Below are positions 1 through 64,000 of a stretch of 64,000 nucleotides of DNA, one piece after another. The translations under genes were made by a program, and so were the position numbers. Source of the stretch: Cladocopium goreaui (taxonomy: Eukaryota; Sar; Dinophyceae; Suessiales; Symbiodiniaceae); assembly GCA_947184155.2 (NCBI GenBank), contig CAMXCT020006468.1, positions 2,501-66,500 of the forward strand, written 5' to 3'. The notes under the pieces were generated by a model. The model was given only the letters and a program-made list of their open reading frames with translations, ran no database searches and was not told where the DNA came from. The stretch's first letter is position 1; each line of letters starts with the position of its first letter.

Positions 1-287
1 GTGGCCAATGGCACGTTAAGCAGATGGGGTGATCCCTCCAATTGATACCATGTTTTTGGGGTACCCAACGACTTGACCGCTCGACCAATTTGGACAGCTC
101 GACCCAAGATCCATAAAAAACGGATTCGACATAGAAATTGGTTCTGTTCTTGTGAATAGCACCCCCAAAATAGATAGGAAGAACGGAGACAACTGCAACT
201 TTGCAACAGCTATATCCCCAATGTTGATTCTGGTGGAACCTACAAATTTTTACTGGTGAAACCATGATTTCTACTGCGAAGGAGTAG

Positions 288-397
288 CACCCTCTGGTAA
301 ACAAACATGGCTATTGAAAATGGCCATAGAAATAGTTGATTTACCCATTAAAAATTGCGATTTTCCATAGTTTTTTGTATGTTTACCAGGCCGGGTA
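288..397. mobile_element. CCCTCTGGTAA MITE, copy 1
   Basis: The left end CCCTCTGGTAAAC is intact. The right end is degraded (ACCAGGCCGGGTA instead of ACCAGAGGGTA). The interior is the family palindrome with ATGGCTATTGAAAATGG and a TTTTCCATAG arm. The flanking TA is CA on the left. Confidence 0.8.
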
Positions 398-592
398 AAA
401 TCACACCACGCTTTTCTGCGTGGGGAGTTGCCAAAACAGCCCGGATCAGGTCTCCTGCGCCGCCGGCAGCGCAGCCGAGGGCCAATCGCCAACAATACAG
501 TGATTGGGGGCAGTTGGGAAGCCCAGAAACCTGGTGGACAGCAATGGAGAACTTCAGCGGGGTATCGGTACATGTATATATATATATAGATA

Positions 593-705
593 GATTAGTA
601 ATAATAATGTCAATAATAATGCTAATGATAAAAAAGATAATGATCACAATGATACTAACAACAATGACAATGATAATAATGTTGATAATAATGATACCAA
701 TTATA
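593..705. repeat. AAT/ATG-rich trinucleotide low-complexity tract
   Basis: The tract is made of AATAATG, GATAATG and ACAATG words in imperfect tandem. The weak open frames here are low-complexity Ile/Met/Thr strings and not genes. Confidence 0.7.
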
Positions 706-1260
706 ATATGTTGATTGCAGTGATTGTAATGACCTCAATCGTGGTCAATTCTACGCCACTGATCGAAACCCGGAGGATGATTTCACGAGCGATCGATCTG
801 GGATTTTCCACCATGTAAAACATAGATTTTTTTTGGGGGAAAACATGTAACTACCATGTAAAAACTACCATGTTTTTACACCTGTCGTTTTCGGCGAAGT
901 TGAGATATTTTTGAGACTTGCCTTATCGGTTTCGATCGCACGCTTTAAAAAACATCGCAGTGGCCAACTCTGGTCTCAAGATTGTCTACCAAACTTGACC
1001 CAATTTGGAAGTGAACCACCCCAAAACCGATGATGCCGTCTCTCAAACTTGAAGAATTGTCCAACAGACCTTCCGGCATGGAAGAACTAAAGGAAAATCA
1101 AATTTGGAGAAATCTTAGATGTCAGAACAAAGACGTGTCCATCCACATTGTGCTTCCTGGTCAATCTAATATTCCATGTTTTCGGGCAATCATTTGTTAG
1201 TAACTGAGACTGAGCAGTGTTCGAAACCGCTGTTGGTTGATGATTGTAGGCTTAATTTAT

Positions 1261-1392
1261 GTCAACCCTGGATTAATAATCCCAAACGGCTGTCTAATTG
1301 GGTGGGGGGTACCATTTCAGTAAGAGATTATGACTATTGGCGAAGTACCCCCCCAATAAATAAACTATGGCAACTATCAATCCGGGGTTGAC
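1261..1392. mobile_element. GTCAACCCYGGATT inverted-repeat element, copy 1
   Basis: The left end is GTCAACCCTGGATTAATA. The right end is the complement of GTCAACCCCGGATTGATA. A second copy lies at 19,029-19,149. The ~130-bp size and terminal inverted repeats suggest a MITE. No target duplication is evident for this copy. Confidence 0.55.
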
Positions 1393-1534
1393 CCCTGAAA
1401 CCTAGACTAAGTATGAAAATATTATCTAATAGTTTTTATAAAAGGGCATCTAATAAACTATGATGAAATTACCATTTCTCTTGGTGAAATCGCCCTTTCT
1501 ATTGGTAAAATACCGCCACTTTGGATGGTGAAGC

Positions 1535-1624
1535 CGCGGAAAGCGCCAGAGGCTCTGGTCGCAGCTGCTGCAGCAAGGCTGGCGCTTGGAGGAAGTGGGC
1601 AAGCGACGCGACGCGCACGAGGGC
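1535..1624 (-). other. Candidate coding exon (GC-rich island)
   Basis: A GC-rich 90-bp island sits in AT-rich DNA. On the minus strand it is open in one frame, preceded by an acceptor-like CTGACTCCAG and followed by a GC-type donor-like GCTTCACC. The frame would read ALVRVASLAHFLQAP and so on, an amphipathic Ala/Leu-rich peptide. The product is not recognised. Dinoflagellate genes often have short exons and non-GT donors, so this is plausible but unproven. Confidence 0.22.
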
Positions 1625-1640
1625 CTGGAGTCAGATCCAT

Positions 1641-2130
1641 TGGTTAATAGTTAATATTAATATCTAGTAATGTTAATGTTAATTGGTTAATAGTTCATGT
1701 TAATAGTTCATGTTAATAGTTAATGTTAATAGTTAATGTTAATATCTAGTAATGTTTAATCGATTATTAATGGTTAAAAACGTTAGTATTAGGAATGGTT
1801 AATAATTGATGGATATGAATGTTAACCAACTTTGGTAACCAACTAAGAATGGTGAATGATCAATGGATATGAATGATCAATGGTAATGGTTAATATCCAG
1901 TGGTTAATGATTATATAATGGTTATAAATTATACTGAGTTAATAATGGGTTAACTATGGTTAACTAATGGGTTAACAACCAACTATGGTGAATACTAGTA
2001 GTGGTTAATATCCATTGATTGTAGTTAATGTTGTCTAATATAGCCAACAACGGTTGATAATTATAAGCAAGACTTTCAATGGTTAACAACAAACTATGGT
2101 GAATATTGGTTGGTTAAGTATGGTGTAGTA
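1641..2130. repeat. GTTAAT/GGTTAATA low-complexity tract
   Basis: Words such as GTTAATGTTAATAG, TAATGGTTAA and GAATGGTTAATAAT recur in imperfect tandem over about 490 bp. No regular period is maintained. The tract is non-coding. Confidence 0.7.
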
Positions 2131-2165
2131 GTAATATAAAATGATAACTATAGTATAACAGTACT

Positions 2166-2304
2166 GGCCAACTTTAGGGTTGCTTCATCCTTTTATGAGA
2201 AAATGATAGCCACAAGGGGCTAAATGGGTCACTTTACCTCGATATTTACCCAATTTATCGCCTACCTGTGGTGTTTGGAGCAACCGTGATATTAGTTGGC
2301 TACT
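2166..2304. mobile_element. Possible GGTTGCTYC inverted-repeat element, copy 1
   Basis: The left part reads GCCAACTTTAGGGTTGCTTC. The right part reads GGAGCAACCGTGATATTAGTTGGC, an imperfect complement. A related arrangement is at 24,727-24,803. This is a weak call as a third small palindromic family. Confidence 0.35.
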
Positions 2305-2685
2305 ATGGTTTAAAACCAGCAAATAGCCTTAATTGTCCATTAATTGCAATTAATATCCACCAGTAATGGCTAGTAATCAACTAAATTGTCAATACACATT
2401 AGTAATAGTTCATATCCATTACATAGTCGTACTTAGAATCTTATTGTAATCAATATATCCAAATAATAATAAGGGTTACTAATGTTGCCTAAGAGAACAA
2501 ACCAATACTGGCTTTGAATGGACATATCAACCAGCAACAATGGGGATATAACAATGGGGTTCTGGTAAACCCAATGCCAGAAATCACCCCCTTAACCAAC
2601 CATGACTGGGGTTCAATTTACATACCCAATGATAAACTCAAATTTTGGATGGTTTTACTAAAGTTATGGTTTATGATCCCAGTAT

Positions 2686-2793
2686 TACCCTCTGGTAAAC
2701 TAACATAACTATGGAAAATCACAATTTTTGATGGCTAAATCAATTATTTCTATGGCCATTTTCAATAGCAAACTGTTTGTTTACCAGAGGGTA
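2686..2793. mobile_element. CCCTCTGGTAA MITE, copy 2
   Basis: TA-CCCTCTGGTAAAC at the left and a complementary TTACCAGAGGG-TA at the right enclose the family interior with ATTTCTATGGCCATTTTC. Confidence 0.85.
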
Positions 2794-3810
2794 TCCCATT
2801 ATTTTCTTAATATCGCATACTTTCTCCATGGTTTATGGCATAGGATTTCCCTTGTCGTCGAAGTGTTGGGGGGATGGTAACGGTTGGAGATGGGGACTTT
2901 CCTTGGGATGATAGGGAATTTACGGGACTTCATGGTTCTTATAGACCTAGTGAGGTTCAATAAGAGTGGAATATCCCAAGTTAACTAACCAAGGTGGATG
3001 GGTGACTTTATCCATCAACAATTTGGTGGATTCAATAAGTAAATGATGGAATTCATGGGGATTCATGGATTTTTCCAGCACAAGTGCAGATTTAAATCAA
3101 GAAACTCAGGGTTTTAACTTGATGAATGATGGTGATGTTGAGGTGATAGCTCAGTGGGATTTGACCATCAATAGTTTGCGGTGGCGGGACTTATCACTGG
3201 ATAGTGGGATTAATTTACATATTAACTACTAGGGACCATTGCAAAAACAGCTGACATTATAGGAATTAAAAGACTGTGGGTATCAAATTTTAATTTGTGT
3301 GCTAAGTATCAATGATTAATTATGAACAGTGGGACTGGTTATGGGTATCGTGGGATTCATTTACATGTTAGTCATAATTACTAGGGAAATAGTGGGATAT
3401 GTGTGGGAAATATAGTTTGACTATGTTTGACTTATGGATATAGTGGGACTTACCATCCCCCAACTAACAGATTAGACCTAGAGAATCTCCCATTTTTAGA
3501 GTAGTCTTGCAACCCCCGTCTCATGATATGCTCGAACTGTTGGGCATGGAAGTGATTAATTTCTAAATGGGATAGTTGGAATGAGGATAGGGTATGTGGT
3601 AAAATCCGAGAAGCCATTTCCAATTGAGGTTTATTCTATTTTATTATTGGGTAGACTCCTATTTGGGTGTCAAATGACCACCTTAAATGATTGGTTTTTA
3701 TGGGATGGTACCATCTCTTATGTTCTGGATTTGTGTTTCCCATCTTTTTCCGGGCCCTAAAAAAAGGTATATCATGGGAGATTAAGTGGGATCTATATAA
3801 CCATCAGTAA

Positions 3811-3928
3811 TACACTCTGGTAAACGTTTACATAACTATGGAAAATCATCATGCTATCAATGGATAAATCAACTATTTCGACTGGGCCATTTTCAAGTTC
3901 GCAAACTGTTAGTCATTACCAGAGGGTA
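3811..3928. mobile_element. CCCTCTGGTAA MITE, copy 3
   Basis: The left end is TACACTCTGGTAAACGTTTAC, one substitution from consensus. The right end is ATTACCAGAGGGTA. The interior carries the GACTGGGCCATTTTC variant. Confidence 0.8.
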
Positions 3929-4178
3929 AGTATGGGATGATTGGCATTGGGGTTTAACTGGGATCCAACGGGATAATGGTGGCAATTGGGTGGAGAAATG
4001 GGATGTGGCACAATAGGTACCAAGCATCATACTACATACCATGTGGGATGGGACAACTATGGGAGAATCAAATTCATTACGGTATAACGAAAAGCTGGAT
4101 CTTCTTGCAGGAGATCCAGGATACATCGGATTGAGACATGTGGGATGCCTCGATTCTGTTGATTGCAGATATGAGTAT

Positions 4179-4294
4179 TACCCTCTGGTAACGACTAACA
4201 GTTTGCTATTGAAAATGGCCATAGAAATAGTTGATTTATCCATGAAAAATGATGATTTTCCGTAGTTATGTATATAAACGTTTACCAGAGGGTA
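4179..4294. mobile_element. CCCTCTGGTAA MITE, copy 4
   Basis: TACCCTCTGGTAACG and CGTTTACCAGAGGGTA close a palindromic interior with GAAAATGGCCATAG and GATGATTTTCCG. Confidence 0.85.
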
Positions 4295-5109
4295 TTATAT
4301 AAAGGATTATTGTTGGGGTAGGTTTGAGACATGGATTGATAATGGTGTGCAATGTGGGACTTCTTGGGGGTTTAATGGGATCAATTAAGAGACAATTGTG
4401 CATTTTTTATTGACAAGAAAACCCGACAACAACTCCAACTAATGGGAGGTTTAACAGAACAAAACAAACCAGGTATTTCAACAGAAAATTTTGGCTTTTG
4501 ACCAACAGAAGTTGGGAGTTGAAACCGGAAAAAGTTCACTGTTGACCAAAGAAATCCAGCAGAATTTTCCGCACAAATCGGTGGCTGAGGTACTTCTTAC
4601 CTCCCGGTGTTCAAAGGGGCCCGGGCAAGAAGAGTCGCAGGGGAACTTGGTGGGTCGGCTCTATGGCAACATCTCTGCAAACTTTCCAGGGATATCATGG
4701 AGATATTCATCAGCAAGTTCATGATGGATGGGGATGTACTAGTTGGCCATCTTTGGTCATTTCTTACATAGCTGTGGTATAGATGGCCCTGGAAATTTTG
4801 ATGAATTGCCGGTAAAAACTGGTGAATTTCCATGGTAAACTGTCAAATTACCAGAAGGTATTTTATTTTTTTAGCGATATGGCTATTTTGGTTGGTGAGC
4901 AACCAAATTTGGCATCTGGAAATTGGACAGCGGAGATACACGCACGCAAGAAATGGGACACCTCCACTGGTTGTTTTCTGTACAGTACTATACCCCAAAG
5001 AAGGAACCCAGAATGACCCCAAATGGAAATCACATACATACATTATACATATATATATATATATATCACATACATAATGCATTATAACTATATATATATA
5101 CATATATAT

Positions 5110-5385
5110 ATATATACATATACATACATACATACATACATACATACATACATACATACATACATACATACATACATACATACATACATACATACATACA
5201 TACATACAATACATACCTACATACAATACATACATACATACGTACATACGTACATACGTACATACGTACATACGTACATACGTACATACGTACATACGTA
5301 CATACCCCATGCAGGCAGGCATGCATGCATGCATGCATGCATGCATGCATGCATGCATCCATACATACATACATACATACATACA

Positions 5386-5417
<32 letters not shown>

Positions 5418-5451
5418 CATACATACATACATACATACATACATACATACA

Positions 5452-5485
<34 letters not shown>
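5110..5485. repeat. Compound (CATA)n / (CATACGTA)n / (GCAT)n microsatellite
   Basis: Long runs of CATA flank a central block of ACGTACAT units and a (GCAT)n block near 5,317-5,357. Overlapping open frames on both strands are Tyr/Thr/His/Ile or Met/Tyr/Val/Cys repeats produced by the tetranucleotide and are not genes. Confidence 0.95.
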
Positions 5486-6305
5486 CTACATATATATATA
5501 TATTACATAATATATATCCAAAGAGTGATATATTGTCAATAAACCATGTTTTTTTTCCTTTGCGGGGAACATGTTTTCCTTGAGGCGTGGATTACTTCGA
5601 CTCAAAGAAACAAGTCATCGAGCGCCCCGGCTTTTTGGGAGACCTTGGGATAGGAGTAGAGGACCCACTGAGATCTACTTGGGGCAGTTCCACCAAAGGT
5701 GGTGCAGCCATATGGCCTGGTCCCATATCCCAACTCATGCGGCTGCCATGTTTGTAACCTCTGCACCTCTGCTGGTAGTTGATACTGCTGGTTGATATTC
5801 ACACTATTCACCCATGGGTGGATATTTGGGTACACAAAATGATCGACCACTCTGAAGTGGGGTGATTTGAGATCTCTTGGTAATCAGCTCCATGGCTAGA
5901 CAATCCGCCATTTACTTCAATGGTTTTCCCAGCGAACTAAACCTCCGTAGAATGGATGACGTTCTTTCCCAGACATGTTGGAGACCAGAGGGTAGATTCA
6001 ACTGGCTTGGAAGCAGAATTGCTAGCTTCTCAGTGGACTGATCCTCCAGATCAATGGTTGATACACTTGAGGGGTATGTCGCCACCAAACATGGGGTATG
6101 AAAAAATGGAGGGGAAACAACCCTCAAATTCAGTGGCTTGGCTTAGCCAGCCATATTGAAGCCCTAAGGTTGGACTTCTAAGTGATGTAGTCGAGTCCTT
6201 TCAGTAGCAAAACCTGGCTTTGTTTCAGGGGAGCCCATATTTTCCCAATGAACCATGAGACATGGGGAATCAATGGGGAAGATGGTTGGTTTTTTGGGGA
6301 CTCAT

Positions 6306-6417
6306 TACCCTCTGGTAAACGTTTACATAGCGAACTGGAAAATGGCCTAGTCAAAATAGTGGATTTACCCATTAAAAATGGTGATTTTCTATAGCTATGT
6401 TAGTTTACCAGAGGGTA
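6306..6417. mobile_element. CCCTCTGGTAA MITE, copy 5
   Basis: Both ends are perfect (TACCCTCTGGTAAACG, TTTACCAGAGGGTA). The interior has GAACTGGAAAATGGCC and TTTTCTATAGCTATG. Confidence 0.87.
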
Positions 6418-7060
6418 AGCAAATTCAGCAAAATGTTGATACGTCTTTTTGACGTTTCTCTAAAAACCCTGTGACAATCTAACACTGATTGGTGGATGAT
6501 TTTCATTCATCTAGCCACCGTACTTGGGGGTAGTTGGATCCCCATTACATCACCATTAAATCAAAGTAATTATATACTATCAAATCCCCTTAAACCAGCA
6601 TTTTTCCTGGTTTTCAAGTACCGGAAGGGCAAGTTGCTTTACGTTGACAAGATTTACAGGTCACCATGGGTGTTTCAAAAAACGTCCACTGCCAAGGCAT
6701 GTACAGAGGCGCCATGGGATTCCCGGGTTAGAGGTGCCAATGTTGTGCAATATACTATAGTATATGATATAGATACATGTAATATATAACATACATGTGA
6801 ATGTATATATATATACACACTATAATGTACATAATTCTACATATCTTTTTTCAAATGCTTTGATTACGTGCATAGCTACGATATATATATACATACGTAC
6901 ATGTACTAGACTTCAAGTGATGGAGGTTTAGCGAATTCACAGCAGTGGTGAAACAGCCCTGAGAGAAACCCTGCAGTGCTCCAAGTCCTGTGAAGAGATT
7001 GGAACGTTGGATGGTTCATTTCCTGCAGTTGGGATCCGACTTGAACACCTTGAGATGGGA

Positions 7061-7110
7061 GATGATATGAGATGATATGAGATGATATGAGATGATATGA
7101 GATGATATGT
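7061..7110. repeat. (GATGATATGA)5 tandem repeat
   Basis: Five consecutive 10-bp units GATGATATGA are seen, the last ending in T. Confidence 0.95.
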
Positions 7111-8140
7111 ACTCATCCGATCAGAGCTACCCTCTTTTTTGGGGAATTGGGGACCCCAGAACCTGACCAAAAAAAGCCTATCCTGAAGTGTAGATGGCCC
7201 AAAAATTGTGCGCTGATAAATCCCCATCAAAAATGCTGATTGTCCATGACAAATTGTTTTTTGGATTCCCAGAGGGTATCCACTCCACTCCAATCCAATC
7301 CAATCTACATACACATGCGTTTTACAAGAACAAACTGGACAGACTTGGTGGTTTCAAATCTAGCCCTATTCGCCCTTTTCCAATCCAATCGAACTCCAAT
7401 CCATGCCTTTTTTGAGGTTGGGTATTTCCGTGCGGTCGCCTGGTGGGGCAACTGGAAGTGCCCTAGTCCCCTGTTTTCATGGTGGTTTTCATGGGGAAAA
7501 GCCGTAAAAAAAAATCACAGGAAAGCCATGTTGAAAAATGCATTAATTATAAATGGAGGCTTGCAATGGGAAAATCATCTATAGTTGGGGGGAGTTTCCA
7601 TTGCCATGTTTAAGGAAACTGAAGGGTAATCGATAGGGAAACTCCGAGTGCCGAATGCTTCGGAACTCTGGACTCAGTTCTTTTTTCCGTCGGCATAGTC
7701 GATGTCCGGATGACGAGCATTGCAGCATGGCTTTGATTCTGGCATTCCTAGATCAATATTCTTTCTTGTAACAAATGTAAATATCCAAATATACAAGAGA
7801 TATTTTACAGCAGCATGGCTTTTGCGAAGTGGTCTTGAGTTGAAATTGGATGATGTTCAATGATGTTCCATGAAACATGTTCAAAAAGGCTGTGGTTCCC
7901 AGGGCCGAAACAACAACTACTGACTGACCCAGTGCCACTCAGATTTGATGGTGGACCACTTTCATCAGATTGGGGGGAAACTTGACCCTTCAAAGCCATG
8001 GGTACTTAAATCCCTTAGTCTTTTGGTATCAATGGGATTATCTACTGACCAGCTGAGAATTTACTTTTTTGCAGGGTATCTAAGATTGGCCAGAGTCAAA
8101 ACACGTAAAAACTTTGCTTTCTTCCCCCAGGTGCTAAATG

Positions 8141-8225
8141 TAGGTTTCCTGAAATAGGGGTATACCCCCAAATCATCAATTTTAGTAGGATTTTCCATTA
8201 TAAACCATCCATTTTGGAGTATCTC
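8141..8225. mobile_element. GTTTCCTGAAAT..GGGGTA inverted-repeat element, partial copy
   Basis: It starts GGTTTCCTGAAATAGGGGTATACCCCCAAATCAT. The interior word TATAAACCATCCATTTTGG is the complement of the interior of the complete copy at 57,370-57,482. The far terminus is not clearly preserved. Confidence 0.45.
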
Positions 8226-8955
8226 CATGTATGGAAAGCCCCAAATTTGGACCCACTGCGATGTCTTTTGACCAGGATTTCAAGGGGCACGATTTCCTGG
8301 CGGCAGCGCGGTGTGCACGGTTTTTGAACATTTGGTCATATGTGGTAAAGCCAATAATTTCACCATCCAAAATTGGGGGTTAACATGAACTTGGATATGT
8401 ATATATATATATATAACCTTTCTTTTAGGATGATGTGAAATGACTTCCAGTCATGGTGGGTGAAAATGGGATGCCCTCTGTCCCAAGCCACCAAGCGTGA
8501 TTCTTCCGGGATCATCTAGGCTTTGATATCCCGATCAGTCAACCTCATAGGTAGCTCAAGATGTTTGCCATCAAGAATCCGGGATTTTTTCCACCGTCAA
8601 AACACAAGGGTTCGAACATCAAAAAATGGCCGAACCATCAATTTTTTTCGGGATACTGACTCAATTGACCAACAAAACCATGGGATAAGACAAATGTGTC
8701 TTGTCTGAAAATGTGGTACCCGTGGTACCACCGAATTTGATAAGCAATCATGAGTCTCCATTTCTTCATGGGGTAATTTCATGGGTATCCCCATTTTCAA
8801 AAGCACTCAATATCACGTTGTTAGTAATATTTATTGCCACTTAAATAATGCTCATTTATTCCATCATTTACTAGTTAAGCCCTAGTTACATGTAAGATTT
8901 CCCTCTAACATATCCCCATTCATTGCTGTTAAACTCCCCATGTTGGTGAAATCAA

Positions 8956-9430
8956 TATATATATATATATATATATATAATATGATATAATATAATATAA
9001 TATAATATATATATATAATATAATATAATATAATATAATATAATATATATAATATAATATAATATAATATAATATAATATAATATAACATAATATAAATA
9101 TAAAATAATATAATATAATATAATATAATATAATATATATATAATGTAATATAATATAATATAATATAATATAATATATATTATATATAATATATATATA
9201 ATATAATATATAATATATAATATAATATATATAATATAATATAATATAATATAATATAATATATATTATATATAATATATATATAATATATATAATATAT
9301 ATATAATATAATATATAATATAATATAATATAAAAATAGAATATAGCTATATTTAATATAATATATATATATATGTATTATGGTATATATATAATATATA
9401 TAATATACATATATATATATATGTATATAA
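8956..9430. repeat. AT-only (TAATA)n/(TA)n satellite
   Basis: About 475 bp of nearly pure A/T are built from TATAATATAA words with (TA)n blocks. Open frames across it are Tyr/Ile artefacts. Confidence 0.95.
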
Positions 9431-9669
9431 TGGTTGGTTATACATTCCCTGGATTTGCTGAAGATGACTTTTTCCAATTTTTCCCATACGTTCATCCACC
9501 ATTTGGTGAATCTACTAGGTTTATTTCATATTTTTTTCATATTTTTTGCGACTAATCCCATCAAACATCCTCCATTTACAGATTTTCCCAGCTAAAAACC
9601 TTCACTATTTTGGGGATTCCCCACTTGACTGGCCATCTTGGTGACATCCTCCATTCTTCCCGCCCAAAG

Positions 9670-9731
9670 GTGCCGGCGCTGAAGTCGCCGTCTGGAAAGG
9701 GAGCCATGAAGAGGCCTGCGAGCAAAAGATG
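9670..9731 (+). other. Candidate coding exon (GC-rich island)
   Basis: A 62-bp GC-rich segment follows a pyrimidine-rich tract ending CCCAAAG and is followed by GTGATG. It reads VPALKSPSGKGAMKRPASKR. Basic KRPA-type peptides are common in dinoflagellate nuclear proteins. The parent gene is not recognised. Confidence 0.3.
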
Positions 9732-10790
9732 GTGATGCGCTGGGGTGGGAGGTTAGAATTCTCATCCAAACATGTTTTTTTTAAACCATCAAACGCATCA
9801 AAAAATTGGTTTTAACCATTGAACAATGCCATGAAAAATGGATGTTTAACTGTTTAACCATCCACAACACTGGTGAAAATCCTGTCATCCCAGCAATTTT
9901 TGGGCTGATTTACCATGAAAAAAAGTGGTTTCACCATGACAATGGGGCTTTGATATGATAAATAGTCTTCAAACATGCCCTGCCTTTTTTCATAGATCCA
10001 ATACTTAACCAGGGGCTCTGGGTCATGCTGGGGCATGGGGGGATCCCAAGCCATCATCGAAGTGGTTATTCATTTTGGGGAAAGGATTGGCAATACTTCA
10101 TGAGGTCCCCCAAGTTTCAGAAAACACCCCCTCTGCTTGGGAATCTTTTTTCAGTTCCTGGTCATTCATTGGGGACGGTCGGCTTCTGAAAATCTTCACC
10201 CGAGATTTTGATGGTTGGGAACCTCATTTTCCCCATGGTTTTTATTAGGCTACCTCCTCATTGTCGACAAACCTAGACGAGGAAGATAACTGGTGGCTGT
10301 GTTATGACTTATGCAACTTATGCCTGTTTTTTTTTCTTCCCCCATTTTCAAGCCCCTTTAGTGTTGGGCCTTTGTCCGTATGGTCGAAGGGGGTGATATG
10401 TCGGCGTTGGAGAGGCTTTCCTTGCAAGATGATCCTGGTGCTTGCTACAAATCTTCGAGTTATGTACACATGTGATTGTAAATGGTCACAAACAAGAACT
10501 ACCAGACAAAGTGGGTAAAGTTACGGTAAAGTGCTGGCATTTTTTTGGATTCCATGTGGATGTGGGTCAAAATGGAAGACCTAGGGGACCACAGATGTTA
10601 GTCTAGTTTAGTATTAACCATCCAATTATTGGGGTACCTAATTTTGACCCATACCCATGTGAATTTAGACCATGGTTGTCAGTGACATAAATCCAGCCTT
10701 TCATCCTCACCATTATTCATTCCTGGATGTAGTGGGTGACAGGTTCCTTCCTGGGGTATTTCCCATCCCTAAAAAGGTGGGTTTCAATAT

Positions 10791-10905
10791 GGCTATGGTT
10801 CAATACCTATGAAAATACCATTTTTAGTGGGATGAACATCCATTTTAACCCAGCTATTTTGATGTGAACAGAAGGGGTACTATTGGTTTTGACACACTGC
10901 CATAT
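10791..10905. mobile_element. GGGTATGGGTCAA inverted-repeat element, diverged copy
   Basis: It shares the core TTTTTAGTGGGATGAACATC with the copies at 14,101-14,213 and 25,741-25,842. The ends are eroded (GGCTATGGTTCAATACC on the left, GGTTTTGACACACTGCC on the right). Confidence 0.5.
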
Positions 10906-11340
10906 GAATTTTGTCGAATTTTGAATGATGTGAGTCTACCCTTATGTTAGGAAATATATTCAGCCACATGGATAGTCGCTGCCATGGCTCCCACTGGCGC
11001 AGCTACCAGGCGCAATGGAATTGGGCGAATGGTCTGGTAGGGGAAAGGCACACATGAATATCATGAATTAATTTGACATTGCTATGGAACGTAGTCCATT
11101 TTATAGATGATTTACCCATTATAGGTAAGAATGGGCTATGTGGGCCTACGAACAGGTTCTGCATTATAATAAACTATGGTAACTTCATTAGCCATTTGCC
11201 CAGAACTAGGAGGATAATCACCATCAACTATGGATCATCACCATTTATTGCTATGGATTATCGAATAGATGATTATCATCATCATATTGTCATATTTACC
11301 GGTGGGTACCCATCATTTATATTATAGATGATTATCACCA

Positions 11341-11437
11341 TTTATAATAACTATGGAAAATCACAATTTTTCATGGGAAAATTCACATTTAGTTCGTGGT
11401 GATTATCCATAGCAAACTGTTAAACGACCACAGGGTA
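11341..11437. mobile_element. Degenerate CCCTCTGGTAA MITE
   Basis: The interior AACTATGGAAAATCACAA and the arm ATAGCAAACTGTTAA match the family. The right end is ACGACCACAGGGTA. The left terminus is lost. Confidence 0.45.
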
Positions 11438-11637
11438 GCCACCTGACGCAGGGACTGGAAGATGGATGAATTCTTGAGATCCAGGAAATCATCGACTGAA
11501 CATAGCCAGACCGGTGCTTGTGAATAAATCAAAAGTTCAATGGAGAAAACTGTTGAAACCAGGTGTATCCAGGTATATTATATATATGTATAGGCTCGTC
11601 CCAGGTCCTGGAACTACATACGATGGGGTGGGGGGAT

Positions 11638-11735
11638 GGGGTGGGATGTTAACGTTCATGTGAACTTGCAGAAGCAGTTGATGCTAAGCACACGCGGGGT
11701 GGGGTGGGATGTTAACGTTCATGTGAACTTGCAGA
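11638..11735. repeat. 63-bp minisatellite interrupted by the gap
   Basis: The unit beginning GGGGTGGGATGTTAACG occurs at 11,638 and again at 11,701, a 63-bp period, and the second unit runs straight into the run of N. The gap probably hides further units. Confidence 0.8.
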
Positions 11736-11835
11736 NNNNNNNNNNNNNNNNNNNNNNNNNNNNNNNNNNNNNNNNNNNNNNNNNNNNNNNNNNNNNNNNN
11801 NNNNNNNNNNNNNNNNNNNNNNNNNNNNNNNNNNN
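11736..11835. other. Assembly gap of 100 N
   Basis: Exactly 100 N are present, the usual placeholder for a gap of unknown size. Open frames crossing it are meaningless. Confidence 0.99.
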
Positions 11836-12713
11836 GGGTCAGGAGGAAAACAGAGTGGAATTGTCCAAAGACATGGGGACTTAGCTGGCCAAAATGGAGC
11901 TTCTAACCAACAAAGGGGGGCTTGACCAGCAACGAAAAGGGATTCAGTTCGTTGAAGCCATTTGGGGTGAAAATTCTCCACGTGAAAGCCTGGGTTGGGA
12001 ACCCTTGGTGTGCTGAAACACCACCCTTTTTGGGCTGCGGTTTGACAAATAAATGGATTATACAACCGGAGTTATAGGAGTTAAATCCCAACTTATGGGG
12101 TTTATGACTTAGTTATAACCAAAGTGAAAAACGAGGGTAAACTCACATAGATGTGGACGCCATGGCCCATTGAGGGATGAATTACCTATAAAAATGGCGA
12201 TGTTCCACATCTTTTCGCATGTTTAACTTAAACCCAGGGTACCTATGAATAGGAAACCCAACTGGCACCCCCTAGTAGGTTATATATATATATACATATT
12301 ACATATATATATATACATATTACATACATATATATATATATATCATACATATCCATATTACCGCGTTGTATCCCATAAAATCCTCAAAAGAACTTTGTTG
12401 GTGAAAAAACACCATATTTGCGGCTGTGTTACACCATGAAATCCAAGGCTTATAGCAGATGCTCAGCAGATCCTCATTATGTTTGTTGATCAAATCACCA
12501 GCAAAAGTCCCATAGAAAAAAACCATTTTTGTTGGTGAAATCCTATTAAATCCACCATGAAAAACCATCATCAAACCCAATCAAATTCCATAAAACCACC
12601 ATTTTTGGTTGGTTAGGTCCTATTAAACCATCATTAATCCATCATTTTCGTTGGTTAAATCACCATGAAATCACCTCATTACGCACCTAGCACCTGGCTT
12701 CTTCCCGGTGCAG

Positions 12714-12785
12714 GAGCAGTGGTGTTTTGCTCCGCCTGTGGCAGCCGTGCGGGGCACAAGATGCAGCCAGGGGCGCCTGGATTCA
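12714..12785 (+). other. Candidate coding exon with a CxxC motif
   Basis: A GC-rich segment follows CTTCTTCCCGGTGCAG, a good polypyrimidine-AG acceptor. It reads GAVVFCSACGSRAGHKMQPG and onward, with a CSACG knuckle. No donor is certain (CATCAG or ACAATG follow). The parent gene is not recognised. Confidence 0.32.
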
Positions 12786-12804
12786 GCATCAGACAATGAT
12801 GATT

Positions 12805-12934
12805 TACAAGGTGGTGCCCCCCAGTTATAAGTTGGTTTATAATCCCATGAAAACTATAGATATATCACCTACAAAAACCATAGTTATTGGAGTTATGTTC
12901 ACCAACTTAGCTATCTAGGGGGCACCACCTTGTA
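12805..12934. mobile_element. TACAAGGTGGTGCCCCCC inverted-repeat element
   Basis: An 18-bp perfect terminal inverted repeat, TACAAGGTGGTGCCCCCC and its complement, encloses about 94 bp. The interior is itself palindromic (CCAGTTATAAGTTGG and ACTATAGATATATC words). Only one copy was seen in the window. Confidence 0.7.
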
Positions 12935-13119
12935 CCCAACGTTTGAACGGGGCTGTGACCGGCAAAGATGGGGATTTCGCAAAAATGTTTGATGGGGATA
13001 GTGTCTGACAATGGGAATAGTGGGGATTGTAGTGGTTGTGGCTATTAATCATAATAATATCTCGATGATGATCCCCATTTGAATGGTATGTTTCAGGTTG
13101 AAGCCAGCAACCTGCAAGA

Positions 13120-13222
13120 ATAAACTAACATAGCCATGGAAAATCCAAAATTTTTATAGGCAAATCTTTATTTTTATCATCTAGAAATGGTTCATTTTCC
13201 GTAGCTATGTTAAATAACCAGT
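13120..13222. mobile_element. Degenerate CCCTCTGGTAA MITE
   Basis: AACATAGCCATGGAAAATCC on the left and TTTTCCGTAGCTATGTTAAATAACCAG on the right are family arms. The outer CCCTCTGG ends are lost. Confidence 0.5.
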
Positions 13223-13765
13223 GAATATCAACACATTTAGCATTTGTGGTGTTACAATGGTTTTAATAGTGGGTGAGTAATTGATGGTTAAAATGGTAGG
13301 CATATCGATTAATAATTCAGTATATAGTTGGGCGTGAACATTTACACGGGACCGCACATGTATGAACCATCTAATTTTACGGTGGAACTTTAACACATAC
13401 TTGCATGATATAGCCTACGTTATCCAATGTTGCTACTGGAGGCGTTGGCAACCTCAAGCAATTGCAGCTTTATTCCTAGGTTTCCACCATTAATCCTTAC
13501 CACTGGGTGGATCCATTTTGGGTCCCAGCTGTGCCTGCAACCATCTGCAACTTGTGGTGAACTATGATTGGGGCGACCAAAACTGCCGCAATTCCTTTCT
13601 CCTTCATATCAGATGCCCGAGAAAAGCATTGGATCTGTTTCTTGGTCTCAGATGGAATAGAGTTTGCCTCACAAACATCCCGCGTGTGGCCCCCCAAAAT
13701 GACGAATACTTCCAAGACTACATCTCACCTGGATTCTCGGGTGGCTCGGGTGTTTGATTTTCACT

Positions 13766-13850
13766 TACCCTCTGGTAAACGTTTACATAACTGATGGGCA
13801 AATCATCATGCTATGGGAAAATCCACTATTTCAATTTGCCATCATTAATA
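13766..13850. mobile_element. CCCTCTGGTAA MITE, truncated copy
   Basis: The left end TACCCTCTGGTAAACGTTTACATAAC and the first half of the interior are intact. Sequence then changes to ATCATTAA repeats and the right end is absent. Confidence 0.7.
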
Positions 13851-13975
13851 ACCATCATTAATTGAAATATCCATCATTAACTATCATTAACCACCAGTAA
13901 CTATTAATGGCCATAATGATGGTTAATGATGGTTTTCCAGTTATGAACCATCATCAACCACCACTAACCATCCAG
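13846..13975. repeat. CCATCATTAA low-complexity tract
   Basis: Imperfect repeats of CATCATTAA and its complement TTAATGATGG are present. The tract abuts the truncated MITE. Confidence 0.6.
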
Positions 13976-14100
13976 CTTCACAGAAGTGTCCTGTGAAAAT
14001 TCTCTCCAACGACGATGGGGAAACCTCTGAGCCACCCAGCCGTTGTGACTTCCGGTCAGGGCAGATCCAGGGCCGGAAGGGGACAGGAGATGCCTCAAAA

Positions 14101-14213
14101 TGGGGATGGGTCAAAACCCTGGTACCCCTAGTGAACCCCAAGTCATAGCTGGGATTTATGGATGTTCATCCCACTAAAAATGGTATTAATAGGTATTGAC
14201 CCATACCCAAATG
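14101..14213. mobile_element. GGGTATGGGTCAA inverted-repeat element, complete copy
   Basis: The left end is TGGGGATGGGTCAAAACC. The right end TATTGACCCATACCCAA is its imperfect complement. The core GATGTTCATCCCACTAAAAA lies in opposite orientation to the copy at 25,741. Confidence 0.65.
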
Positions 14214-14410
14214 GCAGTTTTTTTTTCGGTGAAACCTGGATGAAGCGTGAAATTTTAAGGGACAGCCTATTCTCAATATTTAATGTTCTCCATTAAATAT
14301 TGATAAATGTCCATCAAATAACATTCAACTAGTTGATGAACTATCAAGCCCAAAGGTTTGGCTCTTCAAGTCCTCGTGACCGCACATCGCAGCTCCAGCG
14401 GTGTGCGCAT

Positions 14411-14500
14411 TGTTAGGATGAACATCCATTTACCAGCTATTTTTGGTTCGTTCACCAGGGGTACATGCTTTTGATGCTTGAGAAACCCATGCCCATATGA
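14411..14500. mobile_element. GGGTATGGGTCAA element, partial copy
   Basis: AGGATGAACATCCATTTACC and a CCAGGGGTACATGCTTTTGA segment match the family interior. The terminus reads CCCATGCCCATATG. The left end is missing. Confidence 0.45.
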
Positions 14501-14527
14501 TATATAATATACAGTATACATTATACA

Positions 14528-14653
14528 TACCCTCTGGTAAACTAACACAACTATGGAAAATCACCATTTTGGAAAATCACCATTTTCAATGGGTATATAC
14601 ATCCACTATAAATGGCTATTTTCAATAGCTATGTTAGTCATTACCAGAGGGTA
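14528..14653. mobile_element. CCCTCTGGTAA MITE, copy 6
   Basis: Perfect TACCCTCTGGTAAAC and ATTACCAGAGGGTA ends. At 126 bp it is longer than most copies because AAAATCACCATTTT is duplicated in the interior. Confidence 0.87.
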
Positions 14654-16048
14654 CATCTGCACACATTAATAGTCAAAGCTACAAGATCTGGGCCTGTCAG
14701 ACTGCCCTGGTTGGAATCCTAAGAGGCCCTGCTTCGCAGCACAACTCAGCAAATCGCGGCAAGACTGAAGACCTATGGAACCACCATGGTTGATATTTGA
14801 CCATCAGAAAACTTTGGGCATCCCCAGTGTTCCCCATTCGAATGACTATTAAATAAGGTATCCCCGACTTTGAACAACCTATATAAATGCATGTAAAATT
14901 GGTCATATATCCCATTGTATCCGCAGTACATCCCCATTACATCCCCATCGTATGTGCTTGCGCATTTGGACTTTGCCTCACATGCTGCTGTTCTCTACGT
15001 GAAGTGCAGCTGCAGGCCCTTTTTGGGATCCCAAGGGCAAGTTGGTGATTGAAGCGGGAAAAATCAGCTTGGAGCCGTCAATCAATTTGCGTTTTAACTA
15101 TGTATTAAACCTCATCTTCTGCTGGCACCATAGATACTGATTTGTGGGGATTGAAGTATCAAAATACATCCTTCAGCAGAAACAATGGTTGGGGGTCAAA
15201 CACTTAAATCCCAAGACTGTGCAACAATCAACCAACAAACATAAAATCAACAAACATGTGGATTGATGCAAGGATATGCTTCCGCTTGTGGGTTTCAGAG
15301 CTCAATGAAATGAGAGGTGCATTATGATCATCCTACTTCATCTTTTCGTTTCTCAACACCTCCTGGTTTTTTCCCTAACGATTTTCCCGTCGGCTACCAT
15401 CGATGGGTTTCCCAGGTGGCTTCAACCTCTGTTTTTGACGGGTATTTTCGGTTGATGGTGGCTTCAAACCCCTGAGGCCTGTTGTGGTAAAAGAAGAGAT
15501 TCCAACCCAGGAGGACCCAAACCACCCATTTTTCGAGCGGGTAGATCCCCAATTATTGTCAAATCCAGGTTGCTGTTACTGGTAAAACACCACCTTTTCT
15601 GGGTGCTAAAACTGAATAAATCCCAGTTTTTGAAGAGAACCCGACTAGGGCCTAGGGTAAGTCTGAAATTTTTGGTCTGAAAACAGAGTAGCCCCAAATT
15701 TGGTGGTTAATCATTGTTCTGCACCCTTGAAATTGCAATTTCAAGTTATTTTTCAGGCACGCCAAAATCTCATATCAAGTTGGTTAGATATCCCCACTAT
15801 ATCCCTCTGTTTATTGGCAAAATCCCTATTTCGGTTGGTTAATTTCCCCATTGTTCGTTTATGACTTCCTGAGTTTCTTCGCTGTCGAAAGGTAGGGATG
15901 AGATGCACGGCGGCAATTTGGGCTATGGAGGAAGTGGCTTGGCCCTGATGCACGGGAAAATCACCAACTACAGGATTACTCAGGATGTCGATAGCGATAG
16001 CGTTCAGTTGGTTTATAAGTGGCTGAATTCAATGGTTTATGGTAGATA

Positions 16049-16154
16049 TACCCTCTGGTTATTTCACATAGCCATAGGAAATTGCCCAGTTATAGATGAT
16101 TTACCTATTAAAAAACGGTGATTTTCCATGGCTATGTTAAATAACCAGATGGTA
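16049..16154. mobile_element. CCCTCTGGTTA MITE subfamily, copy 7
   Basis: Ends TACCCTCTGGTTATTTCAC and AAATAACCAGATGGTA define a subfamily with GGTTATTT in place of GGTAAACT. The interior has CATAGCCATAGG and CCATGGCTATG. Confidence 0.85.
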
Positions 16155-17667
16155 ACTATAGTTAATGGATGTTAATGGGTTTTAAATCAACTTTGTTTGA
16201 CTATAGCTAAGCTAGGTTTGTTTAAGGTGATGTTTTATTTTCCCAATGGAACATCCACCATGACTGTGGAATCGATTAAGTGAAGCAAATCCAAAATAAC
16301 CATTGATGAGTACAAACCACTGGTTGATAGGCATTAATAACCATCAATGAGTACTATGGTTATTAACTATAGGTATCAATAGGGATCTATAACCATGAGT
16401 ATTCATTTTTATAGCTATCCCTATTGATAGGCTATAGGCTATACCCATCAATAGGGATCTGAAATTCAGTTGACGATCACCATCAACTGATTGGGATTCA
16501 ATGGGATTTAGTGAGGATATTTCATGGGATATATCACCTACCAATCATCACATGTTCAAAACTCGTGTTGGTTGAGGGTTTGTTAGGGGGCTACTATTAT
16601 CCAATACATTTGGGATTATCAGAACCCATAAACTTGGAATCCCTATGAAAACCAATCAACGAAAAGTAATAACCGAGGCTTTTGAACACTGCTCGAAAAA
16701 TGGGGACTTGGATGCTACATAGGAGATTGGTTAATAGGAGATTTATATATTGGTTAATAACCATTATACATTGGCTATAACCAACTAAAAATAACCAATC
16801 ATGTAGGCACCATGGTGATCTAATAGGAGATTTTTCAAATCAACACGCTGTGCCAAAAAATTGGTATTTCATGGGCGAGATATGCGAACCATGGTGAGAT
16901 GAAACAATCATCTCTAATATTGGGGTTTCGCCATCAATTACTGGGTAAATTTCATCACGACCTCATCACGACCGAGCCCGTCGTTCCCAAAAGAGCCCGA
17001 TTGAATCATAGTTTTTATAGGGGAATCATCCCCATAGCTGGCCGAACTATTCAGGTGAACGTGAAATATGATTAAATTTTCCCAGATATATGAATCTGGG
17101 TGTTTTTTTCAGCGCCAAAATGGCATTTTGGGCTGGCAATTCTGTGATATTTTTTGGGATATGACAGCTGATATGGTTGATGGAGGTTCTAACCCTCCAT
17201 TTTAAAAGGATGAACATGATGATTGCGGGAAATTCCACCTTTGATAGATGCTTTGCCAGTTAGCCACCAAAGATTTTCCACCGTTCGACCGAAATCCACT
17301 GGACGAGGAACCCGGGGGGTTTCCCCCCAGTTACGTGAGATATTTCTAGCAGGCGATCAATCACATGCCAGGGTAAGAATACCTCAATTAACTTTGGTTG
17401 ATATCACTGGGGTATTATGCTCATCTAGATATATTGACTTTTTTTAGAGGTTTAAGAGAAAGAAATACCTCGGGAAAATCCAGGGTGTGTAAGTTGACTG
17501 TTTAAGTCCGTTTCTGCCTGAGGTGGACACGCCCTGTGCGGGCCCCACTTAGTAAAAGGGTCAAAAACCACCAGTTATATTCTGTGGAATATAAACCACT
17601 TACGATTCGTGGGGAAATCGATTGGAGATGGGTCAAAACCTATGAAATTACCACATGACTAGAGGAA

Positions 17668-17778
17668 TACCCTCTGGTAATTTAACATAGCGAACTGGAA
17701 AATCACCAGTTTTTATGGGAAAATCCACTATTTCTATGGCCATTTTCAATAGCTATGTTAGTCATGACCAGAGGAATA
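17668..17778. mobile_element. CCCTCTGGTAA MITE, copy 8
   Basis: Left TACCCTCTGGTAATTTAAC, right GTCATGACCAGAGGAATA with a two-base change near the end. Confidence 0.82.
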
Positions 17779-17981
17779 AGCATCCATTCGTCCCAGCTAT
17801 GCCTGGCAACGATGTCCGAGGCTCTGGTGATGGAACCTCCAGGCAGGTGGTGACCGTTTCTCGGACGTTGAAGAAGTTGAACTAGCCAAACGGGTAGTAG
17901 CGGTTAATGATGGTTAATGGTGGTTAATAAGTGTTAATCATTTGGGGGTTGAACTAGAGAAAACATGGCTTCTTCTGGTCA

Positions 17982-18094
17982 TACCCTCTGGTAAACAAAC
18001 AGTTTGCGAACTTGAAAATTGCCCAATTATAGTGGATTTACGCATTAATAGCATGGTGATTTTCCATAGTTATGTTAACATTTACCAGAGGGTA
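17982..18094. mobile_element. CCCTCTGGTAA MITE, copy 9
   Basis: Perfect termini, with GTTTGCGAACTTGAAAATTG on the left arm. Confidence 0.87.
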
Positions 18095-18198
18095 CCCTGG
18101 TTGATTTACGAACTTAGGTAGCGAATACTACCTAATTTACTGGGGATGATGATCACCCATAGGGAAAGCGTTTTCAACCAACTAGTATAATGAGATGG

Positions 18199-18309
18199 TA
18201 CCCTCTGGCAACTTAACATAGCCATGGAAAATGGCCCATAGAAATAGATGGTTTACCTATTAATAGCATGGTGATTTTCCATGGCCATGTTAGTCATAAC
18301 CAGAGGGTA
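18199..18309. mobile_element. CCCTCTGGTAA MITE, copy 10
   Basis: Left TACCCTCTGGCAACTTAAC (one change), right GTCATAACCAGAGGGTA. Confidence 0.85.
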
Positions 18310-18583
18310 TAGGGTGTTAAAGTTTAAATACCTGGGGAATCAGAGATTTTGGTCTATTTCTGTGTCGTTAACCATCCAAATATGGGGGTACACAAGAAAT
18401 TGACCCATACCCAAATGATGAATATGATGGGCTTGTGGGATATCAGCAACAATGAAAACGCATGGCTGTCAAGAAACACCTCTGGGGTTATGCCACAAGC
18501 ACTTTCGGGGCACTGGTGAAGGATAACAGTCGGGGAAACCCAGTGCTTGAGTTCGCTGATTTGATCCATATTGGGTTGATACA

Positions 18584-18697
18584 TACCCTCTGGTCATGAC
18601 TAACATAGCTATTGAACATGGCCCAGTCGAAATAGTGGATTTTCCCATTAATAGCATGGTGATTTTCCATAGTTATGTAAACATTTACCAGAGGGTA
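18584..18697. mobile_element. CCCTCTGGTAA MITE, copy 11
   Basis: Left TACCCTCTGGTCATGACTAAC, right ACATTTACCAGAGGGTA. Confidence 0.85.
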
Positions 18698-18842
18698 ATA
18701 TATATTGTTAAGCAGTATTTTGGGGCTTCAGAAACAAGTAGAGACTTGGCGATGTGAATATGTAACTGTCCTAGCGGTGCACTTGTAGCCACAGCTCATA
18801 TCTTCACCTCAATTTGCAAGTGTTATATCGCAATAAAAGGGT

Positions 18843-18957
18843 TACCATCTGGTTATTTAACATAGCCATGGAAAATCCCTTATAAATGGATGTTTTAATG
18901 GGAACATCATCTATAAATGGGCCATTTTCCATGGCCATGTTAAATAACCAGAGGGTA
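18843..18957. mobile_element. CCCTCTGGTTA MITE subfamily, copy 12
   Basis: Left TACCATCTGGTTATTTAAC, right TTAAATAACCAGAGGGTA. It belongs with copy 7 in the GGTTATTT subfamily. Confidence 0.85.
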
Positions 18958-19028
18958 AACCAGAACCAGTTCAATGCTCAGTTGTTGGTTTCCAACATCA
19001 TTCAAACGCCACAATGAAATTGGGTAAT

Positions 19029-19149
19029 GTCAACCGCGGATTTTTAAAACCCTGGGAGATTAATTGGGATGTGCGCCCTGAATACTGATAATTTACTAAA
19101 ATGACACCCTCAATACAACAGCCCAGGGATTTATTGATCTGGGGTTGAC
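19029..19149. mobile_element. GTCAACCCYGGATT inverted-repeat element, copy 2
   Basis: GTCAACCGCGGATTTTTAAA at the left and the complement of GTCAACCCCAGATCAATAAA at the right are followed inward by a second paired block, CCCTGGGA and its complement. The size matches the copy at 1,261-1,392. Confidence 0.6.
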
Positions 19150-19205
19150 ATCGTGTAGAATCTATACTAATTGGTCATTCAAACACCATAATCAAGCCGA
19201 ATGGA

Positions 19206-19246
19206 GTGTCTCTCGCTCTCTCACTTTCTTTCTCTCTCTCTCTCTA
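19206..19246. repeat. CT-rich microsatellite
   Basis: TCTCGCTCTCTCACTTTC is followed by (TC)n. Confidence 0.8.
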
Positions 19247-19799
19247 TGTATATAATTATATATATATATAGTAACCCAATAAATGATAGAAACGTGATTT
19301 GTCAATATCTTAGGATTTTACCTCTCCATTTTGCCCTTAATATATATATATATATACTATGTAGTCCATATTGTTGGTTGAGCCGGTTTAACCTCCGTGG
19401 AAAGCCATCTGTCTCCAGCAAGGTTAAGGCCTTGCGGGAGGACCGAAAACCCAACGGGGTTTTACGGGGAGCGATTTGGAGCTAGCAAGGGTTTCGTTCA
19501 ACCACATGATAGTCTGATAGAGAGAGTTTAAATATGTTTAAATATGAGACAAGGGTGACACATCATAATTTCATATGATTTCTCTGTATCTGAAAGTATC
19601 TAACCTGGCAACCTGGCAAGGGAGAATTCTCACGTCTTAGAGCCACAGCTCAGAAACGAGTGGAGTGGCCCTGTGGCTCCTGGAAATCTGGGCAAAAAAA
19701 GGTTCCTGTGAAAGAGAAGTAGTATGACTATCACTACTGTAAGAATGGTTAAGAATAGTTAAGAATGGTTACTTGTGATATATTTAGAATGATGTATAG

Positions 19800-19923
19800 T
19801 GATGAATAGTGGTCAACTTGTGGTTACCTGATGGCAATAAAAAATTGCAATTGGAAATCCAAAACTAAATGGATGTTTATAATGGGACAATCATCTATAA
19901 ATGTCTTTGATTACCGGAGGATA
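19800..19923. mobile_element. Degenerate CCCTCTGGTAA MITE
   Basis: GGTTACCTGATGGCAAT on the left and GATTACCGGAGGATA on the right are eroded termini. The interior ATGGATGTTTATAATGGGA resembles copy 12. Confidence 0.4.
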
Positions 19924-20338
19924 TTATGGATGATTTAATGTTAATCCCATCAATTTTGGATGATTTGATCGTGGACGATTATACTGTAATTTTTTGGATG
20001 ATTCAGAATTATGATGGCTCATTGAGGGCACACTATTCCTTAGTCAGCCTTAGTCCAAGTGTCAAGCCTTTGGGTCATTTGCCCTGGGTCATTTCCTTGA
20101 GATTTTGGTGAGGGATGTCGCGAGTTTGCTCTTCACCCAGGGTCCGGGATTTTTGATCAGAAATGATTCGTAACTGGATCTTCCTGAAGTCATGGGGGTA
20201 CCCCAAATCATCCAGTCGTCGTGGATGATGACTTACTATTGAAACCCATAGTGACTTTAAGAACTCCCCGGGATAACTTGGTATATGGCAGAAGATACGT
20301 CCTAAGCAAACATTCAACAGCAGACTGTTCGGCACACT

Positions 20339-20452
20339 TAGGTACCTAAAGTAGAGGTACTGTACCCTGAAACATTATCTTGCGAGGATATTCCCTTACA
20401 TAGGCCTTACACATGTTAGGTACCGCAAATTTAGGCTCCTGAAAATTCCTTG
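20339..20452. mobile_element. GGTACTGTACC inverted-repeat element, copy 1
   Basis: It shares GGTACTGTACC, ATTCCCTTACATAGGCCTTACA and TCCTGAAA with 56,059-56,188. The ends TAGGTACCTAAAGTAGAGGTAC and GGTACCGCAAATTTAGGCTCC are imperfect complements. Confidence 0.5.
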
Positions 20453-20720
20453 AAATTGTTTTGCTGTTTAAACTCAACTTAAACTCAACTTTTCACGTCG
20501 CTTCAAAAGGTGGTTAGTAGTTTTTCTGGGCATTTTCTTATTTCCACAATCCAACGACCTCACGTCGCCGTTACGTTTTTACGTCAGAAATGATGGTCAG
20601 CAGAAAACATCACTGTTCTCCCGAACCCTGGAATCATGGTGTTTATAGGGAAATCATCGCCACATGGCCGAACTATTCAGCTTAGTGAAAGATTTAAATT
20701 ATTTACCCAGAGATATTTGA

Positions 20721-20797
20721 CTAATGGTGATTAATGGTGATTAATGTTGGTTAATGATGCTGATTAATGGTGATTAATGGTGATTAATGGTGAATTA
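20721..20797. repeat. (TTAATGGTGA)n tandem repeat
   Basis: Ten-base units TTAATGGTGA recur with small changes over about 75 bp. Confidence 0.8.
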
Positions 20798-20975
20798 TTG
20801 TACTCCCAGATTTTTACGTGGCTTACCACCAATCTTGATACTCCCTGGTTGTTGTGGTGAACTCCCTTACTGCCAATGTTTTCTAGAGGACAGCATTTTC
20901 ATTTCCGTTGACTCATTTTTTCACTGGTTGCTGCTCAAATCCCAATTATTTGGTATTTATCATCCCTAGAATGAC

Positions 20976-21080
20976 TACCCTCTGGTAAATAAACATAGAC
21001 CCTGAAAATAACCAATTGTTAATGGAAACTAATCTTCCAAGTCCTATTTGCCAGGGTCTATGTTAATTTACCAGAGGGTA
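20976..21080. mobile_element. CCCTCTGGTAA MITE, copy 13
   Basis: TACCCTCTGGTAAATAAACATAGACCCTG and its near complement at the right give a long terminal repeat. The interior differs from other copies (CAATTGTTAATGG), suggesting a distinct subfamily. Confidence 0.85.
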
Positions 21081-22240
21081 CTTTCTCGTACGTTGGTTAG
21101 TGAATCATAGAATTTTGGCCGGATTGGGTATCAATTCCTATTAATATGTATTGGTTCACATCCCATTTGTTGTTGGTAAGATCCACATCTTTGTAGGTTA
21201 TCATGATTTTAAGTGGTCATTAGCTACTCCTTCGGATTGATGTGGGTATGTTGGCCAGATTGTTGTATCAAATCCCCGGCTGGTCAAAATCCAATTTTCA
21301 GCTGGCCCGCTGGCACAAAAATCCATGATATTTGTTGCCTAAATTCAAATTTTCGACCAGTGACATATTAGAGGGATTACCAGATTGGTGAATCCAAATG
21401 AAGTGCTGAAATTGGTTATAAATGATATCTATGACACATTCGCCAAAAAAACCTTGTACTTGTAGTCATCATAGTCATCCCCAAAAGAGATAGGTTACCG
21501 TGTTTCCAGGATCTTATAGATGACATTTGAGCGTAAAAAATGTCCAAACGTCCGCAAGTCAAAGAGGGATGGTATGATGGTGATGGGAGTATTATCTCAG
21601 GATATGGATTGGGCATTTTGATGTTATTTTGGGATGGCTTTCTGGGGAGGTGTTTCATGTGGGGGATGGGATTCTCACCAAAAAACACCAGCAGAATCGG
21701 TTTTTGAAAAACCCCTTAATTCCTTGATGCGGAAAAATCCCTTAATTTGATAGTTAAATCCCTAGATACCTTGATTTGATAGTTAAATCCTAAATTTGAT
21801 AGTATCTGATAGTGATATCATGTTACATAAGTCCCCAAAAAATTGATGCCCAACATTGATAGTTCAATCTCTAGATTTTTATTTTTGTTCACTTCCCGTT
21901 TTCATCCTTGGTTAAATCTCAGGATATCCGGAATTGGATGGTGAAATCCCTACTGGAATTTCATAATCCCAACTGACGAAGTCCATCATTTTTCAGAGGG
22001 GTAGGGTGAAAAAACCACCAACCAGATATCCATTAAAATTCCCCGTATGTTTTCCCATATTTTTCCAGGTGGATTTATCCCAAGTTTATCCCAAGTATCA
22101 TGGAATATGATGAAACAGTATGAATCAGTATGAACCATTCAGTCCATAGATTCGTTAGATTTCAGCCCCAGTCGCTAGATTTGATGCCGATGCATTTTTT
22201 TGGATATGACGACTGGGTAGGACCAACTCCAGTTCTCCAG

Positions 22241-22334
22241 TGGCCATCTTCCATGGAATGTCTTGGGCTTGGCGCAGCCACCCACGCTCTGGGGAGCGAG
22301 CAAGGCCCCTCCGGCTCCGGGGGAGTTTGGAACG
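22241..22334 (+). other. Candidate coding exon with AG/GT borders
   Basis: A GC-rich 94-bp segment follows AACTCCAGTTCTCCAG and is followed by GTGAAC, so both borders fit canonical splicing. One open frame reads AIFHGMSWAWRSHPRSGE and onward. An alternative is coding on the minus strand. The product is not recognised. Confidence 0.28.
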
Positions 22335-24726
22335 GTGAACTGGGAATTTTCACCGACAATTTATGGGGATTGAAGCAGCAAAAAATGGGGATTGGGCTGG
22401 CGAAAATGGGGATTTGAACCCACTAAAAAATTGTGGATCACCAAATAAGAATGGGGTTTGAATCAACACAAATTGGGGTTTGACAGAGGATTTTAAGCAA
22501 AGACAATTGGGGGTTATCATCTGGTCGTTGAACATAGACGTGACCCATGAGTTTCATCGGCAAATCATCGAAGTAAATGGGAAAACATGCCAATGACTCA
22601 AGCAACTAAAAGTGGGGAATTGGAGCAACAAAAAACTGTGGAGAAACCAGAACAACTTGGGATTAAGCCAAGACAACTTGGGGTTTACAGGTGGAAAACC
22701 AGCAATAAATGGAGTTTACTTTATTGCACAGGGGGATTTTCCGGGAGATCGACAAATCAAACATGGGGGTATAAACCAGGAATCATGGGAACATATAGGG
22801 ATATTCATCAGTAATGTATTTTTTGCCCAACAGCCAGGAACACTGGAAATCATCCAACGTGGCAAGTCTTATTATGGGGAAATCAATTGTCTCAACCATG
22901 AGATTTTTCAGGCTTTTCCCAACATTTTTCCGACACGCCTGGTGAAATGTTGTGGATTTTGCGTGCTTTCAACCATCAAGAATATGGATTGAAATCACAT
23001 GATTAAACTGTCAATCATGGCCTGGGGGGGTTGGGCTTGTTGAGGGCCAGCCCGCTGGGTGACATCGTTTGAGATGGAGAAGTAACAGACGGGCTAAACA
23101 ATCTGACCGGTTCTTGGCCGATATGGGACGGGTGTGACTGACCCTTGTCCTTGTTTTTTGTAGAGTCTCGGAGGATGAATTTTTTGAGATAACACGTAGA
23201 TGTCCAACAATGGCGTAGAAACAGCGAAGATGTGGTGTAACATTGTACAGCCAGCAATAACTCATTCCCTGCAATCATGGGCCTTCTCGCTGTAGATATA
23301 CGTTTGACATTGACTTATTCTCCAATGAACTCCTAGTTGCCTGCTGTCATGTTTCTGGAGCAAATTTCAATAAACATTGTAGGTGACATTCCCACCTTGT
23401 CCGGTGAAGTTTCGACGCCAAGTTGCAGCCATATGCCGTTTCCGAGTCGGTGAAGAGATTGGGAGACCCCCAAAGATGGCCAAAAAATCGGGGCAGAGTG
23501 CGGTTGATTTCAACACCCCCAAAATATGGCTTTTTGGTGCATGGAAAAAGGCCTTCTGAAAGTGTGGAAAGTCAGATTTCACCCTGCCCTTTTTGGCACA
23601 TTTCGAAACCACAGGATTTTTTGGGGTTTTCTTCGCAGGCGGAGACCTCTGCCACACTGCAATGGAAGCTCCACATTTGCTCTGCAAAGAGTCGCTCGTT
23701 GCGAAGAGGATTTTGGGAGAGATTCGCTATAAAACCCCCCGAAGGATCATGTAGCACAAATGGCAGGAAGCAACAGAAGTTTGCAGCCAACAAGAAGTAG
23801 GATTTCGACTTAATCGCTTCCCTCATTCCTATTAAACACACCCTACATCCACCATGGTTTCTGCACCAACCTCAGGATCCAAGATGGTACGCCAGACCTG
23901 GTGAAGGGTCGGTTTTTTGCAGTTGCATTTCTTTGCCACGAAAGTAAGTCCCAAAAAGATAGACATGACATGTATCACTATTTTGCTCCAATTTGATTTG
24001 TCTATCCTTTTCGGTGATTTCTATACAATATCTACAACGCAGCTAAACTCATCTTGGGCATATGCGGTTGGCCATGGGGAAGTTTGCGGATGGCAATTGC
24101 ACTGTGGATGGGGAAAGCGGGCCGTCCTGGCATATGAAGGGTTTCTTTACTAGCGGGGGATCCTCAAGTCAGCATGGTTGTTTGAATACAAAGTCATGGT
24201 CATCCATGACTTGGATTTGGGGGTACTCTCATGGATTGGAAACCCCCATACGAGTACGTTATGAATTTTTATTATCCGCTCAGCCCGCGGTTGCGGGCTG
24301 TTTCCAAATCACTCTGCAAAATGCGACCTCGCAACGACCTCATCAAATACGATGGTTCGTATGGGGAATTGTACCCAAAATGCCCTTAAATCTGGCTTCG
24401 CATTTATTACCAACTGGTAATTTGGATTATCAAATTTCAATTTTTGGGAGTTTTAACCAGTTAATCCCCAAGTTTAATTTGATCCCCATGTGCCTGATTT
24501 CGCCATCAACCTTCGACGCGTTTGACCAAGGTCAGGTAACTGACTGGGCAGTGGGCGATCGCAACTCGCTGTTCCTTGGTGAAATAAGGGGAGTGGACAG
24601 ACCCAGAACCTGCCAAACACCCCAAGGGCACCTGAGTTTGATGATATCATGATATGTCGAACTATATAGTTAGATGGGCTTATCAAGCAACTTATAACTG
24701 GGGGATTGTGGTGACCGCAGGAATTT

Positions 24727-24803
24727 AGCCAACAATAACAGGGTTGCTGCGACCTATTGTAGCTAAATCAATGTTGGGAGCAACTCTGAATAGCTAACAA
24801 ACA
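24727..24803. mobile_element. Possible GGTTGCTYC inverted-repeat element, copy 2
   Basis: TTAGCCAACAATAACAGGG with TTGCTGC at the left and GGGAGCAACTCTGAATAGC at the right are imperfect complements, resembling 2,166-2,304. Confidence 0.3.
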
Positions 24804-25740
24804 GGTTTAAATGTGGATTCGAAGTAGCCTGAACTTTGAAACAACTAGCGATTTACGCAATAGAAATGGGTTTGTTTTTTATGTTGTTGTTTCATCCGAG
24901 ATTTTCAAGGGGTGCAGTAACCATGATTTCAGGGTGCTCCAACCAACAAAATATGGCAGCAACAAAACTTGTGCTGTATTTGGAGATCATTACCAAATAT
25001 AGCATCCTTTCAGCCATATATATATATATACATAACATATCCTCAAGACAACCAGAGTTGGGATGTTCGCCAAACACTAAGATTTTAGCTTGAACGGTTC
25101 AAGCTGGAAGTACGAAACGATGAGTATTAGGCCCTCCTAGGCAGGAACTGTCTTTCCCAAAATGGCCCTCACAGCAGATTGAGGTCCAACAACTGCTGTT
25201 TGAAGTCAAGTATCCAGGAATGGCCAAAACATGAGGTTTGATCAAGAAAATTTAAATGTGACCAGCAATAAAGATTGATTTTTCACCAACAATAGAGGGG
25301 GGCTAGTGATGTACTGTAAAATCATCAAAGATAAGATAAAATCTCTCGGGAATGTAAGCATGAAAGAAGGGAACCAGTACCAACACGGTGACAAGTGACA
25401 AGTTTCAAGTGGCTGGAAAAGAACTCATGGATTGAATGCAGATCCCCAAGCGTCGGATACCTTTGTCCCGTCCAAAAATTAGACTCACAGCGGTGACCCG
25501 AAACATTGAAACATTGTTAGACGTCTCACGGGCAAAACAAGTTGTGAAAATCAGGTTTGTCCCTGATTCCAAAATGGACACAGTATTTCATTAAAGGTGG
25601 ATAATCAATTTTCCACACCATGCTTCTTGTTGATGAAGTCACCATACTCAATAGTGAAATCGCCAGTTTTCCGAAAGTGATTTCTCCGTTTGGAAAAGTG
25701 TCTGTGACTTTTCCCAGTTTTTCCTGGTGAAATCGATAAA

Positions 25741-25842
25741 TGGGTATGGGTCAATACCTATAGATACATTTTTAGTGGGATGAACATCCATTTACCAGCA
25801 ATTTTGGGGTTCACTAGGTACCAGGGTTTTGACCCATCCCCA
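25741..25842. mobile_element. GGGTATGGGTCAA inverted-repeat element, complete copy
   Basis: TGGGTATGGGTCAATACC at the left and GGTTTTGACCCATCCCCA at the right, with core TTTTTAGTGGGATGAACATC. Confidence 0.65.
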
Positions 25843-26076
25843 AATGAGTTGTTGCCTCTTTTTGCATTTTTGTTGCTTCTCCAAAAACCTCCAGTCGTCA
25901 AAAATCTCTCCCACTTCCCCAACAAAATCCAGTTCAAGGCAAGGTGTGCTGGGACAGCTGGACCCTGTGCAGTTGCGCACGGGAATCTTCTCGTTGGAAC
26001 TCACTGTTTCACCAGGCCGGCATTGCTCACATGAAACTCTCGAAATCGCATGAGATTCATAGGTGGGACCCCTAGA

Positions 26077-26180
26077 TACCCTCTGGTAAACTAACATAGC
26101 TATGGAAAACCACCATTTTTAATGGGAAAACTCACTATAAATGGTCATTTTCAATAGCTATGTTAAATTACCAGAGGGTA
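26077..26180. mobile_element. CCCTCTGGTAA MITE, copy 14
   Basis: Perfect ends. The arms read on as AACTAACATAGCTATGGAAA and its near complement, so terminal repeats extend about 30 bp. Confidence 0.88.
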
Positions 26181-26467
26181 ACTAAGTTGCATAGATGTCC
26201 TTTTCCCATTGGTTGGTTGACTAATAGAGGGGGTTTGTTTACCCCTTTAACAACAGGGAAATGATGATAGATGGTATACCAGCTCCCAGCCCCTCTATTT
26301 TTACCAAAAGGACATTATTGCTAAGTTGCTTATGATTAACTTGGTTTTTTGTAGGGTTTATTGGGCATTAGTTCACCGAGGTGCCCACCTTGTTTTTGGC
26401 GCCATGCTACTAGGTCACCAATTCATAAAAGGAAAAAACAACACAAGCTGTTGATGGGCGATCAACC

Positions 26468-26716
26468 ATGATCAACCACTTTTTTGACAGGATGCATTTC
26501 TATGGGAGCAACTTGAGACTAACCCTGAAACCAAGGGGATTTGGAGGACTAGAGGAGTTGACCATCCCGAAGAGAACATATGGAACTGATTTACTGAATA
26601 ACAAAATGGTAATACGCGCCTTGAAATATCTGGATTTGAATGATTTGACCCGGAGACAAGAATTGCTGGATCGAAAATCCGTGAAAAAGGCCTTGCTTAC
26701 ATATGCATTCGTCTGA
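26468..26716 (+). CDS. Small ORF or exon, product not recognised
   Basis: An 82-aa open frame whose codon mix looks more coding than its surroundings. It is rich in Leu, Lys and Arg in its second half (KMVIRALKYLDLNDL), suggesting amphipathic helices. No signal peptide, membrane segment or known motif is visible. An internal ATG at 26,492 follows an AG and could be the start of an exon. No neighbour suggests a role. It may equally be a chance frame. Confidence 0.22.
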   Translation: MINHFFDRMHFYGSNLRLTLKPRGFGGLEELTIPKRTYGTDLLNNKMVIRALKYLDLNDLTRRQELLDRKSVKKALLTYAFV

Positions 26717-26910
26717 AAATATAAGGTATAGTGCCCCAAATCCCATCGTCAGTTTTATAGCCATCATAGTTTTCATCAGATTGCCAAATTTGAAGTATGA
26801 GCCATTTTCAGTAAAACACCCATAAAAAAAAAGGGCAAGTTCCCAATGATTGCGAGTTAAATTCCCATTTTTTCCATATATTTCTGTATATTTAAACCAC
26901 TTAAAAGCCC

Positions 26911-27016
26911 TACCCTCTGGTAAACTAACATAACTATGGAAAATCACCATTTTCAATGGGAAAATCCACTATAAATCACCATTTTCAATAGCTATGTTAG
27001 TCATTACCAGAGGGTA
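26911..27016. mobile_element. CCCTCTGGTAA MITE, copy 15
   Basis: Perfect TACCCTCTGGTAAAC and ATTACCAGAGGGTA ends. It is very close in sequence to copy 14. Confidence 0.88.
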
Positions 27017-27260
27017 ATATTTTTGGTTCATCTTCAAGTCCTTGGTACCAAGTTCGAGTGACCTCTTGCGCCCCCCATGACTTGATCATAACAAAGACTC
27101 GACCTGGACTCTTCGTGGCTTGATATCTCTACGGTCCTGTGAGTTATAGTTTAATTAATGTGCACGATATTTTAGAATAACTAGGTCAACCGACTGGATG
27201 GGTACTTTAAGCTACCGGCGCTGTTAACGGACCCGCAGGTTTTGCTGTTTTTTTGCTATT

Positions 27261-27511
27261 GCATTGCCCGCCAGTTAGAAGTATTGCCCGTCAGTTGGAA
27301 GTATTGCCCGTCAGTTAGAAGTATTGCCCGTCAGTTAGAAGTATTGCCCGTTAGTTAGAAGTATTGCCCGTTAGTTAGAAGTATTGCGCGTATGTTGGAA
27401 GTATTGCCCGTCAGTTAGAAGCATTGCACGTCACTTAGAAGTATTGCCCGTTAGTTAGAAGTATTGCCCGTTAGTTAAAGTATTGCACGTCAGTTGGAAG
27501 TATTGCACGAA
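27261..27511. repeat. 20-bp tandem repeat GTATTGCCCGTCAGTTAGAA, about 12 units
   Basis: Twelve units of a 20-bp motif lie in register, with changes mainly at positions 8-16 (CCCGTTAG, GCGCGTATG, CACGTCAC variants) and one 19-bp unit. The array ends about 55 bp before the retroelement LTR. Confidence 0.95.
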
Positions 27512-27536
27512 GGATAGTGTGATTTTCTTGGGGAAC

Positions 27537-27566
27537 CGGGTGGGGTGGGGGGGTGGGGGGGAGGGG
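27537..27566. other. G-run tract abutting the retroelement
   Basis: GGGTGGGGTGGGGGGGTGGG and further G-runs precede the LTR and could form a G-quadruplex. The right end of the element is followed by GGGGGG then C12, so the insertion may have a GGGG target duplication. Confidence 0.5.
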
Positions 27567-27767
27567 TGAAGAGGGGCCCTAGCGTCTACTTCAAGATCAG
27601 CTAAGGCGTCTTCCCCAATGACAGCACTTGTTTTACTCAGCCTGTTGCCGGTCCGTGCTTGTCTATACAGGGTTACTCTATATACCTCTTGAGCCTTGAA
27701 GGGCGCATATAAATGTGCTCAATACTCATGCATGTACCTATGTAGGTATTAGGTCGAAACAAAAACA
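27567..27767 (-). repeat. 3' LTR of the copia-type element
   Basis: It matches 43,892-44,091 almost base for base from TGAAGAGGGGCCC to GGTATTAGGTCGAAAC. Differences are confined to three spots (around CACTTGTTTTACTC, GTCCGTGC and CTATACAGG). In element orientation it starts TGTTTTTG and ends CTTCA. Confidence 0.95.
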
Positions 27768-27784
27768 CAGGCACAAATTCAAAA
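27768..27784 (-). repeat. 17-bp direct repeat, copy next to the 3' LTR
   Basis: CAGGCACAAATTCAAAA lies directly against the 3' LTR. An identical copy is at 34,903-34,919, just after the RNase H stop codon. The two bracket the extra module. It is not purine-rich, so no ordinary polypurine tract is seen here. Confidence 0.9.
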
Positions 27785-28258
27785 GCAATGAGTAGAGCAC
27801 TACGCCTTGCCGTACCCAATTGGTATTAAGAGTATCTTCCTGACTTCTCTACACTCTACACAATGGCAAATAGCAAAAGAAACCGGAGTTACGCAGTGGC
27901 TTCGAATTGAAAAACACGTGAAAGCAGCGAATGTCCTAAGGACATGTCGAAAAAGAACAGCGGATTCGCTAATTTTTTCCAGTAGCGACCAATGGTGCTT
28001 CGCGCACGGTCTCTCCATAGGCAAAATGCCTTGCTCTACCGGTGAAAGTTCGAATTGAAAAGTTCGGGTTCGCAAGATTCAGAAATTCAGGTCATACGAA
28101 AACAATTGACCAAATCACGAAATAAACGGAAATAGCGGATCTCCAAAGTTGCTCATTCAAGCAAACAATGGACTGAAATCGAAGTTGGTAATTTTTGGAG
28201 TTCGCTCCATTCGGAGTGGTCTGCTCGCAGGATGGTCCATGGAGATAAATGTGTATAG

Positions 28259-28279
28259 TATCTCTATTTACAAGAGTAT
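28259..28279 (-). repeat. 3' hairpin family, copy a
   Basis: Plus-strand TAT, stem CTCT, 7-nt loop ATTTACA, stem AGAG, TAT. Confidence 0.7.
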
Positions 28280-28318
28280 CTATTTTACATTAAATTGAAG
28301 TTCAGACACTTGTGGCAT

Positions 28319-28339
28319 TATCTCTATCTAAAAGAGTAT
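28319..28339 (-). repeat. 3' hairpin family, copy b
   Basis: TAT, stem CTCT, loop ATCTAAA, stem AGAG, TAT. Confidence 0.7.
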
Positions 28340-28402
28340 ATGCCATTTGTGTGAAATAAGTTGAACGCACAGAAAAACTGTACACGGCCTCTCATGCTGT
28401 GT

Positions 28403-28423
28403 TATCTTCATTTAAAGAAGTAT
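28403..28423 (-). repeat. 3' hairpin family, copy c with a compensated stem
   Basis: TAT, stem CTTC, loop ATTTAAA, stem GAAG, TAT. Two stem positions differ from copies a and b and both partners changed. It lies 8 bp beyond the EEP stop codon. Confidence 0.7.
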
Positions 28424-30316
28424 ACACTCACTCATAGCCAAAAGCTTGATCTCCATGGTCTGGACGAAGAAGATGAGGATCCACCCCACTCTGTGTTGCC
28501 CTGATACGTCGATGCTTGATCTTCATATGCCTTTCTCTTTCTCTCCTTCTGTCTTTCCTTTCTTGTATCAGCATACTGCTTCTTCTTGTAGGCCTGTTTG
28601 TAATGATGTCGTTCATTCCATGACATATCAGAAGGATCAAGATGGATAAGAATTGGATTATGAGCATCGCGATCATTTGGGGCAACCATGAAGATGTTGT
28701 GATCACCATGTAAGCAAGTTTCATTTACCTTGAAGTAAAATTCACCCACATAGTTCATGTGATCTTCATCCTCAAAGTCTTCTGGGTGTTCCTCACACAT
28801 CAAACGTGAATGACCCCACTCAACAACTGTTAACATACAACAATCACCTTTACCATTTGTCTTGTTCATGAGCTCGTCGGTGTATGTTGCTGTTGTAATG
28901 CCATCCAAGTGCGTTGCAAGAAAATCCAAGTCACGATAACTGCAAGAAATGAAATGCTTGACCCTGATTGGAGGGCAAGATGAATCAAAATACTTGCGCA
29001 TGGCTTGTGTTGCAACACCTACCATTCTGTTGATCCAGAATTGGATAAGGCTGTGTTGGTATGTAGGGACACCTGGAGATTTTGGTGTGCTGTAATAGCA
29101 TGCCTTGTTTCCATCACCTGCGATGAAGTCAACTTGATATCTGGCACACTCAAAAGCCATAACAGCTAAGCACTCACCAACAATCCCAGCAGAGTCTGAT
29201 GCATACTTCTGTCCGACGTGATAAACGCACACACGTGTCATTCTCATCCTAGCTCTTGTCAAGTCAACAATCTCATCTGTATCTCGATCCTTTGTCTTCC
29301 CCAAGATACTTCAAAGATTGCCCATGAGACTTGTCGAACTCGTGTGTCGTTGTCATCTGTGTGATATCCAGCAATTTGCTTGATATAGCCATCCTTTCCA
29401 AGGCGAGCTGCCACCATCAAGTCATGATAGTCATTGAAGCAATTTTAAAGTCAACCTCGTCGAGTCTTTCTCTGTGAGGATACAATGAACCAGCCTCGCA
29501 ATTCATGAAAAGATGTCCTCCAAAGTTCTTGATGACATTGATGAAGTAATTGTTGAACTGTGATTTGTTTTCATCAAATTTTTCATGATCCTCATCGATG
29601 GTGTAGTCAATGTGTGGAATGAATTGTTGAAATCTTTCTGGAACCGGGCATTTTTCAAATCTGTTTCTGCACCAGTTTCCCAAATTCCAAAACATTGCTG
29701 TTATCTGTGGAGAGGATCTGTATGGAAATTCGGCATCCTTGTAAGTTGGGTCTGATAGGCCTCCACCTAAATACCTGTAAGCCAAGCTATGCAAGATCAT
29801 ACAGTACGGCAAGACCTTGTGGTCCTCAACGTAATCTTGGAGTACCCTTGTGAGATTTCCAAAATCGTCATCAATCCTCTTTTCTGCTTCTTTTGAGGAT
29901 CTTTCTGCTTTGTCTTGATGAAGAGGATGCATCCTAGGATCACTACAACCATATTCAATGCGCTGATTGAGTTCTTGTAATTCTAGTTGTGGATCTTGAT
30001 CCTTGTGTCTGGCAATGTACTCAACCATCAACTGGTCATCTGTAAGATGGTACCAATAATCTTGATGTGGAGACATGGTCTTTCTGTACTTGACATGCCA
30101 AAACATGTGTCGATGCTTCGAAGACGCTGGATAACCTTTGTTGTAAAATCCTGCCCATTCACCATGGTAATCATCTGAAAAACAATCCTTCAATTTTCGA
30201 AAAACTGAATCATCTTCGTTTCCAGTGATATCTTGACCATAGTAAAGTCGAATTGCAGGTTTCACTTCAGGAGCTGTCTCATCATCTTGAATGTCTGTTT
30301 TCTTCTCCCCTGATTC

Positions 30317-30332
30317 CTCCTTTTCTGAGGAG
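30317..30332 (-). repeat. Coding hairpin family, copy 6
   Basis: Element strand: stem CTCCT, loop CAGAAA, stem AGGAG, followed by GAA; codes RSSEKEE. Confidence 0.75.
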
Positions 30333-30352
30333 CGTTCAGGTGGAGCTGATTC

Positions 30353-30368
30353 CTCTTTCTCTGAAGAG
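30353..30368 (-). repeat. Coding hairpin family, copy 5
   Basis: Stem CTCTT, loop CAGAGA, stem AAGAG, then GAA; codes GSSEKEE. Confidence 0.75.
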
Positions 30369-30629
30369 CCTTCAGCTGGGACATGTGGCTCCTGTGTGTC
30401 TTTTTCTTCTTCTTTTTCTTCGACAGCAATCTCCTCTTCTTCATCCTCTTCTTTCTCTTGTCGTTCTTCTGGTTTGACAAAACTGTCCTTGATCTTTTGT
30501 TGAACATTCTGATTGCACATACTGATCCATTTCAATGTACACTCAACCAATTTGTCATCATCAGTTTCCAAAACGATATGCTTGTCCTCAATGTTCAAAC
30601 TTTCAATAGTATGTTTTGGTTTCCCCATG

Positions 30630-31211
30630 TAATGCTTATAACGTCAAATTCACAATCTGGGTTCCTGGGCGGTATTTCTGGGTTCCTGGGCACTAATTCT
30701 ATGTTCTTTCATGGTTCTGGAACTCAAGCGCTGTGGAAATAGAATTTGACTTTTGCAATGTCCAAGTTCGGGTTCCTTTGACCATAAGGGGTTCGGCTAT
30801 CAGATTCTTAACCCAGAACCGCCCAGGATTGCCCAGGACTTCCCAGGACTACCCAGACACTGCCCAGGTACTACCCAGGAATCCTGGAACAGTTATGCTA
30901 AGCATTGCAGAATTATAATGCTTGTCGTAAGTGTCACCGAAACGGTTTGGCGTCTATAATGCTTGGCGCAACTGTCAGGTCGATTCCTGGGTAGTACCTG
31001 GGTACTAACTTCTGTCAGGATACTTCAACACTACCCACGAATCATCTCCAAGTTGTGACATGCATTAGACCGCGCTAGTGAGCTATCCCAAGCACCAGAT
31101 GTCCTAGTTTTTGAGCGGTCAAGCCCCCACTTTCTTGATTTCCAGCCCCTGACCGTGCCGGCCTCGGTGCCGCGCACCGTGCCCCGGTTTTTTCCCACGT
31201 TATAAGCATTA
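30630..31211. mobile_element. 582-bp fold-back element inside the module
   Basis: TAATGCTTATAACGT at the left is mirrored by ACGTTATAAGCATTA at the right. Internal inverted repeats are also present: CCCAGGTACTACCCAGGAAT (30,863-30,882) against its complement (30,983-31,002), and GGGTTCCTGGGC words against GCCCAGGA words. Related TATAATGCTTG words occur inside. It splits a reading frame: the flanking frames are in the same phase and 582 is a multiple of three. No transposase. The last ~58 codons of the upstream frame are derived from it. Confidence 0.75.
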
Positions 31212-31702
31212 CGTGGGATAATCAAAGTATGTTTGTACTCAGGATCACCTGCGCCTGGTCTTTGAAGATCTGGAAGAGGAGTGTCTGGATCATCGTCCAC
31301 CAAATCAGGATCCTCTGCTCCAAAGAAATTTTCTGCGCCAAGGTGTTCATTCTCCCTGAGAACTTGGTCAATATCCAGTTTGAACTCATGATACTTGTCG
31401 TAGGAGATCTCATAACCCATCATAGGTGCATACTGCTCCATAAATGTTGAAAAGGAAGCATCTGATAATGCCGACATCATCAACCATAATGCGAAGAAGC
31501 TTATGTCACCACGTTCAAGGCGCTGACCTCCTTCAAGATCATCTTCTGTGAGGATTGATTGGCCTGCAAGTGTAATATCCTGTAGGATCCTCCTGTGCTC
31601 TGGTTTGAGTTGCCTGACTAAAAACAGTCCCTGTCGATCTTCCAGATTTCTTCGAGGATTTGCATCTGGTAATACCTCATCTTCTTGTTGTGGTTGTGTT
31701 TC

Positions 31703-31718
31703 CTCTCTTTCTTGAGAG
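31703..31718 (-). repeat. Coding hairpin family, copy 4
   Basis: Stem CTCTC, loop AAGAAA, stem GAGAG, then GAA; codes CSQEREE. Confidence 0.75.
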
Positions 31719-31732
31719 CATACACCTTCTTC

Positions 31733-31748
31733 CTCTCTTTCTTGAGAG
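31733..31748 (-). repeat. Coding hairpin family, copy 3
   Basis: Stem CTCTC, loop AAGAAA, stem GAGAG, then GAA; codes GSQEREE. Confidence 0.75.
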
Positions 31749-33067
31749 CCTGATGCCTTTTCCTCTTTCCTGACAAAAACTTGTAGTCTTGGCAAAAACT
31801 CCAAATCATCTTCAGCATCATCATCATCGTGATCTTCCATGTCCACATTCTGTTGCTCTGATTCTGGGATGTGAGCAATCTTGTCCTTTCCAGCTACCCA
31901 GATGTAGCCATCGAGCTTTGTAGATGTGTGGAAGTCACCTGAACCGCATTCCCTGACCTTTGTCCTTGCTCTTGCAGATTGATGGAATGCTTCATGCTGA
32001 AAGAATTGATTGTAGGCATGTTCAACAAAGAATCTGTAGGATTGAGCTGTCAATTCCTTTCTGCTATCCACAAATTGTCGAAGCTTGTTCAGAGCAAAAA
32101 CTGTGAAATGGCTGAAGCTAGCAGGTGCTTCATCTTCATACAGATCGATTGCCATGATCATCATCTTTGTGGAAAACGAGAAATGCCGTTCAGGTTCAGG
32201 GATGACTGTTTTCTTGTTCATGGGAACTGTAATTCCTTGGATAGTCATGTCATACCCATGTGTGTTCAACTCCAGTGCATCCAAAATGTTACCATCACGG
32301 TCCTTCTTTCTCTTGCAAAAATCTCCCCAGAGTTTGTTGTTCTCTCTAATGAACTTGTCAAGATGCTTGGTGTAAAAGACAAAGACTGCTTCTGAGAGAT
32401 ACTCCATGTCCTTCTGTATTGCTAAGTCTCTCTCGTATAGCAAGAACTTCTCTCTCCATTCGTCTCTGTTGATACTGTGTCTGTCTTCCCAACCTGTTGG
32501 GGCAACTTGACCTCGCATCCAGTCTGTCCAATATTGTCGACAAGAGTTCATGTAACCTTCCATGGCGTCAATGTCTCTTTCTCGATGGAAGTGTGCCAAC
32601 ATGCGTCCAATCTCCCAAGCTCTTGTGAAGAGTAAGCATAGATGTCCTGTCCATGGTAACTTCTCCCAATCTGAGCGAGTGATCGATTGTCTACGAAGTG
32701 CTATCTTTTGTGAAGAGAGTAGTAGGTTCCATTCACGCAGAACTATCACTTTTTCTCCTGAGGAGTTCTTGATGAGTTCACCGCTCTCTTCTCTTGCACA
32801 GACAATTCCTGCCTCATACAGGACCCAGGGATTCGATGCAGAAATTGAACTTTTGGTAGCCTGTTCTACCACAGGGTCTACGATATCATCTGGTGGATCT
32901 TCTGCTTCCCAGAGATTGACAGCCTCTTCACCCATTGGGTCGTCATGGACGTCCACTGATGGCTCCTCTTGTTGATTGTCTTGAGCATCTTGTTGAGGAT
33001 CATCATGTTGTGGTGATTCTGGACTTCCTGATGAGGAGCGTTGTTGCTCCCATACATCTTGAGGTTC

Positions 33068-33083
33068 CTCTCTTTCTGGAGAG
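33068..33083 (-). repeat. Coding hairpin family, copy 2
   Basis: Stem CTCTC, loop CAGAAA, stem GAGAG, then GAA; codes RSPEREE. Confidence 0.75.
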
Positions 33084-33145
33084 CGTCCTCTTCTTGATGG
33101 TTGTTCATATGGATTTTCCATGGTTTCATCAGCCTGCGCAGATAC

Positions 33146-33161
33146 CTCTCTTTCTTGAGAG
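33146..33161 (-). repeat. Coding hairpin family, copy 1
   Basis: Stem CTCTC, loop AAGAAA, stem GAGAG, then GTA; codes GSQEREV. Confidence 0.75.
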
Positions 33162-33193
33162 CCTTCTGCTGCAGCACCATAGATTGATTCCAC

Positions 33194-34112
33194 AACGGGT
33201 CAAAATCATTCTCGTTGCATAGTGGTGTACCAAAAACCAATCTTCCATAGTTTTGTGGAACCTGCTGACCCATGAACTCCCATGCTGTGATTCTGACTTC
33301 CTCAGGAATGTCTTGTCCAGGAATGAATGTTGGACCTTTCTCCTTCATGACATGGTTCCATGTTGTGTTGGTGTGCCATGAACCACCTGTAACCGATGGA
33401 GGTAGAGAGTGACCACGTCCTTGATGAACAACGTTGCATGCAATGGTAGGGAGTTGTTCCTTGACGTGGAGGTGCTGGAAAGGAATGTCACCATGAAATA
33501 AAATGACACCATTCTTTGTCAGATAGAGTTGGTTGTCCACAATAAAACTTGGATCCAACACGAGGTACACTGGTCGCCTATAGTTTCTTGGAGGCTTCGT
33601 GCCCTCTGCCATCCTTATATAGCCCTGACCATTGTCATTGTGGTACATGAAGTGAACTGCATCCCTTCTGCCTTTTCCACTTCCTTTCACAAAGGTCTTC
33701 TGGCCTGATTGTTGAATGAAATCTAAGTTCATGAAATCAGTGAATCAGTGACATGAAAAATTCAGCCCAAACTCATAGCCTCATCATATGTCAGTTGGTG
33801 ATATGCCACAGTAGGATCGACAACTTGGTTGCTATGTCCTTGAGAAGCACCAAGACGAACGTCGAATGGATACTCTGCAGCTGGGCTATATGGGTACCAC
33901 TTCCATCTCATGGAGATCTCGATAAAGAATCGTTTCTTTGGATTACACAGTAACATAGCAGCAAAATCTGCTCCAGACATGTGATACTCCTTTGGATTGT
34001 GATCTTGCATCCGATCAAACAATATGGAAATGTTCATAGCTCCACTGGTAGTGAACAAAGATTTGTCCCTGCAATGTCTCAACACATTTGCTATCTTCTT
34101 GCTACATGACAT
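33194..34112 (-). pseudogene. Tpt1/KptA-like RNA 2'-phosphotransferase domain, broken
   Basis: Tpt1/KptA enzymes transfer the internal 2'-phosphate of spliced RNA to NAD+. The first frame (33,762-34,112, 116 aa) opens with SKKIANVLRH, matching the family's SKxLSxxLRH start with its catalytic Arg-His pair, and carries RLGASQGHS, close to RAxQGHS (two extra residues after Arg). After an in-frame TGA comes IFHVTD (family LYHGT). The second frame (from 33,732) has DAVHFMYH (family HVHLS), RRPVYLVLD and KNGVILFHGD (family SxNGVILTxG). An 8-bp tandem duplication at 33,735-33,750 (AATCAGTG twice) shifts the frame; with one copy the phases agree. Family members are usually 180-280 aa, and this domain spans about 220. 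So the fold is recognisable and the key motifs are present, but this copy cannot make an intact enzyme by normal decoding. Confidence 0.82.
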
Positions 34113-34127
34113 GTAGTAACTTTTCCT

Positions 34128-34858
34128 TCATGAGCTAGTCATGTCCACGTTGAAATCATTGCATCGTCCATCAAACCAGTCTTCTTCTGCCTGAGTGGTA
34201 AAGCCACAGAGATACTTCAGAAAACTTGAAATCCACTTCAAAGATTCATCAAATTCTCCATGACTAGTTCCCCAGTGCAAAATCCAAGCTATGGAGTCCA
34301 TGAACATCTCATATCTGTCAATTGCTCTCATGTTGTGTGGTCCCATCAATGTATGTAAATCGCGTTCTCTTCTCTTCCTCACATTCTCGTGAACATGAAA
34401 CCAATCTGTTTTTGGCAGGAGGGGGTGGGGAGGAGGTAATGGGAAGTGGTGGGGGGGGGGGAGGGAAGCGTAAGAAGATATAGAGGGAGTGGGGAGTTGG
34501 ATCAATGAGAAGAGGACCAACTGGTACGGTAAGCATAGTAGGAAAGGAGGAAAAAGGGGGAGGGTAAGAGCTGCGGGCGGGGCCGGGAGAGGGGCGGGCA
34601 AAGGGGAGCCTGAAACCAATCTGTTTGGCGCCTGTAATCATAGCAAAATGATAAATGGTCCTCGTTGGGTAGTGATGATGGTGTTCGAAATCTGTCAGCT
34701 GGGATTTCCTCTGATCTTCTCAGAGCATATCCATCAGCTGAATGTGTTCCAGTAGCATCAATTCCAGAACTGTGATATTCTTGGCCTCGATTGCTAGTTT
34801 GTGCCTGATCACTAGATGCTGCGGCTGAGGTCCTGTTCCACCGGCTAGAGCTCGACAT
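34128..34858 (-). pseudogene. N-terminal segment of the module protein, interrupted by a 215-bp insertion
   Basis: From ATG at 34,858 (MSSSSRWNRTSAAASS) the frame runs to a TDWF codon block, is interrupted by the pyrimidine-rich insertion, and resumes after a second TDWF block as HVHENVRKRRERDLHTLMG, ending at TGA at 34,128-34,130. The frame is also open upstream to the RNase H stop. Ser/Thr-rich first 80 residues are followed by a Trp-rich globular part (SIAWILHWGTSHGEFDES, EEDWFDGRCNDF). Not recognised. The KptA frame follows in the same phase only five codons after the TGA, so both may once have been one protein. Confidence 0.6.
34412..34626. mobile_element. 215-bp pyrimidine-rich insertion with 16-bp direct repeats
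   Basis: TGAAACCAATCTGTTT occurs at 34,396-34,411 and 34,611-34,626. The ~199 bp between is unrelated to the surrounding coding sequence. On the coding strand it is C/T-rich (runs of CCCTCC, CTTTTTCC) and ends GCCAAAAACAG, like an intron 3' end. There are no terminal inverted repeats. Removing 215 bp (2 mod 3) brings the two flanking frames into phase. No GT-AG pair falls at matching positions in the repeat, so a standard intron is not demonstrated. Confidence 0.75.
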
Positions 34859-34893
34859 GTTGAAGAAACAGTGCGATCCTCGAGACTCTGCCT

Positions 34894-34901
34894 CTTGAGC
34901 C
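34894..34901 (-). other. Spliced-leader-like GGCTCAAG at the module start
   Basis: One base inside the 17-bp repeat the coding strand reads GGCTCAAG, identical to the last eight bases of the dinoflagellate spliced leader, and an ATG follows 35 bp later. Only eight bases match, so chance is possible. Confidence 0.35.
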
Positions 34902-34902
34902 G

Positions 34903-34919
34903 CAGGCACAAATTCAAAA
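34903..34919 (-). repeat. 17-bp direct repeat, copy after RNase H
   Basis: Identical to 27,768-27,784. It lies 5 bp past the RNase H stop codon and marks the 5' border of the module. Confidence 0.9.
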
Positions 34920-34924
34920 AATAG

Positions 34925-36406
34925 TCAAGAATCCCTCAAGGTGTCACCTAACAGAAATACATCATGTCTGAAATCAACATGACTGCAAACTGTTGGCAAC
35001 CATGACCTGAGGTAAGCCTTGTGTTCCAGTAATGATCTGAATGGTGGATGAGCATCAACTTCTTTAAGAACACCTTGTCGAACAGCATCAATAAGATTCT
35101 GAGGATTGGCAGACTTCTTGGTCAAACAATCGGCTAAACACCATTGAGTTCTGATATGTGACAAGTCAGCAATAGAACCTGAACATGCTTCCTTCCTAAG
35201 CATCTGAATCATATGAATGGTCTCTTGTTGTTCAGGAACATGAGTAGCGCTGGCAGTAGTCACAAGATTGTTTGCATCAGTCCTCATATGAATCTCACTT
35301 GAAAGTCCAGTGATGTCCTTGATCAGTCCCCTCAACATTTGACATGTACCATAACACTTCATGAGTGCATACAACTCTGCAACAGTTGTGCTCAACGTGG
35401 TACGTTTGATTTTGGTTGATTCAAAGAAAATGAGAGAACCTCTGGTGTTTTTGCTCTTTCCCTTTCTCGGTTCAGCCATGAAAATAACCATCGCGCGCTG
35501 TGAGGATTTGTCGCTGTTGTTCCTAAACGCTGCATCGGGCATTGCAACTAATCTAGGATCACCTTGAAGTGGCCAGAACATAAGTTCCATCGGGTCACCT
35601 ACAATTTGCCTGCAAAGTTTGTTCAGCGTTTTGCAATCACCTATGGTGGGGGAAGCAGCAGCAGAGGCACAACGTGAAAACTGATAACACGACTGAAATT
35701 GAGTTCTTGATTGTAACCAGTTGATACTACCTAAGAGTGATCTATAGGCAGTGTGGAGATCCTTGTCACATGTGTCTTCATCCTTCAAACCTTTTGGTAT
35801 GACAACCTCAGTAAGTTCACTGACACAAAGTGATTGTTCAACAGTGATGTGTGATTTCTTCTTGGTCTTCTCATCAATGATCCATTTCACACGTTGACCA
35901 GTGAACATCAAGTCATTCACATCTTCATGACCAATCTTGAATTGTGACTTGACAACTTTCTTGAACTTCTCCAGAAACTCTGGAGTTCCAGTAATGAACA
36001 AGTCGTCAACATGCAAACAACACATGCCAATAGGTTTTCTTCCCTTGGCATTACTGCCATTCACAGGGTCCATGAAGTGTTCCAAGAGTTGTTCAACAAT
36101 CTCAGGTGTCAACTGTGGTGTCGTGGCAAGATAAGTACGCTCTGAAGGTAAGAAGACTGAAACAAGTACTTCAGCTTCTTCTTCCAAACTTGTGGAAACA
36201 TTGTCCTTGTTCATGTCATGATTCATCTCAAGCAACCACCAAACTCCTTTCCTCTTCACAATAGAAGTTCTCAAGTGAAACTTCTTTCGATCATAATGTG
36301 AATCAGGAGTTCTCAAAGCTTTTGCACGATAAGCAACTTGAGCATGACCATTTTCAAAAGGATACCAACCAGACTTGTGTTCAACAGATTCCAAAAACTT
36401 CAACAA
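34925..36406 (-). CDS. C-terminal reverse transcriptase plus RNase H of pol
   Basis: This 493-aa frame continues the pol RT one phase back; a single missing T near 36,404 (ACTTTG for ACTTG) would explain the shift, and no clear slippery heptamer is seen. Residues ~1-130 hold the RT fingers/palm remainder with CCLHVDDLFITG, the VDD catalytic motif of copia RT. Residues ~290-450 hold RNase H with the acidic series PDAAF, AELYAL, TDANNL and LADCLTKK. The frame has no ATG start of its own. It ends TCT-TGA-CTA, and the same frame stays open into the module. The product would copy the element RNA and remove the RNA strand. Confidence 0.85.
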   Translation of the reverse strand: MLKFLESVEHKSGWYPFENGHAQVAYRAKALRTPDSHYDRKKFHLRTSIVKRKGVWWLLEMNHDMNKDNVSTSLEEEAEVLVSVFLPSERTYLATTPQLTPEIVEQLLEHFMDPVNGSNAKGRKPIGMCCLHVDDLFITGTPEFLEKFKKVVKSQFKIGHEDVNDLMFTGQRVKWIIDEKTKKKSHITVEQSLCVSELTEVVIPKGLKDEDTCDKDLHTAYRSLLGSINWLQSRTQFQSCYQFSRCASAAASPTIGDCKTLNKLCRQIVGDPMELMFWPLQGDPRLVAMPDAAFRNNSDKSSQRAMVIFMAEPRKGKSKNTRGSLIFFESTKIKRTTLSTTVAELYALMKCYGTCQMLRGLIKDITGLSSEIHMRTDANNLVTTASATHVPEQQETIHMIQMLRKEACSGSIADLSHIRTQWCLADCLTKKSANPQNLIDAVRQGVLKEVDAHPPFRSLLEHKAYLRSWLPTVCSHVDFRHDVFLLGDTLRDS

Positions 36407-39400
36407 GTTTCATCAACAACAGGAGTCCAAGCACAATCTTCAACCTTCTTCTCCTTGAACTCTTTCCTCTGTTTCCATGTTTGGGTTTGTTGATAGCAAG
36501 CTGAAAACAATCTTTCTTCAACCAAAAGAGACTTATGAACTTCCTCAGCAATGTCGGAGGATTCATCACGCGTTTCCTCACTGTCTTGTGAGCTTACGTA
36601 GTATGTCACAGGTGCTGGTTCTGTTGCCTCAGAGTCAGCAAAGCTAACCTGTTTTGGCTCCTTAAAAGCACCATCATAGCATACATATGTACACCTGTCA
36701 GCTCTTGTTGGTTGAATACCAAGCGAAATCAGAAATTTGTCAAGGCGGTTCCACCATCTACGTGGTGCATCCGCAAGTCCATAGACGGAACGAGTGCACA
36801 AACCAACCAAGTAAGGAGGCAATCCAATGTCAGTAGGCAACTGAACATGGATAACGCGGCGGTCTAAGTCGTATGTTTCCCCCTGAAGGAAGGCAGTTTT
36901 CAAGTCTAAATGGAGTAAATCCCAGTACATCGAGGCTGCATGCTGAGATGCCACACGAAAACCATATCTGGTAGCAGTAGGACTGTCAGTCTGTAAGTCA
37001 TACTTTTGAGCATCTTGAAAGCCTCTACATACCCATCTAGCCTTGAACTTCTTGAACTGTCCATCCTTATCAACCTTGATGGTAAGCACCCATCTGCCAG
37101 TGACATAGTTATCAATCTTATGACGTCTCTTGTCTCTGAAAGTCATGGCAGTGAAATCCAGAAAACTTCTGAATTCTTCAAGCTTGGCTTGTTTGATCTC
37201 CTTAGCATACTTTCTCAAGACTTCTTGAGTGATAACTGATTCTGCCTTTGGCTGCTTCTTTCCATTCTTGGCAAGATACTGTTCAAACTGGTTGAATCCA
37301 GTAACATCGTATGAACCAAACTCAGGTGCAGCTTGGACCTTTGGTCCTAAAGGAACGAAAACAGTACCATCAACATTGACAAAATGAGAGTGGTCTGATG
37401 TATAAGGTTCAGTGTCCACATCTTCTTCCTGAAGCTGAGCAATGTCATCCTCAGTCAAAACAGGAGTGTCGTCTGTTTCATATGGTTCTGTTTCATCATC
37501 ATCATGTTGCGATGATACCAATTCTGGTGTTCCTTGTGAAGACTGCTGTTGCGCTGGCTGCGCAAAGTCACCTGGCGTAAACGATGTTGGTGTAGTAGTA
37601 GGCAATGGAATTGTATTATCATGTGAACTTGAGGCAGTAGGATCATGTGAAGGCCCTTCATCTTCATAAGGTTTCTGAGTAGGAACTGAAATTGGCTGAA
37701 CATGACCTGGTAATTGAACCTTTGGCCTCTTGATAATCACCTTTGCCTTTGCCTTTGGTAAAGCATCAGTAGAATCAGTTGAGATCTGTCTCTGTTTCCT
37801 TTGAACTCTGATAGGCTCTGACGTCGGATCAGGTCCTGGTGGAGAATCGTCATCTTGTCCAGGATCAGCAATCTCTTCGATTGGAATGTCAGGATTGGAA
37901 AACGGAGTTGATGGTGAACTTGGTTGATGAGTTTCCCCCGAGTCCTGTATTCCTGGCATATCCAAATCATCATCAGGTGGTGGTCCATAATCATCTGGAA
38001 TGATGTACTCTTGATCATCATCATCACCTGGATCAGGTCCAGTGTTGTAATCAGGTTGATTGTCATCATCCAGAGGATCATCTGGTTCATCACCACTCAA
38101 CATCTCATCATCATTTTGTGGAACATCACCATGCTGATCTGGATGAATGGGATCGTCACCATTTGGGGGTGTGCTACTTGAACTAGGAGGATCTTCAACT
38201 CTCCTTTTGATAGCACCAGTCGTTTCTCGTGAAAAGACGATCATACTCCATTCATGGATTTTGAACTGTTCATGATGTGGATACAACTGTGACACAAACA
38301 TGAAGTAAACATGATCATAGTCACCAGGTTTCCAAATGAGTAAGACAGCATCTTCAGGATGTTGAAACAAAGGATTCACTCTTCCATAAGTTCCTCTGAA
38401 CACACTGCAATCTTCAAAGTACATTTGAGGCAATGTCTTCCTTCTGACATCTTGAAGTCCAGGAATCAGTTCAATGATTCTGGGGTCAGTTGATTCTCTG
38501 ACACTAGCCTCTGTACTCCTTGGCAACTGATCAATCTTTCTCAATGTTTGAACAAGTAACTGAGTGGTAAACCTCTGTGGAAGGATGTGCTTCAATGGCA
38601 CTGGAATCGAGGTCTCAACATGATGCAAGTCTTGCAACAAACACGAGCACTCAGATTCACGGTCCAAAAACATTGACGTGCCACACAATGCTCCATCAGC
38701 AAAATGTTCCAACAGATCTTCAAACAAGAAACATTGTCTCATGTTCTGCAAGGGTACAAGTTGTGTGAACTGCGCAATGAATGAACACAAGTGAGATGGT
38801 AAGACCTTCCATTGTGGATCATTCCAAAGCTTCCCTTCTCTATTGAAGGCATGCTGTGGTTCCAACATGTCAAAGTCTTCATCATGATTGTAATACACAC
38901 GCAAGTTCTTGATTGAAGGATCACAACGACAGTAATTTGTCATGTCAAGGTTGAAACAACCAATGTGATACTTGATTCTGTCCTTCTGAAATTTCTTCCA
39001 AGCCAAAAACTGAGCAAATCCTGAATCAGGTGGTGCAATCACCAAGAAACCTTTTCCTCGGTCAGCTTGCCATTTCATCACATCAAGGCAAAACTTGAAT
39101 ACCGAGTATTTCCAGGAATTTGGTGAAGGATTTGTGATCAACACGTATTCAGGATCAAGCTTCTCAAGTTGTTTCCAAACTTGGTTTTGTTTCTTTTTGC
39201 TGTTGAAACTCCAACCATGCTTGTGGTCAATGGGTTCACCAACCTTCATGTTCAATCGTGCCATGTGCCAACTAAGACCAGTGTTGCTACTGAAAAGTTC
39301 CACAACATCACACTTGCCAGTCTGACAAAACCAGTGAGCTTGTTCACCTAAGTATGCTTCAGCATATTCAGCGATATCTGGTTCATAGTCATCTTCATCT

Positions 39401-42400
39401 TCAACTGCAAGTGGAACAGGTTCTGATGTGTCAAGTCCAGGAACAGCAACATCATGCCATTCATCATGGTCACGTCTCACCTTCGATTGATTAACACGCA
39501 TGACTGCGTTGTCAACATGAACATTGACCATAGCACCTTCTTGAGAGATAACAGTACCTCTGATCCATCTTTCCTTCTTCCATGCCTTTGAAGCAATAGC
39601 ATTAGCATTGACAGGGGAACTCCAAACGAAAACCTTGTCACCTGGTTTGTAAGGTCCATCTGATGGCATTGTTCGTTTGGCCATGTCATGTCTGAGGTCA
39701 GCAGCTTGTCTGGCTTCCTGATGTGCCCTCAGTGCTAACCTTTGCAACTCGAGTTGTGTTTTGTCTTCAGGTAAAGGATCAACACTAAGTTGAGCAGGAT
39801 CAGAAGTCTCAATATCCAGAAGATCTGGTGGTCTTCTACCAGTGGCAATTTCCAAAGGAGAATAACCACTAACAGTGAGTTGAGTGTTTCTGGCCCAAAC
39901 AGTACGCTTCACAGCTTCTCTGATGGTGATTCCTTTGAACCTATCATCTTCAAGGTTCTTGGACATGATTTGCCATTGTCGTTTGAAAAGTCTGACAGCT
40001 GATTCAGCTCTGTTAGGCCATGGGGTTCTTGAACCACAGGGACATTCCTTGATACCATGAGTTCGGTAATAAGTCAGAAAGTCTTCTTGAAAGAAAGCTT
40101 CATCACCTACGATGGCTTTAGGCATACAATTGTGTTCATCACTCCACAACCTTAGAGCCTGAATGGTCTCCTTGTTGTTCAGTGAGTTTTGTGCCGTAGC
40201 CCAAAGTAAGTTGGTTGCACCATCAAGAACAAGCAACACCATGTACTTGTTCTTCCTCAACTGAATTTCAGCATGATCAACAAAGATAACATCTCCAAAG
40301 TTGGTGGATCGTATGCCTGAAATTCTGGCTCGCGGCGGTGGTGCAATGGAAGTACTACACACACGACACTTGTTGTACATCTCCTCATACTTCTGATAAA
40401 CAGAGTCAGGAAGTCCTAACATGGAAGTCCTTCGTCTGAATTGAGTAGGAGACATGTGATAGTGTTTGATATGAAGCTTGTAAAGTTCCACACTATCCTC
40501 CAGTTTCCTGAGCATCTTTCTGTATGCTGGTGTCATGGCTTGCACTTCACTACCAGGCAGTGGAATCGAAACTCGCCTAGGCTCAAGAGCATCACTACCT
40601 AGTTTCTCAACTTGACTTTCTGAATCTTGCTTACCACGGTTGCGCGCAGGTGCAGAATGTTTTGGTTCAATGACTTGAGGTTCATCTGAATCAATCTTGT
40701 CCAAACCTAACTCCCTAGCTACCTTGTCAAGCTCATCTTCTTCATCAAGCTTGGGATAGGAGACAACAACCTTCTTTCTTGATGAACCTGATTGAGAGTC
40801 ATCGACAACCTGAGGTTTCTGCTTACCTACGTGTCTTTTGGCTGCAGGTGGACCTACCTCAATCTTTTTCGAGCCTGGTCCATTTGAAATCGGTTTGCCT
40901 TCCTCCTTCTTTAAGGAGCTTGGCTTCTTCTTCTGTACACCTGATGGCACTGAAGAGGCTGACTCAGGGTGAAAAAGATCATCAATGTTTCCACGAAAGG
41001 GCTTTGCACGATCAATGTCACTTCTGACAATGTCATCTGGGATCACGTAGTCCTCCTTGATCTTGTAGATGGTCTTGCCCTTCCAGAACTCTTCACTCTG
41101 TTCAGAAAACCTCTTCTTCTCAGTGCGCCAGTTGTCCTTGTGAAGAACCTTCTTCTTGCTCTTCTGGAATTCCATGTGGGTTTCTCTCTCATCAAGAAGT
41201 TGATCTTTTGGAATTGGAGTTTTCTCTGATCGAGTCATCTCATGTAAGTTCATTCTCTTGTCCTTGTGGTGCCTGATGAGTTCACGACGTAGTGGATCAA
41301 CCTGCCAGTAGTCACCAGTCACCAAAGCTTCTCCTTCATGATCATCTTGTTTGACAGCAATCTGGCTGTACTCAAAGTGATCGTGTTGTGAATAGAAACT
41401 TTTGACTTGTGGAGTCTTGAAATGAACTTGGCTCATGTACCATGCTACATCTTGTAGGTCGAGAATGAGATGAGTACTAATGGCTGTCCTCAAAACCATT
41501 TTTCTCATGCCAATACGTGCACAGGACAAATAAGCCTTCTCTGGAGTAAGTTCAAATTGAAATCCAAGGTTTCTCATCTGTGGAAGTGACATCAACAATG
41601 GGACATCACCTTCTTCGACAATGTCGAATTCTGTAAACTGAGTGTTCCATCCATGATCATACATGAATATCACGAGCTTCTCAGTACATTTTGATTGTTG
41701 TGAGTTTGCAAAGAAAAATCTTGAACTTGTTGGCTGAATTTCATACCAGAGTCCACTGTTGGGATGTGAGTCAACATATCTGCAAAATGCTTCAACTGCT
41801 CGTCGAGAGCCCATAGCTCTTGTGCATCCAAGATCCAGAATACACACAGTTGGTGGTGCAGAATTCTCTGTGTGAAAGGCTAGCCCATTCTCACATGCCA
41901 GATCAGTTTGTACAGTATGAAATGAAAAAGCACTCTGCTGTGATGGTTCCTCTATCTCTGTAGAGCATCCATGTGAAAACAATGTTGTGCCTTTTGCCAA
42001 TGGCTTCCATGAAGCCTCACCTTCTTGAAGACCAACTTGCCTGGGCACTACAGCTGGACGTTGTTGTACACCTTGTCGTAGTGCACCAACTTCTCCAACC
42101 AGAACAGGGAATCTCTTCATCTCTCTCCTGTTTTGATGTGCTCTTGCATCACGTTGGTTCTGTCCTCCACGACGAGTACGTCGTTGTTCATCTTGTGCTG
42201 CATACGTGGATGTCAAAACATCAACACGTGCTGGCTCTGTCTCTGCAACATCAACACGTGCTGGTTCAGTTGTTCCAAATGAAAAGAAACCATGACCAGA
42301 ACTTGAAGCTGCAGAAGAATAATGAGCTTGTTGAGTTGGTTGATTCTGTATGGCAGGAGCTGATGTGGTCTGAGGTTGAACATAGTTCGACTTGCCTTTT

Positions 42401-42627
42401 CCATCTCCTGGCTTTCCTCCTTTTCCATCATCATCCTTGCCTTTCTTGCCTTTCTTTCCTTTTCCTTTTCCTTTCTTCTGGAAGTATCCATACTCATCCA
42501 TGTAGTACAGATCATCATAGGCCCAATAGCCTTCATTCCAGGTTTGATCATCGGCCCAATAGCCGTCATAGTTTTCATTCCATTCATCTTCTTGCCAATC
42601 TTCTTCATAATCTTCTTCACTCACCAT
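36400..42627 (-). CDS. Ty1/copia-type Pol polyprotein: protease, integrase, MTase-like segment, N-terminal RT
   Basis: This 2,075-aa frame starts at an ATG overlapping the gag stop (ATGGTGA). Order: Trp/Tyr/Asp-rich then GK-rich basic start (residues 1-90); aspartic protease at ~255-360 with LDLGCT, where most relatives have D-S/T-G, and a DVPLLMSLPQMRNLG flap region; integrase at ~700-1,000 with HIKHYH and CRVC zinc residues and a DDE triad in FVDHAE, VGDEAFF and PNRAES; a segment at ~1,100-1,300 resembling a C5-methyltransferase fold without its catalytic Pro-Cys; an acidic Pro/Asp linker; and RT at ~1,830-2,075 with KARWVCRGFQD, HLDLKTAFLQGE and SVYGLADAPRRWW. The frame lacks any stop over 6.2 kb. 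It ends TGTTGA, and the RT continues in the next frame. Confidence 0.93.
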   Translation of the reverse strand: MVSEEDYEEDWQEDEWNENYDGYWADDQTWNEGYWAYDDLYYMDEYGYFQKKGKGKGKKGKKGKDDDGKGGKPGDGKGKSNYVQPQTTSAPAIQNQPTQQAHYSSAASSSGHGFFSFGTTEPARVDVAETEPARVDVLTSTYAAQDEQRRTRRGGQNQRDARAHQNRREMKRFPVLVGEVGALRQGVQQRPAVVPRQVGLQEGEASWKPLAKGTTLFSHGCSTEIEEPSQQSAFSFHTVQTDLACENGLAFHTENSAPPTVCILDLGCTRAMGSRRAVEAFCRYVDSHPNSGLWYEIQPTSSRFFFANSQQSKCTEKLVIFMYDHGWNTQFTEFDIVEEGDVPLLMSLPQMRNLGFQFELTPEKAYLSCARIGMRKMVLRTAISTHLILDLQDVAWYMSQVHFKTPQVKSFYSQHDHFEYSQIAVKQDDHEGEALVTGDYWQVDPLRRELIRHHKDKRMNLHEMTRSEKTPIPKDQLLDERETHMEFQKSKKKVLHKDNWRTEKKRFSEQSEEFWKGKTIYKIKEDYVIPDDIVRSDIDRAKPFRGNIDDLFHPESASSVPSGVQKKKPSSLKKEEGKPISNGPGSKKIEVGPPAAKRHVGKQKPQVVDDSQSGSSRKKVVVSYPKLDEEDELDKVARELGLDKIDSDEPQVIEPKHSAPARNRGKQDSESQVEKLGSDALEPRRVSIPLPGSEVQAMTPAYRKMLRKLEDSVELYKLHIKHYHMSPTQFRRRTSMLGLPDSVYQKYEEMYNKCRVCSTSIAPPPRARISGIRSTNFGDVIFVDHAEIQLRKNKYMVLLVLDGATNLLWATAQNSLNNKETIQALRLWSDEHNCMPKAIVGDEAFFQEDFLTYYRTHGIKECPCGSRTPWPNRAESAVRLFKRQWQIMSKNLEDDRFKGITIREAVKRTVWARNTQLTVSGYSPLEIATGRRPPDLLDIETSDPAQLSVDPLPEDKTQLELQRLALRAHQEARQAADLRHDMAKRTMPSDGPYKPGDKVFVWSSPVNANAIASKAWKKERWIRGTVISQEGAMVNVHVDNAVMRVNQSKVRRDHDEWHDVAVPGLDTSEPVPLAVEDEDDYEPDIAEYAEAYLGEQAHWFCQTGKCDVVELFSSNTGLSWHMARLNMKVGEPIDHKHGWSFNSKKKQNQVWKQLEKLDPEYVLITNPSPNSWKYSVFKFCLDVMKWQADRGKGFLVIAPPDSGFAQFLAWKKFQKDRIKYHIGCFNLDMTNYCRCDPSIKNLRVYYNHDEDFDMLEPQHAFNREGKLWNDPQWKVLPSHLCSFIAQFTQLVPLQNMRQCFLFEDLLEHFADGALCGTSMFLDRESECSCLLQDLHHVETSIPVPLKHILPQRFTTQLLVQTLRKIDQLPRSTEASVRESTDPRIIELIPGLQDVRRKTLPQMYFEDCSVFRGTYGRVNPLFQHPEDAVLLIWKPGDYDHVYFMFVSQLYPHHEQFKIHEWSMIVFSRETTGAIKRRVEDPPSSSSTPPNGDDPIHPDQHGDVPQNDDEMLSGDEPDDPLDDDNQPDYNTGPDPGDDDDQEYIIPDDYGPPPDDDLDMPGIQDSGETHQPSSPSTPFSNPDIPIEEIADPGQDDDSPPGPDPTSEPIRVQRKQRQISTDSTDALPKAKAKVIIKRPKVQLPGHVQPISVPTQKPYEDEGPSHDPTASSSHDNTIPLPTTTPTSFTPGDFAQPAQQQSSQGTPELVSSQHDDDETEPYETDDTPVLTEDDIAQLQEEDVDTEPYTSDHSHFVNVDGTVFVPLGPKVQAAPEFGSYDVTGFNQFEQYLAKNGKKQPKAESVITQEVLRKYAKEIKQAKLEEFRSFLDFTAMTFRDKRRHKIDNYVTGRWVLTIKVDKDGQFKKFKARWVCRGFQDAQKYDLQTDSPTATRYGFRVASQHAASMYWDLLHLDLKTAFLQGETYDLDRRVIHVQLPTDIGLPPYLVGLCTRSVYGLADAPRRWWNRLDKFLISLGIQPTRADRCTYVCYDGAFKEPKQVSFADSEATEPAPVTYYVSSQDSEETRDESSDIAEEVHKSLLVEERLFSACYQQTQTWKQRKEFKEKKVEDCAWTPVVDETC
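40903..40918 (-). repeat. Coding hairpin family, copy 7 (in pol)
   Basis: Stem CTCCT (extendable by T-A), loop TAAAGA, stem AGGAG, then GAA; codes SSLKKEE. Confidence 0.7.
41950..41965 (-). repeat. Coding hairpin family, copy 8 (in pol)
   Basis: Stem CTCTA, loop CAGAGA, stem TAGAG, then GAA; codes CSTEIEE. Confidence 0.7.
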
Positions 42628-43724
42628 GTGAGCACGGCCTTTCTTCTTCCTTTTCCTCGGCCTTTTCCTTTTCTTGATCTGAAGAACCTTCGTCCTCCTC
42701 TGCCTTTTCCTTTTCCTTTTCTCTTTCCTTTACCTTTGCCTCGTCTGATGTATTTGCCTTGGAACCTTCTCTGATACCATGTGAAGTTGGCGTCATCATA
42801 AACCCAGAAAACATCTTCTAAAGCATCCAGGAATCCTTCTGCGCCGTCTTCTTCATCTTCGGCCCAATAGCCGTCGGTTCCTTCTAATTCACCTTCATCC
42901 AGTACGAGGAAAGATCTTCTCTGTGCCATGCCAGAGGGTTGCATCAATGGATTGTCAACTGCTGTTTTGGTAGTGCAAAACATTTCCAAAAACAGGTCAC
43001 GTAGTTCTTGAATGTTGTATCGATCGAGGGTTCGTCCACGATGTGTCATGATACTTGTGAGTGTGTTTCTCTGATCTTGACTCAGGTCAGCTAGACTTAC
43101 AAAAATCAATGCTAGCAAATTTTCACCCAGTGGGAATGCTTGTCGCTGTGCTTCTCTACGATTTTCCTGAAATAGTCTGAATGCCGCTAGTGCCAGTTCA
43201 TCTGTCCAAGGAACAGCTACATGGGGTGTTCCTGAGGCTGCTGCTACTTCAGCTCTCTCTTGTTGATCTCGTTCATGTTCTTGACGTCGTTGTTGAACAA
43301 ACAGGATTGCTTCAGGACTAGTCACTGTTACTTCTGGAAGTAAATCCATCCAAGACTCAATAAGTCTATTGCCAGTGAGTTGAAATCTAGTCATCCACTT
43401 CTGAAGATCCATTGTTCCTCTGTTGAACTTCATGAACTGCATGAAACGGTATAAGAACACGTTTTGGGCACCTTTGATGAAATGAGGTCGTAGAAATCTT
43501 TTGAAATAAGCCACTCCTTCATAGGGATCCCTGAGTAATTCTCTATCCAATAGCCTCTTGTATTGTTGAGCATCTCCTTCCAGTCTATTGCGCAATGCTG
43601 GACCACGTTTCTCTGGTTCTAACTCCGTAATGTCACACCAGTCATCAATTGCATCCTCAAAAGCAAAGAAGCTGGTTCGCCCATCATAGGCTGGAGCAAC
43701 CTTTGTGGTCATCTGTTGCGTCAT
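42621..43724 (-). CDS. Gag-like capsid protein
   Basis: A 367-aa frame starting MTQQMTTKVAPAYDGRTSFF, the first frame after the primer binding site. It has the helical copia-type Gag pattern: YDGRTSFFAFEDAIDDWCD, LRNRLEGDAQQYKRLL, then a long Arg/Gln-rich helix region. An acidic Trp/Tyr patch (GYWAEDEEDG) precedes a basic GK/GR tail that could bind RNA. No CCHC knuckle is present. It would form the particle around the element RNA. Its stop codon overlaps the pol ATG, with pol one phase back, so pol may be expressed by reinitiation or frameshift. Confidence 0.85.
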   Translation of the reverse strand: MTQQMTTKVAPAYDGRTSFFAFEDAIDDWCDITELEPEKRGPALRNRLEGDAQQYKRLLDRELLRDPYEGVAYFKRFLRPHFIKGAQNVFLYRFMQFMKFNRGTMDLQKWMTRFQLTGNRLIESWMDLLPEVTVTSPEAILFVQQRRQEHERDQQERAEVAAASGTPHVAVPWTDELALAAFRLFQENRREAQRQAFPLGENLLALIFVSLADLSQDQRNTLTSIMTHRGRTLDRYNIQELRDLFLEMFCTTKTAVDNPLMQPSGMAQRRSFLVLDEGELEGTDGYWAEDEEDGAEGFLDALEDVFWVYDDANFTWYQRRFQGKYIRRGKGKGKRKGKGKGRGGRRFFRSRKGKGRGKGRRKAVLTW

Positions 43725-43878
43725 ATGAATCTGTGTTGCTGGGGTGCTCTTCTCATTGCATAAGAGTCATATTGGTTCCATTCATTTGCATCGACAATGT
43801 CGAAGTCATCATCATCATAGCCATGGCTTGCCATTTCTTGGGCTCTACCTGGAGCTCACCCTCAATGAGGGATCACTG
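43725..43878 (-). other. 5' leader of the element
   Basis: About 150 bp lie between the primer binding site and the gag ATG. A short palindrome CCCTCAATGAGGG (43,858-43,870) lies 8 bp from the primer binding site and could form a hairpin. No promoter is recognisable. Confidence 0.5.
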
Positions 43879-43889
43879 CTCCGCTACCA
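43879..43889 (-). other. Primer binding site, initiator-Met tRNA type
   Basis: Two bases inside the 5' LTR the element strand reads TGGTAGCGGAG, matching the complement of the 3' end of eukaryotic initiator methionine tRNA (TGGTAGCAGAG) at 10 of 11 positions. Copia elements commonly use this tRNA. Confidence 0.75.
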
Positions 43890-43891
43890 CT

Positions 43892-44091
43892 TGAAGAGGG
43901 GCCCTAGCGTCTACTTCAAGATCAGCTAAGGCGTCTTCCCCAATGACAGCACTCTTTTACTCTCAGCCTGTTGCCGGTCAGTGCTTGTCTACAGGGTTAC
44001 TCTATATACCTCTTGAGCCTTGAAGGGCGCATATAAATGTGCTCAATACTCATGCATGTACCTATGTAGGTATTAGGTCGAAACAAAAACA
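43892..44091 (-). repeat. 5' LTR of the copia-type element
   Basis: Element strand starts TGTTTTTG and ends CTTCA, the TG...CA form. It is about 97% identical to the 3' LTR. It should contain promoter and polyadenylation signals, but none is recognisable. Confidence 0.95.
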
Positions 44092-44462
44092 GGGGGGCCC
44101 CCCCCCCCCGAAAATGGTCATGGGTTCAATTCCCACGGGTGACGCGGTCACGGGCCCCCACATTAGAGGCACACTTTCCATGAGGGAGATGTCCCTGCAG
44201 TCCAGCATAATTGGTATGCTTCAGCCTCAATAACAGTTGCTGCAAGGGGTCTTAAAAAGGGGTTTTAAATAAACCCCTTTTCGTGCATCATTTCACGCTG
44301 CACAAGACACCGTATCATGCAGTCATGCTTTGGATAAAATCATCTTAGACTGCGCAAAAACGTTTTTGGTGTATCATCTTAGGGGCGCAGCATTTTGACA
44401 CCACTCCTCTCCCACTACACTACCTTTCGTCCGCCTCCGCCTGCTCTCAAGTCTGAATCAAC
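44092..44462. other. Spacer between retroelement and BTB array
   Basis: It begins GGGGGG with C12, then a GGGTTCAATTCCCACG word. A GGGTTTTAAATAAACCCC palindrome follows near 44,261. No open frame is supported. Confidence 0.6.
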
Positions 44463-44794
44463 GCATTTTGTCCATCAATCCAGCTGAGTCGTTGGAACCT
44501 GTTGTGGTGGCCCAAATCCCAACTGAGGGCCGGTCTTTCCTCACGGACCTGTTTGTAACTGACGGTGGAACAATTTATGTTGCTGGGTTTTTGCAAAGAA
44601 AGGTGTTGGCCTTCCACCAAAGCAGCCAAACTTTCACAGAAGTCTTGCGGTGTCCAGATGGATTGCACCCTTTCGCACTGCTGGTTCAGGACAGATCGCT
44701 GTATGTGAGCATGGTGACACCCCAGGTGAACGGAGAGCCCTGGACGGGGAAGGTTTACGAATATTTGCTGCCTCCTGAACTTCAGCTTCAGTAG
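44463..44794 (+). pseudogene. 3' remnant of a BTB-BACK-propeller gene
   Basis: Only the last ~108 codons are present (SINPAESLEPVVVAQIPTEG to LLPPELQLQ, then TAG), matching the C-terminus of the genes at 48,536 and 57,760. The BTB and BACK parts are absent and the homology starts abruptly at GCATTTTGT. The 3' flank is nearly identical to that of the gene ending at 59,460 for about 250 bp, so this is the stump of a fourth array unit, not a separate gene. Confidence 0.85.
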
Positions 44795-46038
44795 TGAAAA
44801 AAGATCCTGTGGTTGGGGGCTTCTGGGGGGCATGGGTCAAGAGCACCTATTCACCAGGGCACCTGACCCGAGTGACTGATGTGATCTGATGCGTTCCATA
44901 CTTGAGGACATCTTGAGACCCTAACATTATTTCAAAGAACCGTAACACCAAGGCGGGGCCCCCTACATAGTTTTTTGTTGGTTTCTAACTGATAACTAGG
45001 TTGACTATGGTCTGTGATAGGTATATATATATATTTATTGTTATATATATATATTTAATATTATATATAGTATACTTATATATGTAGACACTGGGATCTA
45101 TGAACCAACAAACAAAAAACACCTTGAAGGAATCAAATTCTGGATCCCCCGCCTTAGCCAAAGACGGCCTACGTCCCAGGTATCGATCAGTGTTCCTCAT
45201 TACCTGTCAGCCCTGGAAACCAGTTCCAGATAAATTCAGCAACCTCCAACAAAAATCATCAAAAATCATAGGATTCTTCCATCAGTCACCATGATTGGCG
45301 TTTTGCAGCTGGACATGAATCACCTGGTGCAGCCTGGCCCCAGGCCACAATGTCTCCCAGTTGGAATTGTGCTGTAGCGATGGTGCTCATTGAGTGTTTG
45401 GAAAAGTCCGCGAGCGGGTCGTTGTTGGATCAGGATATTTTGACCGACAACAGATTCAAGCGCCATACAGATGGGGAGATGCCGACATACTGGAAAACAA
45501 CCACATGAACACAATCTGGTGAAGGCTAGGTGAAAATGAACGGTTTTTGTTTTTTTCTGTCGGAGAATGGAAACATAATCGACTTCCCCAAGCTGCCTAA
45601 GATTACGGGAACGGCTTGCCAGGACCTCACAGAATCTGGGTCTGAGACAAAAGTTCGGATTTGAGACAGAAAAACAGATGGATTCGGCTGGCAGCTTATG
45701 ACTTGACATTTCCAGATTCTTGTTGTGGCTCTGTCATGTTTTTTCACCTTAAAGGGGCGATATCACAACGGCGCCACCCACATGATGTTGCTCTGGAATG
45801 ATCAGGGGTGAATCTGACGTGCACGGTGATCGGCATGGGTCGACTACTGAAGATTTTACACCATCCTTTTTTTTTGGGGGGGGGGTACCGGGATGCCTTC
45901 CATACCAAAAAATATCGACATAGAAGATCAGCAGATTTTACAGAACAGTCATCGTTGGGAAGGCAATACTCCATATCCATCCGTATGTTTGTTGATTGGA
46001 AGGTACACATTTTTGGCCAATACTTCCAGTTCAGGAAC
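44795..46038. other. Duplicated intergenic DNA of the BTB array
   Basis: The first 250 bp match 59,461-59,700. The part near 45,660-45,870 matches 50,690-50,970 (GGGGTGAATCTGACnnGCACnGTG words). A (TA)n tract lies at 45,023-45,082. No gene is supported. Confidence 0.65.
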
Positions 46039-46144
46039 TACCCTCTGGTAAACTAACATAACTATGGAAAATCACAATTTTTAATGGGAAAACTCACTAT
46101 AAACGGCAATTTTCTATAGCTTTTTGTATGTTTACCAGAGGCTA
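46039..46144. mobile_element. CCCTCTGGTAA MITE, copy 16
   Basis: Left TACCCTCTGGTAAAC is perfect. The right is TTTACCAGAGGCTA with one change. Confidence 0.82.
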
Positions 46145-46592
46145 TCATAAGTCGCCAACATGTCGGGTCCACCGGCTCCAATGTCGCTCCTCACTGCTGA
46201 AAAAACATAGGATAGATGTTTGGTATAAAACGAGTATATGGACAAAAGGGGATCAGAATTAGTTCACTTAGTTCACCCAGGTTCATAGTTATATGGAACA
46301 TCCCCAGTTGGATTATATAATGGGTTATAAAATTGTTATATAATGGTTATGTAAGGGTTATTGTACTAGCCAAACACTGGGGGCGCACATGCAAGCAAGC
46401 CGTTGTATCCTTTGGCAATTGACATTTGATCTCCGTGAAATTTCAAGCTGCGATCCCCGCGTGGCCATTTTCCAGTCACTGAATCAACCATGGGCTGGGC
46501 ATGTTGAGGTAATGCCTAGATTTGGAGGGCAAAATTTAGGACAAACAGAGTCATCTCCGGAACAGCCACATCTCCAAATGTGCAGGAAAGGT

Positions 46593-46709
46593 TACCCTCT
46601 GGTAAACGTTTACAGAAAACTATGGAAAGATCCACCATTTTCAATGGGAAAATCCACTATTTCGACTGGGTCATTTTCAATAGCAAATTGTTGACATAAC
46701 CCGAGGGTA
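46593..46709. mobile_element. CCCTCTGGTAA MITE, copy 17
   Basis: Left TACCCTCTGGTAAACG, right ATAACCCGAGGGTA with substitutions. The interior has ACTATTTCGACTGGG as in copy 3. Confidence 0.82.
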
Positions 46710-48535
46710 TACCTGGTTATACCTGGTTACGCCTCTGTGATTGGTCCTGCTGTTCCCTTCTGTTCTGCACGAATCGGCACGAATCGGCACTGCCTCGTCT
46801 CGCCGAAGCTATGGAGGACTGCGGGGATGCTGGTGTTGAATGCATTTTTGAAGCCCTGAGTCACCATTGAACATATTCTGGTTGGTGATTTGGAACCATG
46901 GAATTTTATGACTTTCCACATATTGGGAAGAATACTCCCAACTGACGAAGTCATATTTTTCAGGGGGGTTGAAACCATCAATTAGTATTTGAACATGTTT
47001 TTGAACATGTCATATTCTGTAAAGTGCCGCTTCATCGAATTCCGAGATACAATAAGTGTTTTCACCAAAGAACATGGGAGTATCACCAAACAATCATGAG
47101 ATGTATATATATATATGATATATGTGCATATATACATATATAGACATGTATAATAGGAGATAGCCAAGAAAATCCTGGGATGTACTCTCTAGTACTGCAA
47201 CCTTGCAATGAACAAACTCTATCAAAGCTTTTCGTTGAGTGCCTGGTCAATGGTTATACAACCTCCGCGGAAAAAGCACATACTAACCTTGTTTTGTGTA
47301 TAGATATGTCTGGGTGACGTATGAGATGCATCAAGACTACATAATGTATGTATATATATAATGTTTGGACATGCATCCAAATGAGAGAGTTGTTGATGAT
47401 CACGGCTGGTTCGTAGATAAATTTGAGCATACCCAAGTAGGAAAACTGCTTATGATCCAGTTCCTATCCAAGATTCACATCCATTAGACATGATTGGTAG
47501 CACAGGGACCCTCAGAAGCACATCATTTTCAGGTGTGTGAATTACAATTCAGCGGCCACACGCACACACAGTTATACACACATATTTACATAAGTTTCAT
47601 GATATTTTCAACACGTGATATAGCAAAATACCATGAATACATCAATAGCCAAGGAAATGACTAAACAATACACATAAAACATATCCATATCATTCCATAT
47701 CCCCAGAACATCCCAGCGTTTTTTTTGTCAAACTTTTTCTGGCTTCGACTCCAGCAGCCAGCTGTCTTCTCTTGGGCTTGGATGGTGGCACGGTCGATGA
47801 AGGTGCGCTGCTTCAGCAGGGGATTTTCATCAAAACTTTGGGATTTCGTGAGTGAAAAGCACCGCGAAATGGTGCATGGAGATACCAGAATTCTGATACA
47901 ACTGATGTATCTCGAAAGCAGACACGTGTCGACAGGGCTAGGAGATTGGAGATTTGCCAACAGAAATCAGAGATCTGGATGTGTTTTTTCGCAACAGGGA
48001 CTGTCTCCGTACGAGGGGGATTTCATCCCGGGATTCCAACAGATTTCACCACTGATGTGCGATCACCACAAGGATAGCTTCGGTGAGGTGAAATGGACGT
48101 TTCACCAAAAGGATCATGGTATAGGTCACATAGGTCACAGATATGGAGCATGAATGCCTCATGGTCGTCCAAACCTAGAATCACTTTTCAATACTGGGAA
48201 ACCATCACCTTCAAACCCTCTTCAATCGTTTGTTTTTGGATGACATATCTCAAAGACATATCCAACCTATATCCTGAAATACTGGCAACGTTTTGTTCTG
48301 AAATCATCCGGGCAACTGAACACTTGGTGAATGTCCTCAGCGCCGTTTCTATCTAATTTCGAAGCACGGCTTCATGGTGTGAATTTGTTGCATTTGTTGG
48401 AAGCATAACTGGAAGATTGAAGATTGCTTGTTCTTCACCCGTTTGTAGTTAGACTCATGTGGCATTGGTTGGGTCCACAACACCTGTTTACCAAGAAGGC
48501 GACCAACCACCGCCTTCCGGTGTCGAAGCCGCGCC
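46710..48535. other. Upstream flank of BTB gene 1
   Basis: Shares blocks with the other array units: CATGAGATG with (TA)n near 47,095 (like 52,405), ATGAATACATCAATAGCCAA near 47,631 (like 53,066 and 56,937), and a GC-rich island at 47,745-47,820 equivalent to islands at 53,200 and 57,050. The island may be an exon or leader segment. The empty MITE site is at 47,897-47,898. No independent gene is supported. Confidence 0.6.
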
Positions 48536-50239
48536 ATGGGAGCTGTGAAGCTCGAACACTCAGATCGGGCCCAGCATCGGGCCTGCATCATGCAGCAGTT
48601 GCGACAATTCTGGATGGACGACCATCTCTGTGATGTGGTTCTGAAGAGCCATGATGGTGCAGAGCATCGCGCCCACACGGCCGTGCTATCTGCCGCCAGC
48701 GCGTTTTTCAAGAATCTGCTGGGAGGATCGTTTCTGGAAGCAGAGAGGGTGCAACAGAAGCAACCGGTGGAAATCGCTGCGTCCAAAGCGGCAGTGTCTG
48801 CATTGCTGGACTACATCTATGATGGACAGCCTGAAGTATCAGTGGAAGTTGGTCTTGAACTCCTACGACTGGCAGAGGCTTACGACCTGCCAAAGTTAGC
48901 AGGTGCGATTGAGGCAGGTATCCGTACCTGCTTGGACAGCAGTGTTGCCCTGCAAGTTCTACAAGAAGTGCATGGCCTTCATTCTTTGAGAGTTGCATGC
49001 GAAGACAAAGTGGCCGAGGATTTTGAGACTTGCAGCCAGCACCCAGATTTTGGGAAGCTTGGTGCTAGTCAGCTGGCTAGAATTTTGAAGAGAGAAGATC
49101 TGGGTGTCTCACGGGAAGAGGCAGTGGTGAATGCATTATTTACCTGGAACAAAGTTTCCAAGGACGGACATGCCTCTTTGGGCGTGCTGCTGCAACATGT
49201 AGATTTCAATTCACTATCCATTGAGAATTTGCTTTCCCTTAGTCGTACAAGTCTCTCTGGTCAAAGTGGTGATGACCTTCACAGAGAAGTTGAGGACGCT
49301 TTGACCTTCCGAAAGAGGACCCAAAGTCCAGGCACTTTTCAGTCCAAGAGGCGTCGTCTCCAGCATTGGTCGCCATTTTTAGGTGCCAGTACAGCCAGCA
49401 TTGAAGCTTCAGGGCGAGAGGTACTGCCCTTGTTATGTTCCTCTTTGCGCTGGCACCAAGGTGAACTGTTTGCCGAGCACTTTGGGGGTCGCCGCATCAT
49501 TAGTTGGAAGCCCGGTGATCCTGCATCCCGCGTGCGACCTGTTGCAGGCGAAGGCGCTCCTGTCACTGGAATCAACGACTTCATTGACCTGGAGGACCTG
49601 GCCATTTCGCCCAGCGGGGAGGTCTTCGTGGCAGATTGGCAGAATCGGAGGATTCTTCGGTTTCAAAATGGTTCTGGAGACGTAGTTGTTGGCAACACTG
49701 ATGCAACGGCCCTGTCTTGCTCGCCCAACGGGGTGCTGTATGTGGTGAGCTGGGATGGGAGAACATTGCTAAAGTTGGTGGGCTCCACGCTCGAGACTGT
49801 GATTGCGTCCGAGAGCCTTCCTCCAGACATGCAGTTCTCAGCGTATCGGGTGTTTGTAACAAAGGAAGAGGCGATCTATCTTCTGGATAGACTGAATGAA
49901 AACCGCCGCATTTTGTGCATCAATCCAGCGGAGTCGTTGGAACCTGTTGTGGTGGGCCAAATCCCAACTGAGGGCCGGTCTTTCCTACACGACCTGTTTG
50001 TAACTGACGGTGGAACAATTAATGTTGCTGAGCTGAATCAAAGAAAGGTGTTTGCCTTCCACCCAAGCAGCGAAACTTTCATAGAAGTCTTGCAGTGTCC
50101 AGATGGAGTACGGCCTGTGGCACTGCTGGTTCAGGACAGATCGCTGTATGTGAGCATGGTGACACCCCAGGTGAACGGAGAGAGAAGTGAGAAACTTTAC
50201 GAATATTTGTTGCCTCCTGACCTTCAGCTTCATGAGTGA
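48536..50239 (+). CDS. BTB-BACK-NHL/beta-propeller protein, gene 1
   Basis: A 567-aa intronless frame. The ATG at 48,536 is chosen because the sequence around it (GCGCCATGGGAGCTGT) is conserved in two other copies. Residues ~29-133 form a BTB domain (HLCDVVLKSHDGAEHRAHTAVL, SAFFKNLLGG, LDYIYDGQPEV); ~134-240 a BACK helical domain (ILKREDLGV, AVVNALFTW); a basic KRRR linker at ~270; and ~290-560 repeated NHL/SMP-30-like blades (LAISPSGEVFVADWQNRRIL, CSPNGVLYVV, LFVTDGGTINVAELNQRKVF). BTB-BACK proteins usually act as substrate adaptors for Cullin-3 ubiquitin ligases, with the propeller binding the target; that role is inferred. No signal peptide. It is one of two intact members of the array. 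Confidence 0.9.
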   Translation: MGAVKLEHSDRAQHRACIMQQLRQFWMDDHLCDVVLKSHDGAEHRAHTAVLSAASAFFKNLLGGSFLEAERVQQKQPVEIAASKAAVSALLDYIYDGQPEVSVEVGLELLRLAEAYDLPKLAGAIEAGIRTCLDSSVALQVLQEVHGLHSLRVACEDKVAEDFETCSQHPDFGKLGASQLARILKREDLGVSREEAVVNALFTWNKVSKDGHASLGVLLQHVDFNSLSIENLLSLSRTSLSGQSGDDLHREVEDALTFRKRTQSPGTFQSKRRRLQHWSPFLGASTASIEASGREVLPLLCSSLRWHQGELFAEHFGGRRIISWKPGDPASRVRPVAGEGAPVTGINDFIDLEDLAISPSGEVFVADWQNRRILRFQNGSGDVVVGNTDATALSCSPNGVLYVVSWDGRTLLKLVGSTLETVIASESLPPDMQFSAYRVFVTKEEAIYLLDRLNENRRILCINPAESLEPVVVGQIPTEGRSFLHDLFVTDGGTINVAELNQRKVFAFHPSSETFIEVLQCPDGVRPVALLVQDRSLYVSMVTPQVNGERSEKLYEYLLPPDLQLHE

Positions 50240-53200
50240 AAAAAAAAATATCGGGTTGGGGAGGGGTCATGGGTCAAGAACACCTCTTCGGGAGGCGAGG
50301 TTCTGACCCACAACTGGATTGGTAGGGTACAGCTCAAAGGCCAACGGCAGTATCTGACTGATGTGGCTGATGCCTCCAATACTTGGGAACATCTTGGGAC
50401 ACTAACATCATTGTAAAGAACAGTAACAAGGGACTTCAAGGGACCATGGATTTTTCCATCTTTTGGATACTCCTTTACTTTGCCCTATGTGTTGTCCTGC
50501 AGGAACACGCCCGCATCTTTGATTAGTGGGTTTGCTTCAGTTTTTTCAGAGAGCCATATGTAGGTTTTCCAACCCCATATGTTTCTTCAAACACCCAGAA
50601 TTTTTCAAAAGCGCGAAAACAAGGCGATGATGAACGTTTTTCGTGTCCAAGAACGGGGGAATGTTTGATACTTCACCAACATAACGTAGGCCTGAGACAA
50701 TAGACCGAAGACGCAAAATAGATGGATTGCTCAGCTGCCCGGAGTTTATGGCTTGATATTTTTTTTCAACAGATGCTGTTTCCAACAGATGCGTGCAGTT
50801 GTCTCCCTTTCATGTTTTGCACACCTTTTCACCTGGAATGTGGGGTGATATGACGACATTTCCCTCCAAATCAGTTGGTTTCGCTGGAATGAATCGGGGG
50901 TGAATCTGACCCGCACAGTGTTTTGTCAATGTGTACGGCTCGACAATTGAAGATTTTGTACCATCCCCAGGTGTTCCATTTTTTACCTGCCAGCATTTGC
51001 TTCAAACCAATGAGCATAAATCCACCAACTTCCAACAGAAACATAAGTAGGTTCTTCCATCAAATACCATGGTGCTTGGCGTTACCCTCCAATAAACTGA
51101 CAAAACGATATGAAAAATCCACCAGGAAAGTAGATGAAGTAAATCCTAGTAGATCATTGTCTTGGGAAACCCATGGATTTCGGTAGTTTTGCCATGTTTT
51201 TGTATGAAATCATCACCTGGCGCAGCCAGCCTGGCAGGGCCTCGTCGCTGGAATCGTGCTGTAGCGATGGAAAAAGTCGCTGGATCAGGAGCCCTGGGAC
51301 GAACATCGATCCAGCTATCTGGGTGAATGATAATGATATTGACGCCACCACGACGCGACTGGACATGTTCGGAAATGATGGTTAATACAGATAACGATCG
51401 CAGAATGGTCTTCAGTCGGCTCTAGGAGACGGATGGAACTGAAAACCAGGGTGCGAGCAGTGGCACCAGATTTTTCAAATTTTGTTTGTGCAAAACATGA
51501 TCTTTTGACAGGGGAATCATCCAAACATCCCACACATGGCCAACATTTCCAGTTCTGGTCAGGTCATTTGTTGGTTGTTGTCCCATTTTTTTGATGATAT
51601 CAGTTATATTCCAGTTTTAACTGCATGCGATATCCGCATAGGAATATCCCGCATAGATTATCCCCACACAATACCATGCAGAAAACATCACCTAGCAAAC
51701 TCCTCACAAAACGGTTGGTCTGCGATTAAGCCATACCATACCTGTTGAAACCAGCCACTGAAACCGCCAATTCATCACGTCCCAGTCTTGGCTCTCAGGC
51801 CTTGTCTCACCACTTTTTTGCGTAGCTGCGCGATTTACTGATCAACCAAGTTGTTACACCCCACAGTACACTGAAATAAGTATAACCATATGGAAAAATA
51901 GTTGGAAAAGGCAGTTACAATGATCAGTTCCCAGGGAAACCGCACCTTTTCCATACCGTTAACCCAGGGTTCATGTACAATTTAAGTATGATATCCTTAG
52001 ATGATTTTCCACCAGTGGCATTTCAGAACTGAGCCACCACTCAAGGAGAGAAATAGTCCGTTCCGACGTGACTCCTTTGCCTCTCAAGGGGTTAAGACCT
52101 CCCCGGATTTGGAGGCTGCCAAAGATAAGCTGTCCGATTCACCTAGAACTTTAGCCACACTTCCCCCATCGTAGGAAGTATATCTGCATGGGTGACACCT
52201 ACTAAGACTCCACCTGGATGTAGTTCATGGAGGACTGAAGGGGATGGGCTGGTGATGAGGAACAGTCATTGCATTGGTTTGTTAGGGAAACTCTAACCGT
52301 TGAACGCTTGATTTTTGCCAACATTTCTGAACATGTGACTTTAAATTGTCCATTTATCGGATTCCCAGCGAAGCATTTTTACCACGGAACATGGACGTAT
52401 CACCAATTAATCATGAGATGTACTAGGAGATCACGAAAATCCTGGATACATAGCCTCTACTCCAACCCAATGAAGAATCTGGATGATTTTTCCTTCAACG
52501 ACTGGTTGATGGAGAAATGTAGCATCCCAACATCTATGAGATCCCAGGGAATCTTTATGACAGAGACCCGCACACCGACACACATACCTATCATTTTTGT
52601 TTCAATAGGCATGGCACAGATGAGACTTAAGACAGTACTTTGGAACATACGGAGAGAGTTATTGCCAGGGATGGTTCACCCAGGACTGGCACAGGGACCC
52701 CCTAATTCACGGTATGCGAATTATTTGAAGTCAGGCCACGCTGGTAGCTATATCTGTACCTATATCTATGTCTACCTCTCTCCCTCTCTATACATGTACA
52801 GATTTACATATATGATTGAAGAAAGACATCAATAGGTACATAAACACATAGAATATAGCATACAGCACTAATATAAATGAATTAGTACACACACACATAT
52901 ATATAATATTATATAATTATATACACATAAATAGATATCCCCATACTTAATTCACGGTGAACCAACCTGCTGACAATTCCTTCATTTTCGGATGATCCCT
53001 GAAAGGCGCAGTTTCTAAGCACGCCACACGACATCCAAATGTCGTATGATGACCTGTAGGATTATGAATACATCAATCGGCCAAGAAACAATAGAAGAAA
53101 TATATGAAAAGCAACACATATTGTTTTCCCAGATATGGATATATATAAATAACTGAATAAATTATATCCATATCACGACACCGAGCTTTTTTCCACACGA

Positions 53201-53305
53201 TTTTGGATGCAGGAGCCGCGCTGTTTTTTCCGCTCTCGGCGAGATGGCTTGGACGGCACAGCGATGCCAAGGTGCACATGGCGCATGGAGAGATCAGAGA
53301 TATGA
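50240..53305. other. Intergenic DNA between BTB genes 1 and 2
   Basis: Contains blocks homologous to the flanks of other units (50,690-50,970; 52,315-52,430; 53,058-53,300). A half MITE-like word (TACCCTCCAATAAACTGAC) is at 51,082. TA/CA-rich tracts lie at 52,740-52,940. A 188-codon open frame at 52,269 lies within duplicated non-coding blocks and lacks coding features. Confidence 0.6.
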
Positions 53306-53414
53306 TACCCTCCGGTAAACCAACAGTTTGCTATTGAAAATGGCCCATTTATAGTGGATTTACCCATGAAAAATGGTGGTTTTCCATAGTTATGTAAACG
53401 TTTACCGGAGGGTA
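53306..53414. mobile_element. MITE copy 18 with a visible empty site
   Basis: The core 53,308-53,412 (CCCTCCGGTAAAC ... GTTTACCGGAGGG) is flanked by TA on both sides. The equivalent place in the gene 1 unit (47,891-47,915) reads TTCTGATACAACTGATG, uninterrupted with a single TA. This shows the element is mobile and duplicates TA. Confidence 0.92.
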
Positions 53415-53809
53415 CAACTGGTGTATCTCGATAGCAACCAGGCAGACAGGAGATTGGACATGTACCAGACATGTGGATCTCAGCCGACCAGATTTCTGAC
53501 CACTAGACATGCACAAAAATGGAGATCATAATGATACCTCATGGTCGCCGCCCAACAGTTTCCAACCGGAAACCATGAATTGAAGATGGCTTCGCAATTC
53601 CAGGTTGCAACTGAACGCTTGGTTGTGCTGGTAAATGTGCTCTGTGTCGCTGTTTGTGGGTAAAGAACCAACTGCGATCTATGGCATTTTTGTGCGAATT
53701 ACAGCTTTATGTGTGTTTTTTTTTTTTTAATGCGTTTGTTGGACCCATAACCCATACTGGAAGATTGTGCGTTAACCCGCTTGTAGTTGGAGTTGGCTCA
53801 CAATACCTA

Positions 53810-53982
53810 CAAACAAGACGGTGACCAACCACTGCATTCCAGTGTAGAAGCCGCGCGATGGGAACTGTCCTTGTTATATAGATCATACCGGTGTCGGTTG
53901 GATATCCACAACACATATCCAGATCCACCAAGAAGGCGACAATCTAGTGCCTTCTGTGTAGAAGCCGCGCCATGGGAGCTGT
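53810..53982 (+). repeat. Duplicated leader and start region before BTB gene 2
   Basis: The segment AAGnCGGTGACCAACC to GAAGCCGCGCnATGGGA is present twice, near 53,812-53,868 and 53,925-53,980. The first copy gives a 7-codon frame ending TAG. Gene 1 has it once. Confidence 0.65.
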
Positions 53983-55682
53983 GAAGCTTGACCACTCGGA
54001 TCGGGCCCAGCATCGAGCCGGCATCATGCAGCAGTTGCGACAGTTCTGGATGGACTACCATCTCTGTGATGTGGTTCTGAAGAGCCATGATGGTGCAGAG
54101 CATCATGCCCATACGGCCGTGCTATCTGCCGCCAGCGTGTTTTTTAAGAATCTGCTGGGAGGATCGTTTCTGGAAGCAGAGAGGGTGCAACAGAAGCAGC
54201 CAGTGGAAATTGCCGCATCCAAGGCGGCAGTGTCTGCATTGCTGGACTACATCTATGATGGACAGCCTGAAGTGCCAGTGGAAGTTGGTCTAGAACTCCT
54301 ACGACTGGCAGAGGCTTACGACCTGCCAAAGCTAGCAGGTGAAATTGAGGCTGGCATCCGTGCCTCCTTGGACAGCAGTGTTCCCCTGCAAGTTCTACAA
54401 GAAGCGCATGGCCTTCATTCATTGAGAGCTGCTTGCGAAGATAAAGTTGCTGAAGAGTTTGAGACTTGTAGCCAGCATCCAGATTTTAAATTTTGGGAAA
54501 CTTAGTGCTAGTCAGCTGGCTCGAATTTTGAGGAGGGAAGATCTGGCTATCTATCGCGAAGAAGAAGTGGTGAACGCAATATTTACTTGGAATAAAGTTT
54601 CCAAGGACGGACATGCCTTTTTGGGCATCTTGCTGCAACATGTGCATTTCCATTCACTTTCCATTGAGAATTTGCTTCGCCTTGGCCACACAACTCTCTC
54701 CGGTACCAGCGGTGACGACCTCCACAGAGAAGTTCAGGACGCTTTGGCTTCGCGCAGGAGAACTCAAAGTTCAGGTACGTTTCAGTCGAAGAGGTGGTGG
54801 CTCCAGCATTGGTCACCAATTTTGGGTGCTAGCTGTGCCAGAATTGAAGCTTCAGGGCAAGAGGTATTGCCCTTGTTATGTAAGTCTTTGTGCTGGCACC
54901 AAGGTGAACTGTTTGCTGCGCACTGTGGGGGTCACCGCATCGTTAGTTGGAAGCCTGGTGAACCTTCAACCTGCGTGCGAAGTGTTGCAGGTGAAGGCGC
55001 CGCTGTGGCTGGAATCAATGACTTGGGATCTATGTTTGACCTGGCCATCTCGCCCAGCGGTGAGATGTTTGTGGCAGATTGGCAGAATCGGAGGCTTCTT
55101 CGGTTTCAAAACGGTTCTGGAGACTTAGTTGTTGGCAACACTGATGCTGGCGCCCTGTTTTGCTCGCCCAACGGGGTTCTGTATGCATTGCGCCAGAATG
55201 GGAGAGCAGTGGCAAAGCTGGCGGGCTCCACGCTCGAGATTGTGATTGCATCCGAGAGCCTTCCGGCAGACATGAAGTTCAATGCGGATCGGGTGTTTGT
55301 AACCAAGGAAGAGGTGATCTATCTCTTGGATAATCTGAATAATAACCGTCGCATTCTGTGCATCAATCCAGCTGAGTCGTTGGAACCTGTTGTGGTGGGC
55401 CAAATCCCAACTGAGGGCCGGTCTTTCCTCACGGACCTGTTTGTAACTGACGGTGGAACAATTTATGTTGCTGCCGGGGATCAAAGAAAGGTGCTTGCCT
55501 TCCACCCAAGCAGCCCAACTTTCACAGAAGTCTTGCAGTGCCCAGATGGATTTCACCCTTTCGCACTGTTGGTTCAGGACAGGTCCTTGTATGTGAACAT
55601 GCTGGCGCGGAGGTTGGATGCACAGTCCCCGGACACTGGGGGGCTTTACGAATATTGGTTACCTCCGGAGCTTCAGCTGTGA
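53972..55682 (+). pseudogene. BTB-BACK-propeller gene 2, frameshifted
   Basis: The ATG at 53,972 opens the same MGAVKLDHSDRAQHR start as its neighbours. At about 54,486-54,495 the text CAGATTTTAAATTTTGGG replaces CAGATTTTGGG of the other copies, a 7-bp gain (AAATTTT) that ends the first frame at 54,505 (177 aa) inside the BACK domain. The rest is open in another phase to 55,682 with a full propeller (LAISPSGEMFVADWQNRR, CINPAESLEPVVVGQ). Its last ~20 codons differ from those of genes 1 and 3. A truncated BTB-only protein could still be made. Confidence 0.85.
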
Positions 55683-56058
55683 AAACAAGTCCTGCGGTGC
55701 CAGGGGGCTTCCAGGGGGCATTGGTTTGGTAGGGCATGTTGGCCGACTGATGTCGCCAATGCCTCCTAACAATTTCAAAGAACAGGAACAAGGAACCATG
55801 GATTCTTCCATTGATCGACTCATATTGTGAACCCCCTTTACTTTACCCTATGTTTTTCCCTCGCCAGGAAAACACCCACATCATTGATCAGCGGGTCTGT
55901 TTTCAGTTTTTCAGAAATACATGATTTTTCCCACATGTGTTTCTGGTTACCCACCAACATTTCCTTTACCAATTCTGGAGGATAAATCCACCTCCAAAAA
56001 ACAATTCATGAGATGTACTAGGAGATCACGAAAATCCTTGGAATCAATGGGAATTCCA

Positions 56059-56188
56059 GGATCCTAAAATGGAGGTACTGTACCATATAAGGCCATATTT
56101 TGAGGGTATATTCCCTTACATAGGCCTTACATAGGCCTTACATGGGCCTTATATATGGTAGATACCTCCAATCAATCGGTTCCTGAAA
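56059..56188. mobile_element. GGTACTGTACC inverted-repeat element, copy 2
   Basis: TCCTAAAATGGAGGTACTGTACC at the left, a repeated ACATAGGCCTT block (three times here, once in the copy at 20,339), and GGTAGATACCTCCAATC at the right. Confidence 0.5.
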
Positions 56189-57369
56189 TGACCATTGATG
56201 GAATACTCTCTGGTACTCCGATCGATGATTTTCATTGATGTTCCTTCAACGACTGATCGATGGCTAAATAAACTTTAGCATAAAGACAGACAAAAACAAC
56301 AGAAGAACTCCCAACACATCACGGCATATGAGATTCCATTGAGGCAGTTTACCGGTATGATGACAGACACACACAGATGAACAAATACACATACCTAAGA
56401 TGTTGTTTGTGCACACATACAATAATCATACATGCATCCCAAATTACGCAGTTGATAACCACAGCAGACCCGGTCGGTTCATTCAATGATAGATATCCGA
56501 GATGCACGTCCACAGATATGATTGGTACAGGGACCTCCCAAAAATCACCTCGTATGTATGACATGTCTATATCTGTATCAATATCTATATCACTTCTACG
56601 TCTACGTCTGCCCCTCGCTCTCTGTATTATATATACATGTTTCATCATGTTTCCATAAATCAATAAACAGATAAAGCACGGGGGAAGCAAACAAAATGAA
56701 CACATTGAAGTTTAGAGATCCCCATACTCAAAAGGTTTCTCCAGGGCCGTTGGGTTAGTTCACCCCAGCCATACCTGGACTAAGCCTATTGGGTGAACTA
56801 AGCCACAATTCCTGTGAACCATCAAGCAATCATGTTTATTCTTTGGATAAGATCCCTGAAGATGGCAAATAGTTTCTGAGTGGCGTATATGCCACAAAAC
56901 AGCCAAATCTTGTACGTGATTATAACCAAAGGTTATGAATACATCAAGAGGTAAAGAAAGGATCACTAAAGCAATATACATATCCAAATGTCTTGACGTT
57001 CTTTTAATCCCCGCAACATCCCATATTTTGGTCACCAACCAATTTTTGGATCCGGCAGGAGCCGCAGCTGTCGAGCTCTTGGCGAGCCCAAGGTGCGCGG
57101 CTGCCGTTTTTGGCAAAACATGGTGACAAGAAAACGGGGGATTTGAAACGAATGGCACAAAGGAATTGAAACGAAGGTATCACTATAACATCAGCAGACA
57201 TGGTGAGAGACACCATATGCCAGGAAAATTCGGGAATCCCAACCACTGAACGTTTGTAATTTTCCAGGTGATTTTAGCCTTAAATACGAGACGAAAGTGG
57301 TATTTCACGAAACATCCAGGGGCACAATTTTCAATACTGGGAAAGTATCAACTGCATGGCCCTTTCATG

Positions 57370-57482
57370 TGGGTTTCCTAAAACGGGGGTACCCCAAAAT
57401 GGATGGTTTATAATTATCATGGAGAATCCCAGAATCCCACTTAAACGAATGATTTGGGGGTACCCTCATTTCAGGAAACCTC
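57370..57482. mobile_element. GGTTTCCTGAAAT inverted-repeat element, complete copy
   Basis: GGTTTCCTAAAACGGGGGTACC at the left and GGGGGTACCCTCATTTCAGGAAACC at the right are complementary over ~22 bp with two changes. A fragment of the family is at 8,141. Confidence 0.65.
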
Positions 57483-57759
57483 CACATATTCAGAACGTGT
57501 CAGAATGTATACTTGCAACGTTTTGTTCTGAAATCATCTGGGTTGCAACTGAAAGCTTGGTGAATGTGGTCAACGTAGCTGTTTCAAGCTTTGGATGTTC
57601 AACCCACTCTGCAGCGGCTACCAGCATGATCACTATTTTGGTAGTGCGCTAATACTAAGCTTCACTACACTGTTGCCAGCTATAGCCTGTGGGCCTGTGG
57701 GATTGATCAACGGCAGAATCGGCATTGTACACGATTTCCGGAGCGGCGTGTTGAGTGCC

Positions 57760-59460
57760 ATGGGAGCTGTAAAGCTCGACCACTCAGACCGGGCCCAGCA
57801 TCGGGCCAGCATCATGCAGCAGTTGCGACAGTTCTGGATGGACGACCATCTCTGCGATGTGGTGCTGAAGAGCCATGATGGTGCAGAGCATCGCGCCCAT
57901 ACGGCCGTGCTATCAGCTGCCAGCGTGTTTTTTAAGAATCTGCTGGGAGGATCGTTTCTGGAAGCAGAGAGGGTGCAACAGAAGCAGCCAGTGGAAATCG
58001 CTGCGTCCAAAGCGGCGTTGTCTGCATTGCTGGACTACATCTATGATGGGCAGCCTGAAGTGCCAGTGGAAGTTGGTCTAGAACTCCTACGACTGGCAGA
58101 GGCTTACGACCTGCCAAAGTTAGCAGGTGCGATTGAGGCTGGCATCCTTGCCTGCTTGGACAGCAGTGTTGCCCTGCAAGTTCTGCAAGAAGGGCATGGA
58201 CTACATTCTTTGAGAGCTGCTTGCGAAGATAAAGTTGCTGAAGAGTTTGAGACTTGTAGCCAGCATCCAGATTTTGGGAAACTTAGTGCTAGTCAGCTGG
58301 CTCGAATTTTGAGGAGGGAAGATCTGGCTATCTATCGCGAAGAAGTGGTGAACGCAATATTTACTTGGAACAAAGTTTCCAAGGACGGACATGCCTTTCT
58401 GGGCGTGCTGCTGCAACATGTACATTTCCAATCACTATCCTTTGAGAATTTGCTTCGCCTTGGCCACACAACTCTCTCTGGTTCCAGTGGTGACGACCTG
58501 CACCGGGAAGTTGAGGGCGCATTGACCTCCCGAAAGAGAAGCCAAAGTCCAGGTGCATTTCAGTCCAAGAGGCATTGTTTCCAGCACTGGTCACCATTTT
58601 TAGGCGCCAGTACAGCCAGCATTGAAGCTTCAGGGCGAGAGGTACTGCCCTTGTTATGTAACTCTTTGCGCTGGCACCAAGGTGAACTGTTTGCTGCGCA
58701 CTTAGACGGTCGCCGCATCATTAGTTGGAAGCCCGGTGACCCTGCATCCCGCGTGCGACCTGTTGCGGGTGAAGGCGCTGCTGTCACTGGAATCAACGAC
58801 TGGGGAAATGAATGTTTGTTGTCCATCTCGCCCAGCGGGGAGGTGTTTGTGTCAGATTGGCAGAATTGGAGGCTTCTTCGTTTTCAAAACGGTTCTGGAG
58901 ACGTGGTTGTTGGCAATGCTGATGCTGGCGCCCTGTTTTACTCGCCCAACGAAGTGCTGTACGTGGTGAGCTGGGATGGGAGAACATTGCAAAAGTTGGT
59001 TGGCTCCACGCTCGAGACAGTGATTGCCTCTGAGAGTCTTCCTGCAGACATGCAGTTCAAGGCATGCGAAATCTTGGTAACAAAGGAAGAGGTGATCTAT
59101 CTTTTGGATAATCTGAATAACAACCGTCGCATTCTGTGCATCAATCCAGCTGAGTCGTTGGAACCTGTTGTGGTGGGCCAAATCCCAACTGAGGGCCGGT
59201 CTGTCCTGACGGACTTGTTTGTAACTGACGGTGGAACAATCTATGTTGCTGAGTTGATTCAAAGAAAGGTGTTGGCCTTCCACCCAAGCAGCGAAACTTT
59301 CACGGAAGTCTTGCAGTGTCCAGATGGATTACAGCCTTTGGCACTGTTGGTTCAGGACAGATCGCTGTATGTGAGCATGGTGACACTTGAGGTGAACGGA
59401 GAGCCCTGGACGGGGAAGGTTTACGAATATTTGTTGCCTCCTGAACTTCAGCTTCAGTAG
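57760..59460 (+). CDS. BTB-BACK-NHL/beta-propeller protein, gene 3
   Basis: A 566-aa intronless frame from the conserved ATG at 57,760; the frame is open further upstream to 57,595 but that part is not shared by other copies. The domain order is as in gene 1: BTB at residues ~29-133, BACK to ~238, propeller from ~285 (LSISPSGEVFVSDWQNWRLL, LFVTDGGTIYVAELIQRKVL). Compared with gene 1, changes are scattered substitutions and one codon is missing in the BACK domain (REEVVNAIF against REEAVVNALF). The leader differs from genes 1 and 2. Probably functional; a Cullin-3 adaptor role is inferred only from family. Confidence 0.9.
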   Translation: MGAVKLDHSDRAQHRASIMQQLRQFWMDDHLCDVVLKSHDGAEHRAHTAVLSAASVFFKNLLGGSFLEAERVQQKQPVEIAASKAALSALLDYIYDGQPEVPVEVGLELLRLAEAYDLPKLAGAIEAGILACLDSSVALQVLQEGHGLHSLRAACEDKVAEEFETCSQHPDFGKLSASQLARILRREDLAIYREEVVNAIFTWNKVSKDGHAFLGVLLQHVHFQSLSFENLLRLGHTTLSGSSGDDLHREVEGALTSRKRSQSPGAFQSKRHCFQHWSPFLGASTASIEASGREVLPLLCNSLRWHQGELFAAHLDGRRIISWKPGDPASRVRPVAGEGAAVTGINDWGNECLLSISPSGEVFVSDWQNWRLLRFQNGSGDVVVGNADAGALFYSPNEVLYVVSWDGRTLQKLVGSTLETVIASESLPADMQFKACEILVTKEEVIYLLDNLNNNRRILCINPAESLEPVVVGQIPTEGRSVLTDLFVTDGGTIYVAELIQRKVLAFHPSSETFTEVLQCPDGLQPLALLVQDRSLYVSMVTLEVNGEPWTGKVYEYLLPPELQLQ

Positions 59461-59768
59461 TGAAAAAAGATCCTGTGGTTGGGGGCTTCTGGGGGGCATG
59501 GGTCAAGAGCACCTCTTCACCAGGGCACCTGACCCGAGTGACTGATGTGATCTGATGCCTTCCATACTTGAGGACATCTTGGGACCCTAACATCATTTCA
59601 AAGAACCGTAACACCAAGGCGGCCCCCCCTACATAGTTTTTGTTGGTTTATAACTTATAACTAGGTTGACTATGGTCTGTGATAGGTGTATATATATATA
59701 TATATATATTGGTTCCACTATCTCTTGCATGACGTACTTGCTGGTCAAGCCTTTTGGGGTCAAGTCGC
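59461..59768. other. 3' flank of BTB gene 3
   Basis: The first ~240 bp match the flank of the remnant at 44,795 closely. A (TA)n tract lies at 59,688-59,709. After it the sequence changes to the retroelement. Confidence 0.7.
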
Positions 59769-60038
59769 ATGAGCGCGTGGATCCCTGATACCCTCCGAGA
59801 GGTTCGTTTGTGGTCATCCCATAGCGATTCGAATTGCCCCTGGTTTTTACTGGTTACCCTGGGTATCTGCATTGGGTGTTTCTGCTGGTGCGCCGGGCTC
59901 TTTGCTGGTGCATTGATCTTTTCTGCGCAGTGCAGAAGGTGTTTGGGCCAGAGCATTCGAATCCTGGTTGCCACTTGGTATCCAGTTGCCCCTTTGGACC
60001 TTAGAGGGAGGCTAGCTGAATATCGGAGAGATTGTTGA
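59769..60038 (+). CDS. Small membrane-type ORF upstream of the retroelement polyprotein
   Basis: An 89-aa frame from ATG at 59,769. Residues ~24-47 (FLLVTLGICIGCFCWCAGLF) form one hydrophobic segment, followed by Cys and Arg-rich sequence ending YRRDC. Its TGA overlaps the next ATG as TGATG (60,036-60,040), an arrangement that permits termination-reinitiation. I do not recognise a family; a leader ORF of the downstream element is the simplest reading. Confidence 0.5.
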   Translation: MSAWIPDTLREVRLWSSHSDSNCPWFLLVTLGICIGCFCWCAGLFAGALIFSAQCRRCLGQSIRILVATWYPVAPLDLRGRLAEYRRDC

Positions 60039-61015
60039 TGCCCCCCAAAGCTGTTGTGGAAAACGATATTGAAACTGTCACTTTTCTACTTGCTGGGGTC
60101 CGGATCTCTATTTCTGCTAGACCTGCTGCGGCCGATTCTCAGGGATCAGTTTCAGGTTTCGAGGTTGTGAGTTCCGCTGCCTCTGAAGCGAGTGCACCTG
60201 ATCAGTCTCCTGTGGCACCATCTGCTGCAGTAGACGCCCTTGCTTTGGAAGCGACCTCAGCCTTGGCTTTTGCAGCATTGCCAGTGCCTCAAGTGGATCT
60301 CTTGGAGCGCCAGTTGCGTGGTTCCCACTCTACTTGGACTTCACGAGCGAGATTGGGTAGAGCTTTTCGAGCGGGTGTAGCCGCTCGTGAGCGGTTGTTG
60401 GGTAGGGAGTGCGCGATTGCCTCACCTACCATTCCTTTCCAGAACTCCATCTACATTGTCCTTCGCTGCAATTCCTACCCTCAGGGTTTTTGGACTTCCA
60501 GCTATCGTACATACATTGAGGTGGTGGGAGATCGTCGAGGTCTCCAGCATCAGTCACGCCTTTCCATCCCGTGCAGAGGCGACGGCCTTTTTGGCTGGGG
60601 CAGCCCGGCCATGGCCCGAAGAAGTCCAATGAGTGGGCCTCTCACCCGAGAGGCCGCAGAAGGCTTGTTGAGTCAGCCTTCTGCTCAGAGAGCATTGCCA
60701 GAGATCCATCTTCCCCTGCCAGAGGAGGGAGACAATTTTGCTTGTGTTGCATGCCATTTAGTATACCTGAGGGAGAATGGTTTTATGATCGTGATCCCGT
60801 GTGCCGACGCAGCTCACAATGCTGTAGCCGCCCTGAGCGATGCCTCAGGCGAAGATGCACCCATGTTCTTTGTAGGTTCTTGCGAAGTGGAAACTGTCAG
60901 AGGGCGAAACATTGGCCAAGCCGACGTAGAGCTGGTGGATTTGCCTTGGCTGCACATAGGTTCTTCCAGCATCCAAGAACCGGACGGCAAGCTGTCCCCC
61001 GCGACCGGATTTTGA
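60038..61015 (+). pseudogene. N-terminal part of a dinoflagellate retroelement polyprotein
   Basis: From ATG at 60,038 (MPPKAVVENDIETVTFLLAG) the frame runs 325 codons. Ala/Ser-rich start, then VPQVDLLERQLRGSHSTWTS and RARLGRAFRAGVAARERLLG. Between ~60,525 and ~60,620 the coding character moves to another phase (VEVSSISHAFPSRAEATAFL), then returns (GPLTREAAEGLLSQPSAQ, ENGFMIVIPCADAAHNA), so two opposite indels are present. No catalytic motif. It resembles the Gag-like leader part of multicopy dinoflagellate RT proteins. Confidence 0.5.
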
Positions 61016-61920
61016 CATGCAGGGTTGCAGACGAAACTGGACGTCCTCGTCGTCAGTCCGCTCACAGTCTGGCCTCCGAATGGTTGTTGACCATGGAAGA
61101 GACAACCGCCCAGGAGTACCTCACCGGAGAGGAGTTGGAAGCCGAAGCGGAGCCCGACCGCAGTCCACCTGCATCCGCACAGGAGCAGGCTTCTGTGACA
61201 GAGCTCAAAGCTCAAATCCAAGCGCTGAAAGCCCAGCTTGCCTCAGCTCAACCTGTAGCAGTTCCTCCTCCGCCGCCAAAGACGCCCAGTCTGTTCAATG
61301 TAGGAGTGACGCCCAAAGTGTCGGCAGCCGATTGGACCAAGCTGAAGCAGTTGGCAGGCTCGCCCCCGCCCAGAGTAGGGGCAACAGAGACTCGCCGATC
61401 CTTGCCTGCCACCACGCAGATGGCTCAGTTCGAGACCGATTATGTAGAGGAAGAGCGCGAGGTAGCCGAGCCAGGGGTTGCAGGATTGGAGCTTCCTGCT
61501 CAGATCCAGTCGGCCGACCCGGCCCAGCAGTTGATGTTCCTCCAGATGCAACAGAATGCCGTTTTGCTCCAGAAGCTGGTGACCAAACACTCAGACCCTG
61601 TGCTGGGGGCTTTGTCAGGCGGCAGCGCCTCGGACAGCGGCGGAGGAAGCAGCTCAGGAGTCAAAGGATGCCTGGCCCGGGAGGTGTTTTTACGGGCAGT
61701 GCAAGATCTTACCAAAGTTGCCGACTCAACTCGGGCCAATCTGCTGAGAGAGCTAGGGATTCCAGCCAGCCGAGAGGATGGAAACTTGATGAGGAAGTAT
61801 GTAGAGAGGAAAATTCCTCTTGCAGAACATCGACTCCTTTCCCAGTTTGCCTTCATGATCGCAGAGAGCTGGAACATAGGTTTCGAAAGCCAGAACATAG
61901 AACTGCTAGGGGTGTTCACG
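61016..61920 (+). pseudogene. Middle part of the retroelement polyprotein
   Basis: Open in the third phase used here, with no stop from before the first part ends to beyond 61,920; an ATG at 61,093 (MEETTAQEYLTGEELEAEAE) could start it. A coiled-coil-like stretch (LKAQIQALKAQLASAQ), a Pro-rich linker, ADWTKLKQLAGSPPPR, a Gly/Ser-rich linker and a helical domain (CLAREVFLRAVQDLTKVADS, LSQFAFMIAESWNIG) follow. Near 61,915 the coding phase shifts again into the RT part. It is probably one polyprotein with its neighbours. Confidence 0.5.
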
Positions 61921-64000
61921 GATGATGTATTTTGTGGAACAGGCTGCAATAGAGCAGGGACGCACCCAGACTGCATGGCTTTTGTGCGGATGGCAGGAAC
62001 CTCCGTACCAAATCCTAGTATCGCACAAGAGACGCAGCGGCCTGCAACAGTTCTGCCGGATTTGCAACCCAAGCTGGATTTCCGCCAATTTAGCCTATGT
62101 CAAAGATTTGGACTATATGGAAAGCCGGCTATCCGCAAATGCAAAGGGATCAAAAGCCATTCAGCCTCTCGAGGACGAGCCGTCAGCTCAGCCCAAACGG
62201 CGGCCCCAGAAAGCCAAAATAGACCGTTTCCCCGGAGAGAAGTTCCCCGTAATTAGTTCAGTTTTGCATGCATGCCAGGTGCTAAAATCCGCACCTACTG
62301 GGTTGGGTCATTTCATTAGGGAAAGCCTTAACCCGGACAAAGCCTGCACCGTTGATGGAGTGTCAAATCTCCTTTGGCCGGTTCCCCTCCCTAGGTGGCG
62401 TTGGACCGATGCAAGTCGCCTGAATCCACGACGTCGACGTCGTTTGCGCTTTTTAAGAGCTCGGCATGAGTGGCTGCAGTTAGTCATAGCTAGTTTGAAC
62501 TGGGAGGTCCTGGGGTTTCCAAAAGAACCCCCACCTCGCGCTCAACTAGGGGCGCCAATCTCTGAAGCGCAGCATCAGATTGTTGAACGTCTCGAGTCGA
62601 TGCTTGGCCATTTTCTTTGCATGCCAGACTTTGAAGTGGATGACTTGGGCCGTGCTCAAGAAAAATTTTCAGGCGTAATTCAAATGGTGAAGGAACTTCC
62701 TTGGTGCAAACTAGGGTTAGAGGACCTCCAAAAATTAGCTGTTCAGCTGAAGCATGATTTGGATTCCTATGGCAGTCATTTCAAGCAGAAGCCTAGTCCT
62801 GTTTTTCAAGAAGAGCACCCATGTCATGCATGTCCGCCACGTACAGTTAAGCATCCAGCTGGCATTAATGCCAAACCAGTTGTCTCAGAACGGGTGAAGT
62901 GGAACAGCCCTCCTTCTTTTGATGCAACTCCTTTTTTAGATGATTTGCTTGTTCGTGCAGCGTATGCTGATCCTGACGTGCTCCGAAAGGATATTGAGAC
63001 GTGGCCGCCTGCTCACCCGGCGAGAGTCCATTGTTCCAAGAGCGAACTGCTGGAGCTGGCACGACGATGGGACCAGCCCGGAGCATGTTCCCTCATGCCA
63101 GCCTGTGAAAAAGACTTTTCTGAAGCAGTAGGCCTGTTTTGTGTCCCAAAAGATAGGTCTTTTGATAGGCTCATCATTAACCCTGTGACCATCAACAGCA
63201 GGATGCATACCATTACTAGATCCACCAAGGAATTGGCCCCTGGTTGTTTACTCACCCTTTTACATCTTGGACCTGGTGACATGTTCCGGTTTTCAGCTGA
63301 TGATCTCACTGATTACTACTACACGTTTTGTGTTAGCGCAGCTCGTGCTCGGAGGAATGCCATACGCATGCGTTTCTCTTGGGAGGATGTCCAGGCTTTC
63401 AAGCGTTTCAAACCTGAGTTCAGGGGTCAGGATCTGTTGGTGTGTTTGAGCACGCTCGCCATGGGCGACAGCCTTGCAGTTGAAATAGGTCAGCAGGCGC
63501 ACAAGAACGTTCTTAGGCAATTTTGTGGAGCCCTTCTTGCTCATGAAACCCTTAGGTATCGATTCCCCATTCCCCGTTCTGACTTTGTAGAACTTCTTGC
63601 TATTGATGATCATGTTGGAATTCAAAAGTTGGCTATCAAGGATTTCTCAAAAAACCCAGAGCTCAGGGACACTCAGATTTTCCGTGATGCCGCTTTTGCC
63701 TACAAACATGTAGGGTTGATCCAGCAGGAGAAAAAGCAAAAACGGAACCAGACCGAGGGAATCATCCTGGGAGCAGATTTCAATGGCGTTGAGGGCAGAG
63801 TCATGGCCCCGAGGCCCCGCATTCTGATTCTTTGCCTTATCACCTTGCATCTCGCAATTCGGGGAACTTGCACCCCCAAGCTTTTGTCCTCCGTTTTAGG
63901 CTGTTGGGTGCATGTGCTGATGTTCAGAAGAGTGATGTTTGCTTTGGTGAATTCATTATTTAGAGAAGGCCAAGGTTTGCCGCCTGACCAGACCTTTTGT
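61918..64000 (+). CDS. Reverse transcriptase-like polyprotein, runs off the window
   Basis: The frame is open from 61,922 to the end without a stop. Early residues include FCRICNPSWISANL and an Arg-rich PRRRRRLRFLRARHEW. RT signs in order: FCVPKDRSFDRLIINP near 63,140; motif A SADDLTDYYYTFCV near 63,293; motif B LSTLAMGDSLAVEIGQ near 63,448; motif C LLAIDDHVGI near 63,594, where the IDD is the YxDD equivalent; then ILGADFNGVEG and LLGCW-like VLGCWVHVLMFRR, resembling the RNase H-like region following DIRS-type RTs. Class is uncertain: it is not copia-like. The left start is not an ATG but a phase shift from the preceding part. The element's 3' end and any integrase or recombinase lie outside. 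Confidence 0.72.
62428..62443. repeat. 16-bp perfect palindrome in RT coding sequence
   Basis: ACGACGTCGACGTCGT reads the same on both strands and encodes part of the Arg run NPRRRRR. Confidence 0.6.

Follow-up and report, generated by a model that had tools for sequence, protein, structure and literature searches.

A copia-type LTR retrotransposon family in which the pol region is followed by a Tpt1/KptA domain is present in the genome of the dinoflagellate Cladocopium goreaui. The window, that is, the whole 64-kb stretch of DNA that was analysed, contains one such element, as the sequence-only reading had claimed, and the finding is larger than first noted. The Tpt1 domain travels with the copia element as its part, and at least three other kinds of retroelement in this genome carry it as well: a putative tyrosine-recombinase (DIRS-like) kind, a second, probable copia lineage, and an RVT_1-type kind. 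The motif series cited in the sequence-only reading was recovered on the minus strand between 33430 and 34112. The interpretation given there is supported; the roles proposed for the domain stay conjectural.

The window element, whose family we call type A, is 16.5 kb long and lies on the minus strand from 44091 to 27567. It is bounded by a 200-bp LTR pair, a direct repeat of 200 to 201 bp of the form TG...CA (5' LTR, 43892..44091; 3' LTR, 27567..27767) with 196 of 203 columns identical by blastn. Along the minus strand, the 5' LTR is followed by a PBS-like sequence, a gag-like frame, pol, a UGA stop, a second long coding region (ORF2) in the same frame, and the 3' LTR. The PBS-like sequence TGGTAGCGGAGC (43878..43889), just inside the 5' LTR, was identical in all five copies read and is presumably complementary to a tRNA 3' end. 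The gag-like frame of 381 amino acids (42621..43766) is an open frame named by its position alone and gave no match in a Pfam scan. The first pol frame (36400..42729) carries a protease-like ILDLG motif and integrase-like CxxC and D..D..E motifs, read by eye, followed by RVT_2 (E 7.8e-15; 55.6 bits against a Pfam cut-off of 31.6); the type A integrase upstream of RVT_2 is thus assigned by motifs only, with no Pfam match. The second pol frame (34925..36409) holds the end of the reverse transcriptase (RT) and an RNase H-like part, where RVT_2 reached only E 0.2, and both the HVDD of the RT (35993-36016) and the RNase H-like motifs were identified by eye. Between the integrase and RT motifs of the first frame, a minus-strand stretch, DVVELFSSNTGLSW ... 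ITNPSPNSW, resembles a degenerate methyltransferase module and had no Pfam match.

ORF2 begins with an N-terminal extension, followed by the Tpt1 domain, and continues to near the 3' LTR. Both lobes of Tpt1 are present, the winged-helix RNA lobe and the ADP-ribosyltransferase-type (ART) NAD lobe. The RNA lobe (33762..34127; PF01885 alone E 9.7e-4, 19.7 bits) includes LRH (34074-34082), the Arg of PKKRF (33930-33932) and QGHS (33831-33842), and the NAD lobe (33448..33744) includes the Arg of RRDAVHF (33664-33666) and NGVILF (33496-33513), all on the minus strand. The rest of ORF2 covers 28432..33744 on the same strand in the frames 32878-33744, 31031-33199, 29417-30643 and 28432-29310. Several lesions disrupt ORF2 in the window: a stop codon, a short tandem duplication that shifts the frame between the RNA and NAD lobes, further frame breaks and two inserts. 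One insert, of low complexity with a 16-bp flanking duplication (34412..34626, minus strand), is damage of the window copy; the other, of 612 bp with inverted ends of about 30 bp (30615..31226), is perhaps a small DNA transposon. In the relative P0006, ORF2 is unbroken and forms a single open frame of 1,784 amino acids. The C-terminal part of ORF2 had no Pfam, PDB-sequence or significant fold match. Look-alike motifs seen by eye hint at an endonuclease/exonuclease/phosphatase-like (EEP) C terminus, which these searches did not bear out; the structure model was poor (pLDDT 47.8). Elsewhere in the window, a 20-bp tandem array (27263-27506) adjoins the 3' LTR, and frames with BTB and BACK domains (48449-50239, 54426-55682 and 57553-59460) are probably gene copies.

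The junction between pol and ORF2 is a UGA-CUA stop (34922..34927, minus strand; TGACTA in copies) with ORF2 in frame behind it. UGA-CUA is a leaky stop context. It was found at the pol end in the window and in 19 of 20 other copies, the remaining copy having CGA, and in 2 of those 19 a longer T run behind the stop alters the frame; since the copies are near identical, this conservation is weak evidence. In the relatives P0004 and P0021, the RNase H-like end runs on into Tpt1 without a stop. Additionally, a 17-nt sequence immediately after the stop (34903..34919) recurs at 27768..27784, adjoining the 3' LTR, both on the minus strand. With up to 3 mismatches allowed, the window held no match beyond these two exact ones, and shuffled sequences gave an average of 0.37 matches at the same tolerance, with two or more in 5 of 100. 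The repeat may be a scar left when ORF2 was acquired at what had been the 3' end of the element; alternatively, it may be a second priming site. A search for a form lacking Tpt1 and ORF2, in which the pol end would abut the 3' LTR, gave 0 matches at up to 3 mismatches.

The genome searched comprised 1.166 Gb in 6,202 contigs, with the window in contig C5851. Of 1,496 first-look candidates from a search with PF01885, 150 were scored and all of these passed the cut-off; 145 of them were stop-free, and 14 lay in open frames of 4,020 to 4,039 amino acids. Three loci among the best matches were not element copies. One of these (L001) is a host-like gene, and the other two (L002 in C5523 and L003 in C1, 7.4 Mb) are on bacterial-looking contigs in the assembly, each with its own KptA. 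When the N-terminal 376 residues of P0006, which hold Tpt1, were used as the query, 109 of 544 candidates were scored; these copies were 97 to 99% identical, all 109 were stop-free over this part of ORF2, and many had frames near 1,894 amino acids. Thus, several independent elements with intact domains, the support that the sequence-only reading had predicted, were found. A separate search of the genome with RVT_2 scored 150 of 7,362 candidates, independently of the Tpt1 matches. In a search for relatives in viral contigs, nine stretches matched a pattern, none of them confirmed.

The location of the domain inside LTR-bounded elements was likewise borne out, with an LTR pair in four of five type A copies tested (the window, C428, C164 and C281). 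In the fifth, C2520, the 5' LTR alone was detected, with no match for a 3' LTR at the place predicted from window distances. For the three copies with pairs outside the window, an LTR was present in all six stretches predicted in this way, and the pairs were 95.1, 97.6 and 100% identical. The 5-bp duplications of these three complete pairs were GCCCT, CCCCC and CCCCC, the last two within C runs, and at the window LTR flanks four of five bases agree. Among six LTR-paired copies (four of type A and two of type E, the second, probable copia lineage), five had identical 5-bp flanks, the window being the exception; because two of these five duplications fall within C runs and a third within a GAA repeat, only GCCCT and the type E duplication GGAAG are telling. 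In 34 of the 47 type A copies checked (the Tpt1 matches on contigs up to C1602, out of 109), an exact 3' LTR border followed 5,903 to 5,959 bp after the point where the Tpt1 stretch begins; in one it lay at 7,493 bp, and 12 had no exact border among the 100 borders listed. With 2 mismatches at most, 364 places in the genome matched the border pattern and 0 matched its reversed control. The LTR flanks of five type A insertions (the window, L033, L036, L038 and L040) adjoin runs of G and C, and in three of the five a run of G borders one of C, hinting at a target preference. At another locus (L015, C5927:56561 and 71715), two Tpt1 matches of a type A subfamily lie on the same strand 15.2 kb apart and are perhaps a tandem pair sharing an LTR.

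Membership in the Tpt1/KptA family was confirmed by the PF01885 match, with scores against the cut-off of 26 bits of 36.7 for P0006, 31.1 for P0004, 50.3 for P0021, 51.2 for P0034, 70 for P0041 and 53.4 for P0033. The broken domain of the window itself reached 24.8 bits when its pieces were joined, and the joined frames gave 0 matches to PDB by sequence. Overall, 65 of 74 proteins matched the Tpt1 domain profile. According to the available text of PMC6333775, the essential tetrad of the Clostridium thermocellum enzyme is Arg18, His19, Arg68 and Arg121, where Arg18 and Arg68 engage RNA-junction phosphates and the His and Thr of an HGT motif contact NAD+. We mapped these positions by alignment to PDB rows and use that numbering. 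The full tetrad was found in 37 of 38 type A proteins that cover all four positions (P0028 has Leu for His) and in 12 of 13 proteins of the putatively DIRS-like type B (P0059 has Lys for the last Arg). Taken singly, over covered rows of types A and B, the equivalents of Arg18 (39/39 and 14/14), Arg68 (42/42 and 14/14), His101 (44/44 and 15/15) and Arg121 (47/47 and 13/14) were almost invariant, and the His that contacts NAD+ was present in every covered row. Type A reads HVT where the family has HGT, type B has Ser in place of the Thr in 11 of 15 rows, and Gly replaces the tetrad His in all five type D/E rows aligned. The host-like L001 and both bacterial rows had the complete active-site set. 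Loss of the third catalytic Arg was considered and rejected on comparison with solved chains: the Arg of IRAxQGHS had been mistaken for it, and the true tetrad Arg, in NDKxR, is kept.

Type labels were assigned from 18 stretches and five short loci, a subset of the 150 PF01885 matches, with Pfam frame scans of L009 and L014-L021. In type B (L009-L014), an RT part and an RNase H-like part, both identified by eye, lie in one frame with Tpt1, with PF01885 at E 9.8e-27 (L009) and 8.9e-25 (L014). Phage_integrase was weak and under the cut-off, at E 7.3e-4 in L014 and 1.1e-3 in P0061, a type B relative of 3,271 amino acids that also has PF01885. Type B relatives in other data sets (e.g., Skav235328 and s1779_g9.t1) had PF01885 in 15 of 16 matches; the symbB and Skav names of relatives are presumably Symbiodiniaceae gene names. 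Type E (L017 and L021-L026) has RVT_2 and then Tpt1 in single frames near 4,026 amino acids, with no stop between pol and Tpt1. In the two loci scanned, RVT_2 was weak and under the cut-off (E 0.0077 in L017 and 0.0068 in L021). Type E LTR pairs at two copies were 100% and 98.9% identical, with 5-bp duplications AGAAG (in the GAA repeat) and GGAAG. Behind its RNase H, a stretch, MLIEFCCSSDSKLC ... ASLPCVGGSPW, resembles the methyltransferase-like stretch of the window. Type D (L019 and L020) is a related, probable copia kind in which both copies have broken frames, and RVT_2 in L020 was under the cut-off at E 3.6e-4. Type C (L016 and L018) has RVT_1 (E 2.3e-4 in L016, under the cut-off) and Tpt1, and a PLD-like domain (PF13091) lies downstream of Tpt1 in both loci.

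In a tree of 34 Tpt1 domain rows, from which the truncated P0031 was dropped and in which P0028 was trimmed, the domains of A, B, C and D/E each formed one clade, and A and D/E joined at 88/82; the program issued a long-branch warning. The p-AU values were 0.048 for a single clade of all element domains, 0.020 for A with B, and 0.053 for B with D/E. A single capture is therefore rejected as a certainty, one clade of all element domains being borderline excluded.

Sequence comparison among copies points to constraint on the domain. For type E Tpt1, the pooled pN/pS was 0.045 (7 copies and 21 pairs, with 94 nonsynonymous and 604 synonymous differences), and the same DNA read in the other two frames gave 4.7 and 5.3, the pattern expected under constraint on the coding frame only. 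The value for type E RT-RNase H was 0.052. Type E Tpt1 is therefore under strong constraint, with copies taken from score-ordered lists and pairs that are not independent. Type A gave 0.14 to 0.25 (six pairs from four copies), and a distant type A subfamily against one copy gave 0.29. One usable pair each gave 0.17 for type B, where other pairs were saturated, and 0.11 for type D; the one type C pair had 4 differences. Tpt1 is probably useful to the retroelements carrying it, because it looks intact in more than 100 copies and is also found in other jumping-gene kinds. That it is a passenger, namely a retrocopy of host Tpt1 captured by accident and serving no purpose, as the broken window copy might suggest, is very improbable in view of the 145 stop-free matches among the 150 scored, the strong in-frame constraint and the several element kinds involved.

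As a tentative reading, for which we would give slightly less than an even chance, we propose that the element Tpt1 is active, is partly fused to Pol, and clears 2'-phosphates from template or primer RNA for reverse transcription. The domain is predicted to be an active NAD+-dependent RNA 2'-phosphotransferase; in the family chemistry described in the available text of PMC6333775, the RNA 2'-phosphate attacks NAD+ and departs as ADP-ribose cyclic phosphate. It would be made partly as a Pol fusion through read-through of UGA-CUA, and 2'-phosphates would arise when cut RNA is resealed or would sit at RNA ends. Given that the domain follows RNase H within a shared polypeptide or transcript, its likeliest target would be RNA of the replication complex, and freeing the element template or primer RNA of 2'-phosphates would allow reverse transcription to proceed, on the assumption that a 2'-phosphate halts the RT of the element. 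As precedent, the available text of PMC9503650 describes a small number of RNA viruses whose polyproteins contain KptA domains and argues in general terms that viral KptA handles RNA ends from metal-independent RNases. The yeast exonuclease Xrn1 is halted by a 2'-phosphate (PMC6456296, available text), so the phosphate could be protective, which is a point against a removal role. That several kinds of element in a single genome carry Tpt1 points to a common pressure acting on RNA in these cells. It is possible, if doubtful, that at least two unrelated dinoflagellate retroelement classes captured Tpt1 separately because reverse transcription stalls at 2'-phosphates that their RNA acquires through a host pathway of RNA cutting and resealing or through a host defence.

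Other activities of the domain were weighed against phosphate removal. Tpt1 might instead ADP-ribosylate 5'-phosphate ends of element RNA or cDNA, capping them against exonucleases or sensors. A KptA structure whose title includes 5'-p-ADPR-DNA, listed by the fold search, suggests that family members can do so, and the His that contacts NAD+ is kept; however, the Arg18 and Arg68 equivalents that engage phosphates, present in all covered A and B rows, point to the standard substrate, and we regard this alternative as unlikely. A role in counter-defence, in which Tpt1 would help to mend tRNAs or mRNAs of the host after cleavage by a host RNase during element activity, resembles one proposed for phage and viral KptA (available text of PMC9503650) and would suit the PLD-like domain behind Tpt1 in type C. 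However, Pfam listed neither an RNA ligase nor a 2H domain among the scanned element frames, and a Pol-linked enzyme would be scarce for such a bulk task; this role, too, seems improbable. We give still less credence to retention of Tpt1 for RNA binding by its winged-helix lobe, with catalysis unimportant: the tetrad His is missing from the five type D/E rows, but residues of the NAD lobe (the His101 and Arg121 equivalents) are about as conserved as those of the RNA lobe.

Ty1-copia LTR retrotransposons have an LTR, a 5-bp target duplication and an integrase before RVT_2. Type A shares these features and adds, behind RNase H, a second coding region that begins with Tpt1 and reaches up to 1,784 amino acids. 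Cellular Tpt1/KptA enzymes of C. thermocellum, yeast and human (PMC6333775, available text) have the same fold, both lobes, the tetrad and the HGT His; however, they are stand-alone, whereas the element domain has insertions and, in the copia types, HVT or HRT for HGT. The dinoflagellate retrotransposons SymbioLINE-Dnmt and SymbioDIRS-Dnmt3 are similar in that a captured nucleic-acid enzyme occurs in many copies and more than one element class, with its key residues kept, but that enzyme is a DNA methyltransferase and the domain is absent from LTR copia elements; Tpt1 does not appear in the available main text (PMC5890265). The KptA domains of RNA-virus polyproteins and jumbo phages likewise sit in the replication polyprotein of a genetic parasite, but these are viruses of other kinds, and the available main text contains neither "retrotranspos" nor "reverse transcript" (PMC9503650). 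No retrotransposon with Tpt1/KptA was found among the matches listed in literature outside subscription papers, and the available text of papers that pair the terms held only gene tables and separate mentions. In one paper, the name Tpt1 denotes a telomere protein of Tetrahymena.

Uptake of host enzymes by retrotransposons is known, and in the literature found, an RNA-repair enzyme tied to a reverse transcriptase was absent. The role of Tpt1 is unclear in organisms without fungal-type tRNA splicing (PMC6333775, available text), and retroelements are a natural setting in which to seek its substrate. If Tpt1 was indeed captured separately against 2'-phosphates, the polymerases of these elements would be accompanied by an RNA repair enzyme fuelled by NAD+, and this would be the first repair function of its kind in retrotransposons.
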